From Diplolepis rosae (Eukaryota; Arthropoda; Insecta; Hymenoptera; Diplolepididae): DNA of 64,000 nucleotides. This document shows positions 1 through 64,000 of the stretch, piece by piece (position 1 is the first letter of the stretch; every line of letters begins with the position of its first letter). Where the stretch lies: positions 434,001-498,000 of the forward strand of contig JAPYXD010000715.1 in NCBI GenBank assembly GCA_030998225.1, given 5' to 3'. The notes beneath the pieces were generated by a model that ran no database searches, was not told the origin of the DNA, and saw nothing but the letters and a program-made list of their open reading frames with translations. The position numbers and the translations under genes were made by a program.

Positions 1-247
1 AATTAGCTGCAGGCCTCTTGCGCTTGCCCTTAACATTCAAGTGTGCGGTCACTCGCAGCTAGAGCGCAATTGTCTTTATCAACACTATAAATCCTTCAAA
101 AACTTTTTGATCTTTAGAAATTTGCATCTCAAATTAAAATTGCTCTAAAAAAAGGAATCGGAGATCGTTACTGAATGATTTATACACTTAATTCGATACT
201 GATAGCAATTAATTGTTTATTATACATAACAATGTGGATTCACAATT

Positions 248-510
248 AATTTCTTTCATAGACATCGCTTTTCGAGAGATCTTATACTCAAGCAATCGCT
301 TCAGCTAGATCTCTTACATAGCGATCGCTTGATTGAGAGATCTTTTACAATTAAGCGATCGCTTGAATAAGAGACCCCTTAAAAGGAGCGAATTCGTCCA
401 CAAGCGATCGCTTTTCAAGAGATCTCTTACACAGGCGATCGCCTGACTAAGAGATCTATAAACCGATCGCTTGTGGACGTATTCGCTCCTTTTAAGAGAT
501 CTCTTGTCGA
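248..510. repeat. short palindromic repeat cluster
   Basis: Two palindromes alternate through this stretch: GCGATCGC cores (about 321, 355, 404, 435, with a variant at 463) and AGAGATCT-type cores. A longer inverted repeat of 30 bp lies at 381-410 and 464-493 with one mismatch and would fold the middle of the cluster into a hairpin. No coding signal is seen. Function and family are unknown. Confidence 0.75.
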
Positions 511-513
511 GAG

Positions 514-759
514 ATGCTTTGCTATGGGAACCTTAACGATTTCACTGAAACTCTCGATGACTTAGACCTATCGCAAAAAGCAAAAAATGCCCAAATTCCC
601 AAAGAAAATCCTTATGAGGATATAATAAGCTTGTTCAGCAAATCCCCAAAAAAAACATTACAGGTCCTAGAAAATCGCGCCCTACAAACTCAGAACATTA
701 ACGACAAACCAGAAATAGCGAGCCAAGGCAACGGTAGAATTAGGAACCTGGGTAATTAA
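514..759 (+). CDS. unrecognised 81-residue ORF, possibly a remnant
   Basis: The ORF starts just after the palindromic cluster and is rich in Asn, Lys and Asp with no motif I recognise. It lies upstream of decayed Ty3/gypsy pol sequence, so it may be a fragment of the same element. It may equally be a chance reading frame. Confidence 0.2.
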   Translation: MLCYGNLNDFTETLDDLDLSQKAKNAQIPKENPYEDIISLFSKSPKKTLQVLENRALQTQNINDKPEIASQGNGRIRNLGN

Positions 760-1100
760 AACCGCAAAGATAAGGAAACAGAAAAGACAGGCATTTGTTA
801 TAATAGCAAATAATTAGAAAAACTGGAAAGGGACCTTATAAAAACTGGAACCTAGAGAGACTCAAGCCCTGAACGAAAAAACCGAGATTAAGAATAAAAA
901 CTCATGGATTAATTTTAGAAACAAGGGAATTTCATTGAACAATATAGGAGGTAAACCCATAATACTAGTGAAACCAACGGATAACGCAGCACAAGTACGC
1001 GGGGGTATTATCGAAGTAGATGAGTTAATAAAATGAATTAAATAAAATAGTGAAAAATGAAATATCGGAATTATAACTATATTTAAAGTCAAACGTTTTT

Positions 1101-1401
1101 TGTTACTTGGACGATATCATTATTGTAACTCAAAATTTTAACCGTCATTCAAAGTATTTAAACCTTGTATTGGATAAAATTAAGGAAAAAAAACTTGAAA
1201 AGATGACTAAACACGTGTGAATTCGGTTGTTGAAAAATCAAATACCTTGGTTTTAAAGTAAACGAAAAAGAACTCTAAACCCATGATGATAAAATTCAGC
1301 CAATCTTGGAATTAACTAAACCCAAAAATATTTAGCAATTACAATGATTAATAGGAATGGCAAGTTGGTATAGGAGGTTTATACCACACTTCGCTGAAAT
1401 A
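1101..1401 (+). pseudogene. Ty3/gypsy reverse transcriptase remnant
   Basis: Read with frame changes and stops, this segment gives the RT catalytic box YLDDIIIVTQ (from 1104), a KYLGFKVNE segment near 1245, and the RT to RNase H connection GMASWYRRFIPHFAEI ending at 1401. These are standard for Ty3/gypsy pol. The reading breaks off after FAEI and resumes at 6861 with EPLNRLLKKD, the residues that normally follow. The element was therefore split here by later insertions. It is heavily decayed and not functional. Confidence 0.8.
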
Positions 1402-1541
1402 CTCTCGAAATACGCCTCAGTTTCGATAATCACTTCTTCATTGGAGCTAAATCTCTTTCCCTGGAGCATTTCCCTGGTGCAGAGTCCCCATAATGCTTAT
1501 CCAGACACTGCTTTGCTTCAACAGTATTTTTGCCCATTAAA
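1402..1541 (-). pseudogene. mariner transposase fragments
   Basis: On the minus strand, reading down from about 1541, an N-terminal mariner-like segment (TVEAKQCLDKHYGDSAPGK) runs straight into a C-terminal mariner-like segment (RFSSNEEVIIETEAYFES) in another frame. The whole catalytic middle is missing. The fragment begins right after a TA inside gypsy pol (1400-1401), and the gypsy frame resumes right after a TA at 6859-6860, which fits TA-targeted mariner insertion. Terminal inverted repeats are not clear, so the exact ends are uncertain. Confidence 0.65.
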
Positions 1542-1750
1542 AAACAATGTTTGATTAACACTCACAACTCTTTATTACCCATTGCTTTGAAAATGACAAC
1601 AGTTGCTTCACCAAAACCTCCACAGTACGTCCACTACCATGTATTTTAGAAGGGTACTTGAAAAAGTGAAAATAAGCATCAGCGCCGCCAAGTTATGATA
1701 GCAAGAACTAATATCAATGCAAACGAAACCCCCGCAACCTGAAACCCATT

Positions 1751-1861
1751 AAGGTGGGCATTGAATGACATTGAAATGTTAACATCTGAAAAGAACGCAA
1801 TCAAGAATGAAACTTTTGAATTCCTTTTAATAAATTAAAATGCGTTCAAAAGTTTTATCCT
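1751..1861. repeat. left half of palindromic MITE split by Copia
   Basis: The sequence from 1751 is matched in inverted orientation by sequence ending at 6497; the outer 28 bp differ at one position. If the Copia element is taken out, the two halves plus the spacer form one long imperfect hairpin of roughly 165 bp. The last five bases, ATCCT (1857-1861), are the left copy of the Copia target duplication. Confidence 0.65.
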
Positions 1862-2093
1862 TGTTGAAATTGTAGCATTATATCCTCGCTCCTTTCTTTG
1901 TTTATATTAGCGAGCTTAGATATACTTGTACCACCGAATGCGGCTGCGCGACAATTTGTACGTATTTACGCTGTAAGAATGCTCTGTGTATTGCCATCAC
2001 TTTCCTGGTGGCTCTTGAAGAATAAACAGGTGTTTGCTCTGTTATCGCTGGTGTTTTTATTTCGCTTCCAAAAACTATTGAATATTTCCAATA
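1862..2093 (+). repeat. Copia 5' LTR
   Basis: It starts TGTTGAAAT and ends ATTTCCAATA, a short imperfect inverted pair. It matches 6207-6438 over 232 bp with about three differences. The boundary is fixed by the target duplication on the left and the primer site on the right. Confidence 0.95.
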
Positions 2094-2107
2094 GGTTATG
2101 GGCCCAG
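2094..2107 (+). promoter_or_regulatory. primer binding site, initiator tRNA-Met (internal half)
   Basis: GGTTATGGGCCCAG directly abuts the 5' LTR. It is complementary to the anticodon stem region of initiator tRNA-Met, the half-tRNA primer used by copia-type elements. This supports the LTR boundary and the family assignment. Confidence 0.85.
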
Positions 2108-2228
2108 GTACGTTACCTGATTGAAAAGCGAATTTTCCGAAAATTGCGCGCGAGGGGCGAATAAAAACGAGCAAAGGAAAGTGTGAAAAATAAAAGTTTT
2201 CGAGTGAGTCGAAAGTGAAAGTTCAATC

Positions 2229-5200
2229 ATGGCGGACATTCTCACTACAAAAGGAATGGAAAAGTTCAACGGAACTAATTTCCAAGTTTGGAAGTTCCAA
2301 ATAAACGCTGTTCTCATAGCCAGCGGGATCGACGACGTCGTGAAGGGCACCAGAGTGAAACCCGAAGAGATCGACGCCCAGCACTTGAAGATTTGGGTCA
2401 AAGACGACGCGAAAGCAATGTTTCTGATTTCATCGGAGATGGAGGCCTCGCAGGTAGAAAGTGTGCTAACCTGTCGATCAAGTCGCGAAATGTGGAACAA
2501 ATTAGTGCTCATCCACGAAAAAAAATCGGAATCAAACAAGCTTATCTTAACCCAGAGATTCCACGAAGCCAAGATGGAGTCCAACGACACCGTAGTCAAA
2601 CACGTATCGAGAATTTTGAATATGGCGGCGCAACTGGCGGACGTTGGTGAGGAAATGTCCGACGTGGCAATAATGGCGAAAATTCTGGCCAGCCTACCCC
2701 CAAGATTCAACCCTCTAAAATCAGCCTGGGACAGTGTCGATACTGAAAGACAGAAGCTCGAGAATCTTCAAGAAAGGCTCATATAAGAAGAATCGCGCAT
2801 CACGGTCGATGACGAGGGGGTGTCAGTTTTTTTATCGACCAGAAACGCACCGAAGAAGGGGCCGATAAGAGACAAGTCGAACATGGAGTACTACAGTTGC
2901 CACAAAAAAGGACATTTCGCGTGGCAGTGTCCTCAGAAAAAGAAGAAGAAAAAGGACGCAGGCCAAAATTGTACATTTATGGCGATGTCCAGCAGCAGGT
3001 GTAACGAGCTTCGAGATTCTGCCGAAGCATTCGCCAAGATGGACGCCAAAGACGTTTGGTTGCTTGATAGTGGTGCTTCCCGACACATCACGTTTCGGCG
3101 CGAGTGGTTCGAGTCATTTTCTCCATGCGCAGGGGAAAAAGTAATGCTTGGTGATGACTGTGCGTGTGACGTGCGCGGCTCGGGGACTATCAAGATAAGA
3201 AAAAATGTAAACAACGAGTGGTTGTATAGCACCATCGAAAACGTGTTATTCGTGCCTCAGTTGAGAAAGAATTTGTTTTCTGTTGGTGCGAGCGTGTCAA
3301 AAGGTTTCGAGGTCAACTTTTCGGACAACCGCGTGTCGATCTTGAAGAACGGAATAACCGTCGCCGAAGGTTCAAAGCAATCGAACGACATTTACCGATT
3401 GTTTTTCGTGGTTTCGCGTAAGTCTGACAGTGATCGGATAGAGGCCAATACAAACGAGTCTATTTGCAACTTACGCGCGTAGCACGAGAGATTCGGGCAT
3501 GTGAATATCGCGACGCTAAGAAAAATGATAAACGAAGGATTTACCACAGGAGCATCGTTTACAGATTCGGACAATTTTTTCTGTGAGCCTTGTCAGTTCG
3601 GAAAAAGTCACCGCCTTCCGTTCCAAAGGGCGAGAATGTGAAAAATATGGAAAATCGGTGAATCCTTCCACTCGGACGTGTGTGGCCCAATGAGCGTGGA
3701 GTCATTGGGCGGAGCGAGATACTTCATTACGTTTATCGACGACGCATCGGGCTACCGGTACGTGCTTTTCACGCGGTCTAAAGCACAAGTGCCCGAAAAA
3801 TTCCGCGAGATCGCGAAAAGTGTGGAAACGAAATTCGAACATCCGTTAAAAGTGTTTCGGTCGGACAACGGGACAGAATACGTCAATGAAGATCTGTCCC
3901 AGTACTTCAAGAAAAAGGGGATAACTGTGTCGCATTCTGCGCCCCACACATCAGAACAAAACGGCAAGTCGGAGCGGGCGAACCGCACCATCGTCGAGTC
4001 GGTTCGAACAATGATGAAGGCGAGAGATTTGCCTACGATGCTTTGGGCCAAAGCAGTCAACATGGCGGCGTATCTACAAAACAGAACGTTATCAAGATCG
4101 CATCCGGAGAAAACCCCCTACGAAGCTTGGCATGGTGAGAAGCCACGAGTCGACCATCTTCGCATTTTTGGCTCAACAGCATACGCTCACATTCCGAAGC
4201 AATTTCGGAAGAAATTCGGCCCAAAATCGAAGAAACTCATTTTCGTCGGATATCAAGAAAACTCGAGCAATTATCGCCTATTCGATCAAACAACAAGAAA
4301 GGTGTCAGTCTCGAGGGACGTGGTATTCAACGAGAAAGACACCGACTATGATTGCTCGAGTGGAAACGAAAACATTGAGATTGTTTTCCCTTTGAAAGAA
4401 GCGATTGAGACGGAAGACGAGAACGAGAGAGAGGAAGATGGCGACACTTGGGCCGACGCCGAAGAGCAAGGCGAAACAGGCACAACGAGCAAGAAGTCAG
4501 CGCGCGTCATCGATAAGCGAGAACCTTATCAGCTTCGAGATCGAGATGCCATCCCAGCCCGGAAAATTTTTCAGGCGAATGTGGCAGAAGTTACGCCCCT
4601 CACATAGGAAGAGGCGCTCAGTGGCCCCGAATCCGCGCAGTGGAAAAGGGCCATTGATGACGAATTACAATCGCACAAAGACAACGCAACTTGGGAGCTT
4701 GTACCGAGGAAAGACAACATGAAACTGATTGACTCGAAATGGGTATTCACAATGCTCCGCGACGAGGAAGGCAACGCCGTGCGATTTAAAGCGAGACTTT
4801 ACGCCAGAGGTTTTCGACAAATCGAAGGTGTCGATTATCAGGAAACATTCGCCCCGGTCATTCGTTATGACACACTCCGCATTTTCTTGGCATTCGTCAC
4901 GGAATTCGACCTCGAGATGATGCAGTTAGATATAAAGACAGCATTTTCATACGGCGACCTGGACGAGCAGATCTTCATGGAGCTTCCTGGAGGGGTGGAA
5001 GGTGGCAACATTGACAGTTCGAAGGTGTGTCAATTGCTGAAGTCGTGGTATGGACTGAAGCAGGCAGCGCGTTGCTGGAATAAGCGCTTTACCAGTGAGC
5101 TCGAAAAAATCGGGCTAAAACAGTGCGTGAGCGATCAGTGTCTCTTCAGTGGCGTGATAGATAACGAAAAAGTGATTTTCGCGTTATTTGTCGATGATGG

Positions 5201-6155
5201 ACTCGCCGCAGCAAAATCGAAAAAGGTGTTAGACATTGTGAAAAACGCGCTATGTGAATCATTCGAAGTAAAATTGGGTGAATCGAGTTGTTTTGTGGGC
5301 ATTCAAATCGAGCGCGACAGAATGAATAAGAAAATGCTGATTCACGAAGAAATGTACGCAAGTAAGGTAATTGAAAAGTTTGGCATGTCCGATGCGGGAC
5401 TAATGAGTGTACCGGCCGATCCGAATCAAATTCTTTGCCGAAATGACGATGTGAACGAAAATTCGCGTACCGATGATCCATATGGCGAAGCCGTGGGTTC
5501 TCTCATGTTTCTCGCCGTAGTGACTCGGCCCGACATTGCTTGCGCGGTAAACAACGCTAGTAAATATTTGGAAAAACACGAAAACTCGCATTGGAATGGA
5601 GTGAAAAGAGTCATGAAGTATCTATCGGGGACGCGCGATCTTGGAATTTTGTACGAAGCGCGAAGCGATAACTTTGTTTTGACGGGATACTCCGACTCTG
5701 ATTACGCGGGCGACGTCGATACGCGGCGCTCAACCAGCGGTTTTTGTTTCTTCCTGGGCAGGGGGATTATCACGTGAGGTTGCCAAAGACAAAAAATCGT
5801 CACTTTGAGCAGCACATAGGCTGAATACGTGGCAGCAGCGGCAGCTGCGAAAGAAGCGATTTGGCTGCGAAAAATTTTGTGCGATTTATCATATGAGCCT
5901 GAAACCCCCACGGTTCTTTTCGTAGACAACCAAAGCGCGATAAAGCTCGCAAAAAATCCTGAATTTCACAAAAGAACGAAACATATTGACATAAAGTTTC
6001 ATTTCATTCGTCAAAATGTTGTCATCGGGAAACTATCTGTCGAATACATTCCGTCTACAGAACAGAAGGCCGATATTTTTACAAAGGCTTTTCCGAAACA
6101 ACGTTTCCTATATATCCGTGAACTCTTGAACTTAGGAAAGCGTTGCGATTTCTAA
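2229..6155 (+). pseudogene. Copia gag-pol with six in-frame stops
   Basis: All parts lie in one frame from ATG 2229 to the stop at 6153. Order: Gag (2229 on); a zinc knuckle near 2895 whose first Cys is Tyr (YYSCHKKGHFAWQC); aspartic protease LLDSGASRHIT near 3063; integrase with HERFGHVN and CEPCQFGK, then DNGTEYVNE near 3860; RT with VDYQETFAPV near 4830 and LFVDD near 5188; RNase H with YSDSDYAGD near 5690 and a VDNQSAIKLAKNPEFHKRTK segment near 5920. In-frame stops are at 2784, 3480, 3639, 4605, 5775 and 5817. Those at 3480 and 5775 fall where Trp is usual. No frameshift was needed, so decay is by point mutation. Capsid, protease, integrase and RT/RNase H would have been made as one polyprotein. 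Confidence 0.93.
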
Positions 6156-6198
6156 AGATTTCACTCTTCGTTACATTTTTTTTGCGAGGTTACTATGC

Positions 6199-6206
6199 AG
6201 GGAGGA
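6199..6206 (+). promoter_or_regulatory. Copia polypurine tract
   Basis: AGGGAGGA lies directly before the 3' LTR, in the place expected for the plus-strand DNA primer. Confidence 0.75.
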
Positions 6207-6438
6207 TGTTGAAATTGTAGCATTATATCCTCGCTCCTTTCTTTGTTTATATTAGCGAGCTTAGATATACTTGTACCACCGAATGCGGCTGCGCGACAAT
6301 TTGTACGTATTTACGCTGTAAGAATGCTCTGTGTATTGCCATCACTTTCCTGGTGGCTCTTGAAGAATAAACAGTTGTTTGCTCTGTTATCGCCAGTGTT
6401 TTTATTTCGCTTCCAAAAACTATTGAATATTTCCAATA
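6207..6438 (+). repeat. Copia 3' LTR
   Basis: The 232-bp partner of 1862-2093, followed by the right ATCCT duplication at 6439-6443. Confidence 0.95.
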
Positions 6439-6443
6439 ATCCT

Positions 6444-6497
6444 CGATTCCAATTCTTTCTAGACTTTCACATTTCAATGCCATTCAATGCCCACCTT
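6444..6497. repeat. right half of palindromic MITE split by Copia
   Basis: This is the inverted counterpart of 1751-1861; the outer 28 bp (6470-6497) match 1751-1778 with one mismatch. The following 6498-6858 is AT-rich non-coding sequence, probably the 5' side of the mariner remnant. No clear motif is seen in it. Confidence 0.6.
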
Positions 6498-6860
6498 CTT
6501 ACTAGGTATATTCTAAAGAGCGAAAATTTTTAAAACGTGAATCAATGATTTATACCATCTTATTTTATCAAAAAAATATCAAAATGTGGTTGCTATAGTT
6601 ACAAAAGGGTAAAAAGAACATCGGTAGCGACAATAGCGCCACCACTTGTTGATAGCAAACACTATAATTCGTTCCCCTTCTCACCTATATGAGTCGACTC
6701 ACTGTGAAAACCTCTGTAACTTCTGAAATAAAAGTCAGATTGTCATGAAATTTCGACACGTAACGTTTGAAGGTTGGTACTATCCAGCAATCATATGGAT
6801 TTGACAAAAGTGGTGCCATCTATATGTCAGACCGCTAACTTATAGAGTGATCTGTTAATA

Positions 6861-7180
6861 GAACCATTAAACAGGCTATTAAAGAAGGATAAAAAGTAGG
6901 ATTGGGGAACGGAACAAAACAAAGCTTTCGAAAAAGTAAAAGAATTCTTGATATCATCACCTATTTAGTTTAGGAGCGGTTCTAACTCAAACCATACACG
7001 GAACAATCTATGTAATTGCTTACGCAAACAGAAATCTGAATAGTGTAGAGCCAAGATGGCCGGCCTCAGAGAAAGAATGGTGGGCATTTGAACTACTCGA
7101 ATTCGACTACGAAGTAATCTAAAGAAAAGGAAGTTCGAATCTTGTCTGAGACGATTTTTCAAGATCTAAAGAAACAACTA
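6861..7180 (+). pseudogene. Ty3/gypsy RNase H remnant
   Basis: The frame resumes the gypsy reading that stops at 1401: EPLNRLLKKDKK, then TEQNKAFEKVKEFL, then LGAVLTQTIHGTIYVIAYA and PRWPASEKEWWAF, then LLEFDYEVI. These are Ty3/gypsy RNase H landmarks. Stops and deletions break it. It belongs with the RT remnant at 1101-1401. Confidence 0.8.
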
Positions 7181-7473
7181 AATAAACAGCTTTTACGTTA
7201 GCATACAGCGTAGAAAAACCAAAAGCAGAAATAAATGACGAAACAGAGGATCTGTACTCGGTAAAAACACTAGTAAAAATGCATCGACTCAGTATATCCT
7301 CGCATTTTTGTATTTAGGCCGTGAATTACAACCACTTAAACCTCTCAGAAGATGTATCAAAAGGGGTGATGATATTGAATTTCAGGATGTAAACAGATGG
7401 ACAGATAGGTTAAGAAAGATACAGGTGATAAAGGAAGAGGTCTAGAAGAATTTGAACGAAGCGAATAAAATCT

Positions 7474-7822
7474 GCCCGCTTCGCGGGCACATTCTCATCA
7501 CGCGCTTCGCGCTCCGTAATACTCGTTCGTCGCGCTGCGCGCTCTGGAGTTTTTGAACATCGCGCTTCGCGCTCCGTTCTTTCTGGACCTTGCGCTTCGC
7601 GCTCGGTCTTGTGCTCTTCGTATACATTTAAGTTTATTTCTTATAATTTAATACTGAAGCTCGAACCAATTCTATAATATTAAAGATGATGTAAATTACT
7701 CATTTTCTCAAATTCACTAAATTTCTTTTTCAGTTCAAGTGAAACAGGAGATTCAATTTACTTAAGGCTCTATCAGCCTTGAGGAACACATTCTCATCAT
7801 GACACTCATGCTTCGCGCTCCA
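7474..7822. repeat. cluster of GC-rich mini-hairpins
   Basis: In an AT-rich setting there are five perfect small hairpins: GCCCGCTTCGCGGGC at 7474-7488, GCGCTTCGCGC at 7502, 7562 and 7591, and a CGCGCTGCGCGC variant near 7531. A partial copy (TGCTTCGCGCTC) occurs near 7809. The pieces between them are unrelated to each other. A minus-strand reading gives SAKR-type repeats, which I take as a by-product. Confidence 0.75.
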
Positions 7823-7899
7823 TTTCCTGTATACGTTTCAGTAACTTCTTAATAAATTACATGATTAAAATAATTTATTTTCTTCCAAATATCTAAAAA

Positions 7900-8440
7900 A
7901 GGAAAAACGATCGTAGACTTTATTTAAGGAAATGATTTTGCAGAACAACGCTTATTTCGTATCTCACATATTTTGGTGAAAAAAATCGAATTTTTTCAAT
8001 ATTAAAAATCAAAACATAAAATATACATCCTGTCGAGAAATTTCTTAATAAGAATGTGTAGACCTCATTTAGGCAAATAATTTTCCATCTAAACGTCTTT
8101 TATGCATCTCATATATTTTGTCTAAAAAATGGAGTTCTTGAATTTTAATCGTATTTTTTAAAATTAAAACGAAAAATATATTTTTTTCAGAAACTGTTCG
8201 GAACAAAACTTGTAGACCTTTTTAAAACGAACAACTTTGTATTCTTACGTTTTTTTCATATTTCACATATTATTGTTAAAAAATCGAATTTTGGATTTTC
8301 AATAGTTTTTTGTTTTTAATTAAAAAGAAAAATATGCATCTTATGAAAAACTGTTACAATTCAAATTTGTAGGTATTTATGTAGAAAATAATATCGTGTC
8401 ATAACGTTTTTCACATAAAACTAATACCTTCTCATATGAT
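7900..8440. repeat. diverged tandem repeat, about 150-bp unit
   Basis: A GTAGAC/GTAGG marker recurs at about 7912, 8058, 8212 and 8369, each followed by similar T-rich text with TTTCATATTTCACATATT-like blocks. Spacing is 146, 154 and 157 bp. The copies are strongly diverged. Confidence 0.6.
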
Positions 8441-8465
8441 GAGAATGTAAAAAAACGGGCTACTC

Positions 8466-8660
8466 GTTATAATTTGAGTAGAAGATTTATTGAATTAAAG
8501 GTGGGCGATAGGGTTTCAAAAATAGCAACCAAATTATCTAATAAAGCGGATAGTAAGTCAGGGAAACTTTACGATAAATACTAATATGTTGAGAGTGATA
8601 TCTCTCCTACATTTTATGAATTGAAAAAACTTAAGGAAAAAGCGTGGGGGAATGGAATGT
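8466..8660 (+). pseudogene. retroelement integrase C-terminal remnant
   Basis: The reading RYNLSRRFIELKVGDRV, later SNKADSKSGKLYDKY, a stop, then SDISPTFYELKKL follows the order of the C-terminal domain of Ty3/gypsy integrases: a basic YN-R stretch, VGDRV, a KL-KY segment and a final strand. It is probably the end of the gypsy element seen at 1101 and 6861. Confidence 0.6.
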
Positions 8661-9040
8661 AAATGATTTTGAGTTAGAAAATATAAGTATTAACAGAAAT
8701 ACACAGGCAATGGATAAATGGTTTGACAATGACTAGACAACTCTATTTCTCTCAATTTAAGATACAGCTGGACCATTGATATTTTGTTAACAAATAAAGG
8801 ACTGACTCCAAACAAACAAACAAAAACAAAATAGTATATTGTGCAACTAGGGACAAAAAAAATTATTTTGCGAGTGTGAAGTTTGATGCCTGAGCAAAGC
8901 GAGGGTAACAACCACACGAGTAAAATTAATTCCAGCATGTTAAATCCGAACCCAAATTGCTGGTGGTGCACCTCAGAAAATCAGGTGTTCCCGAAAGGGA
9001 AATAACATACCACCCTCACCGACACGTGCGGCGATTTATA

Positions 9041-9195
9041 AAGGAGGGATAGGAGATGGGAAAAGAGGAGGAGGAGAGTAAAAGAAGAAAGGAAATGGCA
9101 GATAGGAAAGAAAAACAACGAAGAGAGGAACTAGAAAGAATGAAGGAAGAGAGGAGAAGAAAGGAAATGGCAGAGAAGAATGAGAAACAGCCTCA
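9041..9195 (+). other. purine-rich tract, Glu/Lys/Arg-rich reading
   Basis: The plus strand is nearly all purine here and reads as a charged run of E, K and R with repeated RRKEMA motifs, as in a coiled coil. It has no clear start and no neighbour that supports it. It may be the tail of the gypsy remnant or low-complexity DNA. The stretch 8661-9040 shows no recognisable gene. Confidence 0.35.
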
Positions 9196-9470
9196 TAAAA
9201 ATCCGTATTTGTGTTATCTGTAAAAGAGGCCCAAATAAATAAGGTTAATACAGAATTTTCTGTTTTTCCTTCTCTTCTGGCTGACAGTTGACTCAAGACG
9301 AAAAAATTGATATCACCTTTTACTTGGTTTTTGTTTTGTTTTTTTTCTTCCTCTTATAAGGTAAATGTACTAGTCCTCGGACTAGGTTTGGTACAGTAGC
9401 GGATACATCAGGAAATGATTTCGATTGAATAAATACGTTGACAAATCTAGATGAGAAGTTCGACAGGCTC

Positions 9471-9835
9471 ACTATCTCGTATATTTTTCTTCATGGATTC
9501 ATTTAATATAATATTTTCCTCAATAACATCGGAGTATCTATTTATACGATCAGACCAACAGAAATCCTGATTTGCGTCTAGTTTAGCTTGACCTTTGGTG
9601 TAAGTTTTACAAGCTTGTTTAAAAGTTATTTCTGGAACTTCTTTATGTTTATAAGTAAACTTATAAGTTTATAATCAACTTGTGTTCAAGTTATTTTTTG
9701 AACTTCTTCGTCCTGGAAATAACTTATAAACAAGCTTGTAAAACTTACTTCTCCGTTCCATTAAGCATCAGAATCCGATGTTATTGAGGACAACATTTTA
9801 TTGAATGAATCCCCGAAGAAAAATATATAATGAGC
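9471..9835. repeat. inverted repeat at the left end of the piggyBac remnant
   Basis: Two paired blocks fold around about 9677: 9475-9545 with 9770-9835 (sharing ATTGAGGA and GATTCATT-type text) and 9599-9640 with 9714-9750 (GTAAGTTTTACAAGCTTGTTT and its reverse complement). Part of the transposase N-terminal region is thus present in inverted copies. Confidence 0.6.
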
Positions 9836-9869
9836 CTGCAGAACTTATCGTAACGTTTATCTCTATTGA

Positions 9870-10560
9870 AATGAACAATACATTATTGATGCATGTGAAG
9901 AAAATGACTTTGATTTACAGTTTCAAGATTTAAATACTTTTTTAGGAATAATCATTCTAACTTTTTTCAACAAGAGGAAGTCTCGGAGAGACTATTGGTC
10001 GACAGATTCATTTTTATCTTGTGATTGAAGTACTCAAAAGCTGGAGATCTCAAAGCCAATGATAATGATGGCTAAATCGTATGCAAGAACATCATTGAAA
10101 TAATTCCTTCTAGGAAAGGCCATACGATTTGGCCTGAAATTCTCGGAACAAGACTTATATTGTAGGGAAAATTCAAAAATTGGAGTACAATTCAGTAAAT
10201 GCGCATTAGGTTCTCGCGTAGTGATGAATTTGTTACAAAAATTTTTTAACAAGACAGCTGCGGATAAGATATCTAAATTCCATCTTTAATTTGATAATTA
10301 TTTCACAAACTTGGATCTCATTGTGCATTTGAGGAAGCTGGGATTGAAATGTACAGGTACGATCAGAGACTATTGTGTACTATTGAATGTATAGATAACA
10401 GAGCTCCAAGAGGCGAGTATATCGTGAAGCATGAGAAAAATAACGACATGAGCTACATAACTATTGAGGCGGCCCAGTTTAAAGTCTCGGCCTTCTTGGG
10501 AAGAAAGTAGAATGGAATTCCCAAAAATAATCGCGTGATAGAGTTAAGCATATTAAGCCT
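9870..10560 (+). pseudogene. piggyBac-type transposase remnant
   Basis: With several frame changes and stops the plus strand reads, in order, FLGIIILTFFNKRKSRRDYW, a segment near 10060 with MMAKSYARTS, GKAIRFGLKF, ALGSRVVMNLL, FDNYFTNLDLIVHLRKLG followed by CTGTIRD (near 10290-10370), and APRGEYIVKHEKNNDMSYIT in another frame near 10410. This is the domain order of piggyBac (DDE_Tnp_1_7) transposases, including the catalytic FDNYFT region. It is dead. No TTAA-flanked ends could be assigned. Confidence 0.8.
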
Positions 10561-10725
10561 GAACTCGCATGCAAAAATCACGAGGTTTCATTGACTGCGA
10601 GTGCACTAATTATCCATTAAACTCTGAACCGGAAATACGTGTGAGTCGAACGCAGCCCATCGAGTGTACACGAAAATTTTCGTTAGTGATATCAGAGAGC
10701 ACTACATTAGGTTGCGTTTGCTGCA

Positions 10726-10790
10726 ACTCTCCTAAACCCCAAAGTGAAGCAGTTTTAAGCGCGGTCAGTGCCTAGATGGGCGTCCGGCCC
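10726..10790 (+). other. 5S rRNA-like fragment (possible SINE head)
   Basis: The text GAAGCAGTTTTAAGCGCGG, GTCAGTGCCTAGATGGGCG and the following CCGG resemble the internal control region of insect 5S rRNA (GAAG...AAGC, GCGGT-AGT-CTTGGATGGG-GACCG) in the right order. The 5' half of 5S is missing. A 5S-derived SINE or a pseudogene would explain it. Chance similarity is possible. The adjoining 10791-11489 is unassigned AT-rich sequence with a TTAA microsatellite near 11424. Confidence 0.35.
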
Positions 10791-11489
10791 ATATTTTTTT
10801 CCTTATATTTTTTATCCATGGAGGAATATCAATAATTAATCAATATTAGTATAGAATGATCAAGTATATATAAATAAATATTTATGTCATCCAATAATAA
10901 AATGGGATACAAATGAATTTTAAACATTATTTAAGCATGGTAAATTCCAAATTAAAATGTTAATCTTATAAATAATTAAGCAATGCGCAATAATTAAATT
11001 ATTTCTAATATTTACATGTATATAGTTGGAAAATCACCATGCAGATTATGCACTTTATCTATTGGCTACTATTAGCCATTTGCGGTCGTAGTTCTACATG
11101 TAGTTCTATGCAAAATAACTATTAAAATACTTATATGGGTCAGTTAGATGAAAAGAAATGTCCACTAAAAATATAAGGATGTATGAGAATTACAGCGGCG
11201 CGGATTCTGGGTACTTTCGTGCTGTCACCCAATGGAAACGCGTTTTGAGCCAGGAAGCGCGTGTGATTAGAGCCTTAAACATGGGTGGCCAATCAACGAG
11301 GGGCTATACTATGTATGGATCGTTACCCGTTAAAGGAGGGACGCGTATAATGGAAAAGTGCTCTCCTTGTAAACGCGTGAGATGCCTTCTCTTTTCAACG
11401 TATGCAAATTTTCAAACGCATTGATTAATTAATTAATTAATCAGACTAGACTGGATTGCGGTCGGTAATTGAGGTGCGCGCACACTTAA

Positions 11490-12110
11490 TTGAGGTGGGA
11501 ATCTTCCAAAGAGAAGGGAAATCGAGGTAAAGAGCTTAGTTACAGATCCTCGAGATTCATCCCGGTGCCCGCACCCATTAAAGGTAAGTCCTTATTTCCA
11601 GAGGCGTCGAAAAATAGATCGTTGACTCATACGTGTTCACCTACATCAATAGATCAGGTGAACAGTATTTGAGAACCAGATCGTCTATGAACCCCAGCCC
11701 ACCCAATAGATAGGGACTTGTGGGTTAAACTTTTTGTTGATTTTCGTCCGTTTTTTTAAATTTTGGCTCGCGATATTTTGGGGATTTGGTCGCATTTTGT
11801 CGACCTGAGTTGGATTTGTCTACCGACCATTGAGTAGTTAGTACTCGTTAACTTACCTTCTGTTAAGCAATTGTGAAAGCTACTCTCCTCTGAAGGTCAC
11901 ATATTTTTTTTATAAGTTTGTTGAACACGTTCATGAAAATAATAGACTCAAGGGAAGGGCACGCGAGGTCTAAAAGCAAAGGCATTTAAATTATATTTGT
12001 GTTTTTTGTTTCAGACCACCAGAACAGGCTCAATCTTCGGCACAGGGGTTTTTCAAGGTTCCGGTCAAGGTCATCCTGACGTCGCGAGTGACAAGACAAT
12101 AAACTCAAAA
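11490..12110 (+). other. possible two-exon transcript, unrecognised
   Basis: A good splice donor (AAAG followed by GTAAGTCC) lies at about 11584, and a good acceptor (TGTTTTTTGTTTCAG) ends at about 12014. An AATAAA stands about 85 bases further on. The reading upstream is Ser/Arg-rich and I recognise no domain. This is a sequence-signal guess only. It could be a non-coding RNA or a piece of an unknown element. Confidence 0.2.
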
Positions 12111-12893
12111 TAATATATAAGGAAGACATTGAAATGCTTTATTCAATAGAAAAAAATTTATGTCATTATCTTTTGTGGTTTGCTTGCAATAAATTCTTGA
12201 AAATGCGTGTGAAAATCAGACGGCGAACCAGAAGACCCCCTTAATCACACGCACCGAACCCACGAATCAAGATACGCTAAACGGTTCATTTAAATTAAAT
12301 AAATGATCAAAACGTGTGTTTTTCTTATCCTCACACGTTAAAATACGAAATCTTGTTTCACGAAGTTTTCCCCCTTTGTGTAACCCAAACTACGGATTTA
12401 AAATGAGTATTTTTGAGCCAAAATAGGCCCAAATCGCTTTTAAAAAACATTGAAATCATTAAATCAAAAATCTTGAAAAGGTCCAAATGTTTCAACTGGT
12501 ACCCAACGTGGGGCACAAAGGTTATTAAATCGGAAAATTTCGTGAAAATCGCAAAATTTGTATGTTTAAAACGGTATAAATCTGTATAACGGGCGGAAAT
12601 TTTCTATATGGCCCTGGCATTTTCGTCTTCTGAAATCTGGAATTCCTGGTCAAATAGTCGTGCTATTACTTTCAAAATAATTTGCCACCGGGTGCATGAT
12701 TAATATTTCAATATTAATTTCATCTGTACGGTGATAGGAAATATCCTTGCATGCGAATTTTTTACTATATATATATATATATACAATAAAATAAAATCAC
12801 CATATCAACCATATGGTCTGGTTGATCCATAGCCTTAAGTAGAAGATGTAAATATAGTGTCGACTAAAGAAAATATTTGTTCATTTACTGCCC
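12111..12893. other. unassigned AT-rich interval
   Basis: No gene, repeat family or motif is recognised apart from a short (TA)n run near 12764-12783. Confidence 0.5.
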
Positions 12894-13200
12894 TAGCGAA
12901 CCAGCTGAACGATACATATACGCTCCAGCACAAACCTAGCGTAAACTAGCAATATAACTCATAAAAACAACAAAATAAATATTTAACTTGTTTGTATTCT
13001 TATTCTACATTGAAATTAGCGTTGAAAGGTAATAGAGATATGCAATAGTTTTATTTATTAACGCTAAAAATTTTAAGAATATAATGTCTGTGCTTGAACT
13101 TTGCTAAAGGCAACTTCAAGCGCAACGCCTAAGCATTTGGTGCGCGAAATTTAAAAACATAATTAAAGATTGGAAAATGCAAATTTGTTAAATTAATGTA
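12894..13200. repeat. outer inverted repeat A, left copy
   Basis: This segment matches 63400-63657 in inverted orientation at roughly 80 percent by eye, including AGCGAACC, AATATAACTCAT, TTAACGCTAAAAATTT and ACTTCAAGCGCAAC blocks. It marks a relationship between the two sides of the giant foldback region. Confidence 0.65.
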
Positions 13201-13301
13201 TTGAATAATAAAATTTTTATGGTAGCCGGCGCACAAAATGAGCGTGTTCTACTGCTTACGATTTGAGTGTAACATCTCTTTTTTCAAGCGGCGTGCGTGT
13301 A

Positions 13302-13340
13302 CCTGCCTATATAATGTTGGGCCTCGCAGTAGAACAGTAT
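13302..13340 (+). promoter_or_regulatory. possible TATA promoter at the left arm edge
   Basis: TATATAA at about 13303 is followed roughly 25-30 bases later by an initiator-like ACAGTATT. A GTAAGT donor-like site lies at about 13489 in the arm. This could drive transcription into the foldback or the THAP gene, but it rests on consensus signals only. Confidence 0.2.
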
Positions 13341-13750
13341 TGTCGTTGAGTGAAGATAGGTATAGAGGAGACATCGAGGGCGATTGAATGGTCTAAACCT
13401 TGCGGGGAAAGACGCCAGGGGTAGGTAAAGATCCAAACCCGAACACGAGGATCGACACTTTCGAAAATCGCCAAAATCTCACGGATAAGAAGTAAGTTGT
13501 AGGAGTAAGGCCGAAACTTGTGTTGGTGAGTCTGCTGTATTCGTGATGGGTCAGGTAGTCCTCGTCAGGGCAGGTCGACCTCTAATGTATTGGGTGTCCC
13601 CGTAGGATAGTTCATGTGCGGTGGTGTACGCGGCGCTAGTTGTCGGAAGCGGGCGGAGTGCGGCAAAGGGAACGGCTTCGTATGAGTTCCGCCATTGTTG
13701 TATACATGTATCAACAATTCGTACGCGATCGCGCTTTATAATCATTTAAA

Positions 13751-15896
13751 ATGAATTCGAAGTACGAAATTCAGTGTGCTGTGAGTGGGTGTACCTCCAA
13801 AAGGGGTCGGAAGAACAATGTGTCAATTCATAGGTTTCCGAAGAAAGAAAATGCCGGACAACGATGGATAGAAGCATGCTCATTCCCTACTTGTCGAGGT
13901 TAGGATACCTCGAAGTACTAGAAAGACAATTTCCTATTTGTCATCGACATTTTTCCGTCGTTAAATTTACCGTCGTGTAGTGATGTGTCGAGTGGAAGTG
14001 ATGTGAACATTAAACCGGCGAGTGTTTCTTCCCCATCAGACTTCGAAATTTTTATTCCCGAAGTAGAAAAACCTGCAGAAGGCACACGAGACTTTGAAGA
14101 AAGTAGCGTGCAGTTTGCACACGTAAGTAACAATATTTTTAATTTCATACGATATTGTATATAATTTCAAACTTTTCGACTCTGATCAGAGTCCTCATTA
14201 GTGATCTTTATTTCTAAAATTTTAAGTGCAATAAATAAAATATTACATATATGAGCCCTATTTCGAAGTAAACTTCGAAAATGTGAAAAAATGTAAAAAT
14301 CGTAAGAAAATTTACATAAAATAGTACAAGAAACTTCGATGAAGTATCTAAAACTTCCTTAGGAATGACAATAAAATTCTAGCACGTAATTTTGAGATAC
14401 CAAACTAAAAAAGTAGTATATACACTACCGGTCAAAATTATTTATTCACCTACTGTGTTAGCTATTCTTAAAGTGTCTTAATTTTTATAATTATTTAAAT
14501 TTTGCATCTAGTGAGCCCAAGTTGAAGGCAAAATGATAATTTTATAAGAATATATTTCAAAAAACGCCAAATTTCGATCTTTTTGAATAAATATTAATAA
14601 CACTGAAATTAATTAAGACCTTTAAACGTTTCTGGTCTCATTTTGAAGGTTACTCTTCATTGTATTTTGTTAACTTATCAAAATATTTTTAGAATTTTTC
14701 TTTTGGATTCTACCCTGGGGTCAAACATGGTACAAACATGTCGAAAATTTTCAAATGAAGACAGTAGTCTATAAATTTTATTAAAATATGATACACATTG
14801 GTTTTTAAAAATTTCTTGTAAGTAGCTACACATTTTAAAAATTTTATGACCTTTTTGTATCATTTTTGACGCCGGGTAGAATCCAGGAAAAAAAATCTGA
14901 AAATATCTTGATTAGTTAGCAAAATACTATGAAAACCTACTATTTAAATGAGACAAAAAACTTTTAAAAATCTTAATTAATTTCAGAGTTGTTAATATTT
15001 TTCAGAATGATTGAAATTTCAAGTTTTCTGAAATATTTTTTTATAAAATTAACATTTTGTTATTTTTTCTGATTTTTCTAAATCATTTCAGTCGATTATG
15101 TCGATCATTAGAAGAGTGTATCACTGTACGTGACAACGGAACTCTACTATATCGACCTTATCAACCTCTGATTTAGAATTAATCCAACGTTATTTAAAAC
15201 TAGATGGTATTTTCCAATATAAATTGAAGAAATTTTTCTGTGAAAAAAAAAATTTCTTCAATTTTGTTATTTAGTTTATTTTATTATTTTTTATTTTGTT
15301 TTATTTGTTATTTGCAAAATTTTATTAACTTTTATCTTATGATAGAGAAAAAAATTTCAACTTGTTATTATAAAAATTAAGACACTTTAGGAATAGCTTA
15401 AACAACACGTGAACAAATAATTTCGACCGGCAGTGTACTTCTGTCTAAATGTTACTGAAGATATAGATGCAAGTACATATATAGTATAAAATTACAAAGG
15501 ATTATTTATGAAAAAATAGCTGAGAATTGCCAATACAAATTCCACAATGTCAGAAATTCCCACCACAATTTCGCGAAACATATGACTGGAGTTTTATTTT
15601 ATAAAATTTATTTTTATTTATTTTATAAAATACCTACGAAATAAATTTCAAATATTCATATAAATTAAATGCTTTTAATCTATATTCCAGAAAAAAGAAT
15701 CAGAAGATATCCCAGAAGCAGGAAGCAGCAAGGATGTATTTGGAGAAGACTTTCACACAACACCGAAGAGAGCTATCTCGACCCCACAAAGTGTTCGATT
15801 ATCTTGTAGTACAAAAATCAAAGCAAAATGTGCTAAGCAACTATATTTTCTGAACATAAAAATACAAATTACAGATATTTTTGATTTTTATTTATG
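13751..15896 (+). pseudogene. THAP-domain transposase-like gene, broken
   Basis: From ATG 13751 the protein begins MNSKYEIQCAVSGC, then SIHRFPKKENAGQRWIEACS. This gives the THAP pattern C-x-x-x-C, HRFP and W. A stop at 13901 and frame shifts separate it from the second zinc half FPICHRHFS (13930-13956). The frame then continues with an acidic Ser-rich stretch to a donor CACAC/GTAAGTAAC at 14122. An acceptor (ATATTCCAG) at 15691 leads into an exon reading KKESEDIPEAGSSKDVFGED and ending at a stop near 15894. THAP domains bind the ends of P elements. Here the catalytic part is missing and the domain itself is broken. It could instead be a captured host THAP gene. Confidence 0.7.
14423..15435. 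mobile_element. Tc1/mariner-type foldback MITE
   Basis: The ends are CACTACCGGTCAAAATTATT at 14423 and its inverted partner ending GACCGGCAGTG at 15435, each next to TA. Inverted similarity continues inward (CTATTCTTAAAGTGTCTTAA with its partner near 15390; blocks around 14630-14710 with 14870-14990), so the whole kilobase folds on itself. It sits in the intron of the THAP gene. No transposase is encoded. Confidence 0.8.
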
Positions 15897-16279
15897 ACGA
15901 GAAAACCATGATTTAAGGCAAAATTGTGTAAATGTAATTAAAGAGTGAGTTGATATCAACATAACTTCTCAATCTTGAATTAAATTTTCACAATTTTGCG
16001 CTAAATCTTCAATTTCCTTTTAATTTTATTTGAATATATTCTTTGTAACACATTTAAAGAACCTACGTATGCATGTATATGCACTAACACGTGCACACAT
16101 AATGGTAGTTCATGCGCAGTGCTGTACGCGGCGCTAGTTGCTAACGGTCCACCACCTTTCCATTAGGTTTGCACGGCCTGGTCCTCGTCAATTCAACCCT
16201 AGCTTGTCGACAAGATTTTACAAATTAGCTTTTTACCTCTTTTCCTTCTACTTCGCTCTTTACTAATCTTTTCCTAAGA

Positions 16280-16295
16280 TCGGATATATATTTAA

Positions 16296-16330
<35 letters not shown>

Positions 16331-16540
16331 TAATATATAAAATATTTTATAATATAATACATATATAAAATATTTTATATTATAAATTTTTTAATAGAAT
16401 ATATATAAAAATATTTTATATTATAAATGTTATAAAATAATATATGTATAAAGTATTTTTTATTATAAATTTTATAATATAATATATATATAAAATATTT
16501 TATATTATAAATTTTTGTATTATAATATATAAAAGAACAA
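16280..16540. repeat. TA-rich low-complexity block
   Basis: Simple TA runs and repeated blocks such as AAAATATTTTATATTATAAA fill this block. The same text occurs inverted near 33050-33183 and after each LTR of the retroelement (33946-34111 and 49587-49751), which shows the retroelement landed inside it. Confidence 0.8.
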
Positions 16541-18390
16541 TTTATTGAAATTAACAATTTCTTTTTTTGAAATTAATTACATATTTATTGACAAATTGTT
16601 TTCAATATTCTTTCATTATCTTGATTACAATAATGAAGACATAAAGAAAATGGAAATAAATTATCAATGATGATATTTTGAAAGTTTAATATTCATAAAA
16701 TATAATTTTCCTTTATACAATATGGTTACAAAATTAATATACTCTATAGGGATACAATAATAATCGATTTTTTAAAGAAATTTACAATTCTCAGAGAAAT
16801 TAAAATTAAAAAAAAGTATTCCTCTTAATATATAATAATTTATTAGAGAATGTAAATGAACAGCTTCAGATCTAAAGTTATTTTATAGACTTTGAAAGTA
16901 AGATAGGCGGAAGGGCTCTTTTACGTCTATTTAATAGTTACTGTAAAGCAGCATCGTAATTATAAAGAACCATCTCTTCGATCGTCATCTTTTCAGATTA
17001 TAAATCTCAAATCCACCTATCTGCAGATGCAAAGTATAGGCGTTATGAAAGAATTTTTACAAAGGATTAATAAAATCTTAACTTAGTTTTCAGATCTACA
17101 GAATTATGACATGAATGAACATTATTATTTGTACAAATACATCAATATTTTTCTTTGAATTTAAAAAATTTGATTGTAAACTAATCCCTGTAAATTATCT
17201 GACTTATTTCAATCAATTCAATTCACAATTTTTTTGGAAGTTATTACATATTACAAACCAAAAATAAAAAATGAATCATTTTAATTATATCGTGACATGT
17301 TTCCGTACATGTTCAATGTTTTATTGACCCACAATAATAATTTTGTAATAGTTAATTTGGCATGGGGTCAGTTTTGATACGGATTTATTTTTTTAAAATT
17401 AAGTGATAGAACACATAAAAAATACAAAAGGCAAACGTTTCGGCCACAAATGGGGGCCCTCTTCAGTGCCAATTAGCTTAATAGTAACCTTTAAATATTT
17501 ATTAACTAAGACATGCAATTAAGAAATATATGGTATTTTTTGTTTTTTTGTTTTTTTCTTTTTGCTTATTAATTAAAAATAGAGTAAACATGCAGAAAAA
17601 CTTATGAGTAAGTGAGTTTCTAGGTGTGAAGAACCAGGCCGTTCCAAAAACTGCTCCAACAAGTAATCCTCTCCCACAGGAACCGTGAAAAATGCGGTCG
17701 CGGAACGCACTCCCTCAAGGGCACATATATAAACACAATTATGTCAAACCAGAAAGAAACAACACACGGGAGAATATAACGTGGGTCCTTGGTAAAGCAC
17801 GCACAGCAAACCACACATATGCACGAGCACCAGAAGTAAAGGACACTGAAGTTAAAACAATCAGAACATTGCAATTGGTACAGAAAAATTTATTTATTTT
17901 CTCAAAAACCACAGAGATGACAGACGGATGTAAGTCCACCACTCTGCCACATGGCTAGAAGAAAACTGATTTGGGAATAACTCGTGTTTAGGAAGACAAG
18001 TGTTCAGAGTTTGACGTATATGGAGAGCATTCTCCATGATAGGTCAGGTTCCAACACCAAGGGTTATACACAGTCAAAATTTACTTTAATGTCCCCGGCA
18101 CTTGAGATTTCTATGTGCTCAAGCGTCCAAGGAAAGCAAACCCCTACCACGTGTTCGAAGAATTCTGTAAGGAAAGGCACTCAATACGGTCCCGGCGTCG
18201 TAAAAATTAAACACATTTTTGTGGATATAGAAAGTAAAATGCAGCTAAGGTGGAAAATCACGAAAAATTAATTTCCTGGTTTTTCGAAACCTCTGATTCT
18301 TAATAACTGGAACCCGGAAAAATACAATATTAAGTTTATAAGTATGATGTCCGAGTTTTTCGGATTATAAGACTGCTGTAAAGTGGTAAA
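16530..18390. repeat. outer arm of the giant foldback, left
   Basis: This block is an inverted, collinear copy of about 31666-33060 with only scattered differences and a few short indels by eye. It encodes nothing I recognise. ORFs of 67-88 residues near 17620-17958 recur as mirror images in the right arm and show no domain. Confidence 0.85.
17437..17466 (-). ncRNA. hammerhead-ribozyme-like core, left arm
   Basis: On the minus strand the sequence runs CTGAAGA, a GGCC-paired stem-loop, then GAAAC. This has the CUGANGA and GAAA boxes of a hammerhead core around a stem II. Such motifs occur in Penelope-like elements and other repeats. A good stem III and cleavage triplet are not obvious. A repeat-borne look-alike is quite possible. 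Confidence 0.25.
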
Positions 18391-21300
18391 ATATTACGCG
18401 AGCTATTCAAACTCTGATTTGAATAGAGAGATCAATTAATACGGTAGCACTACGGATTCTGAGACTAATAAAAAGTTGCAAAGTGATGCGCGAGCACTTC
18501 AGACTCTGACTTTAAGTGAGGTGGCCAAGTAATGCGCGAGTTCTTGGGAGTATGAGAATTTTTATAAAGTGGCCAAGTAATACGCGAGATTTCCTGACTC
18601 TGACTTTAAGTAAGGTGGCCAAGTAATGCGTGAATTCTTAGGAGTATAAGAATTTTTATAAAGTGGCCAAGTAATACGCGAGATTTCCGGGCTCTGACTT
18701 AAAATAAGGTGGCCAAGTAATGCGCGAGTTCTTAGGAGTATAAGAGTTTTTATAAAGTGGCAAAGTAATACGCGAGATTTCCCGACTCTGACTTTAAGTA
18801 AGGTGATCAAGTAATGCGCGAATTCTTAGGAGTAAGAGAATTGTTATAAAGTGGCCAACTAATACGCGAGATTTCCGAACTCTGACTTAAAGTAAGGTGG
18901 CCAAGTAATGCGCGAATTCTTAGGAGTGTAAGAATTTTTATAAAGTGGCCAAGTAATGCGCGAGATTTCCGTACTATGACTTTAAGTAAGGTGGCCAAGT
19001 AATACGCGAATTCATAGGAGTATAAGAATTTTTCTAAAGTGGCCAAGTAGTACGCGAGTTAAACGAAGTCTGTCTTAAAAAGAGTGGCCAAGTAATGCGC
19101 GAATTCTTAGGAGTATAAGAATTGTTATAAAGTGGCAAAGTAATACGCGAGATTTCCCGACTCTGACTTTAAGTAAGGTGATCAAGTAATGCGCGAATTC
19201 TTAGGAGTATAAGAATTGTTATTACGTGGCCAACTAATACGCGAGAATTCCGGACTCTGACTGAAAGTAAAGTGGCCAAGTAATGCGCGAGTTCTTAGGA
19301 GTATAAGAATTTTTATAAGTGGCCAAGTAATACGCGAGTTAAACGCAGTCTGTCTTGAAAAGAGTGGCCAAGTAATGCGCGAATTCTTAGGAGTAAGAGA
19401 ATTGTTATAAAGTGGCCAAATAATACGCGAGATTTCCGAACTCTGACTTAAAGTAAGGTGGCCAAGTAATGCGCGAATTCTTAGGAGTGTAAGAATTTTT
19501 ATAAAGTGGCCAAGTAATGCGCGAGATTTCCGTACTATGACTTTAAGTAAGGTGGCCAAGTAATACGCGAGTTCTTAGGAGTATAAGAGTTTTTATAAAG
19601 TGGCAAAGTAATACGCGAGATTTCCCGACTCTGACTGTAAGTAAGGTGATCAAGTAATGCGCGAATTCTTAGGAGTATAAGAATTGTTATTACGTGGCCA
19701 ACTAATACGCGAGATTTCCGGACTCTGACTGAAAGTAAGGTGGCCAAGTAATGCGCGAGTTCAATTGACCTCATGACTGACATAAATACATAAGTGGCCT
19801 CATAATACGCGAGTTAGACGAAGCCTGTCCTGAAAAGAGTGGCCAAATAATGCGCGAGATTTCCGGACTCTGACTTTAAGTAAGGTGGCCAAGTAATGCG
19901 CAAGTTCTTAGGTGTATAAGAATTTTTATAAGTAGCCAAGTAATATGCGAGTTAAACGCAGTCTGTCTTGAAAAGAGTGGCCAAGTAATGCGCGAATTCT
20001 TAGGAGTAAGAGAATTGTTATAAAGTGGCCAAATAATACGCGAGATTTCCGAACTCTGACTTAAAGTAAGGTGGCCAAGTGATGCGCGAATTCTTAGTAG
20101 TGTAAGAAGTTTTATAAAGTGGCCAAATAATGCGCGAGATTTCCGGACTCTGACTTTAAGTAAGGTGGCCCAGTAATACGCGAGTTCTTAGGAGTATAAG
20201 AATTTTTATAAGTAGCCAAGTAATACGCGAGTTAAACGAAGTCTGTCTTAAAAAGAGTGGCCAAGTAATGCGCGAATTCTTAGGAGTGTAAGAATTTTTA
20301 TAAAGTGGCCAAGTAATGCGCGAGATTTCCGTACTCTGACTTTAAGTAAGGTGGCCAAGTAATGCGCGAGTTCTTAGGAGTATAAGAGTTTTTATAAAGT
20401 GGCAAAGTAATACGCGAGATTTCCGGACTCTGACTTAAAGTAAAGTGGCCAAGTAATGCGCGAGTTCTTAGGATTATAAGAATTTTTCTAAAGTGGCCAA
20501 GTAATACGCGAGATTTCCGGACTCTGACTTTAAATAAGGTGGCCAAGTAATGCGCGAATTCAATGGACCTCATGACTGACATAAATACATAAGTGGCCTC
20601 GTAATACGCGAGTTAGACGAAGCCTGTCCTGAAAAGAGTGGCCAAATAATGCGCGAGATTTCCGGACTCTGACTTTAAGTAAGGTGGCCAAGTAATGCGC
20701 GAGTTCTTAGGAGTATAAGAATTTTTATAAGTAGCCAAGTAATACGCGAGTTAAACGAAGTCTGTCTTAAAAAGAGTGGCCAAGTAATGCGCGAATTCTT
20801 AGGAGTGTAAGAATTTTTATAAATTGGCCAAGTAATGCGCGAGATTTCCGTACTCTGACTTTAAGTAAGGTGGCCAAGTAATACGCGAACTCATAGGAGT
20901 ATAAGAATTTTTCTGAAGTGGCCAAGTAATACGCGAGATTTCCGGACTCTGATTAAAGTAAAGTGGCCAAGTAATGCGCGAGTTCTTAGGATTATAAGAA
21001 TTTTTCTAAAGTGGCCAAGTAATACGCGAGATTTCCGGACTCTGACTTTAAATAAGGTGGCCAAGTAATGCGCGAATTCTTAGGAGTATAAGAATTTTTC
21101 TAAAGTGGCCAAGTAATACGTGAAAATTCCGTACTCTGACTTAAAGTAAAGTGGCCAAGTAATGCGCGAGTTCTTAGGAGTATAAGAATTTTTATAAGTG
21201 GCCAAGTAATACGCGAGTTAAGCGAAGACTGTCTTGAAAAGAGTGGCCAAGTAATGCGCGAATTTTTAGGAGTAGAAGAATTGTTATAAAGAGGCCAACT

Positions 21301-24300
21301 AATACGCGAGATTTCCGAACTCTGACTTAAAGTAAGGTGGCCAAGTAATGCGCGAGTTCTTAGGATTATAAGAATTTTTCTAAAGTGGCCAAGTAATACG
21401 CGAGATTTCCGGACTCTGACTTTAAATAAGGTGGCCAAGTAATGCGCGAATTCTTAGGAGTATAAGAATTTTTCAAAAGTGGCCAAGTAATACGCGAGAT
21501 TTCCGGACTCTGACCTTAAGTAAGGTGGCCAAGTAATGCGCGAGTTCAATGGACCACAGGACTGATATAAATACTGATATAAATAAGTGGTCTCGTAATA
21601 CGCGAATTAGACGAAGCCTGTCCTGAAAAGAGTGGCCAAGTAATGCGCGAATTCTTAGGAGTGTAAGAATTTTTATAAAGTGGCCAAGTAATGCGCGAGA
21701 TTTCCGTACTCTGACTTTAAGTAAGGTGGCCAAGTAATACGCGAACTCATAGGAGTATAAGAATTTTTCTGAAGTGGCCAAGTAATACGCGAGATTTCCG
21801 GACTCTGACTTAAACTAAAGTGGCCAAGTAATGCGCGAGTTCTTAGGATTATAAGAATTTTTCTAAAGTGGCCAAGTAATACGCGAGATTTCCGGACTCT
21901 GACTTTAAATAAGGTGGCCAAGTAATGCGCGAATTCTTAGGAGTGTAAGAATTTTTATAAAGTGGCCAAGTAATGCGCGAATTCTTAGGAGTATAAGAAT
22001 TGTTATAAAGTGGCCAACTAATACGCGAGATTTCCGGACTCTGACTTAAAGTAAGGTGGCCAAGTAATGCGCGAATTCTTAGGAGTGTAAGAATTTTTAT
22101 AAAGTGGCCAAGTAATGCGCGAGATTTCCGTACTATGACTTTAAGTAAGGTGGCCAAGTAATACGCGAATTCATAGGAGTATAAGAATTTTTCTAAAGTG
22201 GTCAAGTAGTACGCGAGTTAAACGAAGTCTGTCTTAAAAAGAGTGGCCAAGTAATGCGCGAATTCTTAGGAGTATAAGAGTTTTTATAAAGTAGCAAAGT
22301 AATACGCGAGATTTCCGGACTCTGACTGAAAGTAAAGTGGCCAAGTAATGCGCGAGTTCAATTGACCTCATGACTGACATAAATACATAAGTGGCCTCAT
22401 AATACGCGAGTTAGACGAAGCCTGTCCTGAAAAGAGTGGCCAAATAATGCGCGAGATTTCCGGACTCTGACTTTAAGTAAGGTGGCCAAGTAATGCGCAA
22501 GTTCTTAGGTGTATAAGAATTTTTATAAGTAGCCAAGTAATATGCGAGTTAAACGCAGTCTGTCTTGAAAAGAGTGGCCAAGTAATGCGCGAATTCTTAG
22601 GAGTAAGAGAATTGTTATAAAGTGGCCAAATAATACGCGAGATTTCCGAACTCTGACTTAAAGTAAGGTGGCCAAGTGATGCGCGAATTCTTAGTAGTGT
22701 AAGAAGTTTTATAAAGTGGCCAAATAATGCGCGAGATTTCCGGACTCTGACTTTAAGTAAGGTGGCCCAGTAATACGCGAGTTCTTAGGAGTATAAGAAT
22801 TGCTATAAAGTGGCCAACTAATACGCGAGATTTCCGGACTCTGACTTAAAGTAAAGTGGCCAAGTAATGCGCGAGTTCTTAGGATTATAAGAATTTTTCT
22901 AAAGTGGCCAAGTAATACGCCAGTTCTTAGGATTATAAGAATTTTTCTAAAGTGGCCAAGTAATACGCGAGATTTCCGGACTCTGACTTTAAATAAGGTG
23001 GCCAAGTAATGCGCGAATTCAATGGACCTCATGACTGACATAAATACATAAGTGGCCTCGTAATACGCGAGTTAGACGAAGCCTGTGATGAAAAGAGTGG
23101 CCAAATAATTCGCGAGATTTCCGGACTCTGACTTTAAGTAAGGTGGCCAAGTAATGCGCTAGTTCTTAGGAGTATAAGAATTTTTATAAGTAGCCAAGTA
23201 ATACGCGAGTTAAAAGAAGTCTGTCTTAAAAAGAGTGGCCAAGTAATGCGCGAATTCTTAGGAGTGTAAGAATTTTTATAAAGTGGCCAAGTAATGCGCG
23301 AGATTTCCGTACTCTGACTTTAAGTAAGGTGGCCAAGTAATACGCGAACTCATAGGAGTATAAGAGTTTTTCTGAAGTGGCCAAGTAATACGCGAGATTT
23401 CCGGACTCTGATTAAAGTAAGGTGGCCAAGTAATACGCGAGTTCTTAGGAGTATAAGAGTTTTTATAAAGTGGCAAAGTAATACGCGAGATTTCCCGACT
23501 CTGACTGTAAGTAAGGTGATCAAGTAATGCGCGAATTCTTAGGAGTATAAGAATTGTTATTACGTGGCCAACTAATACGCGAGATTTCCGGACTCTGACT
23601 GAAAGTAAGGTGGCCAAGTAATGCGCGAGTTCAATTGACCTCATGACTGACATAAATACATAAGTGGCCTCATAATACGCGAGTTAGACGAAGCCTGTCC
23701 TGAAAAGAGTGGCCAACTAATACGCGAGATTTCCGGACTCTGACTTTAAGTAAGGTGGCCAAGTAATGCGCAAGTTCTTAGGTGTATAAGAATTTTTATA
23801 AGTAGCCAAGTAATATGCGAGTTAAACGCAGTCTGTCTTGAAAAGAGTGGCCAAGTAATGCGCGAATTCTTAGGAGTAAGAGATTTGTTATAAAGTGGCC
23901 AACTAATACGCGAGATTTCCGAACTCTGACTTTAAGTAAGGTGGCCAAGTAATGCGCGAGTTCTTAGGATTATAAGAATTTTTCTAAAGTGGCCAAGTAA
24001 TACGCGAGTTCTTAGGATTATAAGAATTTTTCTAAAGTGGCCAAGTAATACGCGAGATTTCCGGACTCTGACTTTAAATAAGGTGGCCAAGTAATGCGCG
24101 AATTCAATGGACCTCATGACTGACATAAATACATAAGTGGCCTCGTAATACGCGAGTTAGACGAAGCCTGTCCTGAAAAGAGTGGCCAAGTAATGCGCGA
24201 ATTCTTAGGAGTATAAGAATTGTTATAAAGTGGCCAAGTAATGCGCGAGTTTTCCGTACTCTGACTTTAAGTAAGGTGGCCAAGTAATACGCGAATTCAT

Positions 24301-24655
24301 AGGAGTATAAGAATTTTTCTGAAGTGGCCAAGTAATACGCGAGATTTCCGGACTCTGACTTAAAGTAAAGTGGCCAAGTAATGCGCGAGTTCTTAGGATT
24401 ATAAGAATTTTTCTAAAGTGGCCAAGTAATACGCGAGTTAAACGAAGTCTGTCTTGAAAAGAGTGGCCAAGTAATGCGCGAATTCTTAGGAGTATAAGAA
24501 TTGTTATAAAGTGGCCAACTAATACGCGATATTTCCGGACTCTGACTTAAAGTAAGGTGGCCAAGTAATGCGCGAGTTCTTAGGAGTATAAGAATTTTTA
24601 TAAGTGGCCAAGTAATACGCGAGATTTCCGGACTCTGAACTTAAGTAAGGTGGCC
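18391..24655. repeat. satellite-like array, left arm
   Basis: Roughly 130 tandem monomers of about 45-48 bp. Each starts with a conserved core GTGGCCAAGTAATRCGCGA and ends in one of a few tail types: (a) TTCTTAGGAGTATAAGAA and T-rich text; (b) GATTTCCGGACTCTGACTTT; (c) GTTAAACGAAGTCTGTCTTA; (d) a rarer TCAATGGACCTCATGACTGA tail. The first monomers (18391-18530) are degenerate. Longer segments are repeated, for example 19748-20200 and 22345-22800. Confidence 0.95.
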
Positions 24656-27600
24656 ACGTTCAAATCTCGCGTATTAATTGGCCACTTTAGAAAAATTCTT
24701 ATAATCCTAAGAACTCGCGCATTACTTGGCCACTTTACTTTAAGTCAGATTCCGGAAATCTCGCGTATTATTTGGCCACTTTATAACAATTCTTATACTC
24801 CTAAGAATTCGCGCATTACTTGGCCACTCTTTTTAAGACAGACTTCGTTTAACTCGCGTATTACTTGGCTACTTATAAAAATTCTTATACTCCTAAGAAC
24901 TCGCGCATTACTTGGCCACCTTACTTAAAGTCAGAGTCCGGAAATCTCGCGTATTATTTGGCCACTTTAGAAAAATTCTTATAATCCTAAGAACTCGCGT
25001 ATTACTTGGCCACTTTAGAAAAATTCTTATAATCCTAAGAACTCGCGCATTAGTTGGCCACTTTACTTTAAGTCAGAGTCCGGAAATCTCGCGTATTAGT
25101 TGGCCACTTTTTAACAATTCTTATACTCCTAAGCATTCGCGCATTAATTGGCCACTCTTTTTAAGACAGACTTCGTTTAACTCGCGTATTACTTGGCTAC
25201 TTATAAAAATTATTATACTCCTAAGAACTCGCGTATTACTGGGCCACCTTACTTAATGTCAGAGTCCGGAAATCTCGCGTACTACTTGGCTACTTTATAA
25301 AAATTCTTACACTCCTAAGAATTCGCGCATTACTTGGCCACCTTACTTTAATTCAGAGTTCGGAAATCTCGCGTATTATTTGGCCACTTTAGAAAAATTT
25401 TTATAATCCTAAGAACTCGCGTATTACTTGGCCACTTTAGAAAAATTCTTACACTCCTAAGAAATCGCACATTACTTGGCCACTTTACTTCAAGTCAGAG
25501 TCCGGAAATCTCGCGTATTAGTTGGCCACTTTATAACAATTCTTATACTCCTAAGAATTCGCGCATTACTTGGCCACTCTTTTTAAGACAGACTTCGTTT
25601 AACTCGCGTATTACTTGGCTACTTATAAAAATTCTTATACTCCTAAGAACTCGCGCATTACTTGGCCACCTTACTTAAAGTCAGAGTCCGGAAATCTCGC
25701 GTATGATTTGGCCACTTTAGAAAAATTCTTATAATCCTAAGAACTCGCGTATTACTTGGCCACTTTAGAAAAATTCTTATAATCCTAAGAACTCGCGCAT
25801 TAGTTGGCCACTTTACTTTAAGTCAGAGTCCGGAAATCTCGCGTATTAGTTGGCCACTTTTTAACAATTCTTATACTCCTAAGCATTCGCGCATTAATTG
25901 GCCACTCTTTTTAAGACAGACTTCGTTTAACTCGCGTATTACTTGGCTACTTATAAAAATTCTTATACTCCTAAGAACTCGCGTATTACTGGGCCACCTT
26001 ACTTAATGTCAGAGTCCGGAAATCTCGCGTACTACTTGGCCACTTTATAAAAATTCTTACACTCCTAAGAATTCGCGCATTACTTGGCCACCTTACTTTA
26101 ATTCAGAGTTCGGAAATCTCGCGTATTATTTGGCCACTTTATAACAATTCTCTTACTCCTAAGAATTCGCGCATTACTTGGCCACTCTTTTCAAGACAGA
26201 CTGCGTTTAACTCGCGTATTACTTGGCTACTTATAAAAATTCTTATACTCCTAAGAACCTGCGCATTATTTGGCCACCTTACTTTAAGTCAGAGTCCGGA
26301 AATCTCGCGTATTAGTTGGCCACTTTATAACAATTCTTATACTCCTAAGAATTCGCGCATTACTTGGCCACTCTTTTCAAGACAGACTTCGTGTAACTCG
26401 CGTATTACTTGGCCACTTTAGAAAAATTCTTATACTCCTAAGAATTCGCGCATTACTTGGCCACCTTATTTAAATTCAGAGTCCGGAAATCTCGCGTATT
26501 ACTTGGCCACTTTAGAAAAATTCTTATACTCCTAAGAACTCGCGCATTACTTGGCCACGTTATAAAAATTCTTACACTCCTAAGAACTCGCGCATTACTT
26601 GGCCACTTTACTTCAAGTCAGAGTCCGGAAATCTCGCGTATTAGTTGGCCACTTTATAACAATTCTTATACTCCTAAGAATTCGCGCATTACTCGGCCAC
26701 TCTTTTCAAGACAGACTTCGTGTAACTCGCGTATTACTTGGCTACTTATAAAAATTCTTATACTCCTAAGAACTCGCGTATTACTGGGCCACCTTACTTA
26801 AAGTCAGAGTCCGGAAATCTCGCGTACTACTTGGCCACTTTATAAAAATTCTTACACTCCTAAGAATTCGCGCATTACTTGGCCACCTTACTTTAATTCA
26901 GAGTTCGGAAATCTCGCGTATTATTTGGCCACTTTATAACAATTCTCTTACTCCTAAGAATTCGCGCATTACTTGGCCACCTTACTTAAGGTCAGAGTCC
27001 GGAAATCTCGCGTATTACTTGGCCACTTTAGAAAAATTCTTATAATCCTAAGAACTCGCGCATTACTTGGCCACTTTACTTTAAGTCAGAGTCCGGAAAT
27101 CTCGCGTATTAGTTGGCCACTTTATAACAATTCTTATACTCCTAAGAATTCGCGCATTACTTGGCCACTCTTTTTAAGACAGACTTCGTTTAACTCGCGT
27201 ATTACTTGGCTACTTATAAAAATTCTTATACTCCTAAGAACTCGCGCATTACTTGGCCACCTTACTTTCAGTCAGAGTTCGGAAATCTCGCGTATTATTT
27301 GGCCACTTTATAACAATTCTCTTACTCCTAAGAATTCGCGCATTAGTTGACCACCTTACTTAAAGTCAAAGTCCGGAAATCTCGTTTATTACTTGGCCAC
27401 TTTATAAAAATTCTTATACTCCTAAGATCTCGCGCATTACTTGGTCACCTTACTTAAGGTCAGAGTCCGGAAATCTCGCGTATTACTTGGCCACTTTTTT
27501 CAAATTCTCATACTCCTAAGAATTCGCGCATAACTTGGCCACCTTATTTAAAGTCAGAGTCCTGAAATGTCGCGTATTACTTGGCCAGTTTAGAAAAATT

Positions 27601-30600
27601 CTTATAATCCTAAGAACTCGCGTATTACTTGGCCACTTTAGAAAAATTCTTATAATCCTAAGAACTCGCGCATTACTTGGCCACTTTACTTTAAGTCAGA
27701 GTCCGGAAATCTCGCGTATTAGTTGGCCACTTTATAACAATTCTTATACTCCTAAGAATTCGCGCATTACTTGGCCACTCTTTTTAAGACAGACTTCGTT
27801 TAACTCGCGTATTACTTGGCTACTTATAAAAATTCTTATACTCCTAAGAACTCGCGTATTACTGGGCCACCTTACTTAATGTCAGAGTCCGGAAATCTCG
27901 CGTACTACTTGGCCACTTTATAAAAATTCTTACACTCCTAAGAATTCGCGCATTACTTGGCCACCTTACTTTAATTCAGAGTTCGGAAATCTCGCGTATT
28001 ATTTGGCCACTTTATAACAATTCTCTTACTCCTAAGAATTCGCGCATTACTTGGCCACTCTTTTCAAGACAGACTGCGTTTAACTCGCGTATTACTTGGC
28101 TACTTATAAAAATTCTTATACTCCTAAGAACCTGCTCATTATTTGGCCACCTTACTTTGAGTCAGAGTCCGAAAATCTCGCATCTTAGTTGGCCACTTTA
28201 TAACAATTCTTATACTCCTAAGAACTCGCGCATTACTTGATCACCTTACTTAAAGTCAGAGTCCGGAGATCTCGTGTATTATTTGGCCACTTTAGAAAAA
28301 TTCTTATACTCCTAAGAATTCGCGCATTACTTGGCCACAGTATTTAAAGTCAGAGTCCGGAAATATCGCGTATTACTTGGCCAGTTTAGAAAAATTCTTA
28401 TAATCCTAAGAACTCGCGTATTACTTGGCCACTTTAGAAAAATTCTTATAATCCTAAGAACTCGCGCATTACTTGGCCACTTTACTTTAAGTCAGAGTCC
28501 GGAAATCTCGCGTATTAGTTGGCCACTTTATAACAATTCTTATACTCCTAAGAATTCGCGCATTACTTGGCCACTCTTTTTAAGACAGACTTCGTTTAAC
28601 TCGCGTATTACTTGGCTACTTATAAAAATTCTTATACTCCTAAGAACTCGCGCATTACTTGGCCACTTTACTTTCAGTCAGAGTCCGGAAATCTCGCGTA
28701 TTAGTTGGCCATGTAATAACAATTCTTATACTCCTAAGAATTTGCGCATTACTTGATCACCTTACTTAAAGTCAGAGTCGGGAAATCTCGCGTATTAGTT
28801 GGCCACTTTATAACAATTCTTATACTCCTAAGAATTCGCGCATTACTTGGCCACTCTTTTTAAGACAGACTTCGTTTAACTCGCGTATTACTTGGCTACT
28901 TATAAAAATTCTTATACTCCTAAGAACTCGCGCATTACTTGATCACCTTACTTAAAGTCAGAGTCCGGAAATCTCGCGTATTAGTTGGCCACTTTATAAC
29001 AATTCTTATACTCCTAAGAATTCGCGCATTACTTGGCCACCTTATTTAATGTCAGAGTCCGGAAATCTCGCGTATTAGTTGGCCTCTCTATAACAATTCT
29101 TATACTCCTAAAAATTCGCGCATTACTTGGCCACTTTACTTCAAGTCAGAGTCCGGAAATCTCGCGTATTACTTGGCCACTTATAAAAATTCTTATACTC
29201 CTAAGAACTCGCGCATTACTTGGCCACTTTACTTTAAGTCAGAGTACGGAATTTTCACGTATTACTTGGCCACTTTAGAAAAATTCTTATACTCCTAAGA
29301 ATTCGCGCATTACTTGGCCACCTTATTTAAAGTCAGAGTCCGGAAATCTCGCGTATTACTTGGCCACTTATAAAAATTCTTATACTCCTAAGAACTCGCG
29401 CATTACTTGGCCACTTTACTTTAAGTCAGAGTACGGAATTTTCACGTATTACTTGGCCACTTTATAACAATTCTTATACTCCTAAGAATTCGCGCATTAC
29501 TTGGCCACCTTACTTAAAGTCAGAGTACGGAAATCTCGCGCATTACTTGGCCACTTTATAAAAATTCTTACACTCCTAAGAATTCGCGCATTACTTGGCC
29601 ACTCTTTTCAAGACAGACTTCGTTTAACTCGCGTATTACGAGACCACTTATGTATTTATATCAGTCCTGTGGTCCATTGAACTCGCGCATTACTTGGCCA
29701 CCTTACTTAAGGTCAGAGTCCGGAAATCTCGCGTATTACTTGGCCACTTTAGAAAAATTCTTATAATCCTAAGAACTCGCGCATTACTTGGCCACTTTAC
29801 TTTAAGTCAGAGTCCGGAAATCTCGCGTATTAGTTGGCCACTTTATAACAATTCTTATACTCCTAAGAAGTCGCGCATTACTTGGCCACTCTTTTTAAGA
29901 CAGACTTCGTTTAACTCGCGTATTACTTGGCTACTTATAAAAATTCTTATACTCCTAAGAACTCGCGCATTACTTGGCCACCTTACTTAAAGTCAGAGTC
30001 CGGAAATCTCGCGTACTACTTGACCACTTTAGAAAAATTCTTATACTCCTATGAATTCGCGTATTACTTGGCCACGTTATAAAAATTCTTACACTCCTAA
30101 GAACTCGCGCATTACTTGGCCACTTTACTTCAAGTCAGAGTCCGGAAATCTCGCGTATTAGTTGGCCACTTTATAACAATTCTTATACTCCTAAGAATTC
30201 GCGCATTACTTGGCCACTCTTTTTAAGACAGACTTCGTGTAACTCGCGTATTACTTGGCTACTTATAAAAATTCTTATACTCCTAAGAACTCGCGCATTA
30301 CTTGGCCACCTTACTTAAAGTCAGAGTTCGGAAAGCTCGCGCATTATTTGGCCACTCTTTTCAGGACAGGCTTCGTCTAACTCGCGTATTTCGAGGCCAC
30401 TTATGTATTTATGTCAGTCATGAGGTCCATTGAACTCGCGCATTACTTGGCCACCTTACTTAAGGTCAGAGTCCGGAAATCTCGCGTATTACTTGGCCAC
30501 TTTAGAAAAATTCTTATACTCCTAAGAATTCGCGCATTACTTGGCCACCTTATTTAAAGTCAGAGTCCGGAAATCTCGCGTATTACTTGGCCACTTTAGA

Positions 30601-31665
30601 AAAATTCTTATAATCCTAAGAACTCGCGTATTACTTGGCCACTTTAGAAAAATTCTTATAATCCTAAGAACTCGCGCATTACTTGGCCACTTTACTTTAA
30701 GTCAGAGTCCGGAAATCTCGCGTATTAGTTGGCCACTTTATAACAATTCTTATACTCCTAAGAATTCGCGCATTACTTGGCCACTCTTTTTAAGACAGAC
30801 TTCGTTTAACTCGCGTATTACTTGGCTACTTATAAAAATTCTTATACTCCTAAGAACTCGCGCATTACTTGGCCACTCTTTTTAAGACAGACTTCGTTTA
30901 ACTCGCGTATTACTTGGCCACTTTATAAAAATTCTTACACTCCTAAGAATTCGCGCATTACTTGGCCACCTTACTTTAAGTCAGAGTTCGGAAATCTCGC
31001 GTATTATTTGGCCACTTTATAACAATTCTATTACTCCTAAGAATTCGCGCATTACTTGGCCACTCTTTTCAAGACAGACTGCGTTTAACTCGCGTATTAC
31101 TTGGCCACTTATAAAAATTCTTATACTCCTAAGAACTCGCGCATTACTTGGCCACTTTACTTTCAGTCAGAGTCCGGAAATCTCGCGTATTAGTTGGCCA
31201 CTTTATAACAATTCTTATACTCCTAAGAATTCGCGCATTACTTGATCACCTTACTTAAAGTCAGAGTCGGGAAATCTCGTGTATTACTTGGCCACTTTAG
31301 AAAAATTCTTATACTCCTAAGAATTCGCGCATTACTTGGCCACCTTATTTTAAGTCAGAGCCCGGAAATCTCGCGTATTACTTGGCCACTTTATAAAAAT
31401 TCTTATACTCCTAAGAATTCACGCATTACTTGGCCACCTTACTTAAAGTCAGAGTCCGGAAATCTCGCGTATTACTTGGCCACTTTATAAAAATTCTCAT
31501 ACTGCCAAGAACTCGCGCATTACTTGGCCACCTCACTTAAAGTCAGAGTCTGAAGTGCTCGCGCATCACTTTGCAACTTTTTATTAGTCTCAGAATCCGT
31601 AGTGCTACCGTATTAATTGATCTCTCTATTCAAATCAGAGTTTGAATAGCTCGCGTAATATTTTA
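24656..31665. repeat. satellite-like array, right arm (opposite orientation)
   Basis: The same monomer family as 18391-24655 in reverse orientation, roughly 150 copies, reading TCGCGYATTACTTGGCCAC at the end of each. The orientation flips at GTGGCCAC near 24650-24657. The tail order is not a strict mirror of the left array: the (d) tail appears about seven times on the left but only near 29650 and 30400 on the right. The arrays have therefore been rearranged since the inversion. Confidence 0.95.
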
Positions 31666-33183
31666 CCACTTTACAGCAGTCTTATAATCCGAAAAACTCG
31701 GACATCATACTTATAAACTTAATATTGTATTTTTCCGGGTTCCAGTTATTAAGAATCAGAGGTTTCGAAAAACCAGGAAATTAATTTTTCGTGAATTTCC
31801 ACCTTAGCTGCATTTTACTTTCTATATCCACAAAAATTTGTTTAATTTTTAAGAAGACGGGAACGTATTGAGTGCCTTTCCTTAAAGAATTATTCGAACA
31901 AGTGGTAGGGTTTTGCTTTAATTGGACGCTTTAGAACATAGAAATATCAAGTTACGGGGACATTAAAGTAAATTTTGACTGTGTATAACCCTTGGTGTTG
32001 GAACCTGACCTATCATGGAGAATGCTCTCCATATACGTCAAACTCTGAACACTTGTCTTCCTAAACACGAGTTATTCCCAAATCAGTTTTCTTCTAGCCA
32101 TGTGGCAGAGTGGTGGACTTACATCCGTCTGTCATCTCTGTGGTTTTTGAGAAAATAAATAAATTTTTCTGTACCAATTGCAATGTTCTGATTGTTTTAA
32201 CTTCAGTGTCCTTTACTTCTGGTGCTCGTGCATATGTGTGGTTTGCTGTGCGTGCTTTACCAAGGACCCACGTTATATTCTCCCGTGTGTTGTTTCTTTC
32301 TGGTTTGAAATAATTGTGTTTATATATGTGCCCTTGAGGGAGTGCGTTCCGCGGCCGCATTTTTCACGGTTCCTGTGGGAGAGGATTACTTGTTGGAGCA
32401 GTTTTTGGAACGGCCTGGTTCTTCACACCTAGAAACTCACTTACTCATAAGTTTTTCTGCATGTTTACTCTATTTTTAATTAATAAGCAAAAACAAAAAA
32501 ACAAAAAATACCATATATTTCTTAATTGCATGTATTAGTTAATAAATATTTAAAGGTTACAATTAAGCTAATTGGCACTGAAGAGGGCCCCCATCTGTGG
32601 CCGAAACGTTTGCCTTCCTAATGTTTATGTCCTCGATGACATAAATAATTAGAAACTAAGCTGACCCCAAGCCAAAATAAATATTACAGAATCTATACAA
32701 TAACTTTAGATCTGAAGCTGGTCATTTACATTTTCTAATCAATTATTATATATTAAGATGAATACTTTGTTTTAATTTTAATTTCTCTGAGAATTGTAAA
32801 TTTCTTTAAAAAATCGATTATTATTGTATCCCTATAGAGAATAATATTAATTTTGTAACCGTATTGTATAAAGAAAAAATATATTGTATGAATATTAAAC
32901 TTTCAAAATATCATCATTGATAATTTATTTCCATTTTCTTTATGTTTTCATTATTGTAATCAAGATAATGAAAGAATATTGAAAACAATTTGTCAATAAA
33001 TATGTAATAAATTTCAAAAAAAAATTGTTAATTTCAATAAATTGTTCTTTTATATATATTTAATATTTATATATATTCTTTTATATATTATAATACAAAA
33101 TTTATAATATAAAATATCTTATATATATTATATTATAAAATTTATAATTTAAAATATTTTATATATATATTATTTTATAACAT
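31666..33183. repeat. outer arm of the giant foldback, right
   Basis: Inverted collinear partner of 16530-18390. It ends in the TA-rich block at ACAT (33180-33183), the left target duplication of the LTR retroelement. No gene is supported. Confidence 0.85.
32578..32607 (+). ncRNA. hammerhead-ribozyme-like core, right arm
   Basis: The mirror copy of 17437-17466: CTGAAGA, a stem with GGCC on both sides, then GAAAC. One loop base differs between arms (ATTTG versus ATCTG), leaving the core boxes unchanged. The same caveats apply. Confidence 0.25.
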
Positions 33184-33945
33184 TGTTACGTCACAAGTAC
33201 GTAAATACTTACTTTGATCGAAGATTCCTCGTTTTAAGTTAGGATAGAATGATCCTCTCTTAGGGATGAGGATAAGTCAATGAAAAGTACACAATGATTA
33301 GTAAAGTAATACAAATTGAATTTATTTAAATTAACACTGATATAAACAAGGTTAAAATTTTACAATGATTCAAACAATGGCACAGGGAATAGGTAAAGAA
33401 TAGAGAGAATTTTCGGTACCTTTGTTGAGTTGTGAATAGTCCCTTTTTTATGAATGATCCTCACAGGTGTGAGGGAGAGAGAAAGATTCTTCCACTGGTG
33501 CGACGAAGACAGCAATAGGTATCCCACTGGTGTGAGGAAGACAGAAACAAATATCCCACTGGTGTGAGGAGGACAAGAATAGTTATTTCACTCTACACTG
33601 ACTCTAAGATCCTTTCAAAGATTGAAAGTACAATCAGAGAATTTACGACACGTTTCTTCGGAAAACTGAACTAAACACGTATCTCACGCTGTGAATCCTT
33701 TTAAGATTTTAGAAATTTCCCGCACTTAATTTTGCTCACAAGACTAGTTTTCCCTTGGCGGCGTGTCCTTTTTATATTATATTTTTTGGTGACGTCACGC
33801 GTTGCGCAGTCTCCCGCTGCGTGTGACGTAGTTATACCTCTCTTTTCAGTAGGTGGTTTTCTCTCTCTTTTAGTAATTTCCCCAGATTTCTCTCTAGACC
33901 TAGCCTATGCCTATAGTACATTCTAATGCGTCGCGGGACGTGACA
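33184..33945 (-). repeat. retroelement LTR, left (3' LTR position)
   Basis: It matches 48825-49586 with about three differences over 762 bp. It starts TGTTACGTCAC and ends GTGACA on the plus strand, and has ACAT on both sides (33180-33183, 33946-33949), the signature of a solo LTR. Inside, a tandem run of about 34-bp units with CCACTGGTGTGAGGA lies at 33468-33580. A palindromic TGACGTCA lies at 33790-33797. Confidence 0.93.
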
Positions 33946-34111
33946 ACATTTATAATATAAAATATTTTTTATATATATTCTATTATAAAATTTATAATAT
34001 AAAATATTTTATATATGTATTATATTATAAAATTTATAATATAAAATATTTTATATTTTTTTTTATTTATGTATATAAATTTAAATTAAATTATTATTTT
34101 ATTATATACAC
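33946..34111. repeat. duplicated flank after the left LTR
   Basis: This TA-rich stretch is the same as 49587-49751, the flank of the right LTR, and stops matching exactly where element-internal sequence begins (about 34112). An ordinary provirus would have a polypurine tract here. The arrangement suggests a solo-LTR allele joined to a full-length allele. Confidence 0.85.
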
Positions 34112-34458
34112 GTTCGGCACAAGTTACACATAAATCTGCTCTTTGCCGCATGTAAAAAATTTGTGTATTGCAAATGGAGCAGTCGAGGCTAGATAGTTTT
34201 AACGTACAATATAAGTCTTTAGTAACTATGTGGTCTATTCGGACGGGTAATGTTACTTCGGTTTCGAAAAAGCTGAGTTCTGTCATCCAACAATCTTCGC
34301 AAAACAAGTTTTTTTTCGAGAACATTCATGTAAAAATTCTCGACCAGGGTTGTGCAGCAGTATTCTGACCATAATTGATTTTCAAAATACGGCTGAACAT
34401 CCTGCTCGCTTGCTCGAACTTCTTCTGCTTCGATTGTTTCGATTTCTTGGGGCAGCAT
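34086..34458 (-). pseudogene. Cys-rich accessory ORF 2, frameshifted
   Basis: Two overlapping minus-strand frames (from 34458 and ending at 34086) together resemble the neighbouring ORF at 34598-34918. Both have a YC pair, an aromatic stretch, then a CxxC (FCEDCW here), and later a CxxC (CSICN) with a further CVTC. The frames change at a T8 run on the plus strand (34309-34316), so a one-base length change can account for the break. The stop lies in the duplicated TA flank, so the natural end may be lost. Likely zinc-binding; function unknown. Confidence 0.5.
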
Positions 34459-34597
34459 TTTTCTGTTGGGGAAATTTACAATATTTAAGGAATTTGAAAT
34501 ATTTGCAAAATTTAAAATTTTTTAGTATTAAGGATTTTATTAAATTTAACAAAATTTTTCATGCGTGATTACATGCGTGGAAGGTAGATACGTATAA

Positions 34598-34918
34598 TCA
34601 TGCAGGGGTATTTTCTACTAGAACTTCGTTTCCTTGACAACCGTAACAATTCATATATATGCATTCCAATTTACAAATGGAATGCCATGATGTAAAAAAT
34701 TCACAGTTATTTTGAGTTTCCTCATCTAATTTCTCGAAACAGAATTGGCAATATCTTTTTGTGGTTTGGTGATTATAATATAAAAACAATGTTGAAGGTT
34801 CTAATTCGAAGCAATAACTCTGTAATAAGTGCGCGTATGCTATCGGATAGTCTTGCGGACATACACCGTCTACTGGTCCAAGATGGTTAACAATAGGTTC
34901 ACTTGGAGTTGGTATCAT
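34598..34918 (-). CDS. Cys-rich accessory ORF 1
   Basis: 106 residues with CQFCF, several single Cys residues, a WHSIC segment and CYGCQG, suggesting two zinc-binding pairs. No known family is recognised. It follows the second envelope gene. The ATG is preceded by TTCTAACAATTTGTAG, which has a branch-point-like and an acceptor-like sequence, so it may be expressed from a spliced message. It is paralogous to the broken ORF at 34086-34458. The interval 34919-35261 has no gene. Confidence 0.6.
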   Translation of the reverse strand: MIPTPSEPIVNHLGPVDGVCPQDYPIAYAHLLQSYCFELEPSTLFLYYNHQTTKRYCQFCFEKLDEETQNNCEFFTSWHSICKLECIYMNCYGCQGNEVLVENTPA

Positions 34919-35261
34919 TTTCTACAAATTGTTAGAATAGATTTATTTTATTAAGGTCTGATAAGGAGAATGAAAAATAACTTTTTGAATATATTTTCTA
35001 ATCATGCAAGGTAAAAGATTTTGCTAAAAGTATTTTACTTTCCGTCAGAAAAACAACTTTTATATTACATTTTGTTTTTTTTTTTTTTTTAGTAAGAAAC
35101 ATTAAAGACGTGGGTACAAAAACTGTCCTTCTGACGGTATAGGTCGTTCATGCATGTGGTTTTGAGAAAGGTAAGGACGGAATGTACCTGTATCTGAAAA
35201 ATTTTGTGAATTGACTTCAAGTCTATTAAAGAAAAGGGTGAAAGATGGAATAAAGGAAAGG

Positions 35262-37043
35262 TCAAAAGTTAAACGTCAAGTCGGTCAGTAAAGGTTTTGT
35301 CACTGAGCTTAAAGGAGTTTTTTGTATAAGTTCTATACGTGTTGGCGTTTTGTTTATTTTTTTAGATATTTTTTGAATTTTCAATAGTAATAATCCTAAA
35401 ATTGTAATCATAAGTAAAGTGATAAAGATTAGTGCTAATGTTAATTTATGTGCACTAGAAATAAAAATTGATGGAATGATTTTTTGAATGTTTGCATACT
35501 TTGTAAGGATAAAGACATGGTTTTCGAAGATTGATAATGGCATGTCTTCTTTTTGCTGAAGAAGAAGTAATACCTTTTTTAGTAAGTGAGGCTCTTGAAT
35601 GGAAATATTATATAAGAATGGTGAAATTATAGCAAGGGAAGTAGTTGATTTGCTGACTGGAATTGAATTATCCATTATATTCAAATGGTTTTGAAGATGG
35701 TAATATGGAGTTGATGAATCTAGATTGCAACCTGATTTTGTTTGCAAAATTCCTATTCCTTGGAGTGTGATTATGGTCTTAGAGTTTTTTCGACATGATA
35801 AGAAAATTTGTCGGGGGAAAATTGTTGAGTATAGCCATCCATGATGAAATTGCAATGGTGTTAGAAAGGGATATTCACTAAAACTGATGAATATTTTACA
35901 CTTGTATGGTTGAGAATTTAGAAACATTGATGTTTCACAAATAGGATTGTTATCGATGTTAGATATAGATCTTGGTGGGTGACAAAATGTTTGGAATCCA
36001 TTTTGATAACATGCATTGAGGAAATTTTCATTTGTTATAAAGTATGATTGGTTATTTGAAGAAATAGCGAGATAAGAATTTTGAGGTTTTATGTAAATAG
36101 AGGAAATTACGTCAGTATTAAAATCGAGATGTATTGGAATTGGATGTGGTTTAAATAATTGAAATTCTTCAGCAGATGGGATTGGTATAGTCATAATAAA
36201 AATCAAGTACTTATCGAATAAGAAGTATTGTATTTTAGAAAATGGAAGGACCATAGAAAAAAGGGATGTTGAAAGGTGTGGGTCTTCTTTGTTGGATTTG
36301 AAGTCTAAGAAGGTATCAGGAAGTAGCATAGGGTGCCATAAATTAGTTGCGGCATGAGTAATAGCTTCTGTAAGTTGGTCAAGGAGTAAAAGAAAAGATT
36401 GAGAAATTTCATGCAGGTCTTTAAGCCAATTTGCTGCTAATATTCGATATAGGTGAATATTTGGATCTTTTTGAGAATTATGCCATTTTTTGTAGGTCAT
36501 AATGTTGTCAAGTTTTGAAGAAAGATTTGTAACTTTTTGGAAAAATGGATTAGGAAGTAGAAATAAATTTTCTTTGGGCCAGTAAAGGGAGGTTTCATTT
36601 CTCATTCTTAATTCTAAAAGTACTTTTTGTATCTGTTGCAAGAATGGATCATTAGTGTTAGAAATATTCGCGATATTACGAGCTTGTCTAGATATAAATG
36701 ATATTTCTTCAAGAAAATAGTTGATGCGTTGTTCTATAAAGTCAAGTTGTGTCTGATGATCGTATAAATTACAATTATTGGCAATATTTGAGAGTATGCA
36801 ATATTCATATAATTTATGTGAGAAATCTATTATTTTGTATTTAAGTACGTCTGGCTGAAAGATATCGATATAAGATATAAAATGATATTTTTCAGAAAAA
36901 AGACGAACTTTTGAAATTGGTTCAAAATAAATCCCTGAAGAATGAGAAAATTGTGAGTCTATGAAGTATTTTTCTGCTTTGGAGAAAAGGAGTGGAATTA
37001 AAATTAAATACACTCTGGATGCTAGTTGATTAAGGAAATTCAT
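35262..37043 (-). CDS. env: second envelope protein, baculovirus F/errantivirus type
   Basis: 593 residues. A hydrophobic signal-like segment is at residues 1-23, followed by GIYFEPISKVRLF near 37, a placement shared with errantivirus Env and baculovirus F proteins. Paired Cys residues lie in the 330-450 region (ACYQNGFQTFC, then CETSMF, YKCKIF, FLSCRK, SGCNLD), as in Baculo_F-type ectodomains. One membrane span lies near residues 532-557 (LTLALIFITLLMITILGLLL), with a cytoplasmic tail. RQAR near 119-122 is a minimal dibasic-type site; a canonical multibasic site is not seen. The protein would mediate membrane fusion. CTTTTCTTTTTCAG ends 22 bases before the ATG, a strong acceptor. It overlaps the CCHC ORF by 14 bases. 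No break is seen. Confidence 0.7.
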   Translation of the reverse strand: MNFLNQLASRVYLILIPLLFSKAEKYFIDSQFSHSSGIYFEPISKVRLFSEKYHFISYIDIFQPDVLKYKIIDFSHKLYEYCILSNIANNCNLYDHQTQLDFIEQRINYFLEEISFISRQARNIANISNTNDPFLQQIQKVLLELRMRNETSLYWPKENLFLLPNPFFQKVTNLSSKLDNIMTYKKWHNSQKDPNIHLYRILAANWLKDLHEISQSFLLLLDQLTEAITHAATNLWHPMLLPDTFLDFKSNKEDPHLSTSLFSMVLPFSKIQYFLFDKYLIFIMTIPIPSAEEFQLFKPHPIPIHLDFNTDVISSIYIKPQNSYLAISSNNQSYFITNENFLNACYQNGFQTFCHPPRSISNIDNNPICETSMFLNSQPYKCKIFISFSEYPFLTPLQFHHGWLYSTIFPRQIFLSCRKNSKTIITLQGIGILQTKSGCNLDSSTPYYHLQNHLNIMDNSIPVSKSTTSLAIISPFLYNISIQEPHLLKKVLLLLQQKEDMPLSIFENHVFILTKYANIQKIIPSIFISSAHKLTLALIFITLLMITILGLLLLKIQKISKKINKTPTRIELIQKTPLSSVTKPLLTDLTFNF

Positions 37044-37260
37044 TAGGCTTCTCGGAAGGCTGAAAAAGAAAAGTAGGATTAATATTGGATAAAATAGGAT
37101 GTTTACATATGGTTGGATTTAGGTCTAGAAGTTTTTTGGAGAAAAGGGGAAAAAAGTCTACTAAATGTTGAGGAGTTTCTTGGTGGAACTGGAGGGGAAA
37201 TTGGGTTGATTTGTCTACCTTAAAAATATTTCGTCTACGGCACTCTTTTGTAGCATGCAT
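37030..37260 (-). CDS. CCHC zinc-knuckle segment
   Basis: The first ATG (37260) lies inside the knuckle. The same frame upstream supplies the start of it, giving CRFCNTQMHATKEC, a perfect C-x2-C-x4-H-x4-C. It overlaps the C-terminal end of the preceding dsRBD ORF in another frame. The knuckle may therefore be the tail of that protein, reached by splicing, by ribosomal frameshifting, or in an ancestor before a frame change. The rest (about 65 residues) is unremarkable. RNA binding is likely. Confidence 0.5.
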   Translation of the reverse strand: MHATKECRRRNIFKVDKSTQFPLQFHQETPQHLVDFFPLFSKKLLDLNPTICKHPILSNINPTFLFQPSEKPNEFP

Positions 37261-37298
37261 TTGAGTGTTACAAAATCTACAGGAATTTTCCCAAGGTA

Positions 37299-37685
37299 TT
37301 AATTTTGGTCTTGGATCGGTTTGAATACTTTGATTTTTGGTTTTTTGCCTTTTTTATCATCATTATTATAAAATTTTTCGTCGCAGAGATCATATGATCT
37401 TATTAGTAGTAATAATAATTTTAAAGCTGCTCTTTTTTCTGCTAATTCACTAGTAGGGCCGGCTTGTATAACGAAATGTTCATTTATATTAATTTGTGCG
37501 AGAAAAAATGAGTTTGTTTTCGAATTCGGATCAGGATAGACTGTATATTGCGGTAACGGCAGTCCATATTTTATCGTGAAGTTTCTTAAAATTTCTACAT
37601 GATTTAAAAATCCCATGGAGTCTGTTCTGTATTTCTTTTTTGGGTAACTTGGTACGTGTGTAGGCTCGTCGTAGTAATGCTCCAT
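37299..37685 (-). CDS. dsRNA-binding domain protein (single domain)
   Basis: 128 residues. Residues about 28-97 fit a double-stranded RNA binding domain: a first helix (NHVEILRNFTIKYG), LPQYTVY, strands with FLAQINI, then a second helix with SELAEKRAALKLLLLL in place of the usual A-K-x-x-A-A signature. The tail is Lys-rich. The ORF stands 37 bases after the two-domain ORF with GATTCAG, acceptor-like, shortly before its ATG. Such proteins in viruses often sequester dsRNA from Dicer. That role here is inference. Confidence 0.7.
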   Translation of the reverse strand: MEHYYDEPTHVPSYPKKKYRTDSMGFLNHVEILRNFTIKYGLPLPQYTVYPDPNSKTNSFFLAQININEHFVIQAGPTSELAEKRAALKLLLLLIRSYDLCDEKFYNNDDKKGKKPKIKVFKPIQDQN

Positions 37686-37722
37686 TGCAGTTGATTTCCT
37701 GAATCGGTATGGAATGTTTATA

Positions 37723-38460
37723 TTAGAATTTATTGTACTGGTTGGGAGGTCTATATCCGCATTTAAAACATTTTTTAAAGCTTTTCGTAGAGAAAGATGA
37801 TGCAGTATGATTATTATTTGTTTTCATTTTATATGAATTTGTATTTTTATCACGATTGTTATTTGAAGTAATAGGTTTTGTTATTTGGCTACTCGTTGAA
37901 GGTTTTGGATCGTTCATAGATGATTCCTGAATTGTTACATGCAAATGTTCTAGTGAGTTTATCAAACGTAGTTCACATTTCTCGTCTTTATGCGAAAGAG
38001 AATTAATAACTTTTATGGCAGCAAAATCCTTAGCTGTTTTTATTGAGTTTGCTATTCCTATTTGTTTAATGTTATTAATGAAACAAATTGCTATGTATGT
38101 TGAGTCTTTTGATGAGGTTTTTATTCGTAATACTGTATATTTTGGATACTCAAATTTATTTTCAGTGCAAATTTCGTTTAATTTTTTGCAATTTTTACTA
38201 ATAGAGTTTGGTTGGACGTTTTGATTTGTTTCCTTTGATTCATTAATTAAGGCATTATATAAATTTTGTGCTACCTTTTGCTTTACATTTTCTTTATCTT
38301 TGCCACTATTCATTATTATATAATTTTTATATTGTAAATTAACGTGAAATAGACATTCATTATTATTGGTTTGTTCAATGAGTATCTCATAAATCAGGGG
38401 TGGATCTCCTCTTTGTTGAATAATTTTGTTTAGTAAGGTTGTAAAAGGAACATGCGACAT
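37723..38460 (-). CDS. dsRNA-binding protein with two domains
   Basis: 245 residues. The first dsRBD is at residues about 5-72 (PFTTLLNKIIQQRG, PLIYEI, LFHVNLQY, ending QKVAQNLYNALIN). The second is at about 91-156 (KKLNEICTENKFEYPKYTV, AICFINN, then KTAKDFAAIKVINSL). A Ser/Asn-rich linker follows, with a C-terminal CFKC that is half a zinc knuckle. The ATG is ten bases after the stop of the first envelope ORF, with CATCTTCAG just before it, acceptor-like. Suppression of RNA interference is the obvious guess for an insect virus, but packaging or other RNA roles are possible. The frame is intact. Confidence 0.78.
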   Translation of the reverse strand: MSHVPFTTLLNKIIQQRGDPPLIYEILIEQTNNNECLFHVNLQYKNYIIMNSGKDKENVKQKVAQNLYNALINESKETNQNVQPNSISKNCKKLNEICTENKFEYPKYTVLRIKTSSKDSTYIAICFINNIKQIGIANSIKTAKDFAAIKVINSLSHKDEKCELRLINSLEHLHVTIQESSMNDPKPSTSSQITKPITSNNNRDKNTNSYKMKTNNNHTASSFSTKSFKKCFKCGYRPPNQYNKF

Positions 38461-38470
38461 TCTGAAGATG

Positions 38471-40501
38471 TTAGATTTGGATAGAGTAGTGGGTTCTACT
38501 AAGTTCTTCTTTTAATTCAGAGTGAGGATAAAGAGTTGTGTTTGTATTATTGTGATCTTTACCTGAAGTAGTGTTTGCGTAATACGATGGACTTTTAGGT
38601 GCCTCTTTCGAGCTTTGTGGTGCTGAAGCTGTTAGCAGTTCTTGATGACTCTCAGCAGGAGGTCCAGAAGGTCGATGGGTACCTAAGTGTAATAAGAGGT
38701 TAGTGACCGAATCCCAGAAGGCGCCTAGTAGATAGAGAGACCATCCAAATAATCTGTGTAGCGCATATCCATGAATAATGGTATCAGCTATCAATTTAAT
38801 CCCTCTAATTATTATTATTAATCCAATTAGGCCTGCACTAGTAGTTCCAAAACTTGTAAAAATTGTCCAAAATCTACCCCATGCGGATTCAGCAATTTTA
38901 TCAATTACATCTTCATTAAATAAATTCGTTAATGATATTCCTTGATTAATAGTTGGATGTCCTGTTATTTCTCTAGCTAAAGAATTTAGAATCATTGGTT
39001 TTTCTGCTGGAAACATAATATGATCTCGCAGTTTATCAAGATCAGATTGAGAATAAATGCCACTTGTTGCTAAGGATGAAGGATTTGTGTATTTCCAGGT
39101 TGCTTTTGTGAGAGGTTTAACTATAGTTGGTGCTATGGATTCGACAGGATTTGGAAGTAATTTGTACCAGGTTTCTCCAAAAAGGTACATTGGTGGAAGG
39201 AAAGAATTGCAATTTGTTTGGATACCTGATTTTGTTAATATATGAGTTCGTGGAGAAAGGAAAAAGGATTGATTTCCTCTAAATATTGGTAGTTGTAGAT
39301 AACATTCTTCAGTTTTGCGATATTTTACTTCAACCGGTATACATTTTACGATATGTACTACTTCTCCTGCAATTACTGACATATATCCTGGGCCTTTCAT
39401 TAAATGATATGCAAATTCGTCTGGTGATTGGGTTGCTAAGGTTAATGTATTTCTAAAAACTTGCTGTTCAAGTATGCATCGTTGAGTAAGAACATCGTGA
39501 TAAAGTCTATTTACTTCAGTGCGTATGTGTCGTTCTACATATATAAATTTAGAATTGACGTATGTGAAAATGTCCATATTTTGAACTTCTAAATGTTTAT
39601 TTTCTAAAAATGAATTCCCAGGTCTGGTTTCAAAAATTAATAATTTTGGATGTTCGGTTTGTATTAAAACGTAACTGCAAACTGGTTTTCTTGTTTTTTC
39701 AGCTAGTACGAAAGTTATATCCTCAGTCGTTAAAGAATAAAAGGTTTCAGAATTGTCTGTCGTGTTGTCATAGGTCTTATTTGCTGGTCCTTCATAAATA
39801 ATTTCATATTTGTTAAAATTACATACGTCATTAGGTAATGTATCCCAGAATGTTTGTCCATATTCTACGTCAGTACAGAATGTGTCTGAAAGTGTGCATA
39901 TTATTCCAGATCCTAATTGAATTTTATTTGAATTTAAATGAATAGTCGCGTAATGTTCTTGTAAAGTTTTTTTGAATATTGCTTGGACTACGACATTATT
40001 CCATGTTCCGTATGGGTCAGAAAATTGTGTACCAGTACAGTCTCCATTAGGTGTTACAGAACCTGCTAAAGTAACGCTATGAAATGAAGTTTCATTTACT
40101 TTTAACTTTGATATCTGAAGAGAAGGGGTTACTAAAAATGTTCCTATTGTGTGCATTTGATTACATTGATCTCGTGTAACATCATGTATATATTCACTGT
40201 GGCCATTTGCTACTATGGAACTGTGAGAATGCATACCACAATGAGAGATGGCGCGTCGAATTTCTATTTTGCATTGTATTACTTTTGTATTTGAAAATCC
40301 AGTTAATTGTAAAAGTTGTATATAAGTTCTTTCAACATGTACTTGAGATCGAGGTAGATCACATTCTCCTACCTCTAGTAAAGATAATGTCGTAATATTT
40401 GATTGATTTGAACCGCAATCGAATCCTATGATGGCGTAGACTGTTGTTATATAGTTGAAGTTGCAAGTGAGCAGTGCCAAAAGGAAGCCTCGTAATCCCA
40501 T
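38471..40501 (-). CDS. first envelope protein, chuvirus-like glycoprotein
   Basis: From ATG 40501 the protein has 676 residues. I chose this start because CTCTTTTTTCCAG, a strong splice acceptor, ends two bases before it and a signal peptide follows (MGLRGFLLALL..., through TTVYA). The frame is open for another 90 codons upstream, to 40771. The ectodomain begins GFDCGS, then ITTLSLLEVGECDL, TYIQLLQL and a CGMHSHSS motif, features I associate with glycoproteins of Chuviridae/Jingchuvirales, which have class III fusion-protein character. Several N-glycosylation sites are present. Near the end lie two hydrophobic segments (SAGLIGLIIIIRGIKLI and LFGWSLYLLGAFW) and a Ser/Pro-rich tail. Chuviral glycoproteins are known to have been captured by arthropod LTR elements. 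Confidence 0.72.
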   Translation of the reverse strand: MGLRGFLLALLTCNFNYITTVYAIIGFDCGSNQSNITTLSLLEVGECDLPRSQVHVERTYIQLLQLTGFSNTKVIQCKIEIRRAISHCGMHSHSSIVANGHSEYIHDVTRDQCNQMHTIGTFLVTPSLQISKLKVNETSFHSVTLAGSVTPNGDCTGTQFSDPYGTWNNVVVQAIFKKTLQEHYATIHLNSNKIQLGSGIICTLSDTFCTDVEYGQTFWDTLPNDVCNFNKYEIIYEGPANKTYDNTTDNSETFYSLTTEDITFVLAEKTRKPVCSYVLIQTEHPKLLIFETRPGNSFLENKHLEVQNMDIFTYVNSKFIYVERHIRTEVNRLYHDVLTQRCILEQQVFRNTLTLATQSPDEFAYHLMKGPGYMSVIAGEVVHIVKCIPVEVKYRKTEECYLQLPIFRGNQSFFLSPRTHILTKSGIQTNCNSFLPPMYLFGETWYKLLPNPVESIAPTIVKPLTKATWKYTNPSSLATSGIYSQSDLDKLRDHIMFPAEKPMILNSLAREITGHPTINQGISLTNLFNEDVIDKIAESAWGRFWTIFTSFGTTSAGLIGLIIIIRGIKLIADTIIHGYALHRLFGWSLYLLGAFWDSVTNLLLHLGTHRPSGPPAESHQELLTASAPQSSKEAPKSPSYYANTTSGKDHNNTNTTLYPHSELKEELSRTHYSIQI

Positions 40502-40620
40502 CTCTGGAAAAAAGAGGTTCCAATTAGCAGCTTGCTTTGTAATATAAGAATAGGAAAATGTTTTATCATTAAATATGTATATTTTTGAAGTTATTGATTT
40601 ACTTTTTGTATTTTGCGTTC

Positions 40621-40902
40621 CTAGTTCATTATATCCAACATGTCGGCTATGACAATGTGATTTGATAGCCGTAAACTGAGAATTAAATTTTTGTATGCGT
40701 CCGGTCCTCTTGTTTTGATTGTTGAAAAAATGTCTTTTATTATTTCTGGATTGTTTAGATTTCTGTTCCATGTGGGGATATTGCAGTCGTCTTTCTTAAA
40801 AATTCCAGTTTGAATTAAGTATGGCCAGAGAGCTACCATGTCGATAAAACAGGGAACTATTTCAATGAGATCATCTATGCGTTTGCGATGAATTTGTTCC
40901 AT
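40621..40902 (-). CDS. small CARD-like protein
   Basis: 93 residues, all helical in appearance and spanning one death-fold domain. RKRIDDLIEIVPCFIDMVAL fits helices 1-2, LIQTGIFKKDD fits the turn before helix 3, and the signature IKTRGPDAYKNLILSLRLS, followed by HIVIADML, matches helices 4-6 of caspase recruitment domains (R-G-x-x-A-x-x-x-x-x-x-x-L). There is no other domain, so it could act as a decoy or adaptor. Its start region follows two acceptor-like sites (AATTTTCAG, ATTATTCCAG). It overlaps the upstream open part of the glycoprotein frame in another frame. The assignment is by pattern only. 40903-41152 is AT-rich non-coding sequence. Confidence 0.65.
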   Translation of the reverse strand: MEQIHRKRIDDLIEIVPCFIDMVALWPYLIQTGIFKKDDCNIPTWNRNLNNPEIIKDIFSTIKTRGPDAYKNLILSLRLSNHIVIADMLDIMN

Positions 40903-41152
40903 TATATCTGGAATAATGTGTTATGTCTGAAAATTCATTTTTATTTTGTTTTATATATATTTTTTATTTTATATATAAAACATATATTTTCATAACAAAA
41001 AAAAAATTTTATTTTTTATACTTTTACTATTTATCGACAAAATAAAATTTCTATATCTTATTTAAGTTGTATATGTATATATATATAAATATATATATAT
41101 ATATTTTTTTTTATAATTAAGGTACAGATATTTTGTTTCTATTTTTATTTAT

Positions 41153-41590
41153 TTACTTTTGTACTTGCACATGTGAGAGTTTTAGTCTATTAATGTGGAC
41201 AACAGTAGGTTTGCCTTTATAGCTTATTTTGACATTCCCTTTTCCTAACACTTCCAATATTTCATAAGGCCCTGTATAATGGCTGTCAAGTTTTTTAATT
41301 TTTCCTCCTTTTAATAAAAACACGTAATCTCCAATTTTTACTTCTAAAGGACTTATTTTTTTGTCATAATATAATTTCGATTTTTCTTTTGCTGAAATAA
41401 GATTTTCTCTTGCTTGTGTTCGCATTTCATGTAGTTGTGTTACGAAATTAATTAAATAATCGTCATATGTTTGTAATTTTTCTTGTTGTGATAAAGGTTC
41501 ACTGGAAGGTTCACGAGCTAGTTTACCAAAAACCAATTCATAGGGTGTGCATTTTGTGCCTTCATGTACACTAGTATTATATGAGAACAT
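41153..41590 (-). pseudogene. pol: integrase C-terminal part with GPY/F module
   Basis: The frame gives the end of the integrase core (MFSYNTSVHEGTKCTPYELVF), a helical segment, and the C-terminal module HYTGPYEILEVLGKGNVKI, a GPY/F motif of Ty3/gypsy integrases. Its natural upstream part continues through a region holding the catalytic Glu (SNGSLERSHH). It is split from the first integrase frame by a one-base length difference in an A4 run (plus strand 41699-41702). Confidence 0.85.
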
Positions 41591-41606
41591 TGCTAGTTCA
41601 AGCCAA

Positions 41607-42287
41607 TCATCCCATTCTGAATTTTTTGCAACAAATTGTTTGAGATATTCTCCTAAAACATGATGTGAACGTTCTAATGACCCGTTTGATTGAGGGTGAA
41701 AATGCTGTGGTACGAAATTGTTTAATTCTAAAACGTTTTGCCAATCTTTTTAATAAATTACTTAAAAAATCTCTGCCTTGGTCAGTAAGTACTCCTTTCG
41801 GTGATCCAAATATGCAAATAAATTTTTTCACGAAAGCATCTGCTATCGTACTAGCTTGGTGATTAGGAAGAGGTATTGCTAAAGAATATTTGGTAAAATT
41901 GTCTTGTATCGTTAGAATATATAAGTTACCAGATTTTGTTTCAGGTAGTGGACCAACAATGTCCATTGATATTTTTTCAAAAGCAGTAGTGGGTGTGTCA
42001 GTGATTACCATAGGGTTTTTTGTTTTGACTCTGATTAATTTTTTCAGTTGACATTGTAAACAGCCTTGAATATATTTTTGAATGTCTACTTTCATATTTT
42101 CCCAAAAAAAATTTTGGCGAATTCGGCTATAAGTTTTTGTAACGCCTTTATGGCCTCCTAATGCTGAGGAGTGAGCTTCTTCAATTAAATGAGTTCGTTG
42201 TTCCTTTGTTGGATATTGCGTTATTCCATTGCAAACTATAATTTTTGTAGTTGAATTTGAAAAAATTGAATCGAAAATTGATTTCAC
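41607..42287 (-). pseudogene. pol: integrase N-terminal and core part
   Basis: It holds the HHCC zinc finger (EEAHSSALGGHKGVTKTY, then CLQCQLKK), the core start SMDIVGPLPE with the first catalytic Asp, and LTDQGRDF with the second. The third catalytic residue is in the next frame. The frame then runs out in nonsense (SIKRVIRTF...). The integrase would insert viral cDNA into the host genome. As read, the protein is interrupted. 42288-42502 continues the same region in other frames. Confidence 0.88.
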
Positions 42288-42502
42288 TTCTTCCCAAGGT
42301 ATATGATTAATTCTGGAAGTTTTTGATATACTAATAGATCGTAATTTAAATTTTTGAGATAATTCATGTAATGAATGAATTGATAATTTTATATTATTTA
42401 AAGTTTCAGATAAATTATCTTTAGTTTCTTCTTCAATTGGAAGTGCAAAATGGTAGTAGTTTCCTTTTTTAATCTCTTTTGCTATCCCCTTTTGTAAATT
42501 TT

Positions 42503-43659
42503 TTAAATTTTTGGTAAAGTTTCACGTTTTTCTAAAATTTTTGATCCGTTGTCGCGAGGAGTTCCATTTGTTGTAACAAAATATGCATAATTATCTTTTC
42601 GCATAGTTAATTGATCGCGACATTCAACTAAATTTTTCTTTGTTATAATTTTTTCTGTTTGAGAGTTTATAGGAGGAGGTTCTGGGGGTGGACGATTATA
42701 ATTATCATGATCTTTATCGATTTTTTCACAATTTATTTGAGATCTTCGGTTTAATCTCAAATTTTCTTCAAAATAAGGCTCTTCAAATTCTTCTTCCAAT
42801 TTTTCTTCTTGGTTTTCTTCAAACTTCTCATCAAAATTTTCCTCAAGATTGTCTTCAAAATTTTCTTCAAAATTCTGTTCGGAAATTCTTTTCAAAATCG
42901 TCTTCAAGATCATCTTCAAAATTCTCTTCCCAATTTTCTTCATAATTTTCTCCATCATTTCCTTCGTGTGAGGTTTCAATGTCGTTGATTTCATCTTCTG
43001 AGGTTGAAAAATAATTCTCACTTTCTTCACTTTCAAATTCATTAATATTTTTTGGCTTCTTGGCATTCTTCTTCTTTTTATTTTTGGCTTGAGTTTGTTT
43101 CAAATAATCTAAATAATCAGGATCAGAGTCGGAATCTGATTCTACTTTTGTTCGGCTTCCCTTTTGCACATTTATTTCTGGTAATTCGTTTTCAAACATT
43201 TGTTTTCTTGGCCTACCTCTCTTTCTTTTTGTTTGAGAGGGAATATTTTTCAAATTTGTAAGTAGATTTTTTCTTGGCCTACCTCGTGGTTTTTTCATAA
43301 GAGGTTTAGAAGAAAAATTTTCGTCTAATTTTTCTTGAGTTTCGTTTCGATTCAAATTTTTTTGTTTTTTTTGATCTATTCGGGTTTGAGCTCTAGGAGT
43401 AATAGTTTTACATGATAAATTTTCGTATTTTTTGGAAAAACACTGGACTTAATAAAAATATTGTCATAAAACTAAGTCTTGAAGCCATATTTTTGAATAA
43501 ATTTGTGTAGTTTAAAATATTCTTACCAATCTCACTAAATAATTCTTCACTAAGAAATTCCTGGAAATCTTCTGGGATTTTTGAGTCGATATTTAATATT
43601 TGGGCTTCCGAAATTTCGCTAAAACGATCTACGTCGTCTGGTACGATTTCTGGATTCAA
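42503..43659 (-). pseudogene. pol: pol linker with AT-hooks and acidic repeats
   Basis: Three overlapping frames (43659-43408, 43355-42867, 43066-42503) appear to be pieces of one reading between RNase H and integrase. The middle piece has two AT-hook motifs, KKPRGRPRKN near residue 21 and KRKRGRPRKQ near 44. AT-hooks bind the minor groove of AT-rich DNA. A strongly acidic stretch with repeated EENFED units then continues into the third frame, followed by a Pro-rich PPPEPPPINS. The frame changes lie near 43430 and 42895. I know of no standard gypsy domain like this between RNase H and integrase. Confidence 0.6.
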
Positions 43660-43679
43660 GTTTCTTCGTTTTGAAGGTC

Positions 43680-44378
43680 TTACCTCATTTTTAGAGTTTT
43701 CTTGTTTTTTTCTTTGTAAAAGTTTTCTTTGAAAACATTTTTTCTTGGGAAGTCATAAAAAGTATCATTGGCGTCAACTTGTAAATATCTTGATTTCTCT
43801 TTGTTATCATCAATAGGGTTTCTTGAGAGAGCGTCTGCATTTACATTCATTTTTCCTGCTTTGTAAATTACATCAAAATCATATTCTGCGAGTTTCAGTC
43901 TCCAACGTGAAACTCGTGAACAAGGGTCTTTAGAATTTTGAAACCAAACTAGAGGTTTGTGATCAGTCACTAAAGTAAATTTTCTCCCATACAAATAAGG
44001 ACGAAAATGAGTTACACAAAATATTATAGCAAGAGCTTCTTTCTCATATGTATCATATTTTTTCTCAGTATCACTTAGACTACGTGAAGCATATGCTATT
44101 GGCTTATCTTTACCTATTTTACCTTGTGATAAAATACCTCCTATTGCAAATCCTGAGGCATCTGTTGTGAGTATAAAAGGTTGAGAAAAATCAGGTCGTT
44201 GTAAAAGTGGTTCTTCACATAATTTTGCTTTTAAAATTTCGAAAGCTGCTTGTTGTTTTTCTGTCCAATTAAAAGGTGTATCTTTTTTCAGAAGTTGATT
44301 TAAAGGACTTGCAATTTTTGAAAATCCATCAATAAATCGTCTATAATATCCTGCTAAGCCTAAAAATTGTTTTAACAT
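43680..44378 (-). pseudogene. pol: RNase H domain
   Basis: It opens with [20 protein letters not shown], the connection to RT, then [34 protein letters not shown] (catalytic Asp), [20 protein letters not shown] (catalytic Glu), and [11 protein letters not shown]. It ends [10 protein letters not shown], typical of Ty3/gypsy RNase H. It is separated from RT by a one-base length difference in a T4 run (plus strand 44370-44373). It would degrade RNA in the RNA-DNA hybrid. Confidence 0.9.
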
Positions 44379-45090
44379 TTTTCTGTGTTTTTGGGACTGG
44401 AAAGTTTTTTACAGCTATTATCTTTTTTGGATCTGGACGTACTCCATTTTTATCAATTATATGACCTAAATATCCTACTTCAGGTCGTAAAAATTCGCAT
44501 TTGTCTGGTTGTAAATGAAGATTTGCTTTTCTAAGTCTTTCTGCTAAATTGTTAAATTTAATTTCATGCTCTTCTAGAGTATTTGCATATATAACTATGT
44601 CATCGAGATATACAAAAAGTTCCGTTCCTATTAATCCAGTTAATGTTAAATCCATTAATCTTTGAAATGTGGCAGGTGCAGTTTTTAAACCGAAAGGCAT
44701 TCTATCGAATTCGTAATGACCGTGAGGTGTAGAAAACGCGGTTTTATGCGAGTCTTTTGGATCCATTTTTATATGGTGAAAACCGGTAGCTAAATCAAAC
44801 ACTGAAAAATATTTTGCTGATCCTAGAGAATCAAGTATATCGTTTATATTAGGTAAAGGATACGAATCGCCAATTGTTTTTTCATTTAATTTACGAAAAT
44901 CAAGAACCATTCTCCATTTTATTTTTCCTTGAGAATCAGGTTTTTTAGGAACTATCCACACTGGAGTGTTATATGGTGATTGTGAGGGCTTGATTATTTT
45001 ATTTTTTAATAATTCATCGACTTGTCTTGTAATAATTTTCCTTGTGAACTGGGGGAGATCTATTTTGTCTTGAAAAAATTGGAGCGTCAT
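44341..45090 (-). pseudogene. pol: reverse transcriptase domain
   Basis: It contains SPYNTPVWIVPKK, WRMVLDFRKLNEKT, YFSVFDLATGFHHIKM (first catalytic Asp), TAFSTPHGHYEFDRMPFGLK, ATFQRLM, and the active-site box ELFVYLDDIVIYA, all canonical for errantivirus and 17.6-type gypsy RTs. It is displaced from the protease frame by a one-base difference in a T4 run (45036-45039) and from RNase H at 44370-44373. Catalytic residues are intact. Confidence 0.93.
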
Positions 45091-45931
45091 CTACAGTAGG
45101 AATTGAATGTTGTAATACATTAGTAGCTTCAAGTGGTTTTTCTGAGATTTGGAATCTATTTGCATTGCTCTTAATTAATTTTTCTACGTGTTCATATTCA
45201 TCTGGATTTAAATGGTCTAATTGAAGAAGTTTTTTAATACATTCTACTCTGTCTTCGTCTGTTACATTATAAAATTTGCATGAGTTAATTAGAGAATTGT
45301 CAGTTTTTAAAAAGTTATTTAATATTTTACTTGATAAATCTTCGTTATTTGTTTGTTTGAAATTAATTAAATTTTCAATTTGTTTATAGCATTCTTGTTC
45401 TTCAAAGTCTTCTAAATTAACTAATGGGACGGATAATGTAATTGGGATTTCATTTGTGTTTGCAAATTTTAAATAAGCTTTTCCTCTGTGATTTTTTACA
45501 ACTGCGTCACCTACGTAGACGCCATCTTGGATATGTAATCGAGGTACATACCCTTCACTCTTTTCTGTATTTTTTATATTAACATAAAATGTTGTAACTG
45601 TTCGAGCTGGAATAGTAAATGTATTGGTAGATTTAAAAGGGTAACAGTGGTTCTCAATTTCTAAGCATTTTGAAGTATAGTTTATATTCACTCTATTATC
45701 TTGAAAAAATTCTGATCCCAATACTCCATCTTCTTCTACTGGGACTTCATTCGGAATAATGTTAAATATTGTTGGGTAACCAAAAATGTTTATTTTTACT
45801 TGTCCTAATGTGTAAAGTGGTAAATCATTAATTCCTGTAAGTTTTAATACGTTTTGGCTATTTATTGGTACTTCAGGGTTGAGAACCTTTTGTTTAATTA
45901 AATTTCGAGCAGCACCAGTATCAATCATCAT
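45014..45931 (-). pseudogene. pol: protease domain and start of pol
   Basis: The aspartic protease motif MMIDTGAARNLI is at the start of the ATG-initiated frame, with EEDGVLGSEFF about 70 residues later. The tail (QHSIPTVDDAPIF) is the usual lead-in to RT. The frame is open upstream of its ATG through the gag stop and is -1 relative to gag, consistent with -1 frameshifting to make Gag-Pol. It ends in a stop just after the frame change near 45036. Confidence 0.87.
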
Positions 45932-46050
45932 GTGTGTTGGGTTTTTTAAACCTTCCGTTGATATTATAATTGATGGAATTGAAGTGGACTTTGAAATATT
46001 TATTGTTGTTGTTGTATGATCGTTAGAATTGGATGCCAGTGGTTCTCGAT

Positions 46051-47916
46051 TTATGCTTTCCTCAGTGCACCCGTGCTGGGGAGAGCTTTGGAGTTTTCCT
46101 GATGAGCTGTTTGTGATTGGCTATTTGGTCGTATCTTGCAGTCTCGTACTAAATGACCGGGTTTTTTACAATAATTGCAAACTACTTCAGTATAATTTGA
46201 ATTTTGTTGATTATTATTATTTTGTAAAAACCTATATTCATATGGTTTATTTCGATTTTGAGACTGTCCGCAGTTAAAGTTTTGATACTGTCCTGGATTC
46301 CATTGTCTATTATTATTATTAACATTATTGTTATTATTGTAAAAATTTCTAGGAAAATTGTTATTATTGTTGTGTCTTTGTTGTAAAACATTATTATTAT
46401 TGTTTTTATAATTATTATTTCTATTTTGCAAATTATTATTGTTATTGTTATTAAAATTATGATTTTTATTTCTTAAAAAATTGTTATTCGAAAAATTATT
46501 GTAATTGTTTCTTGCAAAATTATTATTATTATTACTTCTTTGACCATTGAAATTACTATATCCTTGTTGGTTAGGACGCAACAAAAAATTTTTTTGTTTA
46601 TTATTAAAAACTGCATCTTGAGCTTTACTTAAATGAAAACATTTTTCAGTTGTGTGACCTGGTTTTTTACAAATTAAACAAATAGTTTTGTTTTCAAGTG
46701 CTACGTTAAATCGGGTTGTTTTGTTATTTTTATTATTAGATGATTCGTCACTTTTTGAATAATCCATATTTTTATTTCTTCGTAGTGCGGAATTTGCAGC
46801 TAATCTTCGTTCTATATCAATACTGTCGCTAATAACTTCTTTAAAAGTATCCTTTTCTTCAACACGAATTTCTAACTCAGGACGCAAACCGCGTATAAAA
46901 CATTGAATTACGTCTTTTTCAAGGTTTACTTTAAAATTATTATCTACCTGACCATTATTATTGAGCCTGTGAGCATCTTCGATTTTGTCGGCAATTTCTT
47001 TTATCCTAGCAGCATAGGAAAGTACATTTTCTCTTTCCCACATAAATGTATTACCTAATTCTCCCTGTAACTGGTACACGCTTTTCGCAGGGGCATATAC
47101 TCTTTTCAATTTTTCTATCAATTCTTCTATTGTTGTATAAGTAGAACCAAAAATGCATTTTCTGGCTTCTCCAGTTAATTTACCTCTTAATAGCCTTGCG
47201 AGGTTTTCTTGAGCTGCAGGTGTCGGTAGCATTGCCTTTGCCTCCATGCAACCCTCAATAAAATGTGACAATGGGAGGTTACTTCCGTCAAACAATGGGA
47301 CCACCTCTAGCGCGTCGCGTAAGGATACCTGCTGGCTGTTGGGTATGACCACCGCCATCTCTTCGTTATTTACTCTTACGGGATTATCCTGATTTATGGC
47401 TTCTGTGTCGCTTTTGTCGTCGTCGCTATCGTTGTTACTAATTATAGATTCGCGTGCCAATGAGGTTTCCAATCTTTCTTTCAAAGTTTTATTATCTACT
47501 GTTATTACTGTTGAGCTTAGCAAATTGAATTCGTCAAAATAAGATAATTCATTCGTTAGAGTTTGATCTTGATTACTGGATCCTGTTACAATGCTTAAAT
47601 CTGGACAGAAACTTGAATGAAACCCGCTAGTTTTTTCTGAATTTTCACGTGATATATTTTGATTATTAATTAGAGTCTTGTCTAAACTTGAATCATCTAA
47701 CTTAAGAGTGTTATCTAATTCTTGTTCTGTAGGGATTGGATCAGGGATATTTTGGCATTTATTATCAGTTGAATATTCTCTATTTCTAATTGGTTTTATT
47801 TTTAAATTACCCTTTTGATTCAAATCTACTATTTTTGCAAGCTGACTATCGTGTTTAGCTTGACTACGTGTTATAACTTTCGGGGTAGATTCTAAAGGGA
47901 TATTTGGTTTTGACAT
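46051..47916 (-). CDS. gag: Gag polyprotein
   Basis: 621 residues, intact. The N-terminal 190 residues are polar and acidic. A capsid-like helical region spans about 200-370 (PLFDGSNLPLSHFIEG, ENLARLLRGKLTGEAR, IQCFIRGLRPELEIRV). Two CCHC knuckles lie at about 413-426 (CLICKKPGHTTEKC) and about 579-592 (CNYCKKPGHLVRDC). Between them lies a remarkable Asn-rich stretch of about 130 residues with poly-N runs. Gag would form the particle and bind the genomic RNA. The stop is followed at once by the pol frame in -1. Confidence 0.92.
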   Translation of the reverse strand: MSKPNIPLESTPKVITRSQAKHDSQLAKIVDLNQKGNLKIKPIRNREYSTDNKCQNIPDPIPTEQELDNTLKLDDSSLDKTLINNQNISRENSEKTSGFHSSFCPDLSIVTGSSNQDQTLTNELSYFDEFNLLSSTVITVDNKTLKERLETSLARESIISNNDSDDDKSDTEAINQDNPVRVNNEEMAVVIPNSQQVSLRDALEVVPLFDGSNLPLSHFIEGCMEAKAMLPTPAAQENLARLLRGKLTGEARKCIFGSTYTTIEELIEKLKRVYAPAKSVYQLQGELGNTFMWERENVLSYAARIKEIADKIEDAHRLNNNGQVDNNFKVNLEKDVIQCFIRGLRPELEIRVEEKDTFKEVISDSIDIERRLAANSALRRNKNMDYSKSDESSNNKNNKTTRFNVALENKTICLICKKPGHTTEKCFHLSKAQDAVFNNKQKNFLLRPNQQGYSNFNGQRSNNNNNFARNNYNNFSNNNFLRNKNHNFNNNNNNNLQNRNNNYKNNNNNVLQQRHNNNNNFPRNFYNNNNNVNNNNRQWNPGQYQNFNCGQSQNRNKPYEYRFLQNNNNQQNSNYTEVVCNYCKKPGHLVRDCKIRPNSQSQTAHQENSKALPSTGALRKA

Positions 47917-48792
47917 TGAGTCATTATAAATTTACAATATTTTGTATTGAGCGTTGATTGTTTATTGTTTTTTTTAAATTTGTTTATAACAATAAAAAAA
48001 AACTATATATAAAATTTGTTTTTTAAGAAAAATAAAATGAGATTAGTAAAATTTATTTGTAATTTGTTTATTTATTTTTAATAACAATATAATTTGAAAT
48101 GAAATTTGTATTTCGTCATTTGAAAATAAAATAATGATATAAAAATATAATTATTTCAAATATTCAAATTAAATAAATAATCGCTCAATTGTTTGTAAAT
48201 TTATAATTTTTAATAATAAATTTCTTAAAATAATAAAATATTTTTCTTTACCAACTGCATGTGCCCTTTATGTAAAATTAAAATAATTTATTTTATTTAT
48301 TTATAAATTGTTTATAACAATTAAACAAATTTGTTTATAATAATGATCATTCGAAATATTCATAAATTATTTTTATTATATTGGAAAAGTTAACTTAAGT
48401 GCAAATCTTTGGACAAAAATTTTTTTGCAAATAAAAATATTCTATTTTTTATGTTTGTTTTAACTTAAATCAAAACTTGGTTAACAAATTAGAATATCTT
48501 TTTAAATAAGATAAGTTACTTAATCACTTAGGTTAGCCTCAAGGTCAGATCCCTGCGTGATTTTTCAAACTTATTTTATTTTTAAACAATTTATATAAAT
48601 TATAAAATTTCAAAGAAATGATCTGATTATTAAATCATTAAGGTTAGCCTCAAGGTCAAATCCCTTTGTGATCTAACAAATCTATTTTATTGAAATTTTA
48701 AGATTTAAAGTTGAAATAATATTTCATAATCATTTATTTATTTATTTATTTATTATTAAGAACCAATGTGTTCAATTTCAATTGACTTGTGT
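47917..48792 (-). other. 5' leader of the retroelement
   Basis: AT-rich untranslated leader between primer site and gag. Two copies of a 39-40 base motif (TTAGGTTAGCCTCAAGGTCA plus flanks) lie at 48523-48561 and 48633-48672, about 110 bp apart. Each is bracketed by ATCA and TGAT so that it can fold. These could be packaging or protein-binding sites. Nothing else is recognised. Confidence 0.6.
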
Positions 48793-48810
48793 TTCCCGGC
48801 CGATGCACCA
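48793..48810 (-). promoter_or_regulatory. primer binding site, tRNA-Gly
   Basis: On the plus strand TTCCCGGCCGATGCACCA equals the 3' end of tRNA-Gly (GCC) with CCA, so the minus (element) strand is its complement over 18 bases. It lies 14 bases inside the LTR edge, further than the usual 0-5. Confidence 0.88.
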
Positions 48811-48847
48811 GAAAAAAGGAAGTATGTTACGTCACAAGTACGTAAAT

Positions 48848-48853
48848 ACTTAC
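48848..48853 (-). promoter_or_regulatory. candidate major splice donor in U5
   Basis: ACTTAC on the plus strand is GTAAGT on the element strand, preceded by AAA. It sits near the U5 end, upstream of gag, where a donor could serve the downstream acceptors before the envelope and accessory ORFs. Consensus match only. Confidence 0.35.
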
Positions 48854-49406
48854 TTTGATCGAAGATTCCTCGTTTTAAGTTAGGATCGAATGATCCTCTC
48901 TTAGGGATGAGGATAAGTCAATGAAAAGTACACAATGATTAGTAAAGTAATACAAATTGAATTTATTTAAATTAACACTGATATAAACAAGGTTAAAATT
49001 TTACAATGATTCAAACAATGGCACAGGGAATAGGTAAAGAATAGAGAGAATTTTCGGTACCTTTGTTGAGTTGTGAATAGTCCCTTTTTTATGAATGATC
49101 CTCACAGGTGTGAGGGAGAGAGAAAGATTCTTCCACTGGTGCGACGAAGACAGCAATAGGTATCCCACTGGTGTGAGGAAGACAGAAACAAATATCCCAC
49201 TGGTGTGAGGAGGACAAGAATAGTTATTTCACTCTACACTGACTCTAAGATCCTTTCAAAGATTGAAAGTACAATCAGAGAATTTACGACACGTTTCTTC
49301 GGAAAACTGAACTAAACACGTATCTCACGCTGTGAATCCTTTTAAGATTTTAGAAATTTCCCGCACTTAATTTTGCTCACAAGACTAGTTTTCCCTTGGC
49401 GGCGTG

Positions 49407-49438
49407 GCCTTTTTATAGTATATTTTTTGGTGACGTCA
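49407..49438 (-). promoter_or_regulatory. LTR promoter: CRE-like palindrome and TATA box
   Basis: On the element strand a TGACGTCA palindrome (49431-49438) stands about 12 bases upstream of CTATAAAAAGG (49407-49418). The arrangement fits a TATA promoter with an adjacent CREB/ATF-type site. The left LTR keeps both in similar form. Confidence 0.5.
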
Positions 49439-49586
49439 CGCGTTGCGCAGTCTCCCGCTGCGTGTGACGTAGTTATACCTCTCTTTTCAGTAGGTGGTTT
49501 TCTCTCTCTTTTAGTAATTTCCCCAGATTTCTCTCTAGACCTAGCCTATGCCTATAGTACATTCTAATGCGTCGCGGGACGTGACA

Positions 49587-50118
49587 ACATTTATAATATA
49601 AAATATTTTTTATATATATTCTATTATAAAATTTATAATATAAAATATTTTATATATGTATTATATTATAAAATTTATAATATAAAATATTTTATATTTT
49701 TTTTTATTTATGTATATAAATTTAAATTAAATTATTATTTTATTATATATAAAATTTAAATTTTTATTTATAAATTTAAATTATATATTTTAAATATATA
49801 TCCGATCTTAGGAAAAGACTAGTAAAGAGCGAAGTAGAAGGAAAAGAGGTAAAAAGCTATTTTGTAAAATCTTGTCGACAAGCTAGGGTTGAATTGACGA
49901 GGACTACCTGACCCATCACGAATACAGCAGACTCACCAACACAAGTTTCGGCCTTACCCCTACAACTTAATTCTTATCCGTGAGATTTTGGCGATTTTCG
50001 AAAGTGTCGATCCTCGTGTTCGGGTTTGGATCTTTACCTACCCCTGGCGTCTTTCCCCGCAAGGTTTGGACCCTTTAATCGCCCTCGATGTCTCCTCTAT
50101 ACCTATCTTCACTCAACG
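49587..50118. repeat. end of the right foldback arm
   Basis: After ACAT and TA-rich text, 49795-49905 is the inverted copy of 16182-16290, and 49897-50118 is the inverted copy of 13345-13567. The site where the P-like element entered the left arm is uninterrupted here. Confidence 0.85.
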
Positions 50119-50375
50119 GTATTGTTAGGATACGAGATCCAACATTACTACATACTATAAACGAAATGGAGGAGTATGCGCGGTCGCACGTGGATAGAAA
50201 GAAAGGGAGATATGCCCAGGTTTTCATCGACTTCAAAAGAGAGATCGCACTCAATATTTTGGAAAATTGTATTCGGCTCGGGACTTCGGGCCTCGCCTAC
50301 CACTCGTTCTGCTTGTCGGTTGTCCCTTGCCGTGAAAGGACCTCGCTCTCCTACTTGCTATGCAATGTAGTATAA
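50088..50375 (+). CDS. unrecognised 95-residue ORF
   Basis: It straddles the end of the foldback arm. The middle (EMEEYARSHVDRKKGRYAQ and following FIDFKREIALNILENC) is polar and helical and not obviously repeat-derived. I recognise no family. It may be an exon of an unknown element or chance. Confidence 0.2.
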   Translation: MSPLYLSSLNGIVRIRDPTLLHTINEMEEYARSHVDRKKGRYAQVFIDFKREIALNILENCIRLGTSGLAYHSFCLSVVPCRERTSLSYLLCNVV

Positions 50376-50419
50376 TGACATTAAATATGCTAATGTATCG
50401 AAATTGCACGAATATTGTG

Positions 50420-51300
50420 ATAAGTTTGATGGAAAGTCATTAATAAAAATATTTTATTTTATCCACTGCGGTAACACATTATAAAATTTTTTCACTAGCC
50501 GAATGAATAAAGTTAATTATTTCAAATCAATAAGTTGAGTTTGAAATTTCAGCCACTTCCTACATTATCGAAGAATCACTAGTCGCGTATCAGATAAAAT
50601 ACGTTGCCGACAGGTGTCCTCGTAGACAATTTCAAACTTTTGTATCGCAAATAAATGCCAATTAATTTTAAATTTGACAGAATTTGAAATCTTTCTGTGG
50701 AAAAAAAGACGCTTCCGACTGTATACGCGTCGAAGGCGTCTTTTTCCACAGAAAGATTGCAAATTCTGTCAAATTTTAAATTAATTATATTATGATCTTT
50801 CATGAAAAATTGTTTTTAAAATAATAGGGAATACTCTAATAAAAGCTATAAAAATTATCATTTATGAACTATGAATTTAATTTATCCGACAACATATTAG
50901 CGTTTATTAATATTTGAGGTTCAATACACCTTGCACTCTCTATTATAATAGACGATAATAAAAATTCAATAATATTAAAGATAATTAAATTTTATAAAAA
51001 ATATCATATAAAAACGAATATTTTATTAGATCTTATAACCATATTATTATACAATTATAACTAATGTTTGTATAAAATAAATTCTGTATATAATAAGAAA
51101 ATCACAGTTTTTAATCATTTTTATGCAGATGGTTTGGAAAAATGAATGACGAGAAATAGTTGTCATGTTTAATAACAAATTTATTACATTCAAACTTTTT
51201 ACAAAAAGAAATTAAATTTTCAAATGTCAATTACAGAATATTTGTTTTACAAAACAAAAATACTTTTTAAAAAAAGACTATAAGATGAAAGCAGCTGAAA
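50420..51300. repeat. inverted repeat X, left copy
   Basis: It pairs in inverted orientation with 62820-63370 (shared ATCCACTGCGGTAAC, CTAGCCGAATGAATAAAGTT, AAAAATTGTTTTTAAAATAA and others). The copies differ by indels, including a 261-bp insertion at 50520-50780. No gene is supported in it. Confidence 0.7.
50520..50780. mobile_element. small hairpin MITE
   Basis: The inverted copy near 63260-63290 lacks this segment, and TTAATTA flanks it on both sides (50513-50519 and 50781-50787), giving an empty-site comparison. Its right half is a nearly perfect hairpin, 50660-50786, with stems of about 55 bp (GACGCTTCCGA paired with its complement at the top) around a loop of about 14 bases. The transcript would look like a long precursor hairpin. 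Confidence 0.7.
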
Positions 51301-51984
51301 TTCTGCGGTTAACATCTATACGTTGATGACAATATGTCAATTCCATAAATTAATGTCACAACATAATTGAATGTAAGATGTTTGTAAACATTAATGATAA
51401 GTCTATGGTAATAATCATTGAAATCTCCAGCCATCCGCTAATACGTGATTTATTAATTGAAGGGTCCACCAGCAATAACCCGCCGAGCGCTCGAAATCGC
51501 GAAAAACTATTGTCTACGCACGAAAATCGTGATAAAAATATTCTTTCGGTCATTCACAAAAACAAAAATACCGTTTTGTAACATTTGTCATGACGCTTTT
51601 TTTATTTCAACACAATATATATGATTGAAAATCAGTGTTTTTCAAAACATAAATTGCTATTACTCAGTCAATTTTTGACGAAATCGTTTTTTTTTATCAT
51701 TAGACGTTGCATACTTCAGCGAAGCCAACGTATTAAATGAACCATGTCAAACAAATTTTCTTTAAACAATATTTTAATGTGAATAAAAAACCATGTTTTC
51801 GTGGTTGTCCAGGTAGAAAGTCTCTAATAAATTTTCGATTTCGGAAAACTTCAAGCGACAAAGTTGTTTCTTACCGTTAGAGGAAGTTTTCTGGAAATTT
51901 TCAGAATAATTTCATGATATAGAAGTTTGAGACATCTCAAACCCAAACTTGTGACGAATTGTGAGACGAAATATTAGAAAGGAA
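51301..51984. other. unassigned AT-rich interval
   Basis: The stretch near 51475-51700 has distant similarity to the 61523-61860 repeat (GCCGAG-GCTCGAAA, TATTGTC, AAAACATAAATTGC). No gene is seen. Confidence 0.4.
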
Positions 51985-53235
51985 ATTCTTGTACACTGCC
52001 GTCGGAAATTGTGCGCACGGTGCTTGTCATGGCTATCAAAAATCACTGCTGACTTTGAACCACGGTATCTCAGTGAAAAAAAGAGATAGGGCATTTTTAA
52101 AAATACAGTTGGAAAGCTTATGAACTTCCACGTCTAGTGATACTTAAGGAATATTTTTTTGACTTTCTGAAAATGATAAGGCACATGAGAAGATAAAAAA
52201 AACAATTCAAGATTTTTTCAAATTCTCTACCTCAACTTCAACTTTTTGCATGACCTAAGAAATTTTTTTTCAAAATCTGAAAATTATACAACATAAAGTC
52301 TAAAATCTTATCTTCAATTTAAGCCAAGAAAACTTAAAAAATATTCATGGGTACCCGAGATACAATTAAAAATGTGAAATCATATCTGAGTTGAATTTTA
52401 ATCGACGATCACGCTTCTCGGCCGGTTTGTTGCTCGCCTTCTTCGTTGAGGCAGGACCGAATAGGCCACGCACAAAGGTAGCGGTTAAGTGGAGCTCTCT
52501 TATATGTTCTTTGATCCAAGAACGTGTTTCCTTCATTTCCTTTCCTTTCATTCTTAGTTGATATTTACAATGACTATTAAAATTTTTATTGATGTTCTAG
52601 TTTATAAGAATTTTAAGAAATAAAAAATGTTTACATATCATTGTTCTATTAGTTAATATGGGGATAATATTGGATTTAAATAATTTTTAATAATCACAAA
52701 TAACAATAAATATTTTTTAAAATTTAGAATAATTAGAAATAAAAATTACTAATGAAAAGAATAAAAAATACATATAATATAAGAGGGCTCCACATAAGCG
52801 CCACCTTTGTGCGTGGCCTATTCGGTCCTGCCTCAACTAAGTGGGGGAGCAACAAACCGGCCGAGAAGCGTGATCGTCGATTAAAATTCAACTCAGATAT
52901 GATTGAACATTTTTAATCGTATCACGGGTACCCATGAATATTTTTTGAGTTTTCTTGGCTTAAATTAAAGATAAGATTTTAGACTTTAGGTTGTATAATT
53001 TTCAGATTTTGAAAAAAATTTTCCTAGGTCAAGCAAAAAGTTGAAGTTGAGGTAGAGAATTTGAAGAAATCTTGAATTTTTTTTTCAACTCCTCACGTGC
53101 TGTATTATTTTCAGAAAGTCAAAAAAATATTTGTTTTTTAACAAACGCCCTATCTCATTTATTCACCGAGATATCTTTATTCGAAGTCAGCATTGATTTT
53201 TGATAGCGATGACAAGCACCGTGCTTAAAGTGGAT
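51985..53235. repeat. foldback repeat
   Basis: Arms 51985-52510 and 52790-53235 are inverted copies (for example AATTGTGCGCACGG...GGTGCTTGTCAT with its partner near 53215, and GCCACGCACAAAGGT with its partner near 52805). The spacer is about 280 bp of AT-rich text. It has no coding capacity. Confidence 0.8.
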
Positions 53236-53368
53236 AAAGTGGATAAAGTCTGTTAAGGTTTCATTGACTTTTAGGAAATAGTAGAAGAAATTCGAATAAC
53301 TTTTAGAAAACCAGGTGGAAGAAAAAAAGTCGCGTATTTACTATTATAAAAGTATTTTAAACAGGGGC
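53236..53368 (-). repeat. TIR-family fragment left of the LINE
   Basis: It is the reverse complement of the right part of the TIR family at about 59515-59640 (CGCGTATTTACTATTATAAA and neighbouring text). Together with 54952-55074 it shows the LINE inserted into a minus-strand copy of that family, with the sequence between missing. Confidence 0.65.
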
Positions 53369-54951
53369 CCTGTACCGAGGGTTACTGCTGAATACGGGTA
53401 CAAAACTAAATAAGCAGTCGCGGACAATGTTCCAGGGATGGTCCCGAAGGAATAACCCCCAAGCCAAGGTGCTAACTACCGTGCCGAGGGCTGCATGGCA
53501 CCAGGGAGTGGTGTCTCACACGGTGTCTCTAGGAAACCAGGCCACCTCCTAGAGTATTGAGGCCTTACCGCTGCATGCGGGGCTCTGCAGGGGCGGACCG
53601 AATACTTCCCTAGCTAATCGTGGGATCAAGATGGAGAATTTGAATTTAAATAAAACGATGTGTGAGGAGGTGTTTGGAGGGGAGTTAGATGTGACGGAGG
53701 AGACGCCGGATCCGTTCGAGACCGATAAGTCCCAGGTACGGCAGTACCGGGACTGGCTTCACGAGCGAGACGAGAAGCAGCTGGAGTTGTTACAGAAGGT
53801 GGAGTCGGCCCTGGAGAGGATGGAGAACTTCTCCAAGACCAAGAAGAATATGCATCTCCCTATTAGGGATGGAATCCAGGAGGCAAAGAAGGAGCTCGGG
53901 GCGCTGCGGTATGACATCGAGGATACCGTCTGCTACCTCGACTCCTTTGAGTACCTGATGAGAGGACTCATGGTACAAAAGATGAAGGAGGTAAGACCGC
54001 CAAAACAAAAGGGAGTCGTGGACGAGGGAAGCCAAACCCTTTCACAACCTGCTGCTAGGTCCACGCCGGACACACGCAAGCGGATCAGAGAGCCGACTGT
54101 GAGTTCGGAGGAGTCTGCGGTGAAGAAACCGGTGGAGAAGAGGCCTAAAGCCTCCAAAACAGAAGAGGAGTGGGTGCAGGTCCCCGTAAATCCCCATAAA
54201 TCCCCATAAATAAAGCTCCAAGGACTTGCTGGTGGAACTGAAATGTCCCACAAAAAGCAGAGGGAGGTTGGACACTGCCTTCAAAGAGGCAGTTGGAACC
54301 AGTGGGACGGTCCGCCATCTCATCCCCCGGATCAAGGTCGAGATCGCTGACCTGGAACCAACCATTATAGCCGGAGACGTCGCGGAAGCTGTGAGAGGCT
54401 TCTTCGAGCAAGAGACGGAGATAGAACTTACGTTCTCCCTAGCGAAGAGACCCTACAGGGGAAACAGGAAGGCGTTTGATCTTTTAGAGGAGGCAAAAGC
54501 CTTGAAACTGCTCAAGGCGGCCCACATCAAAATTCGGTGGGTATCCTGCAGAGTTCGCAGGAAAAAGGAGCTCAACCGGTGTTATCGCTGCCTTGGCTTT
54601 GGCCACATAGCAGCGAACTGTCGTGGGCCAGACCGAAGTAGGTGCTGCTGGAGATGCGGCGAGGAGGGACATACCGTGGGGTATGGAGAAGAGATCTGAA
54701 AGAGCAAGCCCAGGAAAACAGAAGAAGAAGCAAGGAGGAAAGGCTAACATCGCCTTAAGATGGCCCCCACCCTGAAGTAATGCCTAACGGCGGTTCCGGG
54801 GTGGGACTCGACGGCCTAGAGACAGGGAGGGAGTTTTAGTGGGTAGGGCTGCGCGAGCAGCAGAGTCCTACACACCAGGGGGGCACGGAGTTCCCTTGGC
54901 GGTGCAGAAAGCATTTCTCCCTTCCTACAAAAAAAAAAAAACAAAAAAAAA
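53369..54951 (+). mobile_element. R1-clade-like LINE, ORF1 only
   Basis: A GC-rich 5' region (53369-53630, with GGAATAACCCCCAAGCCAAG, TACCGTGCCGAGGGCTGCAT) is typical of R1/LOA-type non-LTR elements. ORF1 follows, then a 3' region and a poly-A tail at about 54929-54951. The reverse transcriptase/endonuclease ORF2 is absent altogether. It is an internally deleted, non-autonomous copy. No clear target duplication was found. Confidence 0.75.
53631..54699 (+). pseudogene. LINE ORF1 (gag-like, CCHC), frameshifted
   Basis: The first frame (53631-54209, 192 residues) has an acidic N-terminus, a coiled-coil stretch (RDEKQLELLQKVESALERME) and a basic tail. It then runs into a 10-bp tandem duplication (AAATCCCCAT at 54188-54197 and 54198-54207) and a stop. 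The second frame (54226-54699) gives the conserved central part (FFEQETEIELTFSLAKRPYR), then a zinc knuckle CYRCLGFGHIAANC and a defective one (CWRCGEEGH without the final Cys). Such proteins bind LINE RNA. The gene is dead. Confidence 0.75.
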
Positions 54952-55074
54952 ATATTACTATATTACTATATTACTATTACTATACTATTACTACTACTAT
55001 TATAGTTATTTTTTTACATTAACAAAGCTTTAACGAGTATTGAAATATAAAGAGAATTGTTTAAGTTGAAACTT
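54952..55074 (-). repeat. TIR-family fragment right of the LINE, with ATT/ACT microsatellite
   Basis: It begins with a TATTACTAT-type microsatellite and matches the reverse complement of about 59030-59150, including CATTAACAAAG and AATACTCGTTAAA-type text on the opposite strand. Confidence 0.65.
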
Positions 55075-55490
55075 TTTGAAATTTATGCAACTGCAGAAAT
55101 AGTGAAATCTCAGGTTCTATGCATTTCTAGTTGACATTTTAATATGCAATATGAAGCTGAAACTTCGCTTTATTTTCCATGCGAAATTACAAATCAGAAA
55201 TGACGTTTAGTTGGGAGCAATTAAGCTTCAAATCGACTCTTTATTTGCAGAAATAGGAGGGGTCATACTTTTTTTCGACCGTCTACTAAGTTAATTTATT
55301 GCTTACGATTGGGAAATTTTGTGTATAATATCGGCAATCTGTTTCATGCTACCAATGTTTGCTTCATCATTTATTCTTTTTGTAAAACACTGTGATGACT
55401 CGATCTGTTTGTTCTCTAGTAACTTTAGGTTTGAAAAATAACTTTATTTCAACTTGTTGCTTTTAAAAAAGTAAAGTTTAAGTAAGTAAA
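55075..55490. repeat. direct repeat Y, first copy
   Basis: It matches 59805-60340 in the same orientation (ATGCAACTGCAGAAATAG, GGAGGGGTCATACTTTTTTT, TTGTGTATAATATC and more). The second copy has an extra block of about 110 bp near 59975-60095. Both are followed by sequence leading to GAATTGAGAGTACGCCGCAC (55499 and 60698). Confidence 0.75.
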
Positions 55491-55524
55491 AGATTTTGAA
55501 TTGAGAGTACGCCGCACGTACGTA

Positions 55525-58500
55525 CACGAAAAAAATTTGTCGCTTAAAAAGTCATAGACTTTGTGTAATACTCGTGGATAGGTTAGGAAGTCGACTAAAT
55601 ATTATGAACCTCTTGATTAAAGAATATGATAGATAATCGCTGAAAATGTAAAACACAAATTCGAAATTTTAAGTGACAATCGTGGAAAATTTAAAACACC
55701 GTGGATTATTATTTTCTCTAAACCAAGCATCGAAAGTCTAAGTGACAGTCTAAGAAAATGTTGTACAGTGTAAAAAGGAGAATATTATTTTCTGTGATAT
55801 GATTCTGCACTTATAGTTAATTATTTTTCACTTTTACATTACATATATAATCCTGACATGAATTAATATTACATTTAACACTGTACATTACAGAAACGTA
55901 ATTTTTATAAACACTTCGCAGCACCCAGAATCAAACGCTCGCATGCACGCACGCATCCTAACCCAACTCTAATCGCACGCCTTAACCCGCATAGCCTATA
56001 CATGTTATGGAGACTTGTGTAAAATATTTGGATCGCATTCAGAGTTTGAAGGCAGAACTAAAATAATAGATAAATTTAAAATTTGACATAATACACTTTA
56101 TTCTACAAAATGTGCAATTAACAAAATTTTAAAAATGCCTTACATTTTCAAAAAGTTTCAACTTGAACAATTTTATTTATATTTCAATACTCGTTAAAAC
56201 TTTGTTAGTGTAAAAAATAACTATAATAGTAATAGTAATAGTAATAGTAATAGTATAGTAATATAGTAATAGTAATATAGTAATATAGTAATAATAATAA
56301 TAATAATAATAGAATTTTAAAAAATATTATAAAAATTATAAAAACTAATTGTTCAATGTACGATTCAATCCAGATTTTTAGAAGACGGCATATAAAATCT
56401 GATGGACGTTAGAATACAATTTACAAAACTACTTGTTTTATCTACTTTTATTTCAAATTATTCGGTGGTCTTTTAAAATCTATGACAAATGAATCCAAAG
56501 ATTATGAAACCTTTCATTACTTCTTATAAAAGATCGGTTAGTGTTTTAAATACTTTTATAATAATAAATACGCGACTTTTTTTCTTCGACCTTGTTTTTT
56601 AAAAATTATTCGACTTTTTTCTACTATTTCCTAAAAGTCATAGAAACCTTAACAGACTTACTCCCATTTTACTTTCTGTCCACGACTCTTCGAATAGTCT
56701 GTTAAATTTGTCGCTTAAAAAGTCATAGACTTTGTGTAATACTCGTGGATAGGTTAGGAAGTCGACTAAATATTATGAACCTCTTGATTGAAGAATATGA
56801 TAGATAATCGCTGAAAATGTAAAACACAAATTCGAAATTTTAAGTGACAATCGTGGAAAATTTAAAACACCGTGGGTTATTATTTTCTGTGATATGATCC
56901 TGCACTTATAGTTAATTATTTTTCACTTTTACGCAATTTTTTATAAACATATCGCAGCACCGAGAATCGAACGCTCGCACGCACGCACGCATCCTAACCC
57001 AATTCTACACGGAAAAAATTTGTCGCTTAAAAAGTCATCGACTTTGTATAATACTCGTGGATAGGTTAGAAAGTCGACTAAACATTATGAGCCTCCTTAT
57101 TGAAGAATATGATAGATAGTCGCTGAAAATGTAAAACGTAAATTCGAAAGTTTAAGTGACAGTCGCGGAAAATTTAAAACACCGTTGGTTGGGTTCCATT
57201 GTCTCTAAACCAGGCATCGAAAGTCTAAGTGACAGTCGAAGAAAATTTTGAACAGTGTAAAAAGGAAAATATTATTTTCTGTGATATGATCCTGCACTTA
57301 TATAGTTAATTATTTTTCACTTTTACATTACCTATATAATCCTAATATGAACTTACCATTATATTTAACACTGCACATTACAGAAACGCAATTTTTTATA
57401 AACACTTCGCAGCACCGAGAATCGAACGCTCGCACGCACGCACGCATCCTAACCTAATTCTAATCGCACGCCTTAACCCGCATATCCGTTACATGTCATG
57501 GAGACTTGTGTAAAATATTTGGATCACATTCAGAGTTTGAAGGCAAATCTAAAATAATAAATAAATTTCAAATTTGACGTAATACACTTTATCAAGGTAA
57601 ACATATACTTACTCGGAACTAATTCTTCAATGTACGCTTCAATCCAGATTCAAACGAAACCAAACGACACGTAATCTCAAAATCTAACCAAAATTATTAC
57701 AAAAACATAAAGCTGAGCTGCATTGTCTGCTGTGCGATGCTACGAATTACGTTTCTGCGCATCGCTTTTTGCGACTGTCGAAGAAATTTTAGAAGACGGC
57801 ATATAAAATCTGATGGACTTTAGAATACAATTTACAAAACTATTTGTTTGAATTACTTTCATTTCAAATTATTCTTTAGTCTTTTAAAATCTATGACAAA
57901 TGAATCCAAAGATTATGAAACTTTTCATTACTTTTTAGAAAAGATCAGTTAGTGTTTAAAATACTTTTATAATAGTAAATACGCGACTTTTTAATTCGAC
58001 CTGGTTTTCTAAATTTTAGTCGACTTTTTTCTACTATTTCCTAAAAGTATTTTAAACCTTAAAAGACTTTCTCCGATTTTACTTTCTGTCCACGACTCTT
58101 CGAATAGTCTGTTAAATTTTAAGCGACAAATTTTTCCGTGTAATCGCACGCCTTTACCCGCATAGCCGATACATGTCGTGGAGACTTGTGTAAAATATTT
58201 GGATCACACTCAGAGTTTGAAGGCAAAAACTAAAATAATAGATAAATTTCAAATTTGACGTAATACACTTTATCAAGGTAAACATATACTTACTCGGAAC
58301 TAATTCTTCAATGTACGCTTCAATCCAGATTCAAACGAAACCAAACGACACGTAATCTCAAAATCTAACCAAAATTATTACAAAAACATAAAGCTGAGCT
58401 GCATTGTCTGCTGTGCGATGCTACGAATTACGTTTCTGCGCATCGCTTTTTGCGACTGTCGAAGAAATTTTAGAAGACGGCATATAAAATCTGATGGACT

Positions 58501-59701
58501 TTAGAATACAATTTACAAAACTATTTGTTTGAATTACTTTCATTTCAAATTATTCTTTAGTCTTTTAAAATCTATGACAAATGAATCCAAAGATTATGAA
58601 ACTTTTCATTACTTTTTAGAAAAGATCAGTTAGTGTTTAAAATACTTTTATAATAGTAAATACGCGACTTTTTTTCTTCGACCTGGTTTTCTAAAAGTTA
58701 GTCGACTTTTTTCTACTATTTCCTAAAAGTCATTGAAACCTTACAAGACTTTCTCCGATTTTACTTTCTGTCCACGACTCTTCGAATAGTCTGTTAAATT
58801 TTAAGCGACAAATTTTTTCCGTGTAATCGCACGCCTTTACCCGCATAGCCGATACATGTCGTGGAGACTTGTGTAAAATATTTGGATCACATTCAGAGTT
58901 TGAAGGCAAAACTAAAATAATAGATAAATTTAAAATTTGACATAATACACTTTATTCTGAAAAATGTGCAATTAACAAAATTTTAAAAATGCCTTACATT
59001 TTCAAAAAGTTTCAACTTAAACAATTCTATTTATATTTCAATACTCGTTAAAACTTTGTTAATGTAAAAAAATAACTATAATAGTAATAGTAATAGTATA
59101 GTAATAGTAATATTAATATCGTAATAATAATAATATTAATAATAGAATTTTAAAACATATTATAAAAATTATAAAAACAAATTCTTCAATGTACGCCTCA
59201 ATCTAGATTCAAACGAAACCAAACGACACGTAATTTCAAAATCTAACCAAAATTATTACAGAAACAAAAAGCCGAGCTGCATTGTCTGCTGCGCAATGCT
59301 ACGAATTACGTTTCTGCGCATCGCTTTTTGCGACTGTCGAAGAAATTTTAGAAGACGGCATATAAAATCTGATGGACTTTAGAATACAATTTACAAAACT
59401 ATTTGTTTGAATTACTTTCATTTCAAATTATTCGATAGTCTTTTAAAATCTATGACAAATGAATCCAAAGATTATGAAACTTTTCATTACTTCTTAGAAA
59501 AGATCAGTTAGTGTTTAAAATACTTTTATAATAGTAAATACGCGACTTTTTTTCTTCCACCTGGTTTTCTAAAAGTTATTCGAATTTCTTCTACTATTTC
59601 CTAAAAGTCAATGAAACCTTAACAGACTTTATCCGATTTTATTTTCAGTCCACGACTCTTCAAATAGTCTGTTAGATTTTAAGCTACAAATTTTTTCCGT
59701 G
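55525..59701. mobile_element. nested copies of a TIR transposon family (TA target)
   Basis: The family has ends CACGGAAAAAATTTGTCGCT and the inverted GCGACAAATTTTTTCCGTG, next to TA. Left ends lie at 55525, about 56703 (tip lost) and 57008. Right ends lie at 58140, 58823 and 59701. Units of about 1.1 kb share all their internal text, including CATCCTAACC followed by ATCGCACGCC, and a TAGTAA microsatellite near 56220 and 59075. No transposase is encoded. Confidence 0.7.
57008..58140. mobile_element. complete inner copy of the TIR family
   Basis: 1,133 bp between TA 57006-57007 and TA 58141-58142. The flanks join to CTAACCCAATTC/TA/ATCGCACGCC, which occurs uninterrupted in other copies (55973 and 57464). 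The element has therefore inserted into a member of its own family. Confidence 0.8.
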
Positions 59702-59804
59702 TACTTGCTTTTGGGATCGACTTCGAGCTGGCTGACAGAAATTATTGTTGGACCAATTTGTCTCATATCTGAGACGCAGAAATTTTAATTTCTTGCAGGT
59801 TAGA

Positions 59805-60340
59805 CGAATTTATGCAACTGCAGAAATAGCAAAATCTCAGATTCTATGCATTTCTAGTTGACATTTTAATATGCAATATGAAGCTGAAACTTCGCTTTAT
59901 TATCCATGCGAAATTACGAATTAGAAATGACCTTTAGTTTGGAGCAATTGAGCGTTTAAATCGACTCTTATTTGCAGAAAATTTTATGTTTTTCTTCTGC
60001 GTAAAAAACCGACTTCCCATTCAACGCGAGCTTTCTTATACGATTCATTCGCTTTGAGAAGGTTTTCTGTATCAATTAGAGGTTTAAAAGTTCAAAAATA
60101 GGAGGGGTCATACTTTTTTTCGACCGTCTACTAAGTCAATTTATTGTTTACGATTGGGAAATTTTGTGTATAATATCAGCAATCTGTTTTATGCTACCAA
60201 TGTTTGCTTCATCATTTATTCTTTTTGTAAAACACTTTGATGACTCGATCTGTTTGTTCTCTAGTAACTTTAAGTTTTAAAAGTTACTTCTTTTGAAAAA
60301 TAACTTTATTTCAACTTGTTGCTTTTAAAAAAGTAACGTA
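59805..60340. repeat. direct repeat Y, second copy
   Basis: Partner of 55075-55490. Together they bracket the nested TIR cluster. Confidence 0.75.
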
Positions 60341-61522
60341 ACTCACCCAGAAATGCATATAAATAAAGTATGATGTAAAGTCATACTTTCTGCATGAAAA
60401 GAACGCATTTTTTTAAAAATATTTATGACAAATTTGTGCAGTCATTCTAAATCATTGCTCATAAAAGATTAATTAGAACATACTCAGTATTCATAATTTT
60501 TTATTCTGTTACTTCCCCAAAACAGTATGTTTGATTCGAATACAATAATTCAGATTACTTTTTTATTAAATTTACAGCCACTTTATGAGCATTCCACAAT
60601 TCGCGTTCTCATATGTGACATTACACTCGTATGATGTGTTTCGCGAAAAAACTCTATGATGTTCAATCTCATGGCTTAATTAAGGAAAAGATCGATTTTG
60701 AATTGAGAGTACGCCGCACGTACGGTTTATTGCCTCTATTGTCACACTGATAGAAATGGTTCGGGAGTTTTAGCCATTCGGTTGTAGGTTGGGAATTTAT
60801 AATTGTATTTATAAAATAATATGTCTCTCTGAACAACGCAGGATGTTAAATACGGAAATCAAAATATTGTAAGTGAAACTGGTTGAATCAGAAACATAAT
60901 ATGGGAAGGCGAACAATACATTTTTCCATAGCAACCAATAATATGGTTGATTCGTTCATATTTATTCAGTTATATTCGGATGGTTAAAATACAAATCTCA
61001 TATTGCTGTATCTATGCCAGCAATAAGGTAAGATTAAATTAATCATAAATATCGTTGTAACAGCCATTCCTTTCTATCAGTGCATGACCAACTACCTGCT
61101 TTTGGGTTCGAGTTCGAGCTGGCCGACAAAAATTTGGGACCATTCGACTTATAGCATATATGCAATCTTTGCGGATTTCGCACATCACTGAAAGAAATGC
61201 TTGGGATTTATCAGCCATATGAATATAGCTGATTGTTTTGAAGTATTTAAACAAAATATATTTAACAGTTAACCAAAAATATTGCTGCAATAGTAATTCA
61301 TATGTTTGGAATACACATACAGGCTGAACTAATACAAGCAAACCTTGGTTTTCGGTAAATCTCCAATATAATGTAGGTCAAGGAACCACAATTATGTCTG
61401 TATCGTCGAATTTTGTTTTTCAGTGATGTAGGTTTAAAATATGAGAAGAGTTTTTTTCGAAAATTTTTCCTTAACCTCGAAGTCATAAAATTTTCGTCTG
61501 TTCTAAGGGTTCTATGCATGTA
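60341..61522. other. unassigned AT-rich interval
   Basis: ORFs of 78-100 residues on the minus strand show no domain. A phrase near 61095 (TGCTTTTGGGTTCGAGTTCG) resembles 59705, a further diverged repeat. Nothing else is recognised. Confidence 0.45.
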
Positions 61523-62430
61523 AATTGAGCCCACAGGAAAAAGAACTCGCCGAGAGCTCGAAAAAGGGGAAAAGTATTGTCCACTTTCTAAAATTGAAGT
61601 AAAAAAAAAAGTTGTAAAAACTCAAAATAAAAAAATATAAGCTGATAGACCTCGTCAAAGTACAACTTTTATTCCTCAAATATTTTTTAGTCCAACATGA
61701 TTATTACGAATAAATAAATGTAAAAGGTATTCTTTGAAAAACCTAAAATCAATGTTTCAAAAAACATAAATTGCGATTTCTCGGTAAGTACTGCACGCAA
61801 TGGATTAAATTTTGCGTATTTTTATTCATTATTCATTGCTGATGCCGAATTGCTTTCGCGCGCTTTTTATTAACCACCCTCTCAATTCTTTATTTTTAAT
61901 ACGAATAATTTGAAATTTCCCGAAAAACTTCCTCAAATACAAATAAATAACTTTGCCACTTCATATTTTTCGAAACATAAAATTTATTCGTCACTTTTTC
62001 ACTCCGAATTGAGAAAAACAATGAATTGACAGGTACTGATCTGTTATTAAATATTATTAAATGTTGATAGTATTTATTGTTTTTAAATTACTATTCGGCA
62101 TCAGCAATGAATACTGAATCAAAATACGCAAAATTTAATCCATTGCGTGCAGTACTTACCGAGAAATCGCAATTTATGTTTTTTGAAACATTGAATTTAG
62201 GTTTTTCAAAAAATACCTTTTATATTTTTTTTTCATTATAATCATGTTGGACTAAAAAAAATTTGAGGAATAAAATTTGTTATTTTGACAAGCTCTATTA
62301 GCTCATATTTTTTTATTTTGAGTTTTCACAACTTTTTTTTTTACTTCAATTTTAGAAAGTGGACAATACTTTTCCCCTTTTTCGAGCGCTCGGCGAGTTC
62401 TTCTCATGTTCTTTTTCCCGTGGGCTCAAT
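61523..62430. repeat. foldback repeat
   Basis: Arms 61523-61860 and 62092-62430 are inverted copies at high similarity (ATTGAGCCCAC, AAGTATTGTCCACTTTCTAA, ACATAAATTGCGATTTCTCG, CGCAATGGATTAAATTTTGC) around an AT-rich spacer of about 230 bp. No coding capacity. Confidence 0.85.
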
Positions 62431-62819
62431 TTCATCCCGAACTGAGGTATAAAAGTCCTTCGGTTTATAGAGGTATTGTTTATTGCTTCTATTGTCTTCT
62501 TCCGTTACCTGATCTAGGGATAAATTTCCGTCACGTATGAGAATTTCTTCTTATATTTCGTCTTAGAATTCGCCAAAAGTTTGAATTTCTGTGGAAAATG
62601 ATTATTTATTGAAAGATAAAAGTGGGTTATTGAAATTCCACAATAATTTACATTCAGAAATATCTTTCAAACTTTTGAACAAGATTATTACTATCAGACT
62701 TATCATTAATTTCTATAAATATCTAAAGTTGAATTTTTTTGCGACATCAATTTATGGATTTGACATATTGCTTTCGACTTATACTTGTTTAACTCGGAAT
62801 TTCAACTGCTTTCGTCTTA
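62431..62819. other. unassigned AT-rich interval
   Basis: An 80-residue ORF at 62591-62833 has low-complexity hydrophobic composition and no recognisable domain. I see nothing else. Confidence 0.4.
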
Positions 62820-63370
62820 GAGTCTTCTTCTAAAAATTATTTATGTTCTGCAAAACGATTATTCTGTAATTGCCATTTAAAAATTTAAGTTGTTTTTGTA
62901 AAAAATTTGAATGTAATAAATTTGTTATTGAACATGACAACTATTTCTCGTCATACATTTTTCCAAATCATCTGTATAAAAAATAATAAAAATTGTAATT
63001 TTCTTACTATATACAGAATTTATTTTATACAAACATTAGTTATAATTGTCTAATAATATCGTTTTAAGCTTTAATTTAGATTCATATTTATATCACATTT
63101 TTTATAAAATTTAATCATTTTTAATACAATATCGAACCTCAAATTTTAATAAACGCTAACATGTTGTCGGATAAATTAAATTCAGAGTTCATAAATTATA
63201 ATTTTCGTGCTTTTATTACAGTATTCCCTATTATTTTAAAAACAATTTTTTATGAAATATTATAATATAATTAACTTTATTCATTCGGCTAGTTGAAAAA
63301 TTTTATGATATGTTACCGCAGTGGATAAAGTAAAGTATTTTTATTAATGGCTTTCCGTCAAATGTCATTA
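62820..63370. repeat. inverted repeat X, right copy
   Basis: Partner of 50420-51300. It lacks the hairpin MITE and thereby defines its insertion site. Confidence 0.7.
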
Positions 63371-63399
63371 ATTTTATTATTTAATACATTTATATGACA

Positions 63400-63657
63400 A
63401 AATTACATTTTCCAATCTCTAATTATATTGTCAAATTTTGCTCACCAAAAGCTCGGGAGTTGCGCTTGAAGTCGCTTTTAGCAGAGTTCAAGTGCAGTCA
63501 TTATATTTTTGAAATTTTTAGCGTTAATGAATAAAATTATTGCATGTATCCATTACCGTTTAACGCTAAATTCAACTTAGAATGAGAATACAAAGAACTT
63601 AAATATTTATGTTGTCCCTTTCATGAGTTATATTGTGCAGCCGGTTCGCTATAGGGT
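63400..63657. repeat. outer inverted repeat A, right copy
   Basis: Partner of 12894-13200, about 50 kb away. The final 343 bases of the window (63658-64000) are unassigned. Confidence 0.65.
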
Positions 63658-64000
63658 ATGACTATTGTGTCACTTACGAAATTCTAACCTGTGTGTTACT
63701 AATTCTATAGCATATTGATTTTAATCCATGATATACGTGCTTTTGGAAAGAAATGCTTTTGATTCAATAGAATTTTTTTCTCAATGTAGCAGACAATTCA
63801 TATTTTTCATGGGAGTTCAGCGCTTTTAATTGAGTCCCATTAATTCATTTCACACCTAATAAATGATTTTTAGAGTATTAGAAGAGTAATACAATTATTA
63901 TTCTAAAAATTTTTATCGAGGGAGGCTCAAGGTGTTACGAATAATTATCAGCAATGGGACAATTTGATATCACTCCCTAAGTTGCGATATGCTTGGGTAG

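What the first reader, a model, noticed from the sequence alone, without database searches (positions are those of the whole stretch)
33184..49586. A complex insect endogenous retrovirus with a large accessory-gene region
Seen: behind gag-pol the minus strand has a CARD-like ORF, a glycoprotein ORF, a two-dsRBD ORF, a one-dsRBD ORF, a zinc-knuckle segment, a second envelope and two Cys-rich ORFs, filling about 7 kb. Known: gypsy-type errantiviruses normally have only env after pol. Inference: this may be a lineage of complex retroviruses in insects that has gained host-defence antagonists.
Basis: partly seen in the sequence, partly recalled or inferred. Interest (0 to 1): 0.96.

Follow-up and report, generated by a model that had tools for sequence, protein, structure and literature searches.

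The report
Two-envelope, four-dsRBD insect endogenous retrovirus
The window holds one damaged copy of a recently multiplied, about 17.6-kb Ty3/gypsy-type endogenous retrovirus, probably of an insect, which carries two unrelated envelope genes and a set of predicted double-stranded-RNA-binding proteins that would likely help it enter cells and escape RNA silencing.

Summary
Behind a Ty3/gypsy gag-pol, the minus strand carries a CARD-like ORF, a chuvirus-type fusion glycoprotein (Pfam E=8e-246), a two-dsRBD ORF, a one-dsRBD ORF with a zinc knuckle, a baculovirus-F-type envelope (8e-23) and two Cys-rich ORFs. It is one element, not a chance assembly: 30 of 30 loci examined keep integrase-end/CARD/glycoprotein/dsRBDs/F-start in the same order, and gag and RT lie where expected in 10 of 10 copies sampled. 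Nine LTR pairs span 17.4-18.0 kb; 7 of 8 tested have 4-5-bp target duplications; 8 of 9 pairs are identical: a recent burst. The window copy is damaged: its last ~1.3 kb is missing, with a further dsRBD ORF. Among older copies, inherited changes in glycoprotein, dsRBD and F genes are mostly silent for their number (N/S 0.18, 0.24, 0.19), so these genes were selected while the element replicated. Best reading: an insect counterpart of complex retroviruses. Chuvirus-type envelopes in retroelements are known; my searches found no report of this combination.

The parts
48825..49586 (-). 5' LTR, 762 bp
   Evidence: repeat with 33184-33945; near-identical LTRs at 40 scored places of the genome
48793..48810 (-). 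primer-binding site, 14 bases inside the LTR; complementary to a tRNA-Gly 3' end (tRNA identity recalled, not tested)
   Evidence: sequence read; same letters in copy C203 (L058)
46051..47916 (-). gag, 621 aa, two zinc knuckles read in the sequence
   Evidence: Pfam zinc knuckle only, under cut-off; gag piece at 99.4-99.9% in 10 of 10 copies
45014..46120 (-). protease region of pol (by position; no Pfam match)
44341..45090 (-). reverse transcriptase of pol
   Evidence: RVT_1 1.1e-36; nearest solved structure Ty3 RT, 6e-52
43680..44408 (-). RNase H of pol
   Evidence: RT_RNaseH 1e-39
42503..43752 (-). long acidic linker with two AT-hook-like motifs (motif recalled) between RNase H and integrase, in several frames
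41153..42521 (-). integrase, split over two frames in this copy
   Evidence: Integrase_H2C2 9.8e-22, rve 5.7e-14; one open frame of 360 or more codons in 21 of 30 loci
40621..40902 (-). 93-aa CARD-like ORF (label unproven)
   Evidence: CARD 0.018, below cut-off; five-helix model, pLDDT 66; fold match not significant; 150 scored copies; selection test biased
38471..40501 (-). chuvirus-type (Monjiviricetes) fusion glycoprotein, 676 aa; open frame reaches up to 40795
   Evidence: PF24664 8.4e-246; relatives; one strongly hydrophobic stretch near the end; N/S of inherited changes 0.18
37723..38460 (-). two-dsRBD protein, 245 aa
   Evidence: dsrm 1.6e-10; helix-strand-strand-strand-helix order in a low-confidence model; N/S 0.24
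37030..37685 (-). one-dsRBD protein (37299-37685) and the zinc knuckle behind it (37030-37353); one gene in most copies, frame broken here
   Evidence: dsrm 2.5e-4, just under cut-off; one frame in 22 of 30 loci
35262..37043 (-). baculovirus-F-type envelope, 593 aa, hydrophobic stretch near the C-terminus
   Evidence: Baculo_F 8.2e-23 over residues 269-555; N/S 0.19
34598..34918 (-). Cys-rich ORF 1, 106 aa here, 136 aa in three other copies (about 80 bp missing here)
   Evidence: no Pfam family
34086..34521 (-). Cys-rich ORF 2 region, cut off at its end and in two frames in this copy
   Evidence: weak zinc-ribbon match E=0.027, below cut-off
33946..34103 (.). copy of the outer right flank (49587-49744), in place of about 1.3 kb of the element's 3' end (last dsRBD-knuckle ORF and polypurine tract)
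33184..33945 (-). left LTR, with ACAT on both sides

Best explanation
This is one damaged copy of a recently multiplied Ty3/gypsy-type endogenous retrovirus of about 17.6 kb whose accessory region encodes two unrelated envelope-type glycoproteins and several predicted dsRNA-binding proteins, which likely give it cell entry and would protect its RNA from the host's RNA silencing. Shown here: the order LTR, primer site, gag, PR-RT-RH-IN, CARD-like ORF, chuvirus-type glycoprotein, two-dsRBD protein, dsRBD-knuckle protein, F-type envelope, two Cys-rich ORFs, a last dsRBD-knuckle ORF (missing from the window copy), polypurine tract, LTR; many near-identical copies; and selection on the glycoprotein, two-dsRBD and F genes. 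Inferred: the chuvirus-type protein mediates entry; the F-type protein serves another entry step, cell type or assembly; the dsRBD proteins bind the element's own double-stranded RNA and shield it from Dicer, as the dsRBD protein 340R of an insect iridovirus does; the CARD-like and Cys-rich proteins act on host signalling or gene expression.
For: Pfam matches; fixed gene order in 30 of 30 loci and 36 of 59 glycoprotein places with a listed F downstream, none otherwise arranged; gag and RT in 10 of 10 copies sampled; LTR pairs 17.4-18.0 kb apart, target duplications in 7 of 8, polypurine tract in 3 of 3; identical LTRs in 8 of 9 pairs. Inherited changes: glycoprotein N/S 0.18 (p=4.8e-7), two-dsRBD gene 0.24 (p=8e-4), F 0.19 (p=1.3e-4); other frames 0.66-3.89. 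dsRBDs 2, 3 and 4 resemble each other beyond shuffles (z 6.1-7.8). Weak matches of the dsRBDs to Loquacious, R2D2, Dicer-like and TRBP. 340R: PMC4231766, abstract.
Against: No function, expression or particle was tested. The matches to RNAi cofactors are weak (E 0.001-0.06), and a profile of the two-dsRBD family found no solved structure. dsRBD 1 does not resemble dsRBD 2 beyond shuffles (z 0). The one-dsRBD protein is under Pfam's cut-off. CARD: below cut-off, fold search best E=3.7. The Baculo_F match covers only the later half of F, and F has only three relatives found, none named. The last dsRBD ORF is open in full in 1 of 3 copies read and was found at the expected offset in 2 of 6 older copies. 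Each accessory gene is broken in some copies: stops in 13 of 59 glycoprotein, 15 of 74 F and 7 of 150 CARD-like copies.
Confidence: 0.6

Rival explanations
1. Same element, but the dsRBD-zinc-knuckle proteins serve RNA packaging, export or dimerisation (extra nucleocapsid-like cofactors) rather than escape from RNA silencing.
For: dsRBD and zinc knuckle are joined in one open frame in 22 of 30 loci, and the last ORF has both; knuckles are typical of nucleocapsids (recalled). Selection does not tell the two roles apart.
Against: gag already has its own knuckles (read in the sequence; Pfam under cut-off); insect viruses use a dsRBD protein against RNAi (PMC4231766, abstract).
Confidence: 0.3
2. 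Only the chuvirus-type glycoprotein is a working envelope; the F-type protein is an older envelope that has taken another role, such as receptor interference or assembly.
For: Partial Baculo_F match; one RxxR site without an evident hydrophobic stretch behind it (read); three relatives only.
Against: Inherited changes in F are as constrained as in the glycoprotein (0.19); a relative at 73% identity keeps a 439-aa open frame (P0158); 59 of 74 scored copies have no stop inside.
Confidence: 0.3
3. The 3' half is a chance assembly of unrelated insertions beside a gypsy element.
For: The window copy's 3' end is abnormal: flank sequence inside the left LTR and no polypurine tract.
Against: 30 of 30 loci share the pol-accessory join and order; LTR pairs with one element length; polypurine tract and target duplications in other copies. 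The abnormal end is private to this copy among the four 3' ends read.
Confidence: 0.01
4. The accessory genes are passengers: picked up once and copied along without use.
For: The copies are young, so open frames alone prove little; private changes are near neutral (N/S 0.66-0.71 in glycoprotein and dsRBD gene).
Against: Inherited changes are strongly constrained in the coding frame only.
Confidence: 0.06

Closest known systems
Insect endogenous retroviruses / errantiviruses (gypsy, ZAM and kin; PMC12992720, passages)
   Same: Ty3/gypsy pol and an F-type envelope gene behind pol
   Different: those have one envelope as third ORF (PMC12992720, passage); this one has a second, chuvirus-type envelope in front of F, dsRBD and other ORFs, and about 17.6 kb; its F is so divergent that only Pfam links it
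Anakin: mosquito BEL/Pao elements with a chuvirus glycoprotein (PMC7642597, passages)
   Same: an LTR element that carries a chuvirus-type glycoprotein behind pol, young identical LTRs
   Different: Anakin is BEL/Pao; here RT is closest to Ty3; no second envelope or dsRBD genes are mentioned in the passages I saw
Gypsy elements with type III fusion glycoproteins (PMC13172572, figure-legend passages; source Chary and Hayashi 2025 not held)
   Same: gypsy-type pol plus a class-III-type glycoprotein
   Different: no two-envelope or dsRBD-bearing element is mentioned in the passages I saw
Chuvirus-glycoprotein EVEs of ants and other Hymenoptera (PMC10084718, parts 1-3 of 5; PMC6540820, passages)
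   Same: same glycoprotein family, often near Gypsy fragments, many copies
   Different: those authors found no clear capture by Gypsy; here the glycoprotein is a fixed gene of a Ty3/gypsy element
340R, dsRBD suppressor of RNAi of an insect iridovirus (PMC4231766, abstract)
   Same: insect-virus dsRBD protein
   Different: DNA virus; activity measured there, inferred here; no common descent tested

Membership tests
Metaviridae (Ty3/gypsy LTR elements) | pol order protease-RT-RNase H-integrase and Ty3-type RT | tested here: met
   order by Pfam and position; RT nearest solved structure Ty3. Protease has no Pfam match; no tree with named references
Metaviridae (Ty3/gypsy LTR elements) | LTRs with primer site, polypurine tract and 4-6-bp target duplication | tested here: met
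   window copy: LTRs and primer site only; other copies: tract in 3 of 3, duplication in 7 of 8
Errantiviruses / insect ERVs | F-type envelope gene | tested here: met
   Baculo_F 8.2e-23, later half of the profile
Errantiviruses / insect ERVs | envelope as the third ORF directly behind pol, nothing else | tested here: not met
   CARD-like ORF, glycoprotein and dsRBD genes lie between pol and F
Errantiviruses / insect ERVs | place in the errantivirus clade of an RT tree | not tested
Anakin (BEL/Pao) | BEL/Pao pol | tested here: not met
   RT nearest Ty3; no BEL-type family among the Pfam matches listed
Chuvirus/Monjiviricetes fusion glycoproteins | full-length match to the family | tested here: met
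   PF24664 positions 6-649 of 653
CARD domain | match over the curated cut-off or a significant fold match | tested here: not met
   15.5 bits against 23.9; best fold match E=3.7, MAVS CARD; single-sequence model, so weak evidence either way
Double-stranded RNA-binding domain (PF00035) | match over the curated cut-off | tested here: met
   two-dsRBD ORF 41.9 bits and last ORF (other copies) 30.3 bits, cut-off 23; the one-dsRBD ORF reaches 22
Viral suppressor of RNAi (dsRBD type) | binds dsRNA and blocks silencing | not testable with these tools
   needs protein assays

The most novel reading that the evidence does not exclude
A lineage of complex retroviruses exists in insects: a Ty3/gypsy virus that took a class-III-type fusogen from a chuvirus-like RNA virus beside an F-type envelope, and built a dsRBD/zinc-knuckle and CARD-like toolkit against RNA silencing and host signalling, the functional counterpart of the accessory genes of vertebrate complex retroviruses. 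Such elements could explain why chuvirus-type glycoproteins so outnumber other chuvirus genes in ant and wasp genomes.
Probability: 0.4. Interest if true: 0.93.

Novelty: new variant of a known kind. Interest (0 to 1): 0.82.

Why it matters
Complex retroviruses with immune-antagonist genes are known from vertebrates (recalled); insect endogenous retroviruses are described with one envelope as third gene (PMC12992720, passage). A young, many-copy gypsy-type element with two unrelated envelope genes and four dsRBDs, kept by selection, makes it testable whether reverse-transcribing elements fight insect RNAi or piRNA defence with proteins of their own. It also offers a vehicle for the abundance of chuvirus glycoproteins in hymenopteran genomes, which earlier authors left open (PMC10084718).

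Tried and rejected
Chance pile-up of insertions: rejected. Copies lacking the accessory genes: none among the ten LTR pairs listed, but only 40 of 1858 candidates were scored. Relatives in viral contigs: none for glycoprotein, F or two-dsRBD protein. CARD by structure: not significant. Origin of the dsRBDs from a host RNAi gene: weak single-sequence matches, none with a profile. The model of the two-dsRBD protein is poor (pLDDT 39) and was not used for a fold search. A first selection count on the 30 loci ranked by glycoprotein score (shared changes in the glycoprotein 0 N and 7 S, CARD-like 0 and 2, two-dsRBD 3 and 3, third dsRBD 1 and 2, integrase end 2 and 0) was set aside for the glycoprotein because of that ranking; replace it. 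Left out for lack of a match: 2 of 20 glycoprotein and 6 of 20 dsRBD pieces, 6 of 20 F pieces, 2 of 30 near loci, 5 of 121 sequences of the glycoprotein tree by length. Naming the host by cytochrome oxidase and a genome-wide gag count: not completed.
Full report
What is there. Two 762-bp LTRs (33184-33945, 48825-49586) with 3 mismatches bound a minus-strand element. Behind the 5' LTR come a primer-binding site, gag (46051-47916), a protease region, RT, RNase H, a long acidic linker and integrase. RT is closest to Ty3 RT among solved structures (6e-52). In this copy pol is split over several frames.

Behind integrase lie a 93-aa CARD-like ORF (Pfam CARD E=0.018, below cut-off), a chuvirus-type fusion glycoprotein (PF24664, 8.4e-246), a two-dsRBD protein (1.6e-10), a one-dsRBD protein (2.5e-4, just under cut-off), an F-type envelope (Baculo_F 8.2e-23) and two Cys-rich ORFs without a family over cut-off. 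The glycoprotein very probably starts at 40501, near where most of the aligned relatives start, so the CARD-like ORF need not overlap it.

One element, many copies. The window lies in a 757.7-Mb genome of 428 contigs, G000. The glycoprotein has 59 scored copies at 98-100% (2628 first-look candidates), 46 of 59 without a stop inside; F has 74 at 96-100% (2666 candidates), 59 of 74 without a stop; the CARD-like ORF 150 at 94-100% (1176 candidates), 143 of 150 without a stop. The tool calls such counts lower bounds. I cut out 30 of the 59 glycoprotein loci, the best-scoring ones, the window's own among them. In 30 of 30, integrase end, spacer, CARD-like ORF, glycoprotein, both dsRBD genes and the start of F follow each other, mostly at about 99% nucleotide identity (spacer 88-100%, integrase end 96.6% in one); L035 has a deletion in the dsRBD region, and L010 has about 0.3 kb extra in the spacer. 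Of 59 glycoprotein places, 36 have a listed F 0.8-1.5 kb downstream on the same strand; none has F within 10 kb in another arrangement. Gag and RT pieces lie at the expected places in 10 of 10 copies sampled, at 99% or more.

Ends and age. Forty LTR places were scored of 1858 candidates. Nine pairs span 17,375-17,960 bp and one 29,887 bp. Target duplications of 4-5 bp flank 7 of 8 copies tested; C373 has none. In 3 of 3 copies a G-rich polypurine tract touches the 3' LTR. LTR pairs differ by 0 of 762 in 8 of 9 and by 2 in one; among 20 LTRs (these 18 and the window's two) 17 are letter-identical. The pairs were the best matches to the window's LTR, so the sample leans to young copies, and I give no age.

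The window copy is damaged. Its left LTR has ACAT on both sides, and 158 bp of the right outer flank recur inside it. About 1.3 kb of the 3' end of other copies is missing: the end of Cys-rich ORF 2, a further ORF with a dsRBD (6.5e-7) and a zinc knuckle (4.9e-5, below that family's cut-off), and the polypurine tract. A join between a solo-LTR allele and a full-length allele, in the animal or in the assembly, would give this; I cannot tell which. Cys-rich ORF 1 also lacks about 80 bp. With the last ORF the element has four dsRBDs in three genes. That last ORF is open in full in one (L039) of three copies read and in two pieces in the other two; of six older copies, two showed it at the expected place (98.6% and 79% over part of it) and four did not.

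Frames elsewhere. The third dsRBD and its knuckle share one open frame in 22 of 30 loci, and the integrase end is one open frame of at least 360 codons in 21 of 30; the window copy has neither.

Selection. Of the 150 CARD-like matches I fetched 40 of the more diverged and, for 20 of these, pieces of other genes. Changes shared by two or more copies must mostly have passed through replicating elements; private ones mostly arose after insertion. First 900 nt of the glycoprotein (18 of 20 pieces matched): shared 14 nonsynonymous and 22 synonymous, N/S 0.18, p=4.8e-7; other frames 1.53 and 3.89; private 0.71. Two-dsRBD gene (14 of 20): 12 and 12, 0.24, p=8e-4; other frames 1.72 and 1.64; private 0.66. 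F (14 of 20): 9 and 13, 0.19, p=1.3e-4; other frames 0.66 and 1.63; private 0.41. CARD-like ORF (68 rows: 40 diverged, 28 of 30 near loci): 17 and 15, 0.28; other frames 1.43 and 0.89; private 0.57; 20 of 32 shared changes at third positions; but this sample was ranked by that protein's own score and is biased. The third and last dsRBDs of the older copies and the Cys-rich ORFs were not tested this way.

Relatives. Of 318 glycoprotein relatives the best 120 are listed; 16 rows name an organism: 15 from hymenopteran genomes (ants, a sawfly, parasitoid wasps) and one hymenopteran chu-related virus. In a tree of 116 of 121 sequences the window groups only with P0037 and P0038 (62-68% identity, unnamed; support 100). 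Two-dsRBD relatives: 36, all from ENA without a name; P0035 joins glycoprotein end and dsRBD in one frame, P0012 joins dsRBDs and F. F relatives: three, two of them deletion copies that join glycoprotein and F, one (P0158) at 73% with a 439-aa open frame.

Mechanism (inferred). The chuvirus-type glycoprotein likely gives entry; F may serve a second step or tissue. The dsRBD proteins likely bind dsRNA: weak matches to Loquacious, R2D2, Dicer-like and TRBP dsRBDs and the suppressor 340R of an insect iridovirus (PMC4231766, abstract) suggest interference with silencing. Of the four dsRBDs only the last has the full KKxAK motif (sequences; motif recalled). Zinc knuckles behind dsRBDs equally fit RNA packaging. 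The CARD reading is unproven: single-sequence model, pLDDT 66; best fold match MAVS CARD at E=3.7, with three Apaf-1/caspase-9 CARD complexes among the ten listed, none significant.

What is known. A chuvirus glycoprotein in mosquito BEL/Pao elements (Anakin, PMC7642597, passages). Chuvirus-type EVEs near Gypsy fragments in Hymenoptera, with 'no clear evidence' of capture by Gypsy (PMC10084718, parts 1-3 of 5). 224 ant EVEs in ant-only clades (PMC6540820, passages). [quoted passage not shown] its source, Chary and Hayashi 2025, is not held, so a class-III-type envelope in gypsy elements is not new. Ten searches listed no paper that, by title and abstract start, describes two envelopes plus dsRBD genes in one LTR element; I opened eight papers in part. 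Most subscription papers are not in that library.

Noticed in passing
window 42503-43752: A long Glu-rich, Lys/Arg-rich linker with two AT-hook-like motifs lies between RNase H and integrase; the element sits in AT-rich sequence, so a targeting role is conceivable (motif recalled).
   Followed up: no
window 45014-45194: The end of the protease region is only about 90% like eight of nine other copies (95.8% over a longer match in the ninth), while the rest is about 99%: a divergent patch in the window copy.
   Followed up: no
window 33946-34103 and 49587-49744: 158 bp of outer flank repeated inside the left LTR, next to a solo-LTR-like left LTR: allele recombination or a misjoined assembly.
   Followed up: partly
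window 18472-31580: Two long tandem arrays of a 94-bp unit that meet head to head near 24660 in opposite orientation.
   Followed up: no
window 2229-5777: ORFs that look like a Copia-type retrotransposon, on the plus strand (by eye, not searched).
   Followed up: no
window 52015-54699: A 309-bp inverted repeat (94% complementary) followed by two ORFs, the second with zinc knuckles, like a LINE ORF1.
   Followed up: no
G000 C95:4234352-4264238: One LTR pair is 29.9 kb apart, perhaps a copy with a later insertion.
   Followed up: no
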